From assembly GCF_005497185.1 (NCBI RefSeq), contig NZ_RJTN01000028.1, forward strand, positions 1-50,727: a stretch of DNA of 50,727 bases. Direction: 5' to 3'. Shown here piece after piece: positions 1 through 50,727 of the stretch. The notes under the pieces were generated by a model, which saw only the letters and a program-made list of their open reading frames with translations, did no database searches and was not told the DNA's origin. Position numbers and translations under genes: made by a program. Numbering within the stretch: the first letter of the stretch is position 1; the number at the start of each line of letters is the position of its first letter. The stretch is from Pectobacterium polonicum. GTDB lineage: Bacteria; Pseudomonadota; Gammaproteobacteria; Enterobacterales; Enterobacteriaceae.

Positions 1-8
1 ATCAAGGG

Positions 9-443
9 TTGGGAAATGGAGAAATAACAAAAAAGTGTAAATTTAATTTTTCATATTTCGATAACACACAAACGGCTGGACAGGATTTCAGAGACTGGAG
101 TCAGGATGAATTAGTTAAATTACTTGAAAAAATTAAGAATTATTCTGAATCTCCTCTTGATTATTGGCGAAGTCAGAGATGTGGTGGTGGTGGGCTTAAA
201 GTTCTTGAAATTTATGGTAAATTTCCTAAGAAAAGTGATTTCATTCATCCAAAGCATGTTCCACATGATGTTGCGTGGGCACGATTTAGAATGGAAAATC
301 TTGTGAGGCTTGTCGGCTTTGTTGTGCCAAGAGGATTTAATTGCGATCAAGAGGTAACATTAACAGAGCCATTTGATAGCAATACATTTTACGTTGTTTT
401 TCTTGACAAGCAGCATAAGTTTTATCTCACAGAAGATGCCTAG
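9..443 (+). CDS. Unrecognised small protein, possibly 5'-truncated
   Basis: An open frame of 144 codons that begins with TTG at position 9 and stays open to the window edge, so the true start may lie outside. I do not recognise the family. It is a soluble, aromatic-rich protein with no signal peptide or membrane segment. Visible features are a Gly-rich turn (CGGGG), an HPKHVP segment in the middle, and a C-terminal part (FDSNTFYVVFLDKQHKFYL) that looks like alternating beta strands. The coding sequence is much more AT-rich than the rest of the window, with many AAA, AAT and TTT codons, which suggests horizontal transfer. It is followed by an inverted repeat at 460-500. A small-toxin fold is conceivable from the compact beta-rich C-terminus but that is only a guess. 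Confidence 0.5.
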   Translation: MGNGEITKKCKFNFSYFDNTQTAGQDFRDWSQDELVKLLEKIKNYSESPLDYWRSQRCGGGGLKVLEIYGKFPKKSDFIHPKHVPHDVAWARFRMENLVRLVGFVVPRGFNCDQEVTLTEPFDSNTFYVVFLDKQHKFYLTEDA

Positions 444-459
444 TTACGGGGATCGCCAT

Positions 460-500
460 CCACTAATTGCTTTCAACGAAAGATATGAGGGCATTAGTGG
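460..500. repeat. Inverted repeat behind the AT-rich gene
   Basis: CCACTAAT at 460-467 is repeated in inverted orientation as ATTAGTGG at 493-500, with a 25-base interior. It starts 17 bases after the preceding stop codon. There is no T-run, so it is not a standard terminator; it could stabilise the mRNA end or mark an element boundary. The rest of 501-720 is AT-rich and holds no gene I can support. Confidence 0.4.
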
Positions 501-720
501 AACATTATTATAACAATTTGATTTTTTTGTTCGTGCTATCGCACTGATTATTTTAGTGGTTCTTGAATAAAGATGTGTATAGAAATGTGAGTAGGGTATC
601 AGTTATTTTTTATTTAATTCTATTAAATTCATTACATTATGTGTTTTATTCGATTCCCTTCACTGCTCCAAAAATATCTCCTCTGAAGTTCTTCAAAGTC
701 AAAAAAACTCAGTAAATCAG

Positions 721-831
721 GGGAATCGTGTCACCACAACCCGACGAGCGACCTACGTGTTCAGGAAAGACGCTGATGAACACTGGCTTTGCACGATTGA
801 TAACTCCTATGGAACAACACTTCTTGACTGA
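721..831 (+). pseudogene. 3' remnant of a SnoaL/DUF4440-type gene
   Basis: In the frame that ends with TGA at 829-831, the last 36 codons read like the C-terminus of an NTF2-like (SgcJ/EcaC, DUF4440) protein: an RRATYVF strand, then [18 protein letters not shown] before the stop. From memory, the W-x-C-x-IDNSYGT-x-LL ending is typical of that family. Upstream, the frame runs into AT-rich sequence with no plausible start and stops at 580 and 592, so the first two thirds of the gene are missing. An intact intrinsic terminator lies 19 bases downstream, as expected for a real former gene. Base composition changes from very AT-rich to normal at about 700-720, which I read as the insertion or deletion junction that destroyed the gene. 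The family call rests on about 35 residues. Confidence 0.5.
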
Positions 832-849
832 TTGTCTGGTCAATTCAGG

Positions 850-879
850 CGCGCCAGGGCGATGCTGGCGCGTTTTCCT
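850..879 (+). terminator. Intrinsic terminator
   Basis: A perfect 8-bp stem, CGCGCCAG (850-857) with CTGGCGCG (865-872), loop of 7, followed by TTTTCCTT. It is oriented for plus-strand transcription and most likely belonged to the truncated SnoaL-type gene just upstream. Confidence 0.75.
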
Positions 880-937
880 TCTTTCTCGATAGCTTTCCCA
901 TGTTTGGATATAGGCCAACGAGTGACCTCAATCTCTT

Positions 938-2008
938 TTATTTCCCTGCTTTAATTACGGTCGCCGTCCAGTAGGGTAAGTCCCAGGTGCCGCCGAGGCG
1001 GATCATACGGCATGAGCCTGTGATTGATGCTCGGCTTTGCTGAAATGTTTTGCCATCCCATATCCAGGCACTATCGCTCATGCAGTCCGCGAGTCCGCGC
1101 CCTTTCTGTACTGCGGTAATTTCACCGTTTTCGTAGCCGACTCCAATTGTGGTTACGAGCTGAGGCTGAGTTTGCATGGCGTGGTCGATGACCCAGTAAG
1201 CGTAGCCTTCATTGTAGGCTGCACGCCAGCAGAGAGTACTGAGCAACGACATGCTGCCATTGAGCGGTGTGAGCATCATTGGTTCCTCTACTCTGCCATC
1301 TTGTGGTGGGAAGTCATCGCAGTCATCTTTCCCCAGTGTCTTGAGCAGCTTTTTCTGGATAGCCGCTTGTTCCACATTCGTCAGATTTCGTGAGGGTTCC
1401 TGTTGGGTGGCTGCCGCGTAGATAATCGGGGCTGCTAAGGCCGGTAGATCGCTGCTTTTGTTGCCTTTTTTGGTTATGGCGTCCGTTGTACCAATGCGAC
1501 CCTGTCTTTCATCCATTTTTAGCAAGACCGCGTAGGCACCTGCTCCAGAGAGTTCGGAGACTATGTCATCGTGCAGAAAAGCCACTTTCCCGCTTCCTTT
1601 TAGGGCCTGTAATACGACGGGAATTTGCGTCTCATTGAGTTGCCAGAGATTGTCTCCTGTTGAGGTGAGAGAGCCTTTATCCACGCCGTCAACGGTTAGC
1701 GTGAGTTTGGTGCCTTTAGGGATCTCTTTGTCCACTTCAGCGAGCGTGATCTCAGCTGTTATTGGCGTATTTTTCCCGGCATGGCGCGTTATGAGCAATG
1801 AGACGTCTTGAGCTTCTCCATCTTCTCCTATGCCTTTCTCTTCTGGTGAGTAGCCTGCTGCCCGGCACGTTAGTGTGTTATCGCAGACCAGCTCCCAATC
1901 TTTATGAAAGAAAGTGCTATCGGCGAATGTTGTGGCACATGCCAGAGTAGGGAGCGCCGCGATGAGGGCCGTTAGCACATTGACGCGGTAAAGGAGAGCG
2001 AAAGTCAT
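938..2008 (-). CDS. DUF1176 family periplasmic protein
   Basis: A 356-residue exported protein resembling the DUF1176 (YebY-like/unknown function) family. The N-terminus is a signal peptide: hydrophobic residues 10-24 with likely cleavage near the CATTFA segment at 24-29. The mature part begins with a typical K-D-W-x-x-x-C-D-N-x-x-T-C motif (Cys42 and Cys48, a probable disulfide) and ends with a second Cys pair region (GLADCMSDSAW... GSCRMIRLGG). A run of Pro/Leu linker sequence separates two repeats. Start: the ATG at 2008 is preceded by AAGGA ten bases upstream. It is divergent from lpxP with a 378-base gap. Function is unknown for the family; no catalytic motif is visible. The gene has normal GC content and appears to be backbone, not part of the AT-rich block to its right-hand (downstream) side. 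Confidence 0.75.
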   Translation of the reverse strand: MTFALLYRVNVLTALIAALPTLACATTFADSTFFHKDWELVCDNTLTCRAAGYSPEEKGIGEDGEAQDVSLLITRHAGKNTPITAEITLAEVDKEIPKGTKLTLTVDGVDKGSLTSTGDNLWQLNETQIPVVLQALKGSGKVAFLHDDIVSELSGAGAYAVLLKMDERQGRIGTTDAITKKGNKSSDLPALAAPIIYAAATQQEPSRNLTNVEQAAIQKKLLKTLGKDDCDDFPPQDGRVEEPMMLTPLNGSMSLLSTLCWRAAYNEGYAYWVIDHAMQTQPQLVTTIGVGYENGEITAVQKGRGLADCMSDSAWIWDGKTFQQSRASITGSCRMIRLGGTWDLPYWTATVIKAGK

Positions 2009-2386
2009 TTTCCATCAAATCCTTGGTTATGTTACGGCTTATCCTCGACCTATTTGGGGCGCGAGGAAAGCAGTCGCTTTTTTTGACCTATGCCAAGAGG
2101 TTAGCTTGAGACCGCGTGATATTGCGAATATTTCTTATCCGGCCACTCCTCTATTAAGAACGAATCGGGTATGATGCCTATGCCGTCAGCCGTTCATCGG
2201 TTGCTCAAAATCCCCTCTGCGTTATCAGCATGTTTATCCTGCTTTTTAACCTCATGCGTGATAACGGTCAGAAATCAGTTTCCCACACAGCTGAAACGAT
2301 CCCTATAAATAAGTGTCATGATAGATGTAGCGCGATGAGAACGACTCTTTATGCGGTACGCTGTTAATCACTTAAAGATGAGTATC
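2009..2386. other. Divergent intergenic region, DUF1176 gene / lpxP
   Basis: No gene. The region must hold both divergent promoters. A TATGAT hexamer at 2170-2175 is a possible -10 for lpxP, but I see no convincing -35 at 17 bases and do not call a promoter. A short leader for lpxP remains. Nothing else is evident. Confidence 0.4.
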
Positions 2387-3310
2387 ATGAAAATTAAGCA
2401 AACATTTACCAGGGCATTACTCCACCCGCGCTATTGGGCGACTTGGTTCGGTCTGGGCGTGCTGTTTTTATTAGTCCAACTCCCTTACCCGCTGTTGATG
2501 AAGCTCGGGAGCAGTGCAGGTCGTTTATCCCGCGTCTTTCTTAAGCGTCGGGTGTCGATTGCCCGACGTAATCTTGAGTTGTGCTTCCCTACAATCTCCG
2601 ACGATGAGCGAGAAGCCATGATCGATAGCAACTTTGCGTCGCTTGGCATGGCATTGATCGAAACCGGCATGGCCTGGTTCTGGTCCGATCGTCGTGTGCG
2701 CCAATGGTTTGATGTCTCGGGGCTTGAGCATTTGCGGCACGCTACGGACAAAGGGCAGGGCGTGATGGTGATTGGTATTCACTTTATGTCGCTGGAACTG
2801 GGCGGCAGGGCGATGGGGTTGTGTCGGCCAATGATGGCGATGTACCGCCCGCATAATAATAAAGCGATGGAAATGGTGCAAACCTGGGGACGTTCTCGTT
2901 CAAACAAGGCGATGATTGACCGTAAAGATCTGCGCGGTATGGTGCAGGCGCTAAAGCGTGGTGAAGCGGTGTGGTTCGCACCCGACCAAGATTACGGCCC
3001 GAAAGGCAGTGTCTTTGCCCCATTCTTTGCCGTGAAAAACGCGGCTACCACTAGCGGCACATTTACCATCAGTCGCCTGGCAAAACCTGCAATGATGACG
3101 ACGGTGCTGATTCGTAAACCGAATGCGTTGGGTTACCAACTGGTGATTCAGCCTGAATTACAGGATTATCCTTATCACGATGAACAGGCTGCGGCGTGTT
3201 ACATGAATAAGGTAATTGAGAAAGAAATCATGCGTGCGCCTGAACAATATCTTTGGCTGCATCGCCGCTTTAAAACGCGTCCCGCAGGGGAAATATCGCT
3301 CTACGCCTGA
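2387..3310 (+). CDS. lpxP: Lipid A palmitoleoyl/lauroyl acyltransferase (LpxP type)
   Basis: Inner-membrane acyltransferase of the LpxL/LpxM/LpxP family, which transfers a secondary acyl chain from acyl-ACP to Kdo2-lipid IVA. In E. coli LpxP is the cold-induced palmitoleoyl version. The sequence follows LpxP more closely than LpxL from memory: VRQWFDVSGL, GRAMGLCRPMMA, YRPHNN, WFAPDQDYG and the C-terminal APEQYLWLHRRFKTRP. The catalytic H-x4-E motif is present (HFMSLE) and a single hydrophobic anchor (LHPRYW then about 20 residues) lies near the N-terminus. The frame opens at 2351, but the E. coli length (about 306 residues) and the position of LHPRYW favour the ATG at 2387, giving 307 residues. 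It is monocistronic; the next genes are on the other strand. Confidence 0.88.
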   Translation: MKIKQTFTRALLHPRYWATWFGLGVLFLLVQLPYPLLMKLGSSAGRLSRVFLKRRVSIARRNLELCFPTISDDEREAMIDSNFASLGMALIETGMAWFWSDRRVRQWFDVSGLEHLRHATDKGQGVMVIGIHFMSLELGGRAMGLCRPMMAMYRPHNNKAMEMVQTWGRSRSNKAMIDRKDLRGMVQALKRGEAVWFAPDQDYGPKGSVFAPFFAVKNAATTSGTFTISRLAKPAMMTTVLIRKPNALGYQLVIQPELQDYPYHDEQAAACYMNKVIEKEIMRAPEQYLWLHRRFKTRPAGEISLYA

Positions 3311-3401
3311 TGGTTGGGTGAGATGACGTAAGTATGTGCGAAATGGGACGGCGCTTACGCGCCATCCTGATAAGACAGTTGCTACGTTTGGTGCAGAAAC
3401 A

Positions 3402-3429
3402 AAAATGGCCGCCGGATGGCAGCCATTTT
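3402..3429 (-). terminator. Terminator of the micro-gene operon (bidirectional)
   Basis: Stem AAAATGGCCGCC (3402-3413) against GGCAGCCATTTT (3418-3429), loop GGAT, one internal mismatch. On the minus strand the T-run and following TGTTT complete an intrinsic terminator 26 bases after the second micro-gene. The symmetric A/T tracts mean it could also stop plus-strand transcription from lpxP. Confidence 0.75.
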
Positions 3430-3454
3430 AGAGTGGTTAACGTACTGAGTACGA

Positions 3455-3541
3455 TTAACGGAAGATAGCGTGGGGGTTAACACCGCGATAGGTTTTGCCC
3501 AACGCTTTTAATATTTGATTGATTTTGCGGACAACGCGCAT
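3455..3541 (-). CDS. Tandem micro-gene 2: 28-residue cationic peptide
   Basis: A 28-codon ORF, second in a minus-strand pair. The peptide starts MRVVRKINQILKALGKTYRG and ends with VNPHAIFR. It carries seven Arg/Lys residues and no acidic residue, and residues 1-16 would form an amphipathic helix with a strongly basic face. There is no signal peptide. A purine-rich GGGGGAT lies about 6 bases before the ATG. It begins 29 bases after the stop of the first micro-gene and is followed by an intrinsic terminator, so both sit on one short transcript. I do not recognise the family. Possibilities, all inference: membrane-active peptide, small regulatory protein or a signalling peptide. Support for it being real comes from the complete promoter-RBS-ORF-ORF-terminator layout, not from homology. 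Confidence 0.55.
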   Translation of the reverse strand: MRVVRKINQILKALGKTYRGVNPHAIFR

Positions 3542-3569
3542 CTTTTTATCCCCCACGATTCTTAAATAA

Positions 3570-3641
3570 TTATTGGTTAAAAGTACCAAAGTTGATGTTG
3601 ATGTTTTCAAACATAGCGATGATTTTGTTCAGCAGTTTCAT
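3570..3641 (-). CDS. Tandem micro-gene 1: 23-residue hydrophobic peptide
   Basis: A 23-codon ORF starting MKLLNKIIAMFENININFG and ending TFNQ. Residues 3-13 are hydrophobic with a basic N-terminus; the C-terminal half is Asn/Phe-rich. Two in-frame ATGs exist at 3647 and 3641. The GAGG at the ribosome-binding position is only 2 bases from the first but 8 from the second, so the second is chosen. The predicted transcript starts near 3690, giving a leader of about 45 bases. It lies upstream of a second, cationic micro-gene; the hydrophobic/cationic pairing is suggestive of two peptides acting together, but I have no family match. Neighbours are lpxP and ghxP, neither obviously related. Confidence 0.6.
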   Translation of the reverse strand: MKLLNKIIAMFENININFGTFNQ

Positions 3642-3674
3642 GGTCATTTCCTCGTTGTTAGTTAATTTGTTTTC

Positions 3675-3690
3675 TGTGATGCTGTTCACG
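3675..3690. promoter_or_regulatory. CRP-type site overlapping the micro-gene transcription start
   Basis: TGTGATGCTGTTCACG matches the CRP consensus TGTGA-N6-TCACA at 9 of 10 positions. Its centre (3682.5) lies about 8 bases downstream of the predicted start site of the micro-gene promoter, a position expected to repress or to cooperate with the upstream site 57 bp away. Confidence 0.55.
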
Positions 3691-3696
3691 TTTTTA

Positions 3697-3725
3697 AGAA
3701 TACTCGCACTGATACGGCTGGTCAA
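3697..3725 (-). promoter_or_regulatory. Sigma70 promoter of the micro-gene operon
   Basis: On the minus strand, TTGACC (-35, 3725-3720), a 17-base spacer, then TATTCT (-10, 3702-3697). The predicted start is near 3690. Two CRP-type sites flank it, one upstream (centre about -49.5) and one over the start. Confidence 0.75.
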
Positions 3726-3731
3726 CTTTTT

Positions 3732-3747
3732 TGTGATGGGAATCACA
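3732..3747. promoter_or_regulatory. Perfect-consensus CRP site upstream of the micro-genes
   Basis: TGTGATGGGAATCACA has both consensus half-sites (TGTGA and TCACA) with 6-base spacing, inside a longer T-rich/A-rich palindrome. Its centre is about 49.5 bases upstream of the predicted start, which is neither the standard class I (-61.5) nor class II (-41.5) distance, so the mode of action is uncertain. Catabolite control of the micro-genes is the simplest reading. Confidence 0.7.
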
Positions 3748-4040
3748 AAAAAATGAACGATCAGTTTGTGAGGAGTAAACCGCTGTTTTGATTTCAGTCT
3801 AAAAACCCTTTCTGTTTTTTATTCATACTGGCGCGTTTTCAGCGAGTTGCCTGATTGCACAGTACCTGTATCGATTGCACATTTCCTTAACGGGAAGATG
3901 AAATAGAGATAGGTAAATTGTCTCGATTAGCAGTTGAAATAAGCGCGGGGGAAGCGGGATAATCGTGCGCTTCGCATTACCTGGCACTGTTTATCCGGTG
4001 ATGTTTTACTTCCGCTTGTTTTTATACCGCTCGTTTTGAT

Positions 4041-4056
4041 CGAGCAACGTTTTCTG
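4041..4056. promoter_or_regulatory. Possible PurR operator upstream of ghxP
   Basis: The segment contains AACGTTTTC, nine contiguous matches to the PurR consensus ACGCAAACGTTTTCGT, but the left half-site is poor. It lies about 160 bases before ghxP, a purine-base permease gene that is a sensible PurR target. The match is partial, so this is tentative. Confidence 0.35.
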
Positions 4057-4216
4057 GTTCTGCATCCCGCGAGTTAATCGTTTGCGTGCGGAGCCATAGG
4101 GTTCATGGCGTGTTCTGTTCATTGCTAATTAGTGTACTAATGCGCTCGCGGAGCAAGGCTGCGAGAACCGTTCAGAATTGATCGTAAATAATAATGGCAT
4201 TTCAGGGGATACCACT

Positions 4217-5584
4217 ATGTCAAACACCACCCGTCAGGCAGAGAATGCGGCGCGTCCGCAAGGCGCGCTTGATGCTTTTTTCAAAATTACACAGCGTGGC
4301 AGTAACACGCGTCAGGAAGTGTTAGCAGGTCTGACAACGTTCCTGGCTATGGTTTATTCGGTGATAGTTGTACCGAGTATGCTAGGCAAAGCCGGGTTCC
4401 CGCCGACTACCGTGTTTGTTGCAACTTGTTTGGTTGCTGGACTGGGGTCGCTGCTGATGGGATTGTGGGCCAATTTGCCTATGGCGATTGGCTGTGCGAT
4501 TTCTCTGACGGCGTTCACTGCGTTTAGTCTGGTACTGGGGCAACAAATCAGTATTCCCGTGGCGCTGGGGGCGATCTTCCTGATGGGGGTACTGTTTACC
4601 ATCATTTCCGTTACCGGCATCCGTTCTTGGATCTTGCGTAATTTGCCGCTAGGCGTGGCGCATGGTACTGGGATTGGTATTGGTCTGTTCCTGCTGATTA
4701 TTGCTGCCAACGGTGTGGGACTGGTAGTAAAAAACCCGATTGATGGCCTGCCTGTCGCGCTGGGTAATTTCACCTCTTTCCCTGTTGTTATGTCCCTGCT
4801 GGGATTAGCAGCGACTATTGGTTTAGAAAAACGTCGCGTACCGGGCGGAATTTTGCTGGTTATCATCGTGATCTCTATTCTGGGGCTGATTTTTGATCCG
4901 AATGTCAAATATGCCGGTTTCTTCGCATTGCCGAGTCTGACGGCGGCTGACGGTTCGTCGCTGATCTTCAGTTTGGATATCATGGGCGCGTTGCAGCCTT
5001 TGGTTCTGCCGAGCGTACTGGCGTTGGTAATGACGGCGGTGTTTGATGCTACGGGGACGATTCGCGCGGTAGCGGGGCAGGCGAATCTGCTGGATAAAGA
5101 CGGGCAAATCATCAACGGCGGTAAAGCGTTGACAGCAGACTCTGTGAGCAGCATTTTCTCCAGTCTGGTTGGGACATCTCCGGCGGCGGTCTACATTGAG
5201 TCTGCCGCAGGTACAGCTGCTGGTGGTAAAACAGGCTTAACCGCGACTGTCGTCGGTGTGCTGTTCCTGCTGCTGCTGTTTGTGTCTCCGTTAGCGTATC
5301 TGGTTCCTGGTTATGCTACCGCTCCAGCGCTGATGTACGTCGGTCTGCTCATGCTGGGTAACGTATCCAAACTGAATTTTGATGACTTCGTGGATGCGAT
5401 GTCTGGTCTGGTCTGTGCGGTATTTATCGTACTGACCTGTAACATCGTGACCGGTATCATGCTGGGCTTTGGCGCGCTGGTATTAGGTCGCCTCTGTTCC
5501 GGTGAATGGCGTAAACTGAACATCGGTACAGTGGTTATCGCGGTGGCTCTGGTCGTGTTCTACGCTGGCGGCTGGGCACTGTAA
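4217..5584 (+). CDS. ghxP: Guanine/hypoxanthine permease (NCS2, AzgA subfamily)
   Basis: Proton-driven inner-membrane importer of hypoxanthine and guanine. The protein is nearly collinear with E. coli GhxP (YjcD): conserved stretches include [62 protein letters not shown] and [16 protein letters not shown], the last two being the substrate-site helices of this subfamily. About 12-14 membrane spans are visible across 455 residues. The frame is open from 4178, but AGGGGAT eight bases before the ATG at 4217 and the E. coli length favour 4217. It is followed by a strong terminator and then yjcE, the same order as in E. coli. Confidence 0.92.
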
Positions 5585-5597
5585 GTCGTTTTTCTGT

Positions 5598-5628
5598 AAA
5601 CCTTCGGGCACCGTCCCGAAGGTTTGTT
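5598..5628 (+). terminator. Intrinsic terminator after ghxP
   Basis: A perfect 11-bp stem, AAACCTTCGGG (5598-5608) with CCCGAAGGTTT (5615-5625), loop of 6, followed by GTTCC. The T-tract is part of the stem end. Confidence 0.85.
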
Positions 5629-5863
5629 CCTCGCGTTTTCCTTTCCTCTCCCTTCCTCGTGATATGTCTCCAAAATAGAGGTTTATAGGCCTTTTTATTG
5701 GCTTTGGGTTTAAGTTTTTTGTGTGATAATCAACCTTGTTATTAATTTCGGTTTTTCGACCAAAAACCCATTTTCATACCGGGCTAAATGCGTTAAATAT
5801 GGAAGGGTAGTTTGTGCGCTAACAGGCAGAATTTTTTGATTTAGGAGTACGTCTAAGGAAAGC

Positions 5864-7510
5864 ATGGAAATATTTTTTACGATTCTTATTTTGACCCTGG
5901 TTGTCTCCCTGTCCGGGGTGGTTACCCGCATTTTACCTTTTCAAATTCCTCTGCCTTTAATGCAAATCGCGCTTGGTGCCATCCTGGCCTGGCCCCAGTT
6001 CGGTTTGCATGTTGATTTCAATCCTGAGCTGTTTATGGTGCTTTTCATTCCACCGCTGCTGTTTGCCGACGGCTGGAAAACGCCCACGCGTGAGTTCCTG
6101 AAGCACGGTCGAGAAATTATCGGTCTGGCGCTGGTTCTTGTACTGATTACCGTGGTGGGCATCGGCTATTTCATCTACTGGATGGTGCCGGGCATGCCGC
6201 TGATCGCTGCTTTCGCGTTGGCTGCGGTGCTGTCGCCGACCGATGCCGTCGCGCTGTCTGGCATTGTAGGAGAAGGCCGCATTCCGAAAAAGCTAATGGG
6301 CATTTTGCAGGGCGAAGCGTTGATGAACGATGCGTCAGGCTTGGTGTCCTTGAAGTTTGCCGTCGCGATTGCGATGGGCACCATGGTGTTTACGGTGTCT
6401 GGTGCGACGCTGGAGTTTATGCAGGTCGCGCTAGGTGGCTTGCTGGCGGGCGTCGGCGTGACCTGGATATTCGGTAAATCGCTGCGCGTTATTAGCCGCT
6501 GGAGCGGTGATGATGCAGCAACGCAGATTGTGTTGCTGCTGCTGTTGCCTTTTGCGTCATATCTGATTGCAGAACACATCGGCGTGTCGGGTATCCTGGC
6601 GGCAGTAGCGGCGGGGATGACTATCGGCCAGTCTGGTGTAATCCGTAGCGCACCGCTAACGATGCGGATGCGTGCTAATGGCGTGTGGTCGATGTTGGAG
6701 TTTGTGTTCAACGGTATGGTGTTCATTATGCTGGGCTTGCAATTGCCGGACATTCTGGAAACCTCGGTTACGCAGGCGGAACTGGACCCAACGGTTGAAA
6801 CCTGGATGCTGTTTACCGATATCGCGATCATCTATGGTGCCTTGCTGCTGCTACGTTTCAGTTGGCTGTGGGTGATGAAAACATACAGTACGCATATCCA
6901 AAAGAAGCGCCCTATGGTCTTCGCCGAGTTTTCCACGCGTGAATTGTGGATCGCATCCTTTGCTGGTGTTCGAGGCGCGATTACGCTGGCGGGTGTACTG
7001 TCTATTCCGCTGTTGCTGACTGATGGCACCGCATTCCCGTCACGCTATCAGTTGGTGTTTATCGCCACGGGTGTCATTTTGTTTTCTCTGCTCTGTGGCG
7101 TATTGGCGTTACCGTTTCTGCTGCGTGGCGTTGTGGTGGCGGACAAAGCGGCGCATGCCAAAGAAATCCGCATGGCGCGTATGGCTGTGGCGGAAGTGGC
7201 GATCAAAAGCATGCACAAAATGGAGGAACGTCTGGCAGCCGATCGAGAGGAAAATATCGATGAGCAGGTGCTGAAAGAAGTCAGCGCACGTGTCATCGGT
7301 AATCTACGTCGGCGGCTAATTAATAAAGACGATCCTGAAAACGGTATGTTGATTGAGGATCTGGAGCGGCGTTTTCGCCTGACTGCACTGAATTCCGAGC
7401 GTGCGGAGTTATATCACCTGCGTGCCACACAGCAGATCAGTAATGAAACATTGCAAAAAATGCTGCGCGATCTCGATCTGATGGAAGCGCTTCTGATCGA
7501 AAATGAGTAA
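5864..7510 (+). CDS. yjcE: Na+/H+ antiporter, CPA1 family (YjcE)
   Basis: A monovalent cation/proton antiporter of the CPA1 (NhaP/NHE-like) family in the inner membrane. It has 548 residues, the same as E. coli YjcE (549). About 12 membrane helices occupy residues 1-420, with the unwound-helix motif SPTDAV (124-129) and the ion-binding Asn155-Asp156 pair in EALMNDASGL. The remaining 120 residues form a charged, helical cytoplasmic tail rich in Arg/Glu that may regulate activity. Start: ATG at 5864 with AAGGA seven bases upstream. It lies between two strong terminators, so it is monocistronic. In E. coli the next gene block after yjcE is yjcF then actP-yjcH-acs; here a 33-kb block intervenes. 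Confidence 0.9.
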   Translation: MEIFFTILILTLVVSLSGVVTRILPFQIPLPLMQIALGAILAWPQFGLHVDFNPELFMVLFIPPLLFADGWKTPTREFLKHGREIIGLALVLVLITVVGIGYFIYWMVPGMPLIAAFALAAVLSPTDAVALSGIVGEGRIPKKLMGILQGEALMNDASGLVSLKFAVAIAMGTMVFTVSGATLEFMQVALGGLLAGVGVTWIFGKSLRVISRWSGDDAATQIVLLLLLPFASYLIAEHIGVSGILAAVAAGMTIGQSGVIRSAPLTMRMRANGVWSMLEFVFNGMVFIMLGLQLPDILETSVTQAELDPTVETWMLFTDIAIIYGALLLLRFSWLWVMKTYSTHIQKKRPMVFAEFSTRELWIASFAGVRGAITLAGVLSIPLLLTDGTAFPSRYQLVFIATGVILFSLLCGVLALPFLLRGVVVADKAAHAKEIRMARMAVAEVAIKSMHKMEERLAADREENIDEQVLKEVSARVIGNLRRRLINKDDPENGMLIEDLERRFRLTALNSERAELYHLRATQQISNETLQKMLRDLDLMEALLIENE

Positions 7511-7570
7511 CACCGCGTGAAGCGATCTCCGCTACTGCATTGATTTCTTTCTCTTCTCTTTCTTTCTTCT

Positions 7571-7606
7571 ACATCCCCCTTGCGTAAGCAAGGGGGATGT
7601 TTTTTA
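7571..7606 (+). terminator. Strong intrinsic terminator after yjcE
   Basis: A perfect 13-bp stem, ACATCCCCCTTGC (7571-7583) with GCAAGGGGGATGT (7588-7600), loop GTAA, followed by TTTTT. It isolates yjcE from the regulator operon that follows. Confidence 0.93.
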
Positions 7607-7647
7607 TACGCCGGATCTAAGAACAGCGTCAGACGATTGTAAACTGC

Positions 7648-7677
7648 TTGTCATTAAATGATAATGATTGTTATTAT
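7648..7677 (+). promoter_or_regulatory. Promoter of the response regulator/kinase operon
   Basis: TTGTCA (7648-7653), an 18-base spacer and TATTAT (7672-7677). Predicted leader to the regulator ATG at 7883 is about 200 bases. The -10 and spacer are covered by a Fur box. Confidence 0.6.
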
Positions 7678-7678
7678 C
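7660..7678. promoter_or_regulatory. Fur box over the two-component operon promoter
   Basis: GATAATGATTGTTATTATC matches 16 of 19 positions of the Fur consensus GATAATGATAATCATTATC and is itself nearly palindromic. It overlaps the spacer and -10 of the predicted promoter, the classical arrangement for repression by Fe(II)-Fur. This predicts that the local regulator of the pilus island is switched on by iron limitation. Confidence 0.75.
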
Positions 7679-7882
7679 TGTAGGACAATTCTCATAAACA
7701 GAGAGTTTAGAAGTAGAAAAGCCATAAATAGAAAGCGTAGAAACAAAAATCTCTGAAGTAAAAACGGCCCGCGCGGTAGCAGAACCGTGTGGGGTGAATG
7801 GCTGTTTGAAGGACCAGATAAAAAATAAATGCCTATTAACCCTAAATTAATGAGGGGAATTTGCGTTTATAGGGGAACATTT

Positions 7883-8593
7883 ATGCGTGTATTAGTGGTT
7901 GATGATGATTCTGTGCTGTGCCATTGGCTGGGGTCTAAATTACATTCCCACGGCCATTCTTGCCGAATGGTGCACGATGGCGCACACGCATTAAAAGCGA
8001 TCAAGGATGAAGTTTATGATGTCGTTCTGTTGGACAGAATGCTACCCATCATGGACGGATTTACGGTATTACGTGAATTACAAGGGTCTCGTCATCCGCC
8101 TATTATGCTGCTTTCGGCTCTGGATCGTGATGTTGATCGCGTCATGGGGTTAGAACTTGGCGCGGAAGATTATCTCGGTAAACCTTTTAACTTTAATGAG
8201 CTTAGATTACGCCTGGATATTATGGCGCGGCGTAGTAAACGTCATACTGATAATCCGTCGATGCTAACTTTTGAAGATCTGCAACTTGATCGTATGCAGC
8301 GTGTCGCATGGCGCGGTAGCAAACGTATCGATTTGACTGATAAAGAGATCAAGTTACTGATTATATTGATGGAAAATCCAGGCCAGGCAATTACGCGCAC
8401 GATGTTGTTAGAAAGAGTCTGGGGCTACAATTTTGATCCGCAGACTAATCTTATCGATGTTCATATGTCAAAGCTGCGGGCGAAAATTGATAAAGGGTTC
8501 CCTCGTCCATTAATTAAAACGCTGAGAGCAATGGGCTATGCATTAGGCGCGGTAGATAAAGGTAAAACCGATGTTGGCAGCCACGCTGAATAA
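7883..8593 (+). CDS. OmpR-family response regulator of the Tad island
   Basis: A DNA-binding response regulator of 236 residues. The receiver domain (1-115) has the acidic pocket Asp7-Asp8, phospho-acceptor Asp51 (VVLLDRMLPIMDG), Ser78 and Lys100 (LGKPF). The winged-helix domain (about 128-222) contains LTDKEIKLL, the RTMLLERVWG recognition region and the IDVHMSKLRAKID / RAMGYAL wing that typify OmpR/PhoB regulators. The frame opens at 7829, but AGGGGAAC before the ATG at 7883 and the receiver start fix the start there. It overlaps the kinase gene by 23 bases. Placed directly before flp, it is probably the regulator of the pilus genes; targets are not shown by the sequence. Confidence 0.88.
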   Translation: MRVLVVDDDSVLCHWLGSKLHSHGHSCRMVHDGAHALKAIKDEVYDVVLLDRMLPIMDGFTVLRELQGSRHPPIMLLSALDRDVDRVMGLELGAEDYLGKPFNFNELRLRLDIMARRSKRHTDNPSMLTFEDLQLDRMQRVAWRGSKRIDLTDKEIKLLIILMENPGQAITRTMLLERVWGYNFDPQTNLIDVHMSKLRAKIDKGFPRPLIKTLRAMGYALGAVDKGKTDVGSHAE

Positions 8594-10085
8594 AATAAAA
8601 ATAAAGAGGCTGGGGCAGCGCTGGCAGATAAAAATAAAACATTGGCAGTTACTTGGGGCAAGCCAATATCCTGGCTTCTTATGCACCTCTAATTTTCGTC
8701 AGGCAATAACCATTGTTTTTCTGTTCTTATTAATGATGCTGATGTGTATTGTCGGCTTCAGCTCATTAAGTGAAACATTGATTAGAACGCATGTTCGCGA
8801 AGTTATTTTGGGTAATATTTACGATTACTCAATGCAGTCGCGTTTAACGAATGCCGATAGCCTGATTACGCAATTGCGGCAGGATAATCGCGCAAAGGGT
8901 GACGAGTTACCGCTGTTTCTGGTGATGGATAAAGACGGTGATATTCTGTATCACAATCATCCATTAAAGGTGCATCCATTAAAGCCGGACCCATTAATAC
9001 CGCATCCCACAAGTCTGCATCCTCTGGAAATGCGGCAACATACCACTTGCCAAATGGATGTCAGCTGTCTCAAGGCCGAAATTTCCAGCCCGGACGATCC
9101 TAATCTGATTGGTCTGTCTGTCATGCTAGATGACGGAGGCGTGCTATTCACCGCGTACAATATTCGACCTATGTTGGAGCGGGTGAGAACGATTCCGCTG
9201 GTAGCAGGGGCTGGTCTATTTGTTGTTCTGCTTTTTTGCCTGTTTGTCAGCCGCCATTTCAGCTTACGTAGCTTACGCAGTGTGGAGAAAATCCGCACGG
9301 CCTTACATCGCTACAGCAGTGGTGAGCAGCAGGTGCGTATGCCGCTGTCGCCTTACGACGATGATTTTGACAGCCTGAGCGCTGATATTAACCAGAATCT
9401 GGAACGTATTGAGCGTCTGATGGAGCAGGTGCGCAATACATCGAGCCATGTTGCACACGAACTGCGTACGCCGTTGACGCATTTACAAAACCGCCTGTTC
9501 AACCTGACAGAGCGCACAGGGCTGGATAACGACATTCGTGATGAATTGAATTTGGCCGTGGATGAGGTGCACAAAATTCTCGGGCTGTTCCGCACCGTGA
9601 TGCGTATCGGTGAAATTGAAAGTGGGCGCTGCGTGCACCAGTTTGAGAACATTGAAGCGCGTCAACTGCTGGAAGAAATTGCGGAATACTATCAACCGCT
9701 GGCGGAAGCTCGGGGCTGCCAACTGAAGATTGAAATCAAGTCAGGCATCCAACTCTTCGGCGATCGGGCGCTGCTGTTTCAGGCTCTGGCGAATCTGGTG
9801 GAGAACGCGCTGAAATATGCGGCTCAGGGGAAATACATCACGTTGAGTGTGACGCTTTATCGCGGCTGGATCGCGCTGAGCGTCGCTGACCGTGGGCCGG
9901 GCATTCCGCCCGCGCTTCATGCTAAAGCGCTACAGCGCTTTCAACGGCTGGATACCTGGTTTCAGTCCGGTTATGGTCTGGGGCTGTCTTTGGTTCAGGC
10001 GATTACCGATCTACATGGTGGAAAACTTTACCTGGATTCCTCCGAGCCGGGCTTGAACGTCTACCTCTGTCTTAACCGCTGTTAA
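8571..10085 (+). CDS. Sensor histidine kinase with His-Pro-rich periplasmic loop
   Basis: Membrane histidine kinase of 504 residues, partner of the overlapping regulator. Order: cytoplasmic N-tail (1-43), TM1 (about 44-64), periplasmic sensor (65-206), TM2 (about 207-227), HAMP-like linker (228-285), HisKA with His296 in HVAHELRTPL, and HATPase (N box LANLVENALKY, G1 DRGPGIP, G2 GYGLGLSL). The sensor contains an unusual run of spaced His-Pro units between residues 128 and 157 (His128, 130, 135, 145, 150, 157) followed by Cys160 and Cys166. Such spacing suggests metal binding, which would fit the Fur box upstream; this is inference. The start at 8571 is the only ATG before TM1, with AAAGG nine bases upstream. 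Confidence 0.87.
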   Translation: MLAATLNKIKIKRLGQRWQIKIKHWQLLGASQYPGFLCTSNFRQAITIVFLFLLMMLMCIVGFSSLSETLIRTHVREVILGNIYDYSMQSRLTNADSLITQLRQDNRAKGDELPLFLVMDKDGDILYHNHPLKVHPLKPDPLIPHPTSLHPLEMRQHTTCQMDVSCLKAEISSPDDPNLIGLSVMLDDGGVLFTAYNIRPMLERVRTIPLVAGAGLFVVLLFCLFVSRHFSLRSLRSVEKIRTALHRYSSGEQQVRMPLSPYDDDFDSLSADINQNLERIERLMEQVRNTSSHVAHELRTPLTHLQNRLFNLTERTGLDNDIRDELNLAVDEVHKILGLFRTVMRIGEIESGRCVHQFENIEARQLLEEIAEYYQPLAEARGCQLKIEIKSGIQLFGDRALLFQALANLVENALKYAAQGKYITLSVTLYRGWIALSVADRGPGIPPALHAKALQRFQRLDTWFQSGYGLGLSLVQAITDLHGGKLYLDSSEPGLNVYLCLNRC

Positions 10086-10393
10086 TCCATTCGTTGGTTA
10101 ATACCTCGCGCAATAAGCGATCAGAGATTGCTTACTACGATGTTCCTCTCATGATTTTTTATGAATATCCCTGCAAAAAATATGAATATTTATTAGTTTT
10201 GTCGATAAGATAAAATCGCTTTAGTTATTGATTTATATTGATAATTATTTGTATGGAAAGATTAACGAATATTAATGTTCTGCTGCTTGCGACGCTTGAT
10301 AATAAGTCTCATTATTAATCTTATTATCATCATGGCTCCCCCCGATTTCCAAGTAGGCCATGATTTCTTTGGCGGCGGATAGAGAATCTTTCC
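10086..10393. other. AT-rich regulatory region before flp
   Basis: No gene. The segment between about 10150 and 10330 is markedly AT-rich, as expected for a curved, H-NS-type silenced or activator-dependent promoter region. It includes a perfect inverted repeat, GATAATAAG (10298-10306) and CTTATTATC (10320-10328), which could bind a dimeric regulator such as the neighbouring OmpR-type protein. No confident -35/-10 pair and no clear terminator for the kinase gene were found. Confidence 0.5.
10298..10328. promoter_or_regulatory. Inverted repeat in the flp leader/promoter
   Basis: Two perfect 9-bp arms, GATAATAAG and CTTATTATC, separated by 13 bases (centres 22 bp apart, about two helical turns). 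It lies 66 bases before the flp start. It may be an operator or an mRNA hairpin. Confidence 0.4.
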
Positions 10394-10618
10394 ATGAAAA
10401 ACATGAAAACAAAATTACGTTCTTTCCTGCGTGACGAAAGCGGTGTAACGGCAATCGAATACGGCATCCTCGCGGCGGCAATGGCGGCGGCCATCGGTGC
10501 TATTTTCGGCGGCGACGGTATCTTCGTGAAAGCGCTGAATGAAAAATTCACCCAAATCGCCGATCAGATTACGGGCACGGGTACGACGGGCGGTGGTTCA
10601 TCCGGCGCTGCGAAGTAA
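10394..10618 (+). CDS. flp: Flp type IVb prepilin
   Basis: Major pilin subunit of the Flp/Tad pilus. The 74-residue prepilin has a short charged leader ending in Gly17, followed by the type IVb cleavage and assembly motif VTAIEYG: cleavage after Gly17 leaves Glu at +5 and Tyr at +6, the Flp signature. A hydrophobic helix (residues 18-37, LAAAMAAAIGA) forms the filament core. The mature subunit is about 57 residues and ends in a flexible Gly/Thr/Ser tail (GTGTTGGGSSGAAK). The first gene of the tad operon, it is followed after 10 bases by its prepilin peptidase. A weak ribosome-binding site (GAGAAT) precedes the ATG. Confidence 0.95.
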   Translation: MKNMKTKLRSFLRDESGVTAIEYGILAAAMAAAIGAIFGGDGIFVKALNEKFTQIADQITGTGTTGGGSSGAAK

Positions 10619-10628
10619 CTCACGTAAT

Positions 10629-11180
10629 ATGACGGATTACACGCACTGGCTACAGATAGCGCTACTGGTAGGGTGCTTGCTGTGGTGTATCAGCACCGAT
10701 CTGTTAGTACGAAAAATTACCAATCAGGCGGTATTGATTTTATTGCTGGGCTGGCTGTTCTTCAGCGCTTCACATGTCCTGCAATCCGGTGTGTTAGATA
10801 TGGCGGCATTACGGAAAATGCTATGGGCGTTGCCCGGTGCGGTGGTCGTTCTGGTTGTGGGATTTTTACTTTTCCTCACGGGCAGATTGGGTGCCGGGGA
10901 TGTGAAGTTGATGAGTGTGCTGTGCCTGTGGGTTGGGCAAGGGCACCAGATCGTTTTCGTCATGGTAACGGCGCTGGCTGGCGGTGTTTTGGCGCTAAGT
11001 CTGCCGCTGCTGAATACCGTACCGACAGCGGTGGCGTTGGGCATTCAAGCCACTAACCGGATATTCAAGAGTCGGTTGCCTATGCCACCTGCGTTGCCCG
11101 CCGATCTTTCTCAAGGCATACCTTACGGTGTCGCGATTGCATTTGGCGCGATATATGTCCTGATTTTTCCTTTGTTTTAA
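10629..11180 (+). CDS. tadV: Type IVb prepilin peptidase TadV/CpaA
   Basis: Aspartyl membrane protease (family A24) that cleaves Flp and the pseudopilins TadE and TadF. It has 183 residues and about six membrane helices. The two catalytic aspartates are visible: Asp24 in CISTDLLVRKITN and Asp91 in the GxGD motif (GAGDVKL). The frame is open upstream to 10539, but that part overlaps flp; the ATG at 10629 immediately begins the first helix. It lacks the N-terminal methylase domain of PilD-type enzymes, normal for TadV. Confidence 0.9.
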   Translation: MTDYTHWLQIALLVGCLLWCISTDLLVRKITNQAVLILLLGWLFFSASHVLQSGVLDMAALRKMLWALPGAVVVLVVGFLLFLTGRLGAGDVKLMSVLCLWVGQGHQIVFVMVTALAGGVLALSLPLLNTVPTAVALGIQATNRIFKSRLPMPPALPADLSQGIPYGVAIAFGAIYVLIFPLF

Positions 11181-11226
11181 TTCCGTCGCAGCTTTAAGAC
11201 ACACACGCTAGGGTAGGCCAGTTGAA

Positions 11227-12174
11227 ATGAAAGTGAACTCTACATACGTACTGTCAGGCGCGCTCGTTCTGGCAGGTATTGTTGCGTTGATGGTACGCAG
11301 CCACCTCTCTTCTGCACCCCCACCGCCACCTCCGGTTGTTGTTAAAGCACCGGAAAAAACGGCTGTTTTGGTGGCGGCGAAAGATCTGCACCCCGGTGAT
11401 TTTATCAGTGCTGAGTCATTGCGCTGGGAAGAAACGGATAAACCCGTTTCCCGTACGTTCAACTTTGTTCGCGGTAAAGACAGCCAATCACTGCTATTCG
11501 GTGCGACGCTGCGTGAAACCGTGACAGAAGGTTCCGCACTGACGAGTAACGTGTTGGTTAAGCCGAATGAACCGGGCTTTGTTGCTGCCGTCCTGAGTAA
11601 AGGGATGCGCGCTATTTCTGTTCCCACCAGCGCGCTTGCCAGCAATGCCGGTTTAGTCACGCCAAACGATCGTGTGGATGTGATCCTCAGCATGAAAAGG
11701 GACGATCAGTCCGAGTTACCACCAAGCCGTACTCAACCCGTGGTCATGCCGCTGCTGGCATCACAAACCATTGTGCGTGATATACGCGTGTTGGCGCTGA
11801 ACGAGAAAACCATTTCCCCTATTTACCCGCGTGCAGATGTTGCACAAGACGATGTGGCGCTTGATGCCGCAGCCAAAAGCCGTGAGCCTGCCGCAGGTCC
11901 TCGTGCGCGTTCCGCAACCTACCAAACCGTTACGCTGGAAGTGACGCCTCAGCAGGCTGAAGCGCTGGCCGTAGCCAAGGAGCTGGGCGTTCTGCATTTA
12001 GCGTTGCGCAGTGCCGAGCAGGATGATGCAGTCGATCCAGCGACAGGGCGACCGCATGTGACCACCGTGCCAGTCGCGACCGATATCTACGGGGTGCTAT
12101 CAGCAGGTTCTGGTCACAAGGTAAAAGTCTATCGCGGTGAACAAAAAGACGTGGTGACGTTCCCCTCCCGATAG
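11227..12174 (+). CDS. rcpC: Pilus assembly protein RcpC/CpaB
   Basis: Periplasmic Tad component with one N-terminal membrane helix (about 8-24), a polyproline linker (SAPPPPPPVVV, about 29-39) and a SAF domain (about 48-110, with KDLHPGDFISAESL), then the CpaB C-terminal region. It is thought to cooperate with the secretin RcpA in the outer-membrane complex. It has 315 residues, the usual family size. Start: ATG at 11227, following GTTGAA; AGGCC is about 10 bases upstream. Confidence 0.88.
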   Translation: MKVNSTYVLSGALVLAGIVALMVRSHLSSAPPPPPPVVVKAPEKTAVLVAAKDLHPGDFISAESLRWEETDKPVSRTFNFVRGKDSQSLLFGATLRETVTEGSALTSNVLVKPNEPGFVAAVLSKGMRAISVPTSALASNAGLVTPNDRVDVILSMKRDDQSELPPSRTQPVVMPLLASQTIVRDIRVLALNEKTISPIYPRADVAQDDVALDAAAKSREPAAGPRARSATYQTVTLEVTPQQAEALAVAKELGVLHLALRSAEQDDAVDPATGRPHVTTVPVATDIYGVLSAGSGHKVKVYRGEQKDVVTFPSR

Positions 12175-12254
12175 GACGGACACGTAATCTGACAGCCTGC
12201 GGGAAGCCGTGCGCTGCTCATGGAAAAATAAAGCCCATTACGGAAATTAAGTAA

Positions 12255-13676
12255 ATGACGATGTTTTCGCTGTTTTTGAAATCGGACGCTCGGGGAACGT
12301 GCAAACGGTTGCTGGTTGCCAGCCTGTTAAGTGCAGTCTTGCCTGTCATGCTGATGTTGCCTGCCGCCACGCAGGCTGCCGGGGTGTCTGAAGTGGCTGA
12401 AACCAATGTGGTGCATCTGACCGTGCATCAGGGGCGGTTACTCCAGCTTGATGGGTTGCCAGACAGCGTGCTGGTGGCCGATCCGAATATTGCCAGCTTT
12501 GAACTGCCTTCACCGGGGAATTTGTTTGTTTACGCCAAAAGTGTCGGTACGACCACGCTTTATGCGATGGACGAAAATGGCAATGTCATCAACGCCATTC
12601 GCCTGGTGTCTGAACATGACTTGAAAGCGCTGGGTGAACGCATGAAGCGTGAATTCCCCGGTGCGGATATCCAACTGGAAGCCTCGATTCCGAGCGGTGT
12701 CATTGTGCGCGGTAGCGTTGATACCCCGCAGGACGCCAAGCGCGTCATCGACAGCATACAGGCGTACATCAGCGCGTCGTCAAACGGTGCACAAGGTGGC
12801 GGTGGCGAGAAATTGCCAGGTTCTAGTGAATCCTCCGGCAAAGTGATCAATCAGCTCAAGATTAAAACGCCTTCGCAAATCAACATTCAGGTGCGCGTGG
12901 TGGAAGTGTCTCGCAAGTTAACCAGTGAACTGGGGTTCAACTGGGCGGCGTCACTGAGCACCGGCAGCGGCAATATGACCGCAGGCAGCGGCTCGCGCCT
13001 TAACCTGTTCAATGCCACCACGGGGAGATTTGCTAACCCAACGGATGCGGGCTTCCTGAATTTTGGCCGCTCCAGACTGAGTGGATTGCTGACCGCCATG
13101 AACCAACAGGGTATGGCAACCGTATTGGCCGAACCTAATCTGACGGCGATGTCAGGGGAAACTGCCGCGTTTGCCGCAGGCGGGGAAGTCCCGATCGTCC
13201 TGATTACCAATAACAGCGTCAGCATCGACTACAAATCTTACGGTGTGATTCTGCGTATGACGCCGACGCTACTGTCTGCCAACCGTATTAGCCTGCACAT
13301 TGCGCCGGAAGTCAGTGAACTTACGGACGTGGGTTCTGTACAGCTGGAAGGTGGTTCGCGTATTCCGGCCTTAACAGTACGTCGTGCGGATACCACGGTG
13401 GAACTGGCCAGCGGACAAAGTTTCGCCCTGGCAGGGATGCTGCGTAGTGCGGGGAGCCAGACGATCAATGGCGTTCCTGGGTTGAGTAGCGTCCCGATGT
13501 TTGGCCGCCTGTTTGAAAGCGAATCCACCAGTCAGGAAGAAACGGAACTGGTGATCATCGCGACCGCTTATGTGGTTGAACCCGTCAATGCTGGCGATCT
13601 TCAGACGCCGGGACAAGGCGTAAAAATGCTGGACTCGTCCATGCCACGTTCTGCATCTGTCGGCTATCTCTACTGA
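12255..13676 (+). CDS. rcpA: Outer-membrane secretin RcpA/CpaC
   Basis: Secretin channel through which the Flp pilus leaves the cell. It has 473 residues, with a signal peptide (hydrophobic 18-40, cleavage near TQAAG). An N-terminal pilus-formation domain (about 50-125, with RLLQLDGLPDSVLVADPNIA) and a BON-like region precede the secretin domain (about 210-430), which includes QIKTPSQ-type strands, VRVVEVSRKLTSELGFNW and the family signature near VPIVLITNN, YGVILRMTPTLL and ELVIIATAYVVEP. A second ATG 6 bases downstream is an alternative start. It is closely followed by rcpB. Confidence 0.93.
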   Translation: MTMFSLFLKSDARGTCKRLLVASLLSAVLPVMLMLPAATQAAGVSEVAETNVVHLTVHQGRLLQLDGLPDSVLVADPNIASFELPSPGNLFVYAKSVGTTTLYAMDENGNVINAIRLVSEHDLKALGERMKREFPGADIQLEASIPSGVIVRGSVDTPQDAKRVIDSIQAYISASSNGAQGGGGEKLPGSSESSGKVINQLKIKTPSQINIQVRVVEVSRKLTSELGFNWAASLSTGSGNMTAGSGSRLNLFNATTGRFANPTDAGFLNFGRSRLSGLLTAMNQQGMATVLAEPNLTAMSGETAAFAAGGEVPIVLITNNSVSIDYKSYGVILRMTPTLLSANRISLHIAPEVSELTDVGSVQLEGGSRIPALTVRRADTTVELASGQSFALAGMLRSAGSQTINGVPGLSSVPMFGRLFESESTSQEETELVIIATAYVVEPVNAGDLQTPGQGVKMLDSSMPRSASVGYLY

Positions 13677-13696
13677 GTCCACGAGGGGCAATAAAC

Positions 13697-14383
13697 ATGA
13701 ACACGATTAACAACAATCAGCCTCCGTTCCGCCCGCTGCACATGCGTGCAGCAGTGCTTACCGCCGTTTTTCTGCTGGCAGGATGCGGATGGAATAAGCC
13801 GATTAATGATGTACGTATGCAGCGTTTTGACCAGCCAGGACTTCAACCGATCGCCGTGCAGCCTTCATCGGTGTCCGTGCCGTTATTGGTTGCACCAAAC
13901 GGACGCGGCTTCCTGCCTGAATCGTTGAAACAACTCAATATCATGCTGAAAGATCAGGGGCGGTTATCCACACAGACGATAACGCTGATCCCACACAGCA
14001 CTAGCGGTGAGCAGATGGCAGGACGACTGGCGACCGTGCTGAAAAATGCCGGTGCTAATCCACAGAATGTGAAACAGATGCGCCGTTCTACGGCGGGTGG
14101 CCAGAACGGCGATCTGGAAGTGATCTCTGAGGCACTGGTCGTCAAAACGACCCGCTGCGCGCTCAATGACCCAAATCAGCTGATGGTGAAGCCTTATGAG
14201 GCAATTGGTTCTCTCGGCTGCGCCACACAAAACAATCTGGCGATGATGGTCGCCGAACCACGCGATCTGATTCAGGCCAAAGCGCTGGATAGTGCGGATG
14301 GCGTGGCGGCGGTCAATAGCATTGAACGCTATCACAAAGGTGAAGTGAAAGAGCTCATCGACATTAACTTTGATGAAGATTAA
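13697..14383 (+). CDS. rcpB: Lipoprotein RcpB/CpaD
   Basis: Outer-membrane lipoprotein of the Tad secretin complex, 228 residues. The signal peptide ends in a lipobox, LLAGC, with Cys30 as the lipidated residue. The mature part corresponds to the CpaD/RcpB family: a small domain with a Cys pair (TRCALNDPNQ and GSLGCATQNNLAMMVAEPRDL), the last segment being the most recognisable family motif. GAGGGG lies nine bases before the ATG. It stabilises or gates the RcpA secretin in other systems. Confidence 0.88.
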   Translation: MNTINNNQPPFRPLHMRAAVLTAVFLLAGCGWNKPINDVRMQRFDQPGLQPIAVQPSSVSVPLLVAPNGRGFLPESLKQLNIMLKDQGRLSTQTITLIPHSTSGEQMAGRLATVLKNAGANPQNVKQMRRSTAGGQNGDLEVISEALVVKTTRCALNDPNQLMVKPYEAIGSLGCATQNNLAMMVAEPRDLIQAKALDSADGVAAVNSIERYHKGEVKELIDINFDED

Positions 14384-14397
14384 GGGCGTGACATTCC

Positions 14398-15597
14398 ATG
14401 AGTGAAATTACCCCTAACGATGGTGAAGAACTGGCGCTGCCGCTGGTTGCGTTCGCCAATGATGTGCGCGATGTGGCTGATATCAGCGATCTCTTCACGC
14501 GTCTGAAACAACCGGATGTTCCGGTGATGCCCGGTGGTATTACCGCCGCTCGCCAGTGGTGCGAACTGAATGTACCGCCACACATTTTACTGGTGGATCT
14601 GGAAGGGACGCACTGGCCGCTTCCAGCGCTGGAAGAGTTGCTGAGCGTCTGTGGCCCCACCAGCCAGGTGATTGCGACGGGCAAAGAGCAGGATGTTGGC
14701 TTGTATCGCGCCCTGCTTCAGGCGGGCGTGGTGGATTATCTGGTGAAGCCATTCACGCTGGATCTGCTGGCGGCAACGCTGGCGAAGTGCGAAGGCCAGC
14801 AGGCAGGGCCGGAATATGCCCGTACTGGCAGGACGATTGCGGTTGTCAGCGCCAGCGGCGGAAGCGGCGGAAGCACGGTAGCGATGGGGCTGAGCCGTCT
14901 GCTGTCCGGTGAACGTCATTTACCCGTGGCGCTAGTGGATTTTGACCGCCGCAACGGTGACCAACTGCTGTTGCAGGGGCAAACCGATGATGCGGGGCTG
15001 GCTGCGGTGTTGGGAACTCAGGAACTGGATACCCGACTGCTTCAGCGCGCCATGCTGCGTGTCGATACGCGTCTGCACCTGTTGGCACAGAAGCCGGAAT
15101 TGGGTGAGCTGAGCCCGGTTGACGTCGATAACGTACTGAATCTCGGCGGGGCGCTGTGTCGCATGTTTAATCAGGTCATTTGGGATCTGCCCAGCAGTTA
15201 CCCGGCAGGGGCGCTGGATGTGCTGACCTATGCGGATCTGCGCATCATTGTGACGGAATTGACGCTTCAGGATGCACGTAATGTACGGCGCGTACTGAAT
15301 GAGATCGGTGATGAAAGCGAAGGGCAGCGTTTGCTGTTGGTGCATAACCAGAGTCGCTTTGCCACGACCGCGCCGCTCAGTCGCGATCAGTTTGAACAGT
15401 TTATTGGCCGGAAGATTGATGTCGTGCTGCCTAATGCCGGTCATGCACTGGCGCAGAGCCTCGCGCTTGGCGCATTAAATTTCGCTGCCGCGCCTGCTTT
15501 CCAGCAGGGATTACGCCAACTGGTCGATTTAGCCTGCGGTGTACGCGCCAGACAGGCGGAAAAACGCTGGTTCTCGCGGTGGTTAAAGCGAGCCTGA
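14398..15597 (+). CDS. tadZ: Tad localisation ATPase-like protein TadZ/CpaE, degenerate P-loop
   Basis: Cytoplasmic ParA/MinD-like protein that localises the Tad apparatus, 399 residues. Residues 1-140 form a receiver-like (atypical response regulator) domain, with VDYLVKPFT near its end. The MinD-like domain starts at about 146. Its deviant Walker A motif (normally KGGxGKST) reads SASGGSGGST (151-160): both lysines are replaced, so ATP hydrolysis is doubtful. Other ParA features (VALVDFDRRNGDQ, WDLPSSYPAGALDVLTYAD) remain. The same degeneration occurs in some other TadZ proteins, so the gene need not be defective. Confidence 0.87.
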   Translation: MSEITPNDGEELALPLVAFANDVRDVADISDLFTRLKQPDVPVMPGGITAARQWCELNVPPHILLVDLEGTHWPLPALEELLSVCGPTSQVIATGKEQDVGLYRALLQAGVVDYLVKPFTLDLLAATLAKCEGQQAGPEYARTGRTIAVVSASGGSGGSTVAMGLSRLLSGERHLPVALVDFDRRNGDQLLLQGQTDDAGLAAVLGTQELDTRLLQRAMLRVDTRLHLLAQKPELGELSPVDVDNVLNLGGALCRMFNQVIWDLPSSYPAGALDVLTYADLRIIVTELTLQDARNVRRVLNEIGDESEGQRLLLVHNQSRFATTAPLSRDQFEQFIGRKIDVVLPNAGHALAQSLALGALNFAAAPAFQQGLRQLVDLACGVRARQAEKRWFSRWLKRA

Positions 15598-15636
15598 TGA
15601 TGTTCAGCGTTCGCCGTTTTTCAAAAGGTTACGGAC

Positions 15637-17046
15637 ATGTTGATTCGCAAAAATAACCTGCAAAAAAGTGAAGCAGGCAAAAGCACACCTCAGTCTGCGC
15701 CAGCAACTGCCAATGTCGCAGAACTGAAAACGCGTCCCGCTGCGGAGAACCGCACGCAGCCTGCGGCGAATGCGTCTTCAGGATCTGCTGCGCCAGCAGC
15801 CCGCCAGACGGACAACCGGACGAGCCAGCGCCGTATTATCCGCGCACAGCTTTACGATCAGATCGATGCCGGTAAAGCGGCGATGATGGGGCGTGACAAG
15901 CTGCTGGTACAGATCGAAACGGTAATCCGCCGTATCTGTGATGAGCAGCGCTTGCAGCTTTCTCGGCAGGAAGAGGAAGCTATTGCCACCGAAATGCTGG
16001 ATGAGATGACGGGGATCGGACCGATCCAGCCGCTGCTGGCAGATGACACGGTCAACGATATTCTGGTTAACGGTGCCGGTCAGGTGTTTGTCGAGCGCTT
16101 TGGCAAGCTGGAACTGTCACCGATTACCTTTATCGATGAAGAACATGTGTTTAACACCGCGCAACGTATTGCGGCGGCGGTCGGGCGGCGTATCGATGAA
16201 GCTAGCCCAATGGTGGATGCACGTCTGCCTGACGGTAGCCGCGTTAACGTCATTACCTATCCGCTGGCGATCGACGGCACCACGATCTCAATCCGTAAGT
16301 TCATGCGCCGCAACCTGTCGCTGGAAATGCTGGCGGAGCGCCGCTGTATGTCCTATGCGATGGCGGATGTTCTGAACAAAGCCATGCAGGCACGCGTTAA
16401 CGTGATCGTTTCTGGCGGTACGGGGGCGGGTAAAACCACCTTGCTGAACGCGCTGTCGCAGAAGATCGGCAGTACCGATCGCATCATCACCATTGAAGAT
16501 GCCGCCGAACTGCAATTGCAACAAGAACATGTCGTGAGACTGGAAACCCGCCCTGTCAGCGCCGAAGGTACTGGCCGCATCGATCAACGCGATCTGATGC
16601 GTAACGCACTGCGTATGCGCCCTGACCGCATCATTTTGGGTGAGGTGCGCGGTGGCGAGAGCTTCGACATGTTGCAGGCGATGAACACCGGCCACGACGG
16701 TTCGCTGTGTACGGTGCACGCCAATACCTCGCGTGATGCGATACAGCGTCTGGAAAACATGGTGATGATGGCGAACATGCAGTTGCCGCTGATGGCGATC
16801 CGTCGGCAGATCGCCAGCGCTGTTCACCTGATCGTGCAAATTGAACGTATGCGTGACGGCATGCGCCGTGTCGTGTCCATTACCGAAGTATGTGGCATGG
16901 AGAATGAAGTGATCCAGCTTCAGGATCTGTTCAGCTTCAATATTCAGGGGATGGATGGACAGGGGCTGTTGACGGGTGAATATGTTCAGCACATACAGCG
17001 CCCGCAGTTCTACAGCGATAAAGCGCATTTGTTTGATGCGCAGTGA
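15637..17046 (+). CDS. tadA: Tad secretion ATPase TadA/CpaF
   Basis: Hexameric VirB11-like (GspE/PilT superfamily) ATPase that powers Flp assembly, and in some Tad systems retraction as well. It has 469 residues. An Ala/Pro-rich N-terminal segment (about 15-60) precedes the N-terminal domain (65-220). Nucleotide-binding motifs: Walker A GGTGAGKTT (260-268), Walker B-like RIILGEVRGGE, Asp-box IITIEDAAELQL and His-box GHDGSLCTVHANTSRDA. Start: ATG at 15637 with AAGG eight bases upstream. It lies between tadZ and the platform genes. Confidence 0.95.
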   Translation: MLIRKNNLQKSEAGKSTPQSAPATANVAELKTRPAAENRTQPAANASSGSAAPAARQTDNRTSQRRIIRAQLYDQIDAGKAAMMGRDKLLVQIETVIRRICDEQRLQLSRQEEEAIATEMLDEMTGIGPIQPLLADDTVNDILVNGAGQVFVERFGKLELSPITFIDEEHVFNTAQRIAAAVGRRIDEASPMVDARLPDGSRVNVITYPLAIDGTTISIRKFMRRNLSLEMLAERRCMSYAMADVLNKAMQARVNVIVSGGTGAGKTTLLNALSQKIGSTDRIITIEDAAELQLQQEHVVRLETRPVSAEGTGRIDQRDLMRNALRMRPDRIILGEVRGGESFDMLQAMNTGHDGSLCTVHANTSRDAIQRLENMVMMANMQLPLMAIRRQIASAVHLIVQIERMRDGMRRVVSITEVCGMENEVIQLQDLFSFNIQGMDGQGLLTGEYVQHIQRPQFYSDKAHLFDAQ

Positions 17047-17064
17047 TGGGCTGAGGAGACGCTG

Positions 17065-18045
17065 ATGAGTGATTTACGCCTGAATCTGATTACGCTGCTG
17101 GTGTTTTGCAGCGTGCTGATGCTGCTTTTGGCGGTCAACGCCTGGAGAAAATCACGTCAGCAACGCATGCAGCGTGAACAACGCTGGCAACAGGTTTTGA
17201 ATGAGGTTAGCCCATCGGTAGCCGCTGTGGCGTCTGATTCAATTCTGCGTGACGAGATTAAAACGCCGCTGATGGGAATTCCTGTTGTCGGGCGCTGGTT
17301 GGCGATCCTCTGGGCGCAAATGGCGTTTATTGGCTGGAAAAAGAACCTGCTTCAGCGTTCTCTCGCGCTGGCGGCAGCCAGCCTGATACTCGGCATGATT
17401 CTGGGGCAGCGTACTCTGCTACCACTTACGATGGGGCTGATATTTACACTGCTGCTGTTTGTCAGTATCGGCATGCTGATGTTCCGATCGACGTTGCAAA
17501 AGCATTTGAAAGCGCTGCGTGAGAGCCTGCCTGAAGCGATTGATGCGATTACGCGTAGCTGCCGTGCGGGTGTGCCTGTCGCGAATACTTTCTCGATTGT
17601 CGCTGAGCACTTAACCGGGCCGCTGGCGAATGAATTTAAGACGATCGACCACTGGCTGCGGCTCGGTATCCCGCTGCGTCAGGTGATTCAGGCCTCGGCG
17701 ACGCGAGTGCCGATGGCCGAGTACCGTTTCTTCGTGGTGATTCTGATCATCAATCAGGAAGCGGGTGGGCGATTAGGAGAAACGCTTGAGCGTTTGTCCG
17801 CTACGCTGCGCGACCGGCGGGAACTGCAACTTAAAGTGCAATCTAAAACCTCCGAGGCGCGTGCATCGGCCAAAATTGTCGCCGCACTGTTTCCCGGCTG
17901 TCTGGCCTATCTGTACATGAAATCGCCGGAGGATTTCAGCTTTTTGTTCTCCGATCCGGTGGGGACAACGGTACTGATTTACGCCTTATGCAGCGTTTCG
18001 ATCGGCATGCTGGTGACACACGTTATGGTTAAACGGATAGGGTAA
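17065..18045 (+). CDS. tadB: Inner-membrane platform protein TadB
   Basis: Type II secretion F-domain platform protein, 326 residues. Membrane helices lie at about 7-23, 95-120, 121-142 and 285-322. The T2SSF domain (about 150-275) contains ALRESLPEAIDAITRSCRAG, VPMAEYRFFVVILIINQEAGG and LGETLERLSATLRDRREL, the usual TadB motifs. It interacts with TadA and the paralogous TadC. GAGGAG precedes the ATG. Confidence 0.92.
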   Translation: MSDLRLNLITLLVFCSVLMLLLAVNAWRKSRQQRMQREQRWQQVLNEVSPSVAAVASDSILRDEIKTPLMGIPVVGRWLAILWAQMAFIGWKKNLLQRSLALAAASLILGMILGQRTLLPLTMGLIFTLLLFVSIGMLMFRSTLQKHLKALRESLPEAIDAITRSCRAGVPVANTFSIVAEHLTGPLANEFKTIDHWLRLGIPLRQVIQASATRVPMAEYRFFVVILIINQEAGGRLGETLERLSATLRDRRELQLKVQSKTSEARASAKIVAALFPGCLAYLYMKSPEDFSFLFSDPVGTTVLIYALCSVSIGMLVTHVMVKRIG

Positions 18046-18059
18046 AGGGTGAGCCACTC

Positions 18060-19019
18060 ATGACTGTTTTTGACGATCCCTTACTGCTGCTGGCGCTAGT
18101 GCTGATGGTGGCGGGTATTTATCTGGCCCGTACGCATCATAAAAAACAGCAATACAAGCAGCTGGAAATTCGCATGCGCGGGCACCTGCCCACGGCCTCT
18201 ATAGAGGCGACCTCTCAGGAAAACATCCTGAGAGGTCAGGGAACCGCACTCTCCCCCCTGCTGGAAAAGCTGCTACAGCCCCTTGCCACACAGGGGGAGC
18301 GTCTGTCGGGATCGGAACGCGATCGTCGCAATCTGCGCCGTCTGCTGGATCTGGCAGGCCTCCGCCGTAACGAAGCGGTGGGCTGGCTGGTCATGGGGAA
18401 ATTTGCCGCCGGAGCGCTGCTCGCGATCGCTTTGGTGTGGGGATGGCTGCCACCTGCCGACCGTGCTGGTCTGACGGGGGTTGCTGCGGGGCTCATTGGC
18501 TTCTTTGTCGGCTCTATGGTGCCGGAGTGGTGGCTAAAATGGCGTGCGGCAAGCCGGGGTGAAAAGCTGGCGCGTGCGGTGCCGGATGCATTGGATCTGA
18601 TGGTGGTCTGTGCCGAAGCCGGTTTACCTATCGGGCGCGTATTACAGGTGGTGTCAAAGGAGCTGGGGCTGTCGTCACCGGAAATGGCGGATGAACTGCA
18701 CTACACCGCTGCCGAATTACAGATTCTGTCGGATCGTACGCTGGCGATGAAGCATCTGGCAGAGCGTACTCGCGTCAGCGAGATCGAAAGTATGGTTGCG
18801 ACACTGATTCAGGCGGAGCGCTACGGTACGCCGCTGTCTCAGGCGCTGCGTACGATTGCGGATGAAAGCCGCAAAACGCTGATTTTAGGGCTGGAAGAGA
18901 AGGCGGGCAAATTGCCTGCGCAGTTGAGCGTGCCGTTGATGGCGCTGATCCTACCGCCGATTATCGCCATTATGGCGTCGCCTGCACTGGTGCGGGTGGT
19001 CCGCCTGCTGGCGCAGTAG
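18060..19019 (+). CDS. tadC: Inner-membrane platform protein TadC
   Basis: Second T2SSF-domain platform protein, 319 residues, paired with TadB. Helices lie at about 5-21, 115-135, 140-158 and 295-315. The domain motif PDALDLMVVCAEAGLPIGR, the LSSPEMADEL strand and the TLIQAERYGTPLSQALR segment are typical. A hydrophilic stretch (35-100) rich in Arg/Glu is cytoplasmic. It starts 14 bases after tadB. Confidence 0.92.
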   Translation: MTVFDDPLLLLALVLMVAGIYLARTHHKKQQYKQLEIRMRGHLPTASIEATSQENILRGQGTALSPLLEKLLQPLATQGERLSGSERDRRNLRRLLDLAGLRRNEAVGWLVMGKFAAGALLAIALVWGWLPPADRAGLTGVAAGLIGFFVGSMVPEWWLKWRAASRGEKLARAVPDALDLMVVCAEAGLPIGRVLQVVSKELGLSSPEMADELHYTAAELQILSDRTLAMKHLAERTRVSEIESMVATLIQAERYGTPLSQALRTIADESRKTLILGLEEKAGKLPAQLSVPLMALILPPIIAIMASPALVRVVRLLAQ

Positions 19020-19053
19020 TTTTGATTGCCAAGATAGTGTTTTTAAAAACATC

Positions 19054-19077
19054 GATTTCCGATATGTGCCGGAAATC
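19054..19077 (+). repeat. Small hairpin between tadC and tadD
   Basis: GATTTCCG (19054-19061) and CGGAAATC (19070-19077) form a perfect 8-bp stem with an 8-base loop. No T-run follows, so it is probably an intercistronic stability or processing element. Confidence 0.4.
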
Positions 19078-19108
19078 ACAAGAGTTACAACCGATGGAGT
19101 TAGCGAAA

Positions 19109-19960
19109 ATGGTCGATCTGGTAGCAAAACTTAAGCGCGGCGCGCCCATGTTGGCACTGCTCATCGTCAGTACCGTGCTGGTGGGATGCGGCAGCTCGAT
19201 GGCGATTAAAGGCAGTAAGGATGAGGGCCTGCGTCTGGCACGTCTGCTGCGCGATCAGGGGCGTGTTGAAGCGGCGACGGAAGTGTATGCGCGTCTCGAC
19301 AGCCGTGATGCGCTGAAAGGGGCTGAGATGCTGGAGTATGCCAGTGTGGCTGCTTTAGCGCGTTCGCCGCAGCAAACGCTGGAATTATATGGACGAGCAC
19401 GTCAGGCGTTGGGCGGCGATACCAATAAAATGACGAAGGAAGAAGCGCTGGCAGTGTGTCTGGGCATGGGACGTGCACAGCTGGCGTTGGGACGTAATGC
19501 GATGGCGCAAACCGATTTTACCTGCGCGCTGAAGGCACAACCAAACGACGCTGGCGCGCTCAATGGCATGGGTGTGGTAATGGATGCATCGGGTAAACAT
19601 GCTGAGGCACGCCAACTGTTTGAAAAAGCGTTACAGGTGAATCCGGCCGATGTCGCGGCACTCAACAATCTGGCGCTTTCCTGGCTGGCGAGTGGCAATG
19701 CAGACAAAGCGATTTCTCTGCTGCGCTCGGTGGATGAGAGTAACGCAACCGGTCGACTGAATCTGGCGCTGGCCTATCTTTCTGGCGGCAGAGACACTGA
19801 CGCTCGTGCCGCGCTGGCGACCATTGCCCAGCCGCAGCGTATTGATGGACTGATCGATGAGTTGAACCAGCGTTTACAGCAGATGCAGCAGGATAAATCT
19901 CGTGGCGACGCGCTGCTGTTATCCAGTCGCCAACGCCTGCAATTGAGTTCACCTGAGTAA
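19109..19960 (+). CDS. tadD: TPR lipoprotein TadD
   Basis: Lipoprotein with tetratricopeptide repeats that assists Tad pilus biogenesis. The frame is open from a TTG at 19022, but GGAG nine bases before the ATG at 19109 gives a proper lipoprotein signal ending in LVGC (Cys27), so 19109 is chosen (283 residues). TPR-like helices run from about 45 to 230, including GALNGMGVVMDASGKHAEAR and NPADVAALNNLALSWLASG. The C-terminus is a charged helix. It overlaps tadE by one base (TAATG). Confidence 0.85.
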   Translation: MVDLVAKLKRGAPMLALLIVSTVLVGCGSSMAIKGSKDEGLRLARLLRDQGRVEAATEVYARLDSRDALKGAEMLEYASVAALARSPQQTLELYGRARQALGGDTNKMTKEEALAVCLGMGRAQLALGRNAMAQTDFTCALKAQPNDAGALNGMGVVMDASGKHAEARQLFEKALQVNPADVAALNNLALSWLASGNADKAISLLRSVDESNATGRLNLALAYLSGGRDTDARAALATIAQPQRIDGLIDELNQRLQQMQQDKSRGDALLLSSRQRLQLSSPE

Positions 19961-20508
19961 TGGCGTGGTTTCACCGTCGTTCCCCCTGGCGTGATGCGGG
20001 CATCGTGCCGCGTCAGGAGCGCAACTGGCGTAGTACCTGTGGCGTCATCGCGACGGAAGTGGCGTTTCTGGTGCCCGTCGTGCTGGTTGGCGTGATGATG
20101 CTGTTTGAACTGGCACGTATCGGGCTCGTGATCGCCATCGGCAGTGCCGCGCTGGATAAGGCCGTACAGACTTTCCGTCTTGATAACCTCGTATCGGACA
20201 GTGCGGAACAGATGGGAACCCGACTGAAGGCTCGCATGATTGAGGCCGGTTACGGCTACCTCAAGGAAGACGATTTAACCGTTAGCGTGTTGCACTTCGA
20301 CAATCTGACTCAGCTTGGTGGGTTAACAAACGGAAATAGCAGTCAGGACGATCCCGATAGCGAGGCAACCACGACGCTTCCTGTGTGGTCCGTGACGGTA
20401 CAGATCAAAAAGGCGTTTATTACGCCGTTGCCGGAGGTGTTAACGCTGGGTGACACCTTCCGCTACCAGTACAAACATGTGTTTGGGACGGAACTGCGTA
20501 ATGACTGA
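19960..20508 (+). CDS. tadE: Pseudopilin TadE
   Basis: Minor pilin-like protein with a TadE domain, 182 residues. The prepilin-type site is after Gly28 (G|VIATEVAFLVPV) with Glu at +5, followed by a hydrophobic helix (35-60). It is processed by TadV in related systems. It overlaps tadD by one base and tadF by eight. Confidence 0.88.
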   Translation: MAWFHRRSPWRDAGIVPRQERNWRSTCGVIATEVAFLVPVVLVGVMMLFELARIGLVIAIGSAALDKAVQTFRLDNLVSDSAEQMGTRLKARMIEAGYGYLKEDDLTVSVLHFDNLTQLGGLTNGNSSQDDPDSEATTTLPVWSVTVQIKKAFITPLPEVLTLGDTFRYQYKHVFGTELRND

Positions 20509-21139
20509 TCGCTTATTGAAACCCCGTCGTTTGTTGAAAAACAATCGTTTTCTGAGCGGAATTCGACGCTTCTGGTTTTCTCGCCATGCTTCTACTGCGG
20601 TAGAAACGGCGCTGGCGTTTCCGATTGTGCTGGCGATTGGTTCGCTGTGTGCAGATATCTACACCGTTGGGCTGGAGCGTACGCGACTGGAACAGCGTGT
20701 GGGTGCCATTGCATCAATATTAGCGATGCAGCAAAAACTGGATGAAAAAGGCTTACAGGGACTGCTTGATACGGTGTTGCCAACGGAAGGCGTTGGGAAT
20801 TACCAGTTGTTGATCAGCAATGTGCGTCAGACCGGCGAACTGTATTGGCAATTGAGCCGAGGGACAGCGGCGGCACTCTGCGCCGAAAGCGAGACGCTGC
20901 CCGGTGAAGAATATACGCCTGAATTGCCGGAAAGAGACCGGGAAGAAGGCAGTAAGAACACCTCGATGATGGTAGTCGAAATCTGCCGTGAGGGGAAAGA
21001 CGTCGGGTTGCTGGGGGGCTTGTCGCTGGGCGGCATGTTGCATGCTTCATCTATCAACCGGGTGGCTATTGGCGTGGTGACGCTGGATGAGACACTCAGA
21101 AAAGAAGCCGGGCTAGAAGAGGACGAACGGAATCCGTAG
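20501..21139 (+). CDS. tadF: Pseudopilin TadF
   Basis: Second minor pilin-like protein, 212 residues, starting at the ATG that overlaps the end of tadE (the longer frame from 20450 lies within tadE). The leader is strongly basic (RRLLKNNR, RRFWFSR). The processing-like site A30|STAVETALAFP has Glu at +5, and a hydrophobic helix extends to about residue 55. The rest is a periplasmic domain with one Cys pair. A 109-base gap with no terminator separates it from tadG. Confidence 0.83.
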   Translation: MTDRLLKPRRLLKNNRFLSGIRRFWFSRHASTAVETALAFPIVLAIGSLCADIYTVGLERTRLEQRVGAIASILAMQQKLDEKGLQGLLDTVLPTEGVGNYQLLISNVRQTGELYWQLSRGTAAALCAESETLPGEEYTPELPERDREEGSKNTSMMVVEICREGKDVGLLGGLSLGGMLHASSINRVAIGVVTLDETLRKEAGLEEDERNP

Positions 21140-21248
21140 TCCCAAGCCGGAATAATAAATTTATCACGATGAGCAATGTCGTTTTTATTTTCCCGTTTCA
21201 TGGGCGGGACGAGTACGCGCTGAATCCAGGTACACAGGATAGGAATTG

Positions 21249-22880
21249 ATGAAAAAAACCTTACAGAACAGAAGAGTAAAAAAAGACGATACCGGAATCA
21301 CTCTGTTCTGGCGTCAGCGCCTGTCCGCCTTTATTCATCAGGAAAAAGGGGCGGGTACAGGGTTTTATGTGCTGGGCGCAATGGCACTGTTGGTGACGGC
21401 GGCTTTCATTGTGGATACCTCAACGTCAACGGGTGATGCGACGCAGATCAAGCGTGCGACGGATGCCGCCGCGTTGGCCGTTGGCCATCAGGCCACCATT
21501 AACGGCGAAGAATACAGTCAGGAAGACATCAATACGCTGGCGTATGAATACGTCAAAAGCAATCTGGGAATGAATAAGGCGCTGAGTGAAAAACTGGTGG
21601 CGGGCGACGTGACCGTCATTGAAGGCCGCAATAGCGCTACGCGTAAAACCTATACCGTGACCGTGGCTTTTGAAACCAAGCCCAGCCTGCTGAGTTTGGG
21701 GTCGAGGGCGCAGGAAGTGTACTCGACCTCGGAAGTCATCAACCGCCCGACGGAAGTGGCCTTCGTAATGCCAGTGACGGGGGATATGAGTGATGCGGAT
21801 ATTCGCGCGTTGAAAAGTGTCAGTCGCTCGTTTGTTGAGCGCCTGCTTAGCAGTGGGGATGCTAAACGCGACAACCTGTGGGTGTCGTTGGTGCCGTATA
21901 GCCAATCGGTAAATGTGTACGATGCAGAAGATGCGAACCGCATTCGTCGCTGGTCTACACCGAGTGCACTGAACCCACCGGAGCTGCGTTCACTGTTTGC
22001 CAGTGGTGTGGTGAGCAGCTTGGCCGATCGCCGTTTCCCCGATCGCCGTGCGAATTTGCTGTGCATGTACCGTGGACTGGGTCGGGAAGAAAACTTCTTC
22101 TGGGATGAACCGCCCGTTGGGCAATTTCGCGTGTACTACCGCCATGATTTGCCGCAAAACGGCAGTCCTGGCGCACCACCTATCAGCTGGCGTGGTCCTA
22201 ACCCCGATCTTTATCCGTGGGATAACAACTCCGATGCCGTAGATACCCGCTTTATTGTGGCGGATCGCGGATGCCCAAATGCTGCGCTGATGCCGCTGAC
22301 CAACGAAGAAAGTAAGCTGAATCAGCGTATCGATCAGTTTTCTGCCCGTTTCAACGTGAACTACGCCATCGGCATGTCGTGGGCAGGGGCGGCGCTGTCA
22401 CCCAACATGCGCGGGTCAGAAGGCTGGGGCGATGCCACGCTACCGCTGGATTTCAATCTGGACGGCAATGGTGACGGGCAAAAAGTGATCGTAATGATGG
22501 CCAACACTATCGGCAACTGGTTCGACACCGACAGCTACAACTTCAATCGCAACGAGTTCCGTGGTGAAACCGGCAACGATTCTGCCCGTACCTTTGCCGC
22601 GCAGCGCTTTCAGGATCTCTGCTCCAGCTTCCGCGCACGCAATATCAAATTCTATTTTGTCGGCATTCGTCCCGGCGACCCTGAAGATTTTGGCCGCAAC
22701 CTGTTCGACAGAGAAGCGACGCCAGGCCTGCTGGTCTGCACTGAGGGTGAAAAACGTATGAGCTTTATTGATGGTTCGGGCTTTGGTGCAGAAGGCGTTG
22801 AGGATCAATTGATTCGGCGTTTGGATCGTATCGCCGGCCAGATCGAAACCGAGGGCGGCTATGTTCGGCTGGTTGAATGA
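21249..22880 (+). CDS. tadG: TadG, TadE/G-like helix with vWA-type domain
   Basis: Large Tad protein, 544 residues. A basic cytoplasmic N-tail is followed by the TadG helix (about 37-60, GAGTGFYVLGAMALLVTAAF) and the DATQIKRATDAAALAVG segment common to TadG proteins. The periplasmic part resembles a von Willebrand A fold (VAFVMPVTGDMSD, a degenerate MIDAS-like start; LWVSLVPYSQSV; KVIVMMANTIGNW), with Cys residues in RGCPNAAL and LVCTEGEK. It is thought to anchor the pilus at the cell envelope. AGGA lies just before the ATG at 21249. The giant protein gene follows after 58 bases. Confidence 0.88.
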   Translation: MKKTLQNRRVKKDDTGITLFWRQRLSAFIHQEKGAGTGFYVLGAMALLVTAAFIVDTSTSTGDATQIKRATDAAALAVGHQATINGEEYSQEDINTLAYEYVKSNLGMNKALSEKLVAGDVTVIEGRNSATRKTYTVTVAFETKPSLLSLGSRAQEVYSTSEVINRPTEVAFVMPVTGDMSDADIRALKSVSRSFVERLLSSGDAKRDNLWVSLVPYSQSVNVYDAEDANRIRRWSTPSALNPPELRSLFASGVVSSLADRRFPDRRANLLCMYRGLGREENFFWDEPPVGQFRVYYRHDLPQNGSPGAPPISWRGPNPDLYPWDNNSDAVDTRFIVADRGCPNAALMPLTNEESKLNQRIDQFSARFNVNYAIGMSWAGAALSPNMRGSEGWGDATLPLDFNLDGNGDGQKVIVMMANTIGNWFDTDSYNFNRNEFRGETGNDSARTFAAQRFQDLCSSFRARNIKFYFVGIRPGDPEDFGRNLFDREATPGLLVCTEGEKRMSFIDGSGFGAEGVEDQLIRRLDRIAGQIETEGGYVRLVE

Positions 22881-22938
22881 CCGCGGAAGGTAGCCAGGAA
22901 TAACGCGATTTGCCCCTTTCATTACAGGACATAACACG

Positions 22939-25900
22939 ATGACTTTTTCCCGCTCAAAATCTGGTTCAGCCTTAACGCGTCCTCCGCGTCAGGCGTGGGT
23001 ATTGGAACCGCGCATGATGTTTGATGCTGCTGCTGTAGTGACTGCGGTCGATGTTGCAGCGCACGTTGCGGCAACGGATACGGCACCCGGCGTTGATGCC
23101 ACGCCCGTTAAAGCGACAGTCACTATCACTGATACCAGCGACCGCTTTGAACCAATCGATCTGTTCAGCAATGTCAGCGTGTCAGCGGATAAAAATGGGC
23201 AGGAACTGACAAATTTGGTGATTACCGTTAATCGCACGGGTGCGAATCAGGCAATCGTCATCGACGGTACGGAAATTACGCTGGAAGCCGCTAATGGCGC
23301 AAGAACGACGGAAGGCGACGGAAAATACGGCTATACCGTTGCGGTTAGCGGTGCGACGACAACTATCACGGTGAGCATTGATTCATCCGATGCGTTTCAA
23401 CCCAGCGATGTTGCTAAGCTGATCGACGGTATGACTTACCGACCACTCGATAAAACCGTGGCCGGCGGCGATGTGACGGTAACACTGAAAAGTCTGAGTG
23501 ACGAGAGCGATACTGCCGAACTGAATATCCACTCGACCATCACCATTGACAGCAAAATTAACGTCGCGCCAGTGGTGTCTGCGTCGGATGCGCCCGAACT
23601 GTCCGAATTAATTATCGTACCCGGAATGGAATCCCCGCAGGACGTGCGCTATTCCAGTAATGGTAATTATGCCTACGCCATAGGAAACGATGGCACGCTG
23701 GGTGTCTTTACCGTCGGCGAGCATGGCAAGCTGACGTTGAGCCAAACGCTGAACGATGTCAGCGCGCTTAAGGATGTGAAAGAAATCACGCTGAGCGCAG
23801 ATAACCGTTCGCTCTATGCCATTACAGGCAATAGCAATATTGTTGCACTGAGCCTTGACGACAACGGTCAGGTGATTCAGGTCGAGGGCAGCTATACCCA
23901 GACAACCCCTTCGCAAAACGGCAATATTACTGGGCTGGCCATCTCCAGCGATGGGGCTCAGGTTTATGTTGCCACGCAGTGGAACGGCATGGTCGTCTTT
24001 ACTCGCGATGCGACGACAGGGAGTCTGACGCTACTTCAGGTGGTGAAGGACAGTGGGATCGATCGCAGCGGTATTGTGGCAAGCAGCGGTGACTATGTTG
24101 TTACTGTTGGGATGGGGGCGAAGCATACGCTGTCAGTTTTCCAGCGGAGTGAGAACGGGACATTAACGTCTGTCGCTAAGCTGGAAACGTCTGGAGAAGG
24201 CTATGGCGCGGTAGATTATCAACTGGCAATCTCGAAGGATCAGCAGTTTATCTATGTCGCCGATCCTGATAACGGCGAAATCAGCGTTTATCAATTGCGC
24301 GATGGCACCGAAGGAAAGACGCTGACCCGTACTGATACGAAAGCGTTGGAAAACATCAACGCGCTGTATCTTAACGCTAATGGTAGCCAGCTCTATGCCT
24401 TGAGCAGCGAAGGCACGTTGCAGATTTATAGCGTCAATGCCTCTACGGGGGCGCTAAGTGAAAGCGGCCAGATTACGAATATTGGCGATACGCATGGCAT
24501 GGTGTTGTCGCCAGATGGGCAATCACTTCTGGTGGCTGGCGAAGCAATCCAGCGCTTTAGCGCATTACGCACTTACCTCTATGGCAGCGAATTATCGTTT
24601 GCCGATCATGTCACGCTGTCCGATAGCAATCTGGATGTGTTAAACGGCGGTGCGGGTAACTATAACGGTGCCACGCTGACTATCGGCCGTGAAACGCCTT
24701 CGGCAGACGATCAATTTGGCCTAAGCGCAGGTAATGACCTGACGCTGCAAGGCGGAAAAATTCTGCAAGCTGGCGTAGAAATTGGCACTTTTGCACAGAA
24801 TCAAGGCACGCTCAGCGTGACGTTTACTGCTGATGTGACAAAAGAAACCGCTAATGCGGTTCTGAAACAGATTACGTATCGCAATATCGGCAGCCAGAGC
24901 ACCACCGAGACGGTGGCGTTGACGGTGGCTGCGAACGATGGTGAGCTCAATAGCACGGTGACGAGCATTGCGTTGCTGCTGACTGCCAATAGTGCGCCAA
25001 CGTTGGTTAGCCAGGGAGGAAGCAACCTGACGTTGGATACGCGCGGTGCATCCGTCACGCTGTTCAAAGACACGGCGGTTAACACCGGAGAAGCTGGGCA
25101 GGCGCTGACAAAGCTGTCGATCGGTATTGATGGCCTAAATAACCCGCATCAGGAATACCTGACGGTGGATGGTACGGCCATCAATCTCAGTGAGAACAGT
25201 GCGGGCACAACGGTGAGTGGCTACCAATATAGCTACACCTATGACGCCGTGAGTGGGGAATCTTCTCTGGTGCTAAACAGTGCTCAGGGTATCAGCAGTA
25301 TGGCGATGATGAAGCTGGTCGACGGCATGAGCTATTCGGCTGGTAAAGAAAGTACCAGCGCCAGCGGTGTTCGTACTATCACGTTAACCGAATTGCAGGA
25401 TAACGGCGGCACCGCCAATGGTGGAAATGATACCGCGACGCTGACGGTCTCCAGCAGTATCAATTTGGCCTTAAATGAGCAGCCTGCGATCGAGGCAACC
25501 TATTCCCCAGACACCACGCTGTTTTACAACGATGGAAAGCTCAGTGATTACAATGAGCGTGTTTCGGCGATTAGCGTTTCTCAGGATGGTAAAACCCTGC
25601 TGGTAACCGGTAGCGAAGGCAACAATAACAGCGGCAAGACTCATCTGCGCGTTTACGCTCGTGATGCGGAAACTGGCGCACTGACGTTGTTACAAAGCTT
25701 CACGCAGGGCGAACAGGATGATCCGTCCACCTCCGCGATTGAAGTGAATGGCCTGAACACCATCACCACGCTGGTACAGTCGAAAGATGGTGCCAGCGTG
25801 TATGTCGCAGGGGGAAGCGGAAGCGCCTACTCGCTGGTGCAGTTCAGCCGCGATGCCACAACGGGACAGTTGAGCTATGTCGGCATTGTTGCCACACAGG

Positions 25901-28900
25901 GGGTGGATGGTGTTAGCGGGCTGGATGCAACAGTGTCTGAAATTGTTCTGTCCGATGATGGTACTTCGCTATATACCATTAACGGTGTGACGCCGATGGA
26001 TGGATCGACAGGGAAGGATGCTGTGACTTTCTTCTCGCGTGATACCACCTCCGGCGCGCTGACGTTTATCGGTTCGCTGATTGGCAGTGATACCCTCCCG
26101 CTGAAAAGCCCAAGCGGCATTGTGCTGTCCAGCGATGGCACATCGGCTTATCTCTCCAATTTGGGGAATCACAGTATTACCGTTCTGTCTCGCGATGTGG
26201 AGACAGGCAGCCTGAGCTATGTCTCGACGATTAATAAAAGTACGATCGCCGCTGATGAGAATAGCGCCGAGATTCCGAAAGACGATCGTTACCTGACCGC
26301 GTTGCAAGACATCGTTATTTCACCTGATAACCGTTTTGTCTATGTGTCGTCAAACTCGCAGGGTACGGTCTCAATTTTCAGCCGCGATGCGGATACCGGC
26401 GCGTTGACCTACGCCGGGACGATGGATTTGTACAACAGTGAAAGCCACGTTCCTACTGAACTGAGAGCGACATCACTGCGTGAAATCGCGATCTCTCAGG
26501 ATGGCGCGGCGCTGTATGTTGCGGCGCTCGGCGGTAGATCACTGTTGGTATTCGCCCGCGACGCCGATTCTGGGACACTAACGTTCCGCAATGGTGTTGA
26601 CCTCTCAGTTAACACGATCAACCATCTCGCAGTCAGTGCCGATGGTAAGAATATCTATGCTGGTGTCAGCACGTTCTTTGCCGGGCTGAACGTGTTCACC
26701 GCAACGGCAAATGCACCTTATAGCCAGACGGCGGATATCGCGTTTGCCAAAGGTGTCATGCTGTCAGACCAAGAGCTGGATGCTGCTGATGACTATAAGG
26801 GTGCATCAATCACGATTAGCCGCAACGGTGCAGCGTCGGCAAATGACCACTTCGCTTTCCAGAACGGAAGCGGTCTGACGCTGTCCGACAGCAATATTCA
26901 GTATCAAGGCGAGACAATTGCTACGTTCAGCGCGAGTGAAGGCACGGTGAAGATTGTCTTTACCGACAGCGTCACTAAAACGGTCGCTAATCAGGTTTTG
27001 CATCAAGTGACTTACCGCCATGATGGTGATACGGCAGGCGCATCGATTCCACTGAACATCACCTTGAGCGATGGGTCTAAAGATACCAGCCTGCTGTTGA
27101 CGCTGGTGGAGAATAAAGCGCCGGTTGTGGATAATAGCGAGTACGCCCCGCCGTCTGGTACAGCAGGGCAATCGTATACCGCAGTACTGCCAGAAAATCT
27201 ATTCCGCGATCCTGAAAATGACACGCTGACGTGGCAAGTTACCGGCCTCCCTGATGGATTAACCTTCGATCCTGAAACGCGCACGATTTCCGGCACGACC
27301 GCTCTCAATGGCGCGGGAAGTTTCTCTATTACCGTCGTCGCGACGGATGAGTCGGGTGGACAGGCGGAGCAGACGATTACGCTGACAATTGCCTCCGATC
27401 CTGCACAAGTGCCAACGCTCGGCGGTGAATCCAGTTCTCTTGAAAGTGACTATGCCCTCGATGGCTATGATCCCAATAGCTATGCCGATGTACTGACTGG
27501 CGTAAAAGACAGCCAGCTGTCCGCAGATGGTAAAACCCTCTATGTCGTGAGTTCACCAGAGAGTGGGTCAGCGGTGCTGAGCGTCTTTGTGCGCGATGCT
27601 GAAGGCAAATTTACCCTTTCGCAGACCTTCTTTAACTACCACTCCGTTTACAACGATGAGACGAAGCAAACCGATAATGTTGTGGATAATGCTGGATTAG
27701 CAGGTGCGTCAGATGTGATTCTGGCCGCCGATGGGCGTTATCTGTATGTGGTAGGCAGTGAAGACAATGCGGTGACCATTTTCAGCGTTGGCAGCGACGG
27801 TGAATTGACACAAGTAGGTGTCCTTGACTCGGCTGCTCTGGGTGGGCGTTCTCTGGATGTCCGTTCCCACATTGTGTCTCAGGGTGACTACCTCTATCTC
27901 ACCGCCGCCCAGTCTGACAGTGATAATGACAGCCGCAGCGTGCTGGTGTTTAAGCGCGGAACGGACGGTACGCTAGAGGCGGTTTCTCAGGCCGATAATT
28001 TGATCGGCGCGAGCCGTCTTGTGCTCGATCCCGCAGGGCGTTACCTGTTCGTATCGGGTTCCGGCGGTACTGTTGGCGTCACCGCGTTCAGTATTAGTGA
28101 CCAAGGGGAATTGACTCAGGTTGGTCAGCTTACGGGAACGAGTGAGTATTACATCAATGGGCTTGCGCTATCGCCTGATGGCAAAACGCTGTATGCGATT
28201 AATGCTGATGGAATTCAGTACACGCTCAATACGATAACGGTGGGGGCTGATGGCGCGCTCTCGCTTACGGATACAACGCCAATTACCGATGACGGGGGTG
28301 ATACTGGTGAAGCGCTGGCAACCGGTCTGGTGGTTTCTGCCGATGGTACGGCGCTGTTCGTAATTGGCAAGAATATTTCTGTTTTCTCTCGTGCCGAAGA
28401 TGGCAGCCTGACGCTGAAGAACACGATTAGCGGCAGTTGGGATAGCTCGATCAATATTTCCTTCTCGAATCTGCAACATGTGGAACTGAGTGCAGACGGC
28501 AAGCAACTGTACTTGATTGGTGGCGATAAGGTTCATGTGCTGAATGTCGGTACTGCGGGTGCCACCTATACCGAAGATAAAGATGCAACGGTGTTGTTGC
28601 CGTCAGGCCGTCTGTCCGATCCGCAGCTCGATGCGTTAAATAGTGGTGAGGGGGATTATAGCGGCGCGAGCATCACGGTAGGTCGACAAACGGGTGGGCT
28701 ACCGGAAGACGTCTTCGGCTTTAAGGCTGATAACGGCTTAACGCTGGACGGTAATAATATCGTCAAAGACGGTACCACGATCGCCACTTTTACGCAGGTT
28801 GACGGTGCGTTGACAGTGACCTTTACCGCTGCGGTGACAAAAGCTGATGCGCAGAACGTGCTGCGCCAAATCACCTATCTCAACAGCAGCAAAGATCCTG

Positions 28901-31900
28901 AACATGCGGGCGCGTCACCTGTCTTCACCTTCAGCATTAATGACGGTGACAATAACGTTGCGACATTGGACGTGACGGTTAATCTGATTGGCGTAAACGA
29001 TCCGGCTGTACTGACGACGACGGTGTTGAATCCATCGGTTCCGGGCAACGGCGAGTTCGTGAAGCTGTTTAAAGATACCCAGATTGATACGGTTGAAAGC
29101 GGGCAAACCATCTGGCAAGTGATATTAACCTTTGATGCATCAGGTCCAAATGAAGCCATAAGTGTAGGCGGTGAAACGATCGTTCTTGAAGACACTAACG
29201 GTGTCAGGAAAACTACGTCGGGCATGGAGTATCTGGTTGATGTTGTGGATGGCAAAGCTACCGTCACCCTCTATGTTGAGCAAGACGGTGTTGGCCCCGA
29301 AGCGATGATTGACAGCATCGGCTACAACTATCTGGGTAGCAACGGCAGCGGAGAACGGCATGTTACGTTAAGCATTAAAGAGAATGATTATAGCGGAAGC
29401 TCCCCCGTCACCACGCTGGAACAAAGCATTACGCTGACGCTGGTGCCTGCGGCAGAAACCAATACCGCACCGGTTATCACGGTTCCGGTTACGACGCCGA
29501 CGTATACCGAACGCGCTGAACCTGTTGTGTTAGCACCAGAGGCAACGGTGTCCGATGCGCAGATGGACAAACTTAACGGTGGCAAAAGCAATTATGACGG
29601 TGCGACGCTCAAAGTGACGCTGGGCGACGGTAAAACTGCACTCGATAAGCTCGGTTTCAATGCGGGTAATGGCCTGACGTTATCCGGTAATGTACTCCAG
29701 AAAGATGGCGTGACCATTGGTCAGGTGACTAACCAAGATGGCGTGCTGACGATCCGTTTCAACGCGGATGCGGGCACAATTCCGACCATGGAAGACGTGC
29801 AGAACACGCTGCGTCAGATTACTTATGCCAGTGACAGCCATACACCTGCTGCGCAGGTAGCGGTATCGGTAACATTATCCGACCGCTATCTGGTGTCTCA
29901 GGATACGGCTTTAACCATAGGCATCACACAGATTAATGATGTTCCAGCTGTTAATACCGATCCTGTTCTGTCATTCGGCGATTTAGATCGGCTCCAGACT
30001 CTGGAATTATCGGCATTTGGGCTGACAGGTTCAACGAACAGCGCGGTGTCTGCTGACGGTAGCCGTGTCTATATTGCCGACCAGCAGGGTCACATTGCGT
30101 TATTTACTCGCAATGCCGATGGCACCTTGACGCACATGCGGACGAGCGCGATTGCCAGCGGCGTCATTCAACTCCAAATGACGTCTGATGGTGCGAATTT
30201 ATACGCTCTGCAAAGAAATAACAGCGAAGGCATTATTGTTACTTTCGCTCTTGATAGTGAGGGCAATCTGACAGAGCAAAGCTCTCTGAAACAGATCTGG
30301 GATGCGGCGCAGATTACGCTGTCGGATGATGGGAAAAACCTTTATCTGATGGATCGGACGACGATTATCGTTTATGGGCGAGATCCCACGACGGGTGCAC
30401 TGACCCATCTTCAAGATCTCCAGAGCAATATGTCAGCACCACCTTATCTGTGGGCTCCGACGGAAGTTGTCACGCAGGGGGATAAAGTTTATGTGGTCAC
30501 CAACCCCAGCAACGGTTCATCACTCATTGTTTATCAACGTAATAGTGAAACAGGTCAGTTGACCCCGCTGACGTATCTCCATTCAGGGGAAACGGATGGC
30601 GCTGGTAAGGTCGTGAATCTGGACTATGTGCAACATTTATCTGTCAGTGCTGATGGGCAAACGATCTTTATCGCGAATAGCCGTACCAGTTCCTTTAACG
30701 GATGGACAGGGGAAAACACGGTAAACAACCACCCATTGAAAATAGATGCTTTCCGCCTCAACGCTGCCGGGACGTTAACGCATTTGGGCACCATCAATGG
30801 CACCGCGACGGTGGAAGACATTTCACTGTCAGCGGATGATAAAACACTGTATGTCGCCTTATCCGATGGTTCTCTGGCTTATTATTCGGCGGATACGTTG
30901 GAACGTATTGATGCCCAGAATAATCTGACGGATGCCCAGAAAATTGCAGTATCGCCACGAGGTGAGCTCATTATCCTTGCCGATGCGCTGGTGGTGATGC
31001 GCCAGACTCCGCTAAGTGCTTTCTATACCAATGGAGGATCTGCGGTAGCAGCAGTGCCGACATTGACACTCAGCGATGCGGAATTAGATGCTGCAAATGG
31101 CGGAGCAGGGGATTACCGTGGGGCATCCGTTGTGTTTCAGCGTAGTGAATCTCCTTCATCAAACGATCGTTTTGAGATGATTGCCGGCAACGGTTTTACC
31201 GTCTCGGGTAACATTATCAGTAAAGATGGGCAACCGGTGGCAACGCTGAGCCAGGCTGATGGTCGGGCTTCTGTGACGTTTACTGCGAGCCTTTCCCGTG
31301 ATGAGGCGACCGCTCTTGTGCGCCAGATGGGGTGGCGTAGTACGGTAGTGGTTAATGAAAGTTCTGTGGTACTCCGCGTGGTACTGAATGACGGAGAGCA
31401 GGATTCCACGCCTTATGAGGCGACGGTAACGATTTCCGATAGTGTGAATCAAGCGCCTGTGGGGAATCGTGATGCCTTTGCCCCGCCTGTCGCACAGGTT
31501 GGCACCCGCTGGAGTTATACCTTACCGGATTCGCTGTTTACCGATCCTGAAAATGACGCGCTGACGTTTACCGTTGACGATACGCGATTGCCTAACGGCG
31601 TGAGCTTTGATAGCGCAACCCGTACTCTCAGCGGCACGCCGTCAACGGCGGGAACATTCAACCTGACCATTACCGCCACGGACAGCGCGGGTAACGCGAC
31701 GGCGCTGAATGTGGCGCTGACGGTTAATGCGGCCTCAACGCCGGTCGATCCGGGAACGCCGGTTGACCCAGGCACGCCAACGGAGCCTGCCAATCCCGAT
31801 AACACCGCGACTGCGGCTCCGGTGATTCTGGTGCAGCAGGGCGCAAGCCTACCTGTTGATGCGAGCGAAAGAGAACGCGAACAGCCGCTGAATGCAATTG

Positions 31901-32637
31901 TCGCCGATCTGTCTCGCTCGGAAGCACAGCCATCACCGACTAACACTCTTATCGAACCGATGCGCCAGCGCGATGCCGAGACGGCACGCCAATCGGATGC
32001 GCCTTGGGTGCTCGATCCTGTGATGTCACAGTTGATGCCGACGCTGGAGCAGGTCAACTTCTCTTCTCGTGCTAACACCGCCGTGCGAGACAGTTCGCCA
32101 GCCTCTCCGGCGGATTCCAACCTGTTCCTAAGTGTGCGTGGTCAAACAACGTCACTGGAGTCGGCGTTCAGCAGCGTGCAGGGCGCATTACGGCCTGATG
32201 CCTCCGGTGCGCTCGCCTTTAGCTTGCCGCAGCGCATGTTCAGCGTGCGTGAAGGTAATGCCACGCTGACGCTGCAACTGGCGAATGGGCGTCCGCTACC
32301 TGCGTGGGTGCAGTTTGATGCCCGTAGCGGTGTAGTACGGGTTACCGATGCCAGTGCATTGCAGGTGAATCAGATCCAACTGGTGCTGAAAGCGCAAGCC
32401 GCAGATGGTACTAGCCGGACGGTACCGATCACGCTGCAAACCGGGCAGGGCGATGGCGCAGCGATGGCGACCGACCGTGGCGCGATGCGACTGCCTTCAC
32501 ACGCTACTCAAAATGACGATGTGGAGCAGTTAGCACCAACGGGGAAAACCGCCTTTACCGAACAGCTGCGTCAGCATCAGCCGGAACAGGATGCGTTGCT
32601 GGCAGCGCTCAGTGAATTGAGCAGCCTGCGTGCATAG
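22939..32637 (+). CDS. Giant LEPR-motif surface protein with four beta-propellers
   Basis: A 3232-residue protein, probably an extracellular adhesin or matrix protein. It has no Sec signal; instead residues 21-32 carry VLEPRMMFDAAA, the LEPR motif at the start of many proteobacterial giant surface proteins. Approximate order: Ig-like module A (50-205); YVTN/lactonase-type propeller 1 (227-550); module B (554-684); A (701-844); propeller 2 (858-1254); B (1268-1390); putative Ig domain (1394-1487); propeller 3 (1498-1874); B (1884-2017); A (2034-2167); B (2188-2334); propeller 4 (2344-2690); B (2704-2834); putative Ig domain (2838-2930); VDPGTP linker (2933-2954); cadherin-like domain (3088-3171). 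Propeller blades show SxDGxxLYV and FSRDxxTGxLT patterns. Module B starts LSDxxLDxxNGGxGDYxGA. No RTX nonapeptides are seen. Function is inferred. Confidence 0.85.
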   Translation: MTFSRSKSGSALTRPPRQAWVLEPRMMFDAAAVVTAVDVAAHVAATDTAPGVDATPVKATVTITDTSDRFEPIDLFSNVSVSADKNGQELTNLVITVNRTGANQAIVIDGTEITLEAANGARTTEGDGKYGYTVAVSGATTTITVSIDSSDAFQPSDVAKLIDGMTYRPLDKTVAGGDVTVTLKSLSDESDTAELNIHSTITIDSKINVAPVVSASDAPELSELIIVPGMESPQDVRYSSNGNYAYAIGNDGTLGVFTVGEHGKLTLSQTLNDVSALKDVKEITLSADNRSLYAITGNSNIVALSLDDNGQVIQVEGSYTQTTPSQNGNITGLAISSDGAQVYVATQWNGMVVFTRDATTGSLTLLQVVKDSGIDRSGIVASSGDYVVTVGMGAKHTLSVFQRSENGTLTSVAKLETSGEGYGAVDYQLAISKDQQFIYVADPDNGEISVYQLRDGTEGKTLTRTDTKALENINALYLNANGSQLYALSSEGTLQIYSVNASTGALSESGQITNIGDTHGMVLSPDGQSLLVAGEAIQRFSALRTYLYGSELSFADHVTLSDSNLDVLNGGAGNYNGATLTIGRETPSADDQFGLSAGNDLTLQGGKILQAGVEIGTFAQNQGTLSVTFTADVTKETANAVLKQITYRNIGSQSTTETVALTVAANDGELNSTVTSIALLLTANSAPTLVSQGGSNLTLDTRGASVTLFKDTAVNTGEAGQALTKLSIGIDGLNNPHQEYLTVDGTAINLSENSAGTTVSGYQYSYTYDAVSGESSLVLNSAQGISSMAMMKLVDGMSYSAGKESTSASGVRTITLTELQDNGGTANGGNDTATLTVSSSINLALNEQPAIEATYSPDTTLFYNDGKLSDYNERVSAISVSQDGKTLLVTGSEGNNNSGKTHLRVYARDAETGALTLLQSFTQGEQDDPSTSAIEVNGLNTITTLVQSKDGASVYVAGGSGSAYSLVQFSRDATTGQLSYVGIVATQGVDGVSGLDATVSEIVLSDDGTSLYTINGVTPMDGSTGKDAVTFFSRDTTSGALTFIGSLIGSDTLPLKSPSGIVLSSDGTSAYLSNLGNHSITVLSRDVETGSLSYVSTINKSTIAADENSAEIPKDDRYLTALQDIVISPDNRFVYVSSNSQGTVSIFSRDADTGALTYAGTMDLYNSESHVPTELRATSLREIAISQDGAALYVAALGGRSLLVFARDADSGTLTFRNGVDLSVNTINHLAVSADGKNIYAGVSTFFAGLNVFTATANAPYSQTADIAFAKGVMLSDQELDAADDYKGASITISRNGAASANDHFAFQNGSGLTLSDSNIQYQGETIATFSASEGTVKIVFTDSVTKTVANQVLHQVTYRHDGDTAGASIPLNITLSDGSKDTSLLLTLVENKAPVVDNSEYAPPSGTAGQSYTAVLPENLFRDPENDTLTWQVTGLPDGLTFDPETRTISGTTALNGAGSFSITVVATDESGGQAEQTITLTIASDPAQVPTLGGESSSLESDYALDGYDPNSYADVLTGVKDSQLSADGKTLYVVSSPESGSAVLSVFVRDAEGKFTLSQTFFNYHSVYNDETKQTDNVVDNAGLAGASDVILAADGRYLYVVGSEDNAVTIFSVGSDGELTQVGVLDSAALGGRSLDVRSHIVSQGDYLYLTAAQSDSDNDSRSVLVFKRGTDGTLEAVSQADNLIGASRLVLDPAGRYLFVSGSGGTVGVTAFSISDQGELTQVGQLTGTSEYYINGLALSPDGKTLYAINADGIQYTLNTITVGADGALSLTDTTPITDDGGDTGEALATGLVVSADGTALFVIGKNISVFSRAEDGSLTLKNTISGSWDSSINISFSNLQHVELSADGKQLYLIGGDKVHVLNVGTAGATYTEDKDATVLLPSGRLSDPQLDALNSGEGDYSGASITVGRQTGGLPEDVFGFKADNGLTLDGNNIVKDGTTIATFTQVDGALTVTFTAAVTKADAQNVLRQITYLNSSKDPEHAGASPVFTFSINDGDNNVATLDVTVNLIGVNDPAVLTTTVLNPSVPGNGEFVKLFKDTQIDTVESGQTIWQVILTFDASGPNEAISVGGETIVLEDTNGVRKTTSGMEYLVDVVDGKATVTLYVEQDGVGPEAMIDSIGYNYLGSNGSGERHVTLSIKENDYSGSSPVTTLEQSITLTLVPAAETNTAPVITVPVTTPTYTERAEPVVLAPEATVSDAQMDKLNGGKSNYDGATLKVTLGDGKTALDKLGFNAGNGLTLSGNVLQKDGVTIGQVTNQDGVLTIRFNADAGTIPTMEDVQNTLRQITYASDSHTPAAQVAVSVTLSDRYLVSQDTALTIGITQINDVPAVNTDPVLSFGDLDRLQTLELSAFGLTGSTNSAVSADGSRVYIADQQGHIALFTRNADGTLTHMRTSAIASGVIQLQMTSDGANLYALQRNNSEGIIVTFALDSEGNLTEQSSLKQIWDAAQITLSDDGKNLYLMDRTTIIVYGRDPTTGALTHLQDLQSNMSAPPYLWAPTEVVTQGDKVYVVTNPSNGSSLIVYQRNSETGQLTPLTYLHSGETDGAGKVVNLDYVQHLSVSADGQTIFIANSRTSSFNGWTGENTVNNHPLKIDAFRLNAAGTLTHLGTINGTATVEDISLSADDKTLYVALSDGSLAYYSADTLERIDAQNNLTDAQKIAVSPRGELIILADALVVMRQTPLSAFYTNGGSAVAAVPTLTLSDAELDAANGGAGDYRGASVVFQRSESPSSNDRFEMIAGNGFTVSGNIISKDGQPVATLSQADGRASVTFTASLSRDEATALVRQMGWRSTVVVNESSVVLRVVLNDGEQDSTPYEATVTISDSVNQAPVGNRDAFAPPVAQVGTRWSYTLPDSLFTDPENDALTFTVDDTRLPNGVSFDSATRTLSGTPSTAGTFNLTITATDSAGNATALNVALTVNAASTPVDPGTPVDPGTPTEPANPDNTATAAPVILVQQGASLPVDASEREREQPLNAIVADLSRSEAQPSPTNTLIEPMRQRDAETARQSDAPWVLDPVMSQLMPTLEQVNFSSRANTAVRDSSPASPADSNLFLSVRGQTTSLESAFSSVQGALRPDASGALAFSLPQRMFSVREGNATLTLQLANGRPLPAWVQFDARSGVVRVTDASALQVNQIQLVLKAQAADGTSRTVPITLQTGQGDGAAMATDRGAMRLPSHATQNDDVEQLAPTGKTAFTEQLRQHQPEQDALLAALSELSSLRA

Positions 32638-32694
32638 CACACGCAGACTGAATATTGAGACGAGATTTTATTTACTTAACCACTAACCCAGGCG

Positions 32695-32727
32695 CTTGCA
32701 GGCGGTAATCAATCCACCGCCTGCAAG
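32695..32727 (+). repeat. Strong hairpin between the giant gene and the exporter genes
   Basis: A perfect 12-bp inverted repeat, CTTGCAGGCGGT (32695-32706) and ACCGCCTGCAAG (32716-32727), loop of 9. No T-run follows. It could be an mRNA stabiliser or partial attenuator that lowers exporter expression relative to the giant protein. Confidence 0.6.
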
Positions 32728-32766
32728 ATGAAGGGAACAGACAAATAGAAGATGGGGAGAACCCGG

Positions 32767-34569
32767 GTGAATCAGCACATAGCGCATTTCTGGGATAGCC
32801 AGCAACACGACAGTCAGCAGCAGAATGTTCAACACGAGGCTACACCACGCACCGCAGGTTCCCGAGCGTTACGGATCGCGGTAACCCTCGCCTGTCTGGG
32901 GTTAGCCGGCTGTGCCGTCAAACCAGAACCTGTGACGGTCGAACAGCAGGTTGCACAGGCATTGAGTGACAGAACGCAGATGTTCGCTAATCAGGAGCCA
33001 GTACGCGGCACGATTACGCTGGATGAGGCGATTGCCCGTGCGCTGAAATATAACCTGCAACAGCGGGTCGCACTGATGGAACAGGCAATGGAAGATGACC
33101 TGTTAGGCGTGCAGAATCTGGACATGCTGTTACCTAAACTAACCGCACGCGCCGGGTTGCAAACTCGCGATAATGTGGCAGGTTCTAGCAGTCAGTCGGT
33201 CACAACAGGGCGACAATCTCTGGAAGCCTCCACGAGTCAGGATCAAACCCAGCGCACTGCCGATCTGACGATGAGCTGGAACGTGCTGGACTTCGGTATC
33301 AGCTATTTCAACGCCAAAGTGCAGGCGAACAAATCGCTAGCGGCGGAAGAGCGTCGTCGTCGCGTAGTGGCCGATATTACCCGTCAGGTGCGTACCGCTT
33401 ATTGGGAAGCGGCCACGGCGCAGCGTTTGCAGCCGGAAGTGACCACGGCGTTGACGCAGGCGCGTCAGGCGCTGGAATATGCGCGTCAGACCGAACAGCA
33501 ACGCCTTTTGGCACCGGTTGAAGCGCTGCGTTTCCAGAAAAACATGCTGGAGATGGTGCGCCAGTTAGAAATTGTCGACAGCGATCTGGTGGTGGCGAAA
33601 TCCCGTCTGGCCGCGCTGATGAACCTGCCGCCGTCCAGCAAGTACGATGTCGTCGTGCCGAGCGAAAGCAGTCTGGTTGCGCCAAAGATGGCCTACTCGC
33701 TCGACGATCTGGAAAACTTCTCGATGGTAAAACGCCCGGAAGTGCGTGAAGAGAGCTATCTGGCACGCAATAGCGTACTGGAAACCCGTAAATCACTGCT
33801 GCGTCTGCTGCCGGGCGTGTCGCTGTTTGCCGGTATCAACGGCGACAGCAACAGCTATCTGGTTAATCACCAGTGGGCAAACGCGGGCGTTCAGGTCAGC
33901 GGTAATCTGTTGAACGTGCTGTCGTGGTCATCGGTGAAACGTGCCGGACAGGCGAATGAAGATCTAGCGGAAGTGCGTCGTCAGGCGCTGCGTATGGCGG
34001 TGTTGACGCAGGTGAATGTCGCCTGGCAGGAGTATCAGCAGAGTACGCAGATGTTTGGCCGCTATCAGGAACTGGCGCGGATTCAGCGCGGTATCCTCAA
34101 CCAGACCACGCTTAGCGTACAGCATCGTGCCGAAACACAAATGGAGCAGGTGCGCGTTAGCACCGAAACCATTCTGACCACGCGCGCCCGCGATCGCAGC
34201 TTTGCCGATGTGCAGAACGCATTGGGCGCAGTGTATCAGGCCGCAGGTCTGGACGTGCTGCCGGATAACGTGAACGATGTCAGTCTGGCGGCGTTAAGCA
34301 ACTCGATTGCCCGCACCACGGGGAATCTTGAAAAAGGCGGCGTTGCGGTGCCGCGTCTGTCCCTGTCAACACCAGCAGTGCCTGCCACCACGACGGCTTC
34401 CACCAACGCCGTTTCTACCGCGCCAGCACCGTCAACCGCTGCGCCAGTAACGAAACCTATCGTGCCCGCTACTGTTACGCCTGCGGCTAATGCGGGAAAA
34501 CCTTATCGTGTGGTGAATACGGATATGTGGGATAACCTGCAATCCTTACAGGCGGGAGGCTCGCGTTAA
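32767..34569 (+). CDS. TolC-family outer-membrane lipoprotein
   Basis: Outer-membrane efflux/secretion channel of the TolC (OEP) family, about 600 residues. GGGGAGA eight bases before the GTG at 32767 favours that start; an ATG at 32752 is in frame. The signal sequence is N-extended (about 35 polar residues) and ends in the lipobox GLAGC. The channel domain (about 80-510) has two OEP repeats rich in long coiled helices (TRQVRTAYWEAATAQRL; RQALRMAVLTQVNVAW). The C-terminus is a Thr/Ala/Pro-rich tail (about 530-590) unlike TolC. It is followed by adaptor genes and lies next to the giant protein gene, so it probably serves its export. Confidence 0.85.
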   Translation: MNQHIAHFWDSQQHDSQQQNVQHEATPRTAGSRALRIAVTLACLGLAGCAVKPEPVTVEQQVAQALSDRTQMFANQEPVRGTITLDEAIARALKYNLQQRVALMEQAMEDDLLGVQNLDMLLPKLTARAGLQTRDNVAGSSSQSVTTGRQSLEASTSQDQTQRTADLTMSWNVLDFGISYFNAKVQANKSLAAEERRRRVVADITRQVRTAYWEAATAQRLQPEVTTALTQARQALEYARQTEQQRLLAPVEALRFQKNMLEMVRQLEIVDSDLVVAKSRLAALMNLPPSSKYDVVVPSESSLVAPKMAYSLDDLENFSMVKRPEVREESYLARNSVLETRKSLLRLLPGVSLFAGINGDSNSYLVNHQWANAGVQVSGNLLNVLSWSSVKRAGQANEDLAEVRRQALRMAVLTQVNVAWQEYQQSTQMFGRYQELARIQRGILNQTTLSVQHRAETQMEQVRVSTETILTTRARDRSFADVQNALGAVYQAAGLDVLPDNVNDVSLAALSNSIARTTGNLEKGGVAVPRLSLSTPAVPATTTASTNAVSTAPAPSTAAPVTKPIVPATVTPAANAGKPYRVVNTDMWDNLQSLQAGGSR

Positions 34570-35324
34570 TGGCTGTCGGCATGGTGCGTCCGCTGTTGCT
34601 GGTCAGTGCGTTAAGTCTGCCCCTATTGGGGCAGGCTGCGACGCAGGGAGACATTCGCGTGCAGCTTAGCGCGCAGCGCTATACCGTGTTATCCAGCGAA
34701 ATCGCCGGGAAAGTGACGGATATTGCAGTGAAAGAAGGCGAACACTTCAAACAGGGGGATACGCTGCTCACGTTTGACTGCACCGTGCTGCGTGAAAAAC
34801 TGAACTACTCAAACGCGGCAGAGAATGCCGCGCGTAAGAAACTGGCGATTGCCGATCGGTTGGATAAACTCAATTCGATCAGCCTGTCGGATGTCGATCA
34901 GGCGCGATCGTCGGTGTCGATGGCGCAGGCGGAAAGCGGCGTCAATCGTGCGATGCTGCAACGCTGTGCCATTAAAGCGCCGTTCTCTGGTCGCGTAACA
35001 GAAACTAAGGTGAAGCGTTGGGAATCGGTGCCGGAAGGCAAAGAGCTGCTGGCGATCTATGATGACAGTGCGTTCGAGTTGGAAATGATCGTGCCATCGC
35101 GCTGGCTGGTGTGGTTAAAGCAGGGTAGCGCTTTTCAGGTCACGCTGGATGAAACTGGCCTGAGCTATCCGGCTGAAATCAGCCGACTCTCGTCGGCTAT
35201 CGACCCGGTCAGTCAATCGGTGAAGGTCTTTGGTCGGATTACCCAATCCACCGCCGGATTGCTGCCAGGCATGAGCGGCGTGGCGCAAATTGTGCCACCG
35301 GATGCGGGTAGCGTAACGCCATGA
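34569..35324 (+). CDS. Periplasmic adaptor (membrane fusion protein)
   Basis: Short membrane-fusion/HlyD-type adaptor of 251 residues with a signal peptide (cleavage near GQAATQ, about 23-25). The barrel-sandwich/lipoyl halves are visible (SSEIAGKVTDIAVKEGEHFKQG and AIKAPFSGRVTETKV), with a short helical hairpin between (about 75-125) and a beta-barrel after. The hairpin is much shorter than in HlyD. It overlaps the TolC-like stop by one base and the next gene by four, so it is translationally coupled to both. Confidence 0.83.
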   Translation: MAVGMVRPLLLVSALSLPLLGQAATQGDIRVQLSAQRYTVLSSEIAGKVTDIAVKEGEHFKQGDTLLTFDCTVLREKLNYSNAAENAARKKLAIADRLDKLNSISLSDVDQARSSVSMAQAESGVNRAMLQRCAIKAPFSGRVTETKVKRWESVPEGKELLAIYDDSAFELEMIVPSRWLVWLKQGSAFQVTLDETGLSYPAEISRLSSAIDPVSQSVKVFGRITQSTAGLLPGMSGVAQIVPPDAGSVTP

Positions 35325-36679
35325 CCGATTGGCATTCGACGGCAGCAGCATCAACGGAACAGGATACCCGGCTGGCGCTGCTGGCCGAACTGTTACAGTT
35401 ACAAAGCCGCGCCAGAGCGCGAGAAACGCTGGATGAATTGGCGTTTTTCATCGTCAATGAAACGCATAATTTGGTGAAATATCGTCAGGCGCTGTTGTGG
35501 GATAGCGATAAACGGCGTTTGCAGGCCGCTTCCGGGCTGGCTTCGCTCGATCATAACGCACCGTTTTGCACCGAATTTAGTCGCCTGTGCCGCCAGTGGC
35601 AGGAAGAAGGTCGTCAAACGCAGGCGCTCAGTTTTCAGGATTTACCCACAAACGATCGTCAACTGTGGCAGGAGCATCTGCCGGAATTTTTACTCTGGTT
35701 ACCGCTGCGCGTGGCGCAGGGCGATGCGCCGCTGGTGCTGGTTTTAGCGCGGGATAGTGCGTGGCTGCCCGCAGAAATTATCCTGCTGGAAAAGCTGGCA
35801 GACGCCTACGCACATGCATGGTTAAGCCTGTGTAAAGTGCGCCGTCGTCAGGTCAAAACCAGTCCGAAAAAACGCCGACTGATCGTTGCCGCGGCGGTGG
35901 CGTTAGTGCTGATCTTATTGATCCCCGTTCGTCAGTCGGTACTGGCTCCGGCGGAGATCGTCGCCCACCGTCCGGTTATGGTTCGGGCCCCTGTTGCGGG
36001 CGTGGTGGATGATATTCTGGTTCGCCCTAATCAAACCGTTAGCGCTAACCAACCGCTAGTGCGGCTGGACGTGCGTGAACTGGAAAATCGGCTGGAATCC
36101 GCGCGACAGGCTTTTGCGACTGCCGATGCCCAGTACCGTCAGGCACAGCAACAGGCGCTGTTCGATGCCAACAGCAAGGCCAGTCTGGCCGTGCTGCAAA
36201 GCCGCCGCGAGCAGGCGCAGAGCGACATGGATTTTCTGCAACGACAGCAGGAACGTATGCAGCTTGTTTCCCCGCGTGACGGCGTGGCGATTCTTGATGA
36301 TGCCAGTGACTGGATTGGGCGTTCGGTAGCGGTCGGCGAACGTATCATGATGATCGCCGATCCACACGATGTGGAACTGGAGATCCAATTGCCTGCGGCA
36401 GATGCAATTGCACTGGAAAATGGCGCGGATGTACGTCTATTCCTCAATGTGGCACCGAATTCAGCACAGGAAGCGCGACTTGAACAGATCGGCTATCGTG
36501 CCGCGCCAACGCCGGATAATGTGATGGCCTATCGGCTGCGCGCGCGTTTTACGCAGGATGATCCACAGCTGCGTGTAGGGCTGAAGGGGACGGCTAAGCT
36601 ATACGGAAAACGTACGGTGTTGTTCGTTTACCTGCTGCGTAAACCGCTGGCCTCTCTGCGCGTTTGGCTGGGCGTGTAA
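35321..36679 (+). CDS. GAF-like / TM / HlyD-type adaptor fusion
   Basis: A 452-residue protein with a cytoplasmic N-terminal domain (about 18-170) that resembles a GAF fold (TLDELAFFIVNETHNLVKYRQALLW is the typical first segment; ALLVLARDSAWLPAEI, LEKLADAYAHAW the last helix). A basic stretch then leads to one TM helix (about 186-203, LIVAAAVALVLILLIPV), and a periplasmic HlyD-type half: first lipoyl motif VMVRAPVAGVVDDILVRPNQTV, coiled hairpin (about 250-310), second lipoyl motif LVSPRDGVAILDD, and a beta domain. The GAF part could sense a cytoplasmic ligand or dock to partner proteins; this is inference. Coupled by overlap to both neighbours. Confidence 0.8.
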   Translation: MTDWHSTAAASTEQDTRLALLAELLQLQSRARARETLDELAFFIVNETHNLVKYRQALLWDSDKRRLQAASGLASLDHNAPFCTEFSRLCRQWQEEGRQTQALSFQDLPTNDRQLWQEHLPEFLLWLPLRVAQGDAPLVLVLARDSAWLPAEIILLEKLADAYAHAWLSLCKVRRRQVKTSPKKRRLIVAAAVALVLILLIPVRQSVLAPAEIVAHRPVMVRAPVAGVVDDILVRPNQTVSANQPLVRLDVRELENRLESARQAFATADAQYRQAQQQALFDANSKASLAVLQSRREQAQSDMDFLQRQQERMQLVSPRDGVAILDDASDWIGRSVAVGERIMMIADPHDVELEIQLPAADAIALENGADVRLFLNVAPNSAQEARLEQIGYRAAPTPDNVMAYRLRARFTQDDPQLRVGLKGTAKLYGKRTVLFVYLLRKPLASLRVWLGV

Positions 36680-36696
36680 CGATGGCTGGAGGAGCG

Positions 36697-38811
36697 ATGC
36701 CCACCGCTGGGCTTAGCCCGCTGCGCGATGAACTGATCCTGCACGCGGGACCGGCTAACCGTGACGGTTCGCCCAGTTGGACATTGGAAGATCCGCTGCG
36801 TGGTCTCTATTTTCGTATCGGCTGGGCAGAAATGGCAATGCTATCGCGCTGGTCGATGGGGAATACCTCGCAGATTGTCGCCGAGATTAACCAGACTTCC
36901 GCGTTGACGCTTGATGACAGCGATGTGCAGTACTTCAACCGTTTCTTGCAGGCCAACAGCCTGACGCGTGTTTCCGGCGATGAGGCGCTGGCGCAGTTCT
37001 CTCGTCAGGTAGAGCAATCGCGTGTCTCGATGTGGCGCAAGCTGCTAAAGAATTATCTGTTCTTCCGCATTCCTTTATGGCACCCGGATCGCTTTCTGGG
37101 TGCCACGCTACCGTGGATTGAACCCTTTTTCAGTCGTACTTTTCTTAAACTGACGCTGCTGGTGGCCGCGCTGGGGTTATTCCTCGCCGGACGCCAATGG
37201 GAAACGTTCAAACATACCTTTCTACATTTCTTCACGCTGGAAGGGGCGGCACTGGCAGGACTGACGCTGTGCTTTACCAAGATCCTACATGAGTTTGGCC
37301 ACGCCTACACCTGCAAGCGCTTTGGTGCGCGGGTTGCCACCATGGGCATCGCGTTTCTGGTGATGATGCCAGTGCTGTACACCGATACGTCCGGTTCGTG
37401 GAAGCTCACCCGCCGCCGACAGCGGATGGCGATTGGTGCAGCGGGTATGATGACCGAACTGGCGTTGGCGGCATGGGCAACGCTGGCATGGAGCTTCTTG
37501 CCGGACGGTATGCTGCGCAGCGCCGCATTTATGCTGGCGACGACGACCTGGATCATGACACTGGCGATTAACCTCAGTCCGTTGATGCGCTTCGACGGCT
37601 ATTTCCTGCTTTCTGATGGGTTGCAGGTGCCGAATCTGCAAAACCGAGGCTTCGCGATTGGCCGCTGGCAGATGCGGGAATGGCTGTTCGGCTTGGGCGA
37701 TGCGCCGCCGGAGCACTTTCCCCGTTGGCTACAACGCACGCTGGTGGGTTATGCCTTTGCGGTGTGGATATACCGTTTCTTTCTGTTTACCGGTATCGCG
37801 ATTCTGGTTTACCACATGGCGTTCAAGTTATTAGGAATGCTGCTTTTCGCGATTGAAATCGGCTACTTCGTGGTGATGCCCGTGGTGAATGAAGTACGCG
37901 AATGGAGTAAACGCCGTAAGGATTACCGTATGAACCGTAATATGACGACAACGCTGGCCGTGAGTACCGTGGTTCTGCTTTTGCTGATGATTCCCTGGCA
38001 GCGTAGCGTGTACGCACCGGCGCTGCTGCGGGCGGAACAGCAAAGCAGCCTGTACATGCCTGTGCCTGCGATGATTCAGCGCATTGAGGTGCAGGTCGGT
38101 CAGCCTGTGCGCGCCGGGCAAACGCTGTTTACGCTGTCGTCTGACGCACTGGCGCATGAACGGCAACAGCTTGAACGCCAGATTGCCACATTGAACTGGC
38201 AAAGCACCTTTCAGGTATTCAACAAGGAAGCCGCAGGCGATCACCAACGCGTGAAGCAGGAGCACGAAGCGGCACTGCAAAAGTTGCAGGTATTGCAGCG
38301 CCAGTCTGAGCAGTTGACGGTGCGTGCGCCGATAGACGGCGTAGTGGCAGATATGGCGACACCGCTGGAAGCGGGCGAATGGCTGGGGCAGGGCGAGTGG
38401 CTGGCGGTGGTGACCAAACCAACCGGCGGACTGGTGGAAGCCTTCGTGTCGGAGAAAGACTGGCAGCGGCTCAGCACTGGCGCAAAAGGCACGTTTTATT
38501 TACAGGATGTCAGTCGTTCATCGTTGCCGCTCACGATTGTGGAAATCGCCAGTACGGCGACCCGCGATCTGAATGCGGCACCGGAGCTCGCCTCGGTATA
38601 TGGCGGTGATATTGCCACACTGAGCGATGCACAGCGCAAGCTGCACCCTGAACAGGCGATGTATCGCGTATTGCTCAGCCTGCCTGCCGATTACCGTGCT
38701 CAGCCGCAGGTACTGCGCGGCACGGTGGTGATGGACGGTGAAGCTCAAAGCCTATTGGTTCGTGGCTGGAAAGTGGTATCCGCCGTGCTGATCCGCGAGC
38801 TGTCATTCTGA
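36697..38811 (+). CDS. M50-type zinc metalloprotease fused to a periplasmic adaptor
   Basis: A 705-residue polytopic protein. The N-terminal part (1-140) is soluble and resembles the partner-binding region of YydH/M50-adaptor proteins. The membrane protease core (about 140-420) has the site-2-protease zinc motif HEFGH (His198, Glu199, His202), a GAAGMMTELALAAW segment and the third-ligand region NLSPLMRFDGYF. A further TM at about 425-442 (VVLLLLMIPW) leads into a HlyD-like half: YMPVPAMIQRIEVQVGQPV, coiled hairpin (about 485-540), VRAPIDGVVADMATPLEAG. The open frame begins at a TTG at 36664, but GGAGGAG immediately precedes the ATG at 36697. No ATPase is linked. The active site is intact, so proteolysis of the giant protein or regulation of export is plausible. 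Confidence 0.83.
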   Translation: MPTAGLSPLRDELILHAGPANRDGSPSWTLEDPLRGLYFRIGWAEMAMLSRWSMGNTSQIVAEINQTSALTLDDSDVQYFNRFLQANSLTRVSGDEALAQFSRQVEQSRVSMWRKLLKNYLFFRIPLWHPDRFLGATLPWIEPFFSRTFLKLTLLVAALGLFLAGRQWETFKHTFLHFFTLEGAALAGLTLCFTKILHEFGHAYTCKRFGARVATMGIAFLVMMPVLYTDTSGSWKLTRRRQRMAIGAAGMMTELALAAWATLAWSFLPDGMLRSAAFMLATTTWIMTLAINLSPLMRFDGYFLLSDGLQVPNLQNRGFAIGRWQMREWLFGLGDAPPEHFPRWLQRTLVGYAFAVWIYRFFLFTGIAILVYHMAFKLLGMLLFAIEIGYFVVMPVVNEVREWSKRRKDYRMNRNMTTTLAVSTVVLLLLMIPWQRSVYAPALLRAEQQSSLYMPVPAMIQRIEVQVGQPVRAGQTLFTLSSDALAHERQQLERQIATLNWQSTFQVFNKEAAGDHQRVKQEHEAALQKLQVLQRQSEQLTVRAPIDGVVADMATPLEAGEWLGQGEWLAVVTKPTGGLVEAFVSEKDWQRLSTGAKGTFYLQDVSRSSLPLTIVEIASTATRDLNAAPELASVYGGDIATLSDAQRKLHPEQAMYRVLLSLPADYRAQPQVLRGTVVMDGEAQSLLVRGWKVVSAVLIRELSF

Positions 38812-39013
38812 TTAGTTTTGATTTCTGCGATGTCGATCCTGACTTTCTTCCCGCTATTGCCAGATTGTTGTTTCTTCTGGCAGTGGCGTGAAGGAGGGCG
38901 CTTAACTCCTCGATTATGTTGTTGCTGTTATCTCCATTCTATCTGTTTAAAATAGCTGGTTTTTTTACATTAGTGACAAGGCAGCGACGTGATATCGAGA
39001 TACACGGGGCTAC

Positions 39014-39060
39014 CACGGTGCGAGGTGTCCCTGCGGGAACCTCATCACCGTGTTTCCCTT
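39014..39060 (+). terminator. Terminator after the export operon
   Basis: A long stem: CACGGTG (39014-39020) with CACCGTG (39046-39052), enclosing GAGGT...ACCTC and CCC...GGG pairs. TTTCCCTT follows. It probably ends the transcript that begins at flp or at the giant protein gene. The rest of 38812-39137 holds no gene; it includes the rhiE leader. Confidence 0.72.
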
Positions 39061-39137
39061 AATATCTGGCATTGGCCGTTACCTTGAACCACAGTGAAAA
39101 ATTATGATTTAACCAATGGAACACAAGAGGGCTGACT

Positions 39138-40853
39138 GTGAAGCGATCTGTCTTGTTGTTGGTGGGAGCCATGCTGGCACCCTATGGCTATAGTGCACAG
39201 GATAATGCCGTGTCGTTATCCGTTTCGGGCTTGAATACCGTGTTGGATAATGGCTTGCTGAAAGTCACATTCGGTGAGGATGGCAGCGCGGTGAGCATGG
39301 TAACGGGAGGTAAAAATATCGTCACCAACCTGTCCGGTGCGGCGCGTGACCCGAGCAAAACCCGTAGTGCTTACCTCGACTATTACGTTAAAGGCGTCAA
39401 AGATTTTGTTCCCGAGCGTGTAGAGGTGCTGCGCAACGATCGTGAGATGGCGCATGTGGCCTATATTGACGATCGCGGCGGGCTGCTAAAACTTGAATAT
39501 CACCTGATTATGCGGCGCGGCGTTAGCGGGCTTTATAGCTATGTGGTGGCTGAAAATAGCGGAAGTCAGAATGTTAACGTCAGTGAACTGCGCAACGTTT
39601 ATCGCTTCGATCCTGCGCGGTTAGACCACCTCTACAGCGGTGTTCGTCAGGGCAAACCGCTGCTCTATAGCCAGCTTGAGGCCTCACCAAAGGTGCAGGA
39701 TGAAACCTGGCGACTGCCGGATGGCAGTATCTATTCCAAATATGATTTCGCTGGCTACATGCGTGCAGCGCCTTTCTGGGGCGTTTTCGGTAACGGCGTA
39801 GGGGCATGGCTGATTCACGGCAATCGGGAGTATTTCTCTGGCGATGCGCTTAAGCAGGATTTGCTGGTGCATCAGGATGCGATCATTCTGAACTATATGA
39901 CGGGGTCGCACTTTGGTACGCCGGATATGAAAGCCCCGCCGGGCTGGAAAAAATTCTACGGACCGTGGCTGCTCTACATTAACCAGGGCGATACCAAGCA
40001 GATGCTAGCGGATGCACAGCGTCAGGCGCTGACAGAAACGGTTAGTTGGCCGTACCAATGGGTGAACGATTCTCGCTATGCGTTCGAACGCACGCAGGTT
40101 AGCGGACGCGTTGCCAGCCAGCAGCCCGTCACCGTCGTGCTTTCATCATCATTGGATGAGCCGTTTGATGTGCAGACCCGCGGTTATTCGTATCAGGCAA
40201 CGACGGACTCGCAGGGATATTTTGCTATTTCTCATGTCCGTCCGGGCAATTACCATCTAACCGTGTACGCCAACAGCGGTACTCAGCCAGGGGTATTGGC
40301 AGAGCAAACGCTGTCTGTTTCCGGTGATAAGCAAGCGCTGCCGGTGATAACGCTGCCTAAAGCGGAACCGGTTGTTTGGGCGATTGGACAGGCCAATCGG
40401 CTGGCGAGCGAATTTCGCTTTGGTAACGAGGCGCGCAATACCCGCTGGCAGCATGAGGTTCCGGCAAATCTGACGTTCGATATTGGCCGCAGCGACTATC
40501 AGCACGACTGGTATTACGCACAGACTAAACCGGGAAAATGGGATATCCGTTTCGCTCTGCGGCCGGAGAAGAAAACTTATTTCCTGAACATCGCACTGGC
40601 GGCAGCCAGCAACAGCGGCATGAGTGAACCGTCCACGCCACAGTTGGCGGTAATGGTAAACGGCACCACGCTGGAGACGCTGACTTACGAGAACGACAAA
40701 ACCATCTATCGTGGTGCGCTACAGAGCGGTCGCTATCACGTTGCCCGTATCCCGGTGTCATCCCGTTTCCTGAAAAACGGCAACAACACCATCACACTGC
40801 AATTAAAAGGCGGTAGCGTGATGTATGACGTGGTGACGTTAAGCGAGGAATAA
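39138..40853 (+). CDS. rhiE: Rhamnogalacturonate lyase, family PL4 (RhiE-like)
   Basis: Secreted enzyme that cleaves rhamnogalacturonan I of pectin by beta-elimination, as RhiE does in Dickeya. It has 571 residues. A Sec signal (1-20, cleaved near YSA|QD) is followed by a beta-sandwich lyase domain (about 25-300, with RLPDGSIYSKYDFAGYM, WGVFGNGVGAWLIHGNREY, YGPWLLYINQGDTKQML), a fibronectin-III-like domain (about 315-405, with GYSYQATTDSQGYFAISHVR) and a carbohydrate-binding-type C-domain (about 410-571). It starts with GTG; AGAGG is seven bases upstream. RhiE is secreted by the Out type II system in relatives. It is convergent with actP. Confidence 0.9.
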   Translation: MKRSVLLLVGAMLAPYGYSAQDNAVSLSVSGLNTVLDNGLLKVTFGEDGSAVSMVTGGKNIVTNLSGAARDPSKTRSAYLDYYVKGVKDFVPERVEVLRNDREMAHVAYIDDRGGLLKLEYHLIMRRGVSGLYSYVVAENSGSQNVNVSELRNVYRFDPARLDHLYSGVRQGKPLLYSQLEASPKVQDETWRLPDGSIYSKYDFAGYMRAAPFWGVFGNGVGAWLIHGNREYFSGDALKQDLLVHQDAIILNYMTGSHFGTPDMKAPPGWKKFYGPWLLYINQGDTKQMLADAQRQALTETVSWPYQWVNDSRYAFERTQVSGRVASQQPVTVVLSSSLDEPFDVQTRGYSYQATTDSQGYFAISHVRPGNYHLTVYANSGTQPGVLAEQTLSVSGDKQALPVITLPKAEPVVWAIGQANRLASEFRFGNEARNTRWQHEVPANLTFDIGRSDYQHDWYYAQTKPGKWDIRFALRPEKKTYFLNIALAAASNSGMSEPSTPQLAVMVNGTTLETLTYENDKTIYRGALQSGRYHVARIPVSSRFLKNGNNTITLQLKGGSVMYDVVTLSEE

Positions 40854-40956
40854 ACGCAGTTTCAATAACGTGAAGGGGCGTGGGCAGGGATAGTCCACGA
40901 TAAAAAAGCGCAGGAGCGATTTTCAACAACGCGAAGCGTTGGGTTTCAAAGAAGGG

Positions 40957-40979
40957 CTGGCCCGCATTTCGCGGGCCAG
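40957..40979. terminator. Hairpin between convergent rhiE and actP
   Basis: A perfect 9-bp stem, CTGGCCCGC (40957-40965) and GCGGGCCAG (40971-40979), loop ATTTC. Another small stem (CAACGC-GAA-GCGTTG) sits at 40928-40942. Tails are only moderately T-rich, but the position 13 bases beyond the actP stop suggests a shared terminator. Confidence 0.6.
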
Positions 40980-40991
40980 TGAGAAGGAGAA

Positions 40992-42650
40992 TTAGTGGGA
41001 ACTGCCTTTTGATGCGCCGACGCCGGTTTGTGAGCGGACAAACTGTGCGTGGAAGCGAGCGCGTTCCTGCTGTCCGGCTTCGGAACGATCGGTGATGGAG
41101 AAGAACCAGATACCGATAAACGCGACCAGCATGGAGAACAGTGCTGGATAATCGTAAGGATAAATAGGCGTGGCGTGGCCGAGAATTTTCACCCAGATAG
41201 TCGGCCCCAATATCATCAGAATGACGGCCGTTAACAGCCCCGCCCAACCGCCAATCATGGCACCGCGTGTCGTCAGCTTCGACCAGTACATGGAAATGAT
41301 AATGATCGGGAAGTTACAGCTGGCAGCGATAGAGAACGCCAGCCCGACCATGAAGGCGATGTTCTGGTTCTCAAACAGGATACCGAGTGAAATCGCCACG
41401 ACGCCCAGCACCAGTACGGTGATTTTCGAGACTTTCAGCTCATCACGTTCTGTCGCTTTCCCTTTCTTAATCACGTTGGAGTAAAGATCGTGAGAAACGG
41501 CAGAGGCACCTGCCAGCGTCAGCCCGGCAACGACGGCCAGAATGGTGGCAAAGGCCACGGCGGAGATAAAGCCGAGGAAGAAGTCGCCGCCGACTGCATC
41601 AGCCAGATGCACTGCCGCCATGTTATTCCCGCCAATAAGTGCGCCCGTCGCGTCCTTAAACGCAGGATTGGCACTAACCAACAGAATGGCACCGAAGCCG
41701 ATGATGAAGGTCAGGAAGTAGAAATAGCCCATGAACCCGGTGGCATAGAACACGCTTTTTCGTGCTTCTTTCGCATCGCTGACGGTGAAGAAACGCATCA
41801 GAATGTGTGGGAGACCCGCTGTACCGAACATCAGACCTAATCCGAGCGAGAGCGCGGAAATTGGGTCAGAAACCAGCCCGCCAGGGCTCATGATCGACGC
41901 GCCTTTTGGGTGAACCGCCATTGCCTGCTTGAACAGCGTATCAAAGCTGAATCCGACAGATTTCATGACCATCACAGCCATGAAGGTGGCACCGAATAGC
42001 AGCAGGACGGCTTTGATAATCTGTACCCATGTAGTGGCGAGCATGCCGCCAAACATCACGTACATCACCATCAGAATACCGACGAGTACCACGGCAATGT
42101 GGTAATTGAGGCCGAACAGCAGCTCGATAAGTTTCCCCGCGCCCACCATCTGTGCGATGAGATACAGGGCCACGACCACCAGCGAGCCACAGGCAGAGAG
42201 GCTACGGATTGGGCGCTGTTGCAAGCGATAGGAGGCGACGTCAGCAAAGGTATAACGCCCGAGGTTGCGCAGCCGCTCTGCGATCAGAAACAGGATAATT
42301 GGCCAACCGACTAAAAAGCCAAGTGAGTAGATCAGGCCGTCGTAGCCGGAGGTATAGACCAGTGCAGAAATACCGAGAAAGGACGCGGCGGACATGTAGT
42401 CGCCCGCAATCGCCAGCCCGTTCTGGAAACCGGTGATGTTGCCGCCAGCCGTGTAATAATCACTACGTGAGCGCGTTTTCTTCGACGCCCAGTAGGTGAT
42501 ATACAGCGTGCCGCCAACGAACAGCAGAAACATCACGATGGCCTGAATATTCAACGGCTGGCGCTGGACATCCCCCGTGAGTGCATCCGCCGCCCATGCA
42601 AGCACTGGCAGCGTCAACAGCCCGAACAGCATCATAAAGCGTATTTTCAT
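40992..42650 (-). CDS. actP: Cation/acetate symporter ActP
   Basis: Sodium:solute symporter family transporter for acetate (also glycolate) uptake, inner membrane, 552 residues versus 549 in E. coli. It has an N-terminal signal-like helix and about 13 membrane spans. Conserved stretches include [51 protein letters not shown] and the C-terminal [10 protein letters not shown]. Its start overlaps the yjcH stop by four bases (ATGA), so the two are coupled. Confidence 0.95.
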
Positions 42651-42958
42651 TGCTTTACCTCATCCAGTAACTGCTTGGTCAGACGATCAAATTCACCGTT
42701 AGCGCGATACACATAGACGCCTGTCAGAATGAAGGAAATCGCAATCAATCCCACACCAATCGGAATGCCGCGGGTAATGCTGGAACCAGGAGCAATCGGC
42801 GTTCCTAGCCAGCCGGGGGCAAAGGCGATGAGCAGAATAAAGCCGACATAAAGCACCAGCATGATCAGCGAGAGAAAAGCAGCGAAACGCTGCCGCTTAT
42901 TGACCAGTTCTCTGAATAAGGGGTTACTTTCAATCCGTTGATAAATGGCATCATTCAT
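42647..42958 (-). CDS. yjcH: DUF485 membrane protein YjcH
   Basis: Small inner-membrane protein of the DUF485 family, 103 residues, with two TM helices (about 26-46 and 62-84). It sits between acs and actP and is probably an accessory subunit for ActP. It matches E. coli YjcH (104 residues) in position and size. Confidence 0.92.
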
Positions 42959-43029
42959 CGTAAGTCTCCAGTAATCTGTAGGGTTGAGTCTTACCGCGAG
43001 TCACCGCCTGATTTAGCGCCAGCCACATC

Positions 43030-43056
43030 CCCGCAAGCCACGTCATGGCTTACGGG
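43030..43056 (-). repeat. Intercistronic hairpin between acs and yjcH
   Basis: CCCGCAAGCCA (43030-43040) and TGGCTTACGGG (43046-43056) pair with one mismatch and a 5-base loop. No T-run follows in the minus direction. It probably affects acs/yjcH mRNA stability, since E. coli also transcribes these genes together. Confidence 0.5.
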
Positions 43057-43082
43057 AATGAAGAGAGCGGTGGGTCAGAAGG

Positions 43083-45043
43083 TTATTGAGAGGCGGTACT
43101 CATGGCCTGCTTTTCTTCGAGCAGTTTTTCGACGACGCCAGGATCGGCCAGCGTTGAGGTATCCCCCAGATTGCTGGTGTCACCGGCGGCGATCTTACGC
43201 AAAATACGGCGCATGATTTTGCCGGATCGCGTTTTGGGTAAGGAGTCTGTCCAATGTAGAATGTCCGGCGTGGCAATGGGGCCGATTTCCTTACGCACCC
43301 AGTTGCGCACTTCCGTATACAACTCGCTGGACGGCTCTTCGCCGTGGTTCAGTGTGATATAGGCGTAAATAGCCTGCCCTTTCATATGGTGCGGGATGCC
43401 GACCACGGCAGCTTCGGCAATCTTGGGGTGGGCAACGAGCGCTGATTCGATTTCTGCCGTCCCCAGACGGTGCCCGGAAACGTTCAGCACGTCGTCAACG
43501 CGACCCGTGATCCAGTAATAACCATCCTCGTCACGGCGTGCGCCGTCGCCGCTGAAGTACATGCCTTTAAAGGTGGAAAAGTAGGTTTGCTCAAAGCGGT
43601 CGTGATCGCCAAACAGGGTTCGTGCCTGACCTGGCCAGGAATCCACAATGACCAGATTGCCTTCAGCGGTGCCTGCCTGCGGGTTGCCGAGGTTGTCGAC
43701 GAGCGCAGGCTGGACACCGAAGAACGGACGTGTCGCGGAGCCCGCTTTCGCCTCGATCGCGCCGGGGAGCGGGGTGATCATGAAGCCGCCCGTTTCCGTT
43801 TGCCACCATGTATCGACGATAGGGCATTTACCATTGCCGATTTTGTTGAAATACCACTCCCAGGCTTCCGGGTTGATTGGCTCACCAACAGAACCCATGA
43901 TCCTGAGCGATTCACGCGATGTGCCCTCGATCGCTTTATCACCTTCAGCCATCAGTGCACGGATCGCGGTCGGCGCGGTATAGAGGATGTTGACCTGATG
44001 TTTATCGACCACTTGTGCCATACGGCTGGCATCTGGCCAGGTTGGCACGCCTTCAAACATCAGCGTAATCGCACCGCATGCCAGCGGGCCATAAAGCAGG
44101 TAGCTATGCCCCGTGACCCAACCGACGTCCGCCGTACACCAGTAGATGTCGCCAGGGTGGTAGTCGAAGACATACTTGAAGGTCAGTGCGGCATAAACCA
44201 GATAGCCACCGTGGTGTGCAGTACGCCTTTGGGTTTACCGGTCGACCCTGACGTATAAAGGATAAAGAGGGGATCTTCCGCATTCATTTCTTCTGGCGGG
44301 CAATGGTCGTCTGCTTTTTCAACCAGATCGTGCCACCACAGGTCGCGCCCATCTTTCCATTCACCGCCCTTTCCCGTACGACGGAAAACGATAACGCTGG
44401 AAATAGTGGTGACGTTCGGATTCTTCAACGCCTCATCAATATTCTTCTTCAGCGGGATCACCCGTCCGGCACGTACGCCTTCATCAGCGGTAATGACCAG
44501 TTTGGCGCTGGAATCGATGATACGCCCGGAAATCGCTTCGGGAGAGAAGCCCCCGAAGATCACCGAGTGAATCGCGCCGATTCTTGCACAGGCCAACATG
44601 GCTACTGCTGCTTCCGGCACCATCGGCATATAAATGGCAACGACATCGCCTTTCTTGACGCCTTGTGACTTCAGTACATTGGCGAAGCGGCACACGGACT
44701 GGTGCAGCTCGCGATAGGTGACTTTCTTGCTTTCTGTTGCGTCATCGCCTTCCCAGATAATGGCGGTTTGATCGCCACGTTCTGCCAGATGACGGTCTAG
44801 GCAGTTTGCTGCCACATTAAGCGTCCCGTCCTCAAACCAGCGGATACGGATGTGGCCAGGGTCGAATGAAGTGTTCTTAATCGTTTCATAGGGTTTGATC
44901 CAATCGACGATCTTTCCCTGTTCACCCCAAAAGGTGGCGGGATCGTCAACGGACAGCCGATACATATTTTCGTATTGCTGGGCATTTATCAGTGCATTTT
45001 CCGCAATTGTAGCGGGAATGGCGTGTTTATTATGTTGTGTCAT
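43083..45043 (-). pseudogene. acs: Acetyl-CoA synthetase gene with a one-base deletion
   Basis: AMP-forming acetyl-CoA synthetase, which activates acetate scavenged by ActP. Reading from 45043, the frame matches E. coli Acs through the AMP-binding P-loop motif [11 protein letters not shown] and then LHTT; it next reads VAIWFMPH and stops. In the +1 frame the expected [17 protein letters not shown] follows and continues to the C-terminus, including the acylation-site motif [11 protein letters not shown]. One C (plus strand) is missing from the CC run at 44209-44210; restoring it gives a 653-residue protein, the normal length. So either the gene has just been inactivated or the base is an assembly error. 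AAGGAG lies seven bases before the ATG. Confidence 0.9.
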
Positions 45044-45083
45044 AGCGCTTCTCCTTAAACATGTTAATGCTATGTCAAATAAT

Positions 45084-45101
45084 GGTTAATTGTAGTTAAC
45101 C
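45084..45101. promoter_or_regulatory. Inverted repeat in the acs leader
   Basis: GGTTAA (45084-45089) and TTAACC (45096-45101) are exact inverted copies with 6 bases between. They lie about 40 bases before the acs start, downstream of the predicted promoter. Operator or mRNA structure; unassigned. Confidence 0.35.
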
Positions 45102-45120
45102 CGTTATCTTTGTTTCTTTT

Positions 45121-45140
45121 TTGCGCGATTGATCACGCAA
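45121..45140. promoter_or_regulatory. 20-bp palindrome upstream of acs
   Basis: TTGCGCGATTGATCACGCAA is palindromic except for one symmetric pair and the centre. It lies between the predicted acs start site and the gene. The left half differs from CRP (TGCGC), the right half is close (TCACG). It may bind a different dimeric regulator. Confidence 0.45.
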
Positions 45141-45169
45141 TGCAGGAAAAGCAATGAAGCGTTACTTAA

Positions 45170-45243
45170 AAGATAGTCTTTGGGTTCAGAAAACTGGCTG
45201 CTTTTTTTGGGGAGCCAAAACGCGATAAGTGATGTATGTCACA
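45170..45243 (-). promoter_or_regulatory. CRP-dependent promoter of acs
   Basis: A CRP-type site at 45228-45243 (on the minus strand TGTGACATACATCACT, 9 of 10 consensus positions). A -10-like TATCTT lies at 45175-45170 with no good -35, predicting a start near 45163. The CRP centre is then about 72 bases upstream, in phase with class I sites. E. coli acs is CRP-activated from a similar distance, so this is a sensible acs-yjcH-actP promoter. Confidence 0.6.
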
Positions 45244-45944
45244 ATATGAAAGTCAGTAGAATTATCTATGCTGTTATAATGTCATTAACGATCAATTCAT
45301 TGTTTTCAATAGATTATGTCTATCGTTATCAAGTTTTTGATCGCCCTTTACGATCAAAGGGTATAAAGATCCCGCTTATTCAGCCGATAGTAAAAATCCT
45401 GTTCAGAGTATATTTCTACGTGAGCCAGCTATTTAGCGCACTCGAGTGTGTTTCATATGTTGATATTTTGTTCTATTTGTTAATTATATGTAGGCTATTA
45501 ATGAAATAGATTTATCTGATTATCAACGGGCAGATAAGTGTGAATAATCTACACTCTAGGTGGTTGCATAGCACAGATGCTGGCTTTCTTAAAAAGAGTA
45601 AAGGTGCCGCTCAGCAAGTCGCTGACAACAAAGAAAAGTGAAATGTTATTTTTGTGTCTTATTCAGAAATATCCGGTTTCCAAAAATAAATAACATAGAT
45701 ATACCCAACCTCACTGACGTCGAGTAAGGCGGCAGATGTTTGAGCCTTGGTAGCCTAAGAACATGTAAAGAGTTCTGGTTAGTGATTTCACCTTCTTCAT
45801 CAGGTGATTTCCTGGGGTAGGGAAGAACACTATTAATCCGGAAACCTTTTGTATTCCGGTAGGTTGATTGCTTATCAATGGTGCACTGTGAGGACATGGC
45901 GCGCTGTGAGATATCTTTTTACATAGCATGATGCAGAGGAAACA
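45244..45944. other. AT-rich intergenic region between acs and the PAS gene
   Basis: No gene I can support. It contains a perfect inverted repeat, TTTGATCG (45336-45343) and CGATCAAA (45351-45358). A frame of 33 codons beginning GTG at 45541 (reading WLHSTDAGFLKKSKG inside) ends near 45640 but lacks a convincing ribosome-binding site. A stretch from about 45698 (TATACCCAAC... GTAAGGCGGCA) recalls, only loosely, the dispersed intergenic repeats of Pectobacterium and Yersinia. Confidence 0.4.
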
Positions 45945-46337
45945 ATGAGTCTGATATTTGGCCGGAATGAGATTTTAGGCATGCTTTCTCAACCAGTTCA
46001 GAATGATCGGCGTGCTGTGGCAGTGATTGACGAGAAATGTAAAGTCGTCTGCGCAAATTCTGCCTTCAACGCCCATTTTGGATTGCGTGCTGAAATGAAT
46101 ACGCCCGTCTCAATTGATGATGTGCTACCTGTCAATGTGAAGTTTGCCTATCACGACTTTATGACGGATGCGAACGTGTTGAGTACACGCGTGGTGTCGG
46201 ATCTGTTGTCTGATGGCTTTACGAAAAAGCAGCTCAGTACGCTGTCTTTTTCTAAGCTGAACGTTGAAAACCGAGTGCTTTCTTTGCTAATTCTGAACCA
46301 AGATACGGTTGAGTCTTCAACAAATTTGGCTTCATAA
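45945..46337 (+). CDS. Stand-alone PAS-like domain protein
   Basis: A 130-residue cytoplasmic protein preceded by GAGGAAAC before the ATG. Residues about 20-110 resemble a PAS fold: AVAVIDEKCKVVCANSAFNA is the typical first beta hairpin and helix (with the conserved Asn), followed by a helix containing FAYHDFMTD. There is no output domain (no kinase, GGDEF or helix-turn-helix). It could be a partner subunit or a degraded regulator. The neighbours (acs, siderophore receptor) give no clear clue. Family not recognised further. Confidence 0.6.
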   Translation: MSLIFGRNEILGMLSQPVQNDRRAVAVIDEKCKVVCANSAFNAHFGLRAEMNTPVSIDDVLPVNVKFAYHDFMTDANVLSTRVVSDLLSDGFTKKQLSTLSFSKLNVENRVLSLLILNQDTVESSTNLAS

Positions 46338-47078
46338 GTTTGAAGAATCGTAGATTATCTGGCCGGAAGAGTAGACTCGCGCATTTTCCAGTGGAAGATA
46401 ATGGCAAAAGAAAAATTATCGTTATTAATAACGCCATTGTTGCTAGCATAGGTGCGTTTTATTAATAGCAAACGATTGCCTTAAATTGTTCTCCCACACT
46501 CGTTTACGGGCAGTAAAGCGATAAAACAGTACCCATTTTCCTAGCATGGAGAATAAAAGCCCATTTTATTAGCCACAGGGATGTGAAAAACAAGTTAAAA
46601 TAAAGAGTTAACTATTTTATTGTATATAATATGCCTCTTTAAAATAAGCAGCGAAACGTTTCGATTTTATCCTATTTTTCTCCTCTCTATTCCCTTTCGC
46701 TTGTGCTCGCTCACGAATTATCCCTTTAAGCGTCACTGTTTATTAAATACGAGTAATAAGCTCTGAAAAATTTCTTTATTTTTAACCTGTTGAACCCCGA
46801 AGTGGCGGTAAGTGAAATAAGTAGACCCTCGTCTAATTATTGATGTGATTAAGCCAATATAGCCTTTCCGACTATGCAGTACATGTTGATGAGAACGACG
46901 TTATTTTTTACGCGTTCTGGCATGGTTTACCAATATTGACGACACGTTTCCCGTAATGGTTTTGTTTTATTCACAATGCATCATTTCAATTATTTTTCGA
47001 TTTTTAGTTCCCCTTTTTACTCCCTCAACTGGCATAGCTTCTGAAAACAAGCGTTTCTTATGCGATAGGGGATAAATA
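46338..47078. other. AT-rich 740-base region upstream of the siderophore receptor
   Basis: No gene is apparent on either strand. It contains a 14-bp palindrome (CGTTATTAATAACG, 46420-46433), a TATAAT at 46625-46630, and a LacI-type palindrome just downstream. I searched for a Fur box before the receptor and found no match better than chance. A long untranslated leader, or an unseen small RNA, is possible. Confidence 0.45.
46652..46663. promoter_or_regulatory. LacI-family-type operator palindrome
   Basis: CGAAACGTTTCG is a perfect 12-bp palindrome with the central CpG step typical of LacI/GalR-family operators (PurR, Cra, GalR relatives). It lies about 25 bases after a TATAAT hexamer, a repressor position, and 415 bases before the receptor gene. 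The regulator is unknown. Confidence 0.4.
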
Positions 47079-49463
47079 ATGGTCAAATTTCGTACCCACC
47101 TGTTGGCGCGTGCTTTACGTGCCGGGGTACTTGGGGCATCGTTTGCCTCAGTGCTGCCAGTGGCAGCGGTCTATGCTGCATCTGTCCAATCATACGCGGT
47201 GTCATCAGGTCCGCTTAATCAGGTACTCAATCAATTCGCACAACAGGCTGGTGTATTACTTTCTTACGATCCGGCATTAGTAGCAGGTAAACGTGGCGCG
47301 GGATTGCAGGGGAACTACAGCGTTGAGCAAGGTTTCCAGCTGATTCTTGGCAGCAGTGGCTTAAATGCACAGTACAGTGCCGATGGCAGCGTGACGCTAG
47401 TACAGCGTACGGCGAGTGAACCCGTGCCAGTTTCAGCGCCTGTTACTGCTAAAAACGATCGAATCGTTGTCACTGCACCACCGAATACCGCGATGAAGCT
47501 GGATGTGCCTATTTCAGAGACGCCGCGTGCGGTTGCGGTCGTGACAGATAAACAGATCGAGGAGCGCGGAGCACAAAAAATCGATCAGGCGCTACGTTAC
47601 AGCAGCGGGATTCTGGCTACGCCATATGGGCCGGATAATAAAGCCGAATGGGTGACCATTCGTGGATTTAGCGATCAATCCCGCTTCCAAAATGGCCTGG
47701 CTACGCTGAATGAAGATGGGTTCTATGGCCAGCAGATTGAGCCATTTGGCGTCGAGCGTATCGAAGTGCTGAAAGGTCCCGCCTCTGTTCTGTACGGGCA
47801 AAACCCGCCGGGTGGTCTGGTTAACGTCATTACTAAACGACCTACGCGTTTGCCGCAGGGAAAAGTGGAACTGGAATATGGCTCTAACGACTATCGCCAT
47901 CTGGCCATCGACAGCGCAGGTCCGTTGAATGATGAGGGTTCGGTGCTGTACCGCGTTGTCGCGCTGGCGCGTGATACCTCGGGCGAGATGGATTTCTCGA
48001 AGAGCAAACGTTTCTATTTAGCGCCAAGCGTTACGTTCCTTGGAGAAAATACAGAACTGACGGTGTTAGCCAGCTACATGGATACAAAGTCTGACACGAC
48101 CAACGGCTTTAAGCTGCCGTACGGTACATTACATGGCACGCCGTTTGGCAAAGTTGGCTATAAAACGTCGCTAGGCGAGCCGGGTATGAATCGCCACGAT
48201 ACCCGACAGTTCAACTTAGGCTATGAGTTTACGCATCATCTGAACGACACCTGGACGTTCCACCAGAACCTGAACTATGCCTATCTGAATTTGGATCTGC
48301 GTAATGCTTATGCAATCAGTATGGTTGATGATCGCCGTGCCGACCGTGGGCTGACTTACCGCGACGGCTTTGCGCAAAATTGGGCTACGGATAACCGTTT
48401 AGTTGGCGAATGGCAGTGGGAAAATATTGAAAATACGCTATTGCTCGGTTTTGACTATCGCCGAGCCAATACACAAAGTCACGATGCTGATTTATCACCT
48501 TATAATTCAGCACAGTATCGGTTCATTAATGACCCGATTGATATTTTCAATCCAGTCTATGGCAACTATATGCTGCGTGACGATCAACTTTCTTACCACC
48601 GCTCTGGCCGTCATCAGAACGGTTACTATATCCAGAACCAGATCAAATATGATGAACGCTTGATCTTCTTGCTGGGTGGGCGTTACGACCAGTCAAAATC
48701 ACGCACGCAAAATGAAATTATCGGGATTGATTCCCGCACGGATGACTCTAAGTTTACGAAGTCTGCGGGAGTGATGTATCTGTTTGATAATGGAGTTTCT
48801 CCTTATATCAGCTATGCAGAATCTTTCCTGCCTATCGCCGATTACGATGCATCAGGACGGCAATATAAACCGACGATGGGCAAGCAAACTGAGGTGGGCG
48901 TTAAGTACACTCCGAGTGGGTTTAACGGCTATGCCTCAGCTGCCGTTTTCAATCTGAATCAGGACAATATCCTGACTACAGATATCAATAACCCTATTCG
49001 CCGGGTGCAAGCGGGTGAAGCACGTTCTCGTGGCGTTGAGGTAGAACTGAGCGGCGAGGTGTATTCCGGTCTTTCAGTGACAGCCAACTACACGTACAAC
49101 AAAGTTGAGACAACGAAGTCTGGCACCGTGGAGGAAGTGGGGAAACGCCTGGCAGGCTTGCCGTTACATAGCGCTTCTGCATGGGCAACCTACGCTTTCT
49201 CTGGCTCACTTGAAGGGCTGACGGTAGGGAGCGGTGTACGTTACGTTGGAAGTTCATTCGGCGATAAAATTGAAAGTCGGAACTTGAAAGTCCCAGCTTA
49301 TACATTATGGGATGCGATGATCGCCTATGACTTCAGTAAAGACTGGCGATTGCAGGTTAATGCCACCAACCTGACAAACCGTGAATATGTCAGCGCTTGC
49401 GATTTCTGGTGCTATTACGGCGAAGGCCGTAACGTCAACGCGAATGTCAGTTATCGCTGGTAA
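47079..49463 (+). CDS. TonB-dependent siderophore receptor with STN signalling domain
   Basis: Outer-membrane ferric-siderophore receptor of the FpvA/FoxA class, 794 residues. Signal peptide 1-33; STN signalling domain about 36-110 (SGPLNQVLNQFAQQAGVLLSY); TonB box DRIVVTA (127-133); plug domain about 145-260 (EVLKGPASVLYGQNPPGGLVN is the standard plug motif); 22-strand barrel to the C-terminal aromatic residue (NVNANVSYRW). Receptors with STN domains normally signal through a FecR-type anti-sigma factor and ECF sigma factor, but no such pair lies in this window. Ligand cannot be assigned from sequence alone. The ATG is preceded by AGGGGAT. Confidence 0.9.
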   Translation: MVKFRTHLLARALRAGVLGASFASVLPVAAVYAASVQSYAVSSGPLNQVLNQFAQQAGVLLSYDPALVAGKRGAGLQGNYSVEQGFQLILGSSGLNAQYSADGSVTLVQRTASEPVPVSAPVTAKNDRIVVTAPPNTAMKLDVPISETPRAVAVVTDKQIEERGAQKIDQALRYSSGILATPYGPDNKAEWVTIRGFSDQSRFQNGLATLNEDGFYGQQIEPFGVERIEVLKGPASVLYGQNPPGGLVNVITKRPTRLPQGKVELEYGSNDYRHLAIDSAGPLNDEGSVLYRVVALARDTSGEMDFSKSKRFYLAPSVTFLGENTELTVLASYMDTKSDTTNGFKLPYGTLHGTPFGKVGYKTSLGEPGMNRHDTRQFNLGYEFTHHLNDTWTFHQNLNYAYLNLDLRNAYAISMVDDRRADRGLTYRDGFAQNWATDNRLVGEWQWENIENTLLLGFDYRRANTQSHDADLSPYNSAQYRFINDPIDIFNPVYGNYMLRDDQLSYHRSGRHQNGYYIQNQIKYDERLIFLLGGRYDQSKSRTQNEIIGIDSRTDDSKFTKSAGVMYLFDNGVSPYISYAESFLPIADYDASGRQYKPTMGKQTEVGVKYTPSGFNGYASAAVFNLNQDNILTTDINNPIRRVQAGEARSRGVEVELSGEVYSGLSVTANYTYNKVETTKSGTVEEVGKRLAGLPLHSASAWATYAFSGSLEGLTVGSGVRYVGSSFGDKIESRNLKVPAYTLWDAMIAYDFSKDWRLQVNATNLTNREYVSACDFWCYYGEGRNVNANVSYRW

Positions 49464-49526
49464 TTCCTCGTCTCGAATATCACTGAAAGCCCTTGGGCTA
49501 CTATTTTACGCCCGTTATTAGATACC

Positions 49527-49550
49527 GTCTTGCCAGCTATCTGGCAAGAC
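49527..49550. terminator. Hairpin at the transposase 3' end
   Basis: A perfect 10-bp inverted repeat, GTCTTGCCAG (49527-49536) and CTGGCAAGAC (49541-49550), loop CTAT. The transposase stop codon (49537-49539) is in the loop. It may be a terminator or the subterminal structure at this end of the insertion sequence. Confidence 0.55.
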
Positions 49551-50499
49551 ATATCTCAGCATCGAACGGACGACCCGATTTCAGCACCCCGTAAGCCAGT
49601 TGCAGCAGCTTTTTCATTGCTGCACACACCACCACTTTCCCTGACTTATTACGGGCATTCATCCGCTCTCTCAACGCAGCTACCGCCGGGTTATACTGCA
49701 TCGCAACTATCGCTGGCATATACAGTGAGCGGCGCATTATGCTGTTACCCATCTTCGAGATCCGACTTTTTCCCTTCCACTGTCCTGACTCCTGCTGCAT
49801 CGGATTCAGCCCTGTCCACGCCACCACCGCCTTACTGCTGCTGAACCTCGACATATCGCCCAGATACGCCAGCAGCGTACTGCTCAGCACACCTGCTATC
49901 CCGGGGATCGACTCCAGCAGTTTCCTGTTTTTCCTCAGCCCCGGGTCATTATCGATATGGTCGTTTATTGCCCGCCGTGTCTCTTCTGACTGGGCATCCA
50001 GCATGGCTATCACTTCGCTGATGGAAGGCTGCACCACTGCATCCGCTGTCTCCAGACGATTTTCTTCCATCTGCTTCATCTCCAGCAGATTATTCAGGCG
50101 GTTTACCAGAGCCCTGAGTTTTCTTTCATTCAGCGGGATCGGCTGCCATTCCACCGGAGAGTGCTGACCGCAATAGCGCGCTATCATACGTGCATCGCCT
50201 TTGTCCGTTTTGTTACGGCTCAGCTCGCTGCGACCGAAGGATTTAATACGCGCCGGATTTTCCACGCTGACGACATAACCCGCATCACTCAGGAAGGTGG
50301 CCAGCGGCTCGCTGTAAACCCCGGTCGCTTCCATGCAGACATGACATTCACCAAAGGGCTCAAGCCAGGTTTGCAGCGCTTTAAAACCTTTAGGGGTATT
50401 GGGGAACACTTTGGTTTTGTAGGATGTGCCGCCTTTCCAGACCGCTACATCAAATTTCTGTGAGGCGACATCAATACCGACAGGCGTGAGTGTATGCAT
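49537..50499 (-). CDS. IS110-family DEDD transposase
   Basis: Transposase/recombinase of 320 residues. The N-terminal RuvC-like domain has the DEDD residues Asp10 (VGIDVASQKFDVAVW), Glu56 (CMEATGVY), Asp98 and Asp101 (NKTDKGDARM). A coiled linker (about 125-185) leads to the C-terminal Transposase_20 domain (LESIPGIAGVLSSTLLAYLGD, AWTGLNP, and SRISKMGNSIMRRSLYM, the region of the catalytic serine in this family). The frame opens at 50520, but AAGGAG eight bases before the ATG at 50499 fixes the start. It appears intact. Confidence 0.92.
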   Translation of the reverse strand: MHTLTPVGIDVASQKFDVAVWKGGTSYKTKVFPNTPKGFKALQTWLEPFGECHVCMEATGVYSEPLATFLSDAGYVVSVENPARIKSFGRSELSRNKTDKGDARMIARYCGQHSPVEWQPIPLNERKLRALVNRLNNLLEMKQMEENRLETADAVVQPSISEVIAMLDAQSEETRRAINDHIDNDPGLRKNRKLLESIPGIAGVLSSTLLAYLGDMSRFSSSKAVVAWTGLNPMQQESGQWKGKSRISKMGNSIMRRSLYMPAIVAMQYNPAVAALRERMNARNKSGKVVVCAAMKKLLQLAYGVLKSGRPFDAEICLAR

Positions 50500-50727
50500 T
50501 GCTTTTCTCCTTGTGAACATATCAGAGAACCGCCATGACCTTCCTTACAGATGCGTGCTCGAAGCACAGGATACCGTCCGGTCTTTGCTGGCGGGAAATA
50601 AGCCGCAGGGGATGAATCTAAAACACAGGCTGTGAGCCCGAGGGGAAACCCCATCTCACCCGCGACTTCCCGATGATCAGTCGGGGATCATAATACCCTG
50701 AGGAGAATGATCGAGATATAAGGGGAA
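50500..50727 (-). ncRNA. Candidate bridge-RNA region of the IS110 element
   Basis: Non-coding region 5' of the transposase, where IS110-type elements are known to encode the bridge RNA that selects target and donor DNA. Potential stems: CCCGA (50669-50673) with TCGGG (50681-50685), extended by neighbouring pairs; GGGG (50642-50645) with CCCC (50649-50652). No clear boundaries or guide loops can be fixed by eye, and part may lie beyond the window. Confidence 0.35.

Follow-up and report, generated by a model that had tools for sequence, protein, structure and literature searches.

Five genes on the forward strand of Pectobacterium polonicum, at positions 22939-38811 of the window (the whole stretch of 50,727 nucleotides that was analysed), in our judgement fairly probably constitute a dedicated, ABC-independent system of the TolC type, which would export, or display on the surface, the giant LEPR protein encoded by the first of them. 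If this reading is correct, the module represents a new way of moving giant proteins over two membranes, with a protease in the place of the pump. A sister form would add a shortened SecA to the channel, the adaptors and the protease, and a role would be provided for the unexplained LEPR leader and for many giants with DUF4347. No description of the module was found in the literature searched.

Gene content and distribution of the module

The five-gene content proposed in the initial annotation is borne out by the open reading frames (ORFs) and by Pfam. The presumed cargo (22939..32637, forward strand) is a protein of 3232 aa with beta-propeller and Ig-like repeats, matched in Pfam by Lactonase beta-propellers and He_PIG. 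It is free of cysteines, and neither an RTX family in Pfam nor a single RTX nonapeptide match was found in it. The LEPR motif lies at residue 22 (family match 23002-23055), and the N-terminus scores 19.1 bits against NF012209 LEPR-8K, over the curated cut-off of 17; in a scan of the whole protein at E<=0.001, this family is absent from the list. From the sequence, no hydrophobic signal core is evident in the LEPR N-terminus, and the protein is probably exposed on the surface. LEPR leaders are carried by the module giants and are not exclusive to them, since a published study (PMC10868602) reports a LEPR-XLL giant from Vibrio that has RTX as well as serralysin domains.

At its other end, the giant carries the C-terminal box GKTAFTEQL. 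The corresponding pattern, [FL]xxQ[LIVF], occurs in 12 of 16 module giants read after the pattern had been fixed, compared with 9% of control ORF ends; these 16 were hand-picked, and two (L133, L140) come from genera already met in the discovery loci. When every ORF fitting the rule is counted, the box is present in 13 of 23, the seven ORFs outside the set of 16 being four antisense frames, L114, L143:370-7524 and L146. The match of L129 could be fortuitous, as the end in which it sits is caspase-like.

The four genes downstream, all on the forward strand, overlap successively by 1, 4 and 16 bases. Gene 2 (32752..34569, 605 aa) encodes an outer membrane factor of the TolC family, with a match to OEP at 4.6e-20 and a lipobox-like site (LGLAGCAV). 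It is followed by a short periplasmic adaptor of the HlyD/RND-MFP type with a signal-like N-terminus (gene 3, 34569..35324, 251 aa), and by gene 4 (35321..36679, 452 aa), in which a GAF-like cytoplasmic domain, a single hydrophobic helix and a HlyD/MacA-like adaptor are combined. The GAF-like assignment is based on Pfam GAF matches in 11 of 41 homologues and on the model, the window protein itself having no Pfam GAF match. HlyD_3/HlyD_D23 matches are found on genes 3, 4 and 5, and genes 4 and 5 show MacA-like adaptor folds. Both the HlyD-type adaptor and the TolC-type channel of a type I system are present.

Gene 5 (36664..38811, 715 aa, start codon taken from the ORF only) encodes M50-HlyD, an M50 intramembrane metalloprotease with a putative PqqD-like N-terminal region and a MacA-like adaptor half at its C-terminus. 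The protein has about seven hydrophobic helices in addition to the adaptor half; the fold search with the whole M50 model covered in effect the adaptor half, residues 445-699. It matches Peptidase_M50 at 29.7 bits (cut-off 27.2), and H209, E210 and H213 of the HExxH motif as well as D311 are invariant across 49 aligned M50 proteins, so that the marks of peptidase family M50 are all found: the profile, the motif and, likewise in membrane helices, the second conserved Asp. The best NCBIfam match is NF041824 daptide_HExxH, at 148 bits against a cut-off of 300, with an alignment spanning residues 49-405. PqqD is recognised by Pfam in 8 of the 49 M50 homologues (best 9.5e-9), the window protein not among them, and a TIGR03859 match in L098 (1.1e-4) lies below cut-off.

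The gene arrangement of the window is not due to chance, because the order TolC, adaptor, GAF-HlyD, M50 recurs in 40 of 80 sampled relatives and partial forms of it occur in the other 40. In two sets of 40 window-type loci, the adaptor/GAF-HlyD/M50 trio was present in 35 and 28, TolC in 26 and 18, and a giant, recognised by motif or composition, in 28 and 23. The same Pectobacterium genome contains a second module locus, with a different LEPR-like/DUF4347 giant. An apparent fusion of the M50 and GAF-HlyD genes in L062 was rejected, as the overlapping ORFs do not share a reading frame. The module is widespread, with M50-HlyD in 84 of 299 sampled Pseudomonadota genomes; it is rarer in a class sample balanced over the families of the class (32 of 274).

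The initial annotation had suggested looking for co-occurrence with LEPR giants across genomes, and this search was passed: of the 48 genomes in which a LEPR giant was identified with confidence, 47 encode M50-HlyD, as do 68 of 80 when all LEPR matches over cut-off, in any frame, are considered. For 41 of the 73 confident LEPR giants, the contig that encodes the giant holds no M50, fragmented genomes being part of the cause. M50 and DUF4347 occur together in 71 genomes, M50 alone in 13 and DUF4347 alone in 14; the P-values for LEPR/M50, M50/DUF4347 and the C-terminal box assume an independence of rows that does not hold. DUF4347 was also considered as a marker of the module and proved weaker than LEPR. 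Among ten DUF4347 sites from genomes without a scored M50, no LEPR pattern was found in the proteins of L106, L107, L108, L162, L163 and L165, that of L108 carrying RTX repeats. The sequence of L168 begins within the domain, that of L166 is truncated and L164 is without a long ORF. In L167, LEPR is present and a neighbour is TolC-like; its genome is 57% complete.

Pumps and motors

An energised pump in the inner membrane is what defines both type I secretion and tripartite efflux. In the window, no ORF contains both ABC motifs or matches an ABC profile, which was built from a single sequence (L010, called ABC by eye) and can miss genes. The initial annotation had asked whether ABC genes are absent from such loci; with the same profile and motifs, a search of the module strand over 1 kb around the 80 window-type loci detected none (0 in each set). 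The ABC exporter that is encoded together with a type I system was not found here. As judged by hydropathy only, a multi-helix ORF of at least 330 aa, as expected of an RND or MFS pump, adjoins the module in 2 of the 80 loci.

In most of the sister-subtype loci read, a gene for a SecA-like ATPase of about 665 aa abuts the M50 gene, and among 20 further loci of this subtype, 16 have such a gene next to M50. Four of these proteins (L098, L101, L105, L169) retain the motor core and the preprotein-binding domain, and neither SecA_SW (wing/scaffold) nor SEC-C domains were found in them. The SecA-like protein stays below the listed SecA and SecA2 cut-offs; for two proteins the best SecA-family scores are 573 and 593 bits, short of the 814 needed for family assignment. 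The two-helix finger of SecA acts at SecY, and since neither SecA_SW nor SEC-C was seen, the SecA-like protein probably lacks this finger. The description of the module as ATPase-less consequently fits the window subtype, in which no dedicated motor is encoded, and fails as a general statement because the sister subtype carries a SecA-like ATPase. Pectobacterium has one SecA, and the SecA-like gene is absent from the window locus.

Across genomes, the SecA link is weaker in the class sample, where at least two SecA matches, some of which may represent split genes, were found in 22 of 274 genomes. Of these, 14 are M50-positive and 4 more become so by a looser search; G311, G387, G404 and G495 have double SecA matches and are M50-negative. 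In the first sample, for which no more than three M50 candidates per genome were scored in most cases, a single SecA match is seen in 3 of the 23 genomes that have a listed sister-subtype M50, and 15 of 35 double-SecA genomes are without a listed sister M50. The sister subtype points to a Sec-type motor as one possible energy source.

Proposed mechanism and alternative readings

In the export process that we propose, the PqqD-like region of M50-HlyD would recognise the LEPR leader while the giant, still unfolded, is at the inner membrane. A place in the pump position is plausible for M50-HlyD from its domain architecture. The chain would then cross a conduit whose periplasmic part may be a mixed ring of M50-HlyD, GAF-HlyD and the short adaptor, predicted from family and fold to dock on the TolC-like protein. 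The intact catalytic residues suggest that the M50 site trims the leader, and the enriched [FL]xxQ[LIVF] box could serve as a second signal, for sorting or for retention. The motor of the sister subtype would be the minimal SecA-like ATPase beside M50; in the window subtype, the housekeeping SecA or the proton-motive force would most likely supply the energy. A bolder version, which we put forward tentatively and consider rather doubtful, is that Gram-negative bacteria have a further class of one-step secretion, separate from those known, in which the M50-adaptor fusion replaces the ABC pump under TolC, the LEPR leader is read like a RiPP leader, and a SecA-derived motor (mini-SecA or shared SecA) acts without SecY.

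The pump might instead be a type I ABC exporter encoded elsewhere, for example of the LssB type, with the local TolC and adaptors as its envelope part and M50 involved only in processing. The window genome does contain two LssB-type ABC genes away from the module, an LssB match at E<=1e-125 is present in 24 of 35 module genomes, exceeding the cut-off in 18, and among the 11 genomes without such a match, in which all three families (LssB, PrtD, HlyB) were tested, 5 have a PrtD-type gene over cut-off; a remote pump is therefore possible for most module genomes. A Pfam-confirmed ABC gene lies near the module in L077, and the loci L010-L012 have a pair of genes there that were assigned to ABC and HlyD by eye. 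Against this stand the 80 loci, none with a detected ABC gene within 1 kb on its strand, and the 6 of 35 module genomes (G082, G023, G298, G213, G064, G088) in which none of the three families exceeds its cut-off. HlyB-profile matches in G082 (437 bits) and G213 (373 bits) are below the cut-off of 725.6; G082 is a single contig, and the scored M50 copy of G064 has in-frame stops. We regard a remote ABC pump as unlikely. Because no ABC gene was detected in the modules and none of the three families exceeds its cut-off in six module genomes, the distinct route for LEPR proteins proposed at the outset is well supported by genetics.

It is likewise improbable, in our estimation, that the giant passes through SecYEG by means of an atypical LEPR signal, leaving to the module the outer-membrane step or an M50-controlled release. 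The SecA-like ATPase of the sister subtype and the single SecA of window-subtype genomes such as Pectobacterium would agree with such a course, but the probable loss of the two-helix finger and the LEPR N-terminus without an evident signal core speak against it. That the operon exports or matures another product, such as a small peptide, and that the giant is a mere neighbour appears very improbable: among named M50 families, RiPP leader proteases come closest (NF041824, below cut-off), and in 29 of the 80 loci the part that was read contains no giant, with contig ends as the cause in some, but LEPR giants and M50 go together in nearly all genomes with a confident giant, and both module copies of the window genome contain one. 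A dedicated export system for the giant remains the reading that we prefer.

Comparison with known systems

The closest parallels are the type I secretion systems of the giant adhesins LapA and SiiE and of the MRP type, the last described in PMC6963963. These systems share with the module a giant repetitive cargo, a TolC-family channel and HlyD-type adaptors in one locus. The module differs from them in being without a detected ABC exporter, in having three adaptors, one fused to M50 and one to a GAF-like domain, and, in the window, in a cargo with a LEPR leader and no RTX or evident Sec signal. MacAB-TolC, RND and MFS efflux pumps resemble it in the MacA-like folds of genes 4 and 5 and in the TolC-family protein, whereas the module contains no MacB, RND or MFS pump. 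The role proposed for the sister subtype recalls accessory SecA2 systems, in which a SecA paralogue serves repetitive surface proteins; the sister protein is distinguished by its length of about 665 aa, with no wing/scaffold or SEC-C domain detected. Finally, the RiPP M50 leader proteases (daptide, epipeptide YydH/LiaK) likewise have an M50 site, and the putative PqqD-like region that precedes it would be a further resemblance, whereas M50-HlyD scores below the daptide cut-off, is fused to an adaptor and adjoins the gene of a giant protein.

Composition and neighbourhood of the unit

On genetic evidence, LEPR giants are accompanied by a TolC-type channel, three adaptors and an M50 protease, and a dedicated ABC transporter is not part of this unit. 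ORF calling in the window gives five ORFs in a head-to-tail arrangement at 22939-38811 (+). The 3232-aa giant contains Lactonase (beta-propeller) and Ig-like repeats by Pfam, exceeds the cut-off of LEPR-8K (NF012209, an N-terminal leader motif family) and has no cysteine. By Pfam, the second ORF matches OEP, the third, fourth and fifth match HlyD families, and the fifth additionally matches Peptidase_M50. The initial annotation had described a giant free of RTX repeats at a locus without an ABC pump, and both points are borne out: the 3232 residues contain no RTX nonapeptide match and none of the window ORFs carries ABC motifs.

Directly upstream of the giant, a Tad/Flp pilus cluster (RcpC, secretin, T2SSE, T2SSF and Tad-like; 10539-22880) ends 58 bases before it and looks like a separate system; a two-component pair (7829-10085) precedes this cluster. 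An AMP-binding (acs-like) gene at 43083-45043 (-), which is a single 653-aa ORF in related loci, falls here into a pair of ORFs (325 and 286 aa) and looks interrupted. An IS110-type transposase (49537-50520, -) lies near the window edge.

The order TolC, adaptor, GAF-HlyD (GAF-like domain/TM/HlyD protein), M50-HlyD (M50 protease fused to a HlyD-type half) recurs in 17 of 19 related loci from Pectobacterium, Brenneria, Symbiopectobacterium, Niveispirillum and one record titled Serratia marcescens. Part of the module ORFs is fragmented in loci L012 and L016, and the giant also in L002; the L006 giant has only 1973 aa, yet retains LEPR and the same C-terminus. The window genome itself (4.84 Mb in 71 contigs) carries a second M50-HlyD, 40% identical to the first, on contig C6. 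An adaptor, a GAF-HlyD, a phage-collar-domain protein, a TolC-like ORF and a giant of 2758 aa surround it, which is the window's complement in a different order; among the ORFs seen there, no ABC gene was found. This giant carries LESRVLFDGA as well as DUF4347, a domain of many giants.

Co-occurrence with LEPR giants and the search for ABC exporters

Gene order was read in 80 loci of the window type, 40 of which had served to build profiles and 40 of which were examined afterwards, in stretches of up to 20 kb, some stopping at contig ends. The full order occurs in 40/80, one having a second TolC; adaptor, GAF-HlyD and M50 lack a same-strand TolC in 19 and have TolC behind M50 in 4, and the minor forms are GAF-HlyD-M50 (8), M50 alone (8) and TolC-M50 (1). 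Phage tail collar domain-like proteins lie between M50 and giant in four LEPR loci (PF07484 by Pfam at L023:9028-9771; L058, L060 and L138 by a one-sequence profile). At L087:2877-7625, on a single contig, a LEPR/DUF4347 protein reads in frame into a periplasmic adaptor, a possible natural fusion.

The proposed absence of ABC genes from module loci holds in that none of the 80 has a same-strand ABC-like ORF within 1 kb; anywhere in the stretch, such ORFs occur in 7/40 and 7/40 loci. Two LssB-type ABC genes lie elsewhere in the window genome, and 24 of 35 module genomes have an LssB-type match (E ≤ 1e-125), 18 of the 24 over cut-off. PrtD is over cut-off in 5 of the remaining 11 and HlyB in none; therefore 6/35 lack any of these three families, which the absence covers, over cut-off. 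One of the six, G082, is a single-contig genome; it and G213 have weaker HlyB-profile matches.

With a profile built from six sequences, M50-HlyD was found in 84 of the 299 genomes sampled evenly across the phylum (E ≤ 1e-40), where copy numbers are lower bounds because few candidates per genome were scored, and in 32 of 274 genomes of the class sample (E ≤ 1e-55). DUF4347 occurs in 85/299: 71 genomes have both, 13 M50 only and 14 DUF4347 only; per genus (n=153), 34 have both, 42 M50 and 41 DUF4347. The anticipated association of LEPR giants with M50-HlyD was recovered, 47 of 48 genomes with a LEPR-8K match (E ≤ 0.01, frames of at least 300 aa) being M50-positive; the exception, G212, is an assembly 86% complete. 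Over the curated cut-off in any frame, 68/80 genomes are M50-positive, and 1/14 control genomes also scores. For 73 LEPR giants (E ≤ 0.01, at least 300 aa), a listed M50 gene is on the same contig in 32 and within 10 kb in 25.

A SecA-like ATPase in the sister subtype

A sister subtype, whose M50-HlyD has lower profile scores and 22-25% identity to the window protein, comprises, in this order, GAF-HlyD, M50-HlyD, a ~665-aa SecA-like ATPase and an adaptor. Thus, the earlier description of the module as ATPase-less stands for the window subtype, whose unit encodes no motor, and fails for the sister subtype. Pfam matches SecA_DEAD, PP_bind and P-loop_SecA in this ATPase but not SecA_SW or SEC-C, whereas genome G287, which encodes one of these ATPases, also has a housekeeping SecA with the complete set. 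Aligned with two housekeeping SecA proteins, to which they are 37-41% identical, the SecA-like proteins retain the motor motifs and stop before the region that we take to be the wing and two-helix finger.

Among the first 12 sister loci the gene is whole in 8, fragmented in 1, divergent without Walker motif in 2 and absent in 1. It lies directly beside M50 in 16 of 20 further loci, in 3 of these 16 without an exact GEGKT (12/16 loci have the gene when 4 picked for extra SecA matches in the genome are left out). All 35 phylum-sample genomes with at least two SecA matches, a few of which may be split genes, are M50-positive, as are 18 of 22 in the class sample, with 4 negative; in Pectobacterium, G000 (the window genome) and G222 each carry a single SecA. 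The ATPase gene of the sister subtype suggests a motor of the SecA type.

Putative signals on the giants and described systems

From gene content, we infer that the module exports the giant, whose leader would be bound and cleaved and whose C-terminal box may have a role. A LEPR-like leader is found by pattern in 13/40 and 10/40 loci, many giants being cut before their start in the stretches read. In genomes without scored M50, DUF4347 proteins of L106, L107, L108, L162, L163 and L165 give no LEPR pattern match, and that of L108 has RTX repeats; L167 (no scored M50; genome 57% complete) has a DUF4347 protein with LEPR and a TolC-like neighbour. The box, [FL]xxQ[LVIF], was defined on the first loci and occurs in 12 of 16 giants examined later (13/23 when every ORF fitting the selection rule is counted, antisense frames included), compared with 9% at the ends of control ORFs (n=420), 7% in internal 60-mers (n=406) and 11% in shuffled ends; with a preceding G, it occurs in 8/16 compared with 3-4% in controls.

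Giants L120, L129, L151 and L152 end, by eye, in what we take to be a caspase-like domain; such an end is seen in 3 of 4 chosen giants without the box and in box-bearing L129. The SHG and GC motifs of DUF4347 resemble those of caspase-fold proteases. Two giants beside sister-subtype modules (L098:2-6103 and L101:13973-19999) share a C-terminal HLGxDxxxRNPNAGLR.

A search of published, mostly open-access papers yielded no description of the module. In the accessible portions of each source, the only 'M50' in PMC8277102 is a residue number, the DUF4347 protein BTH_II1339 is up in stationary Burkholderia thailandensis (PMC12322963), and the Pectobacterium Flp/Tad cluster is described without HlyD or TolC occurring in that text (PMC3767616). 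A Vibrio LEPR-XLL giant, in the available excerpt, carries RTX (PMC10868602). For Pectobacterium, the available sections of PMC6963963 name peptidase M50 as P. aroidearum-only, with no more detail, and give three type I systems, Prt, Has and MRP.
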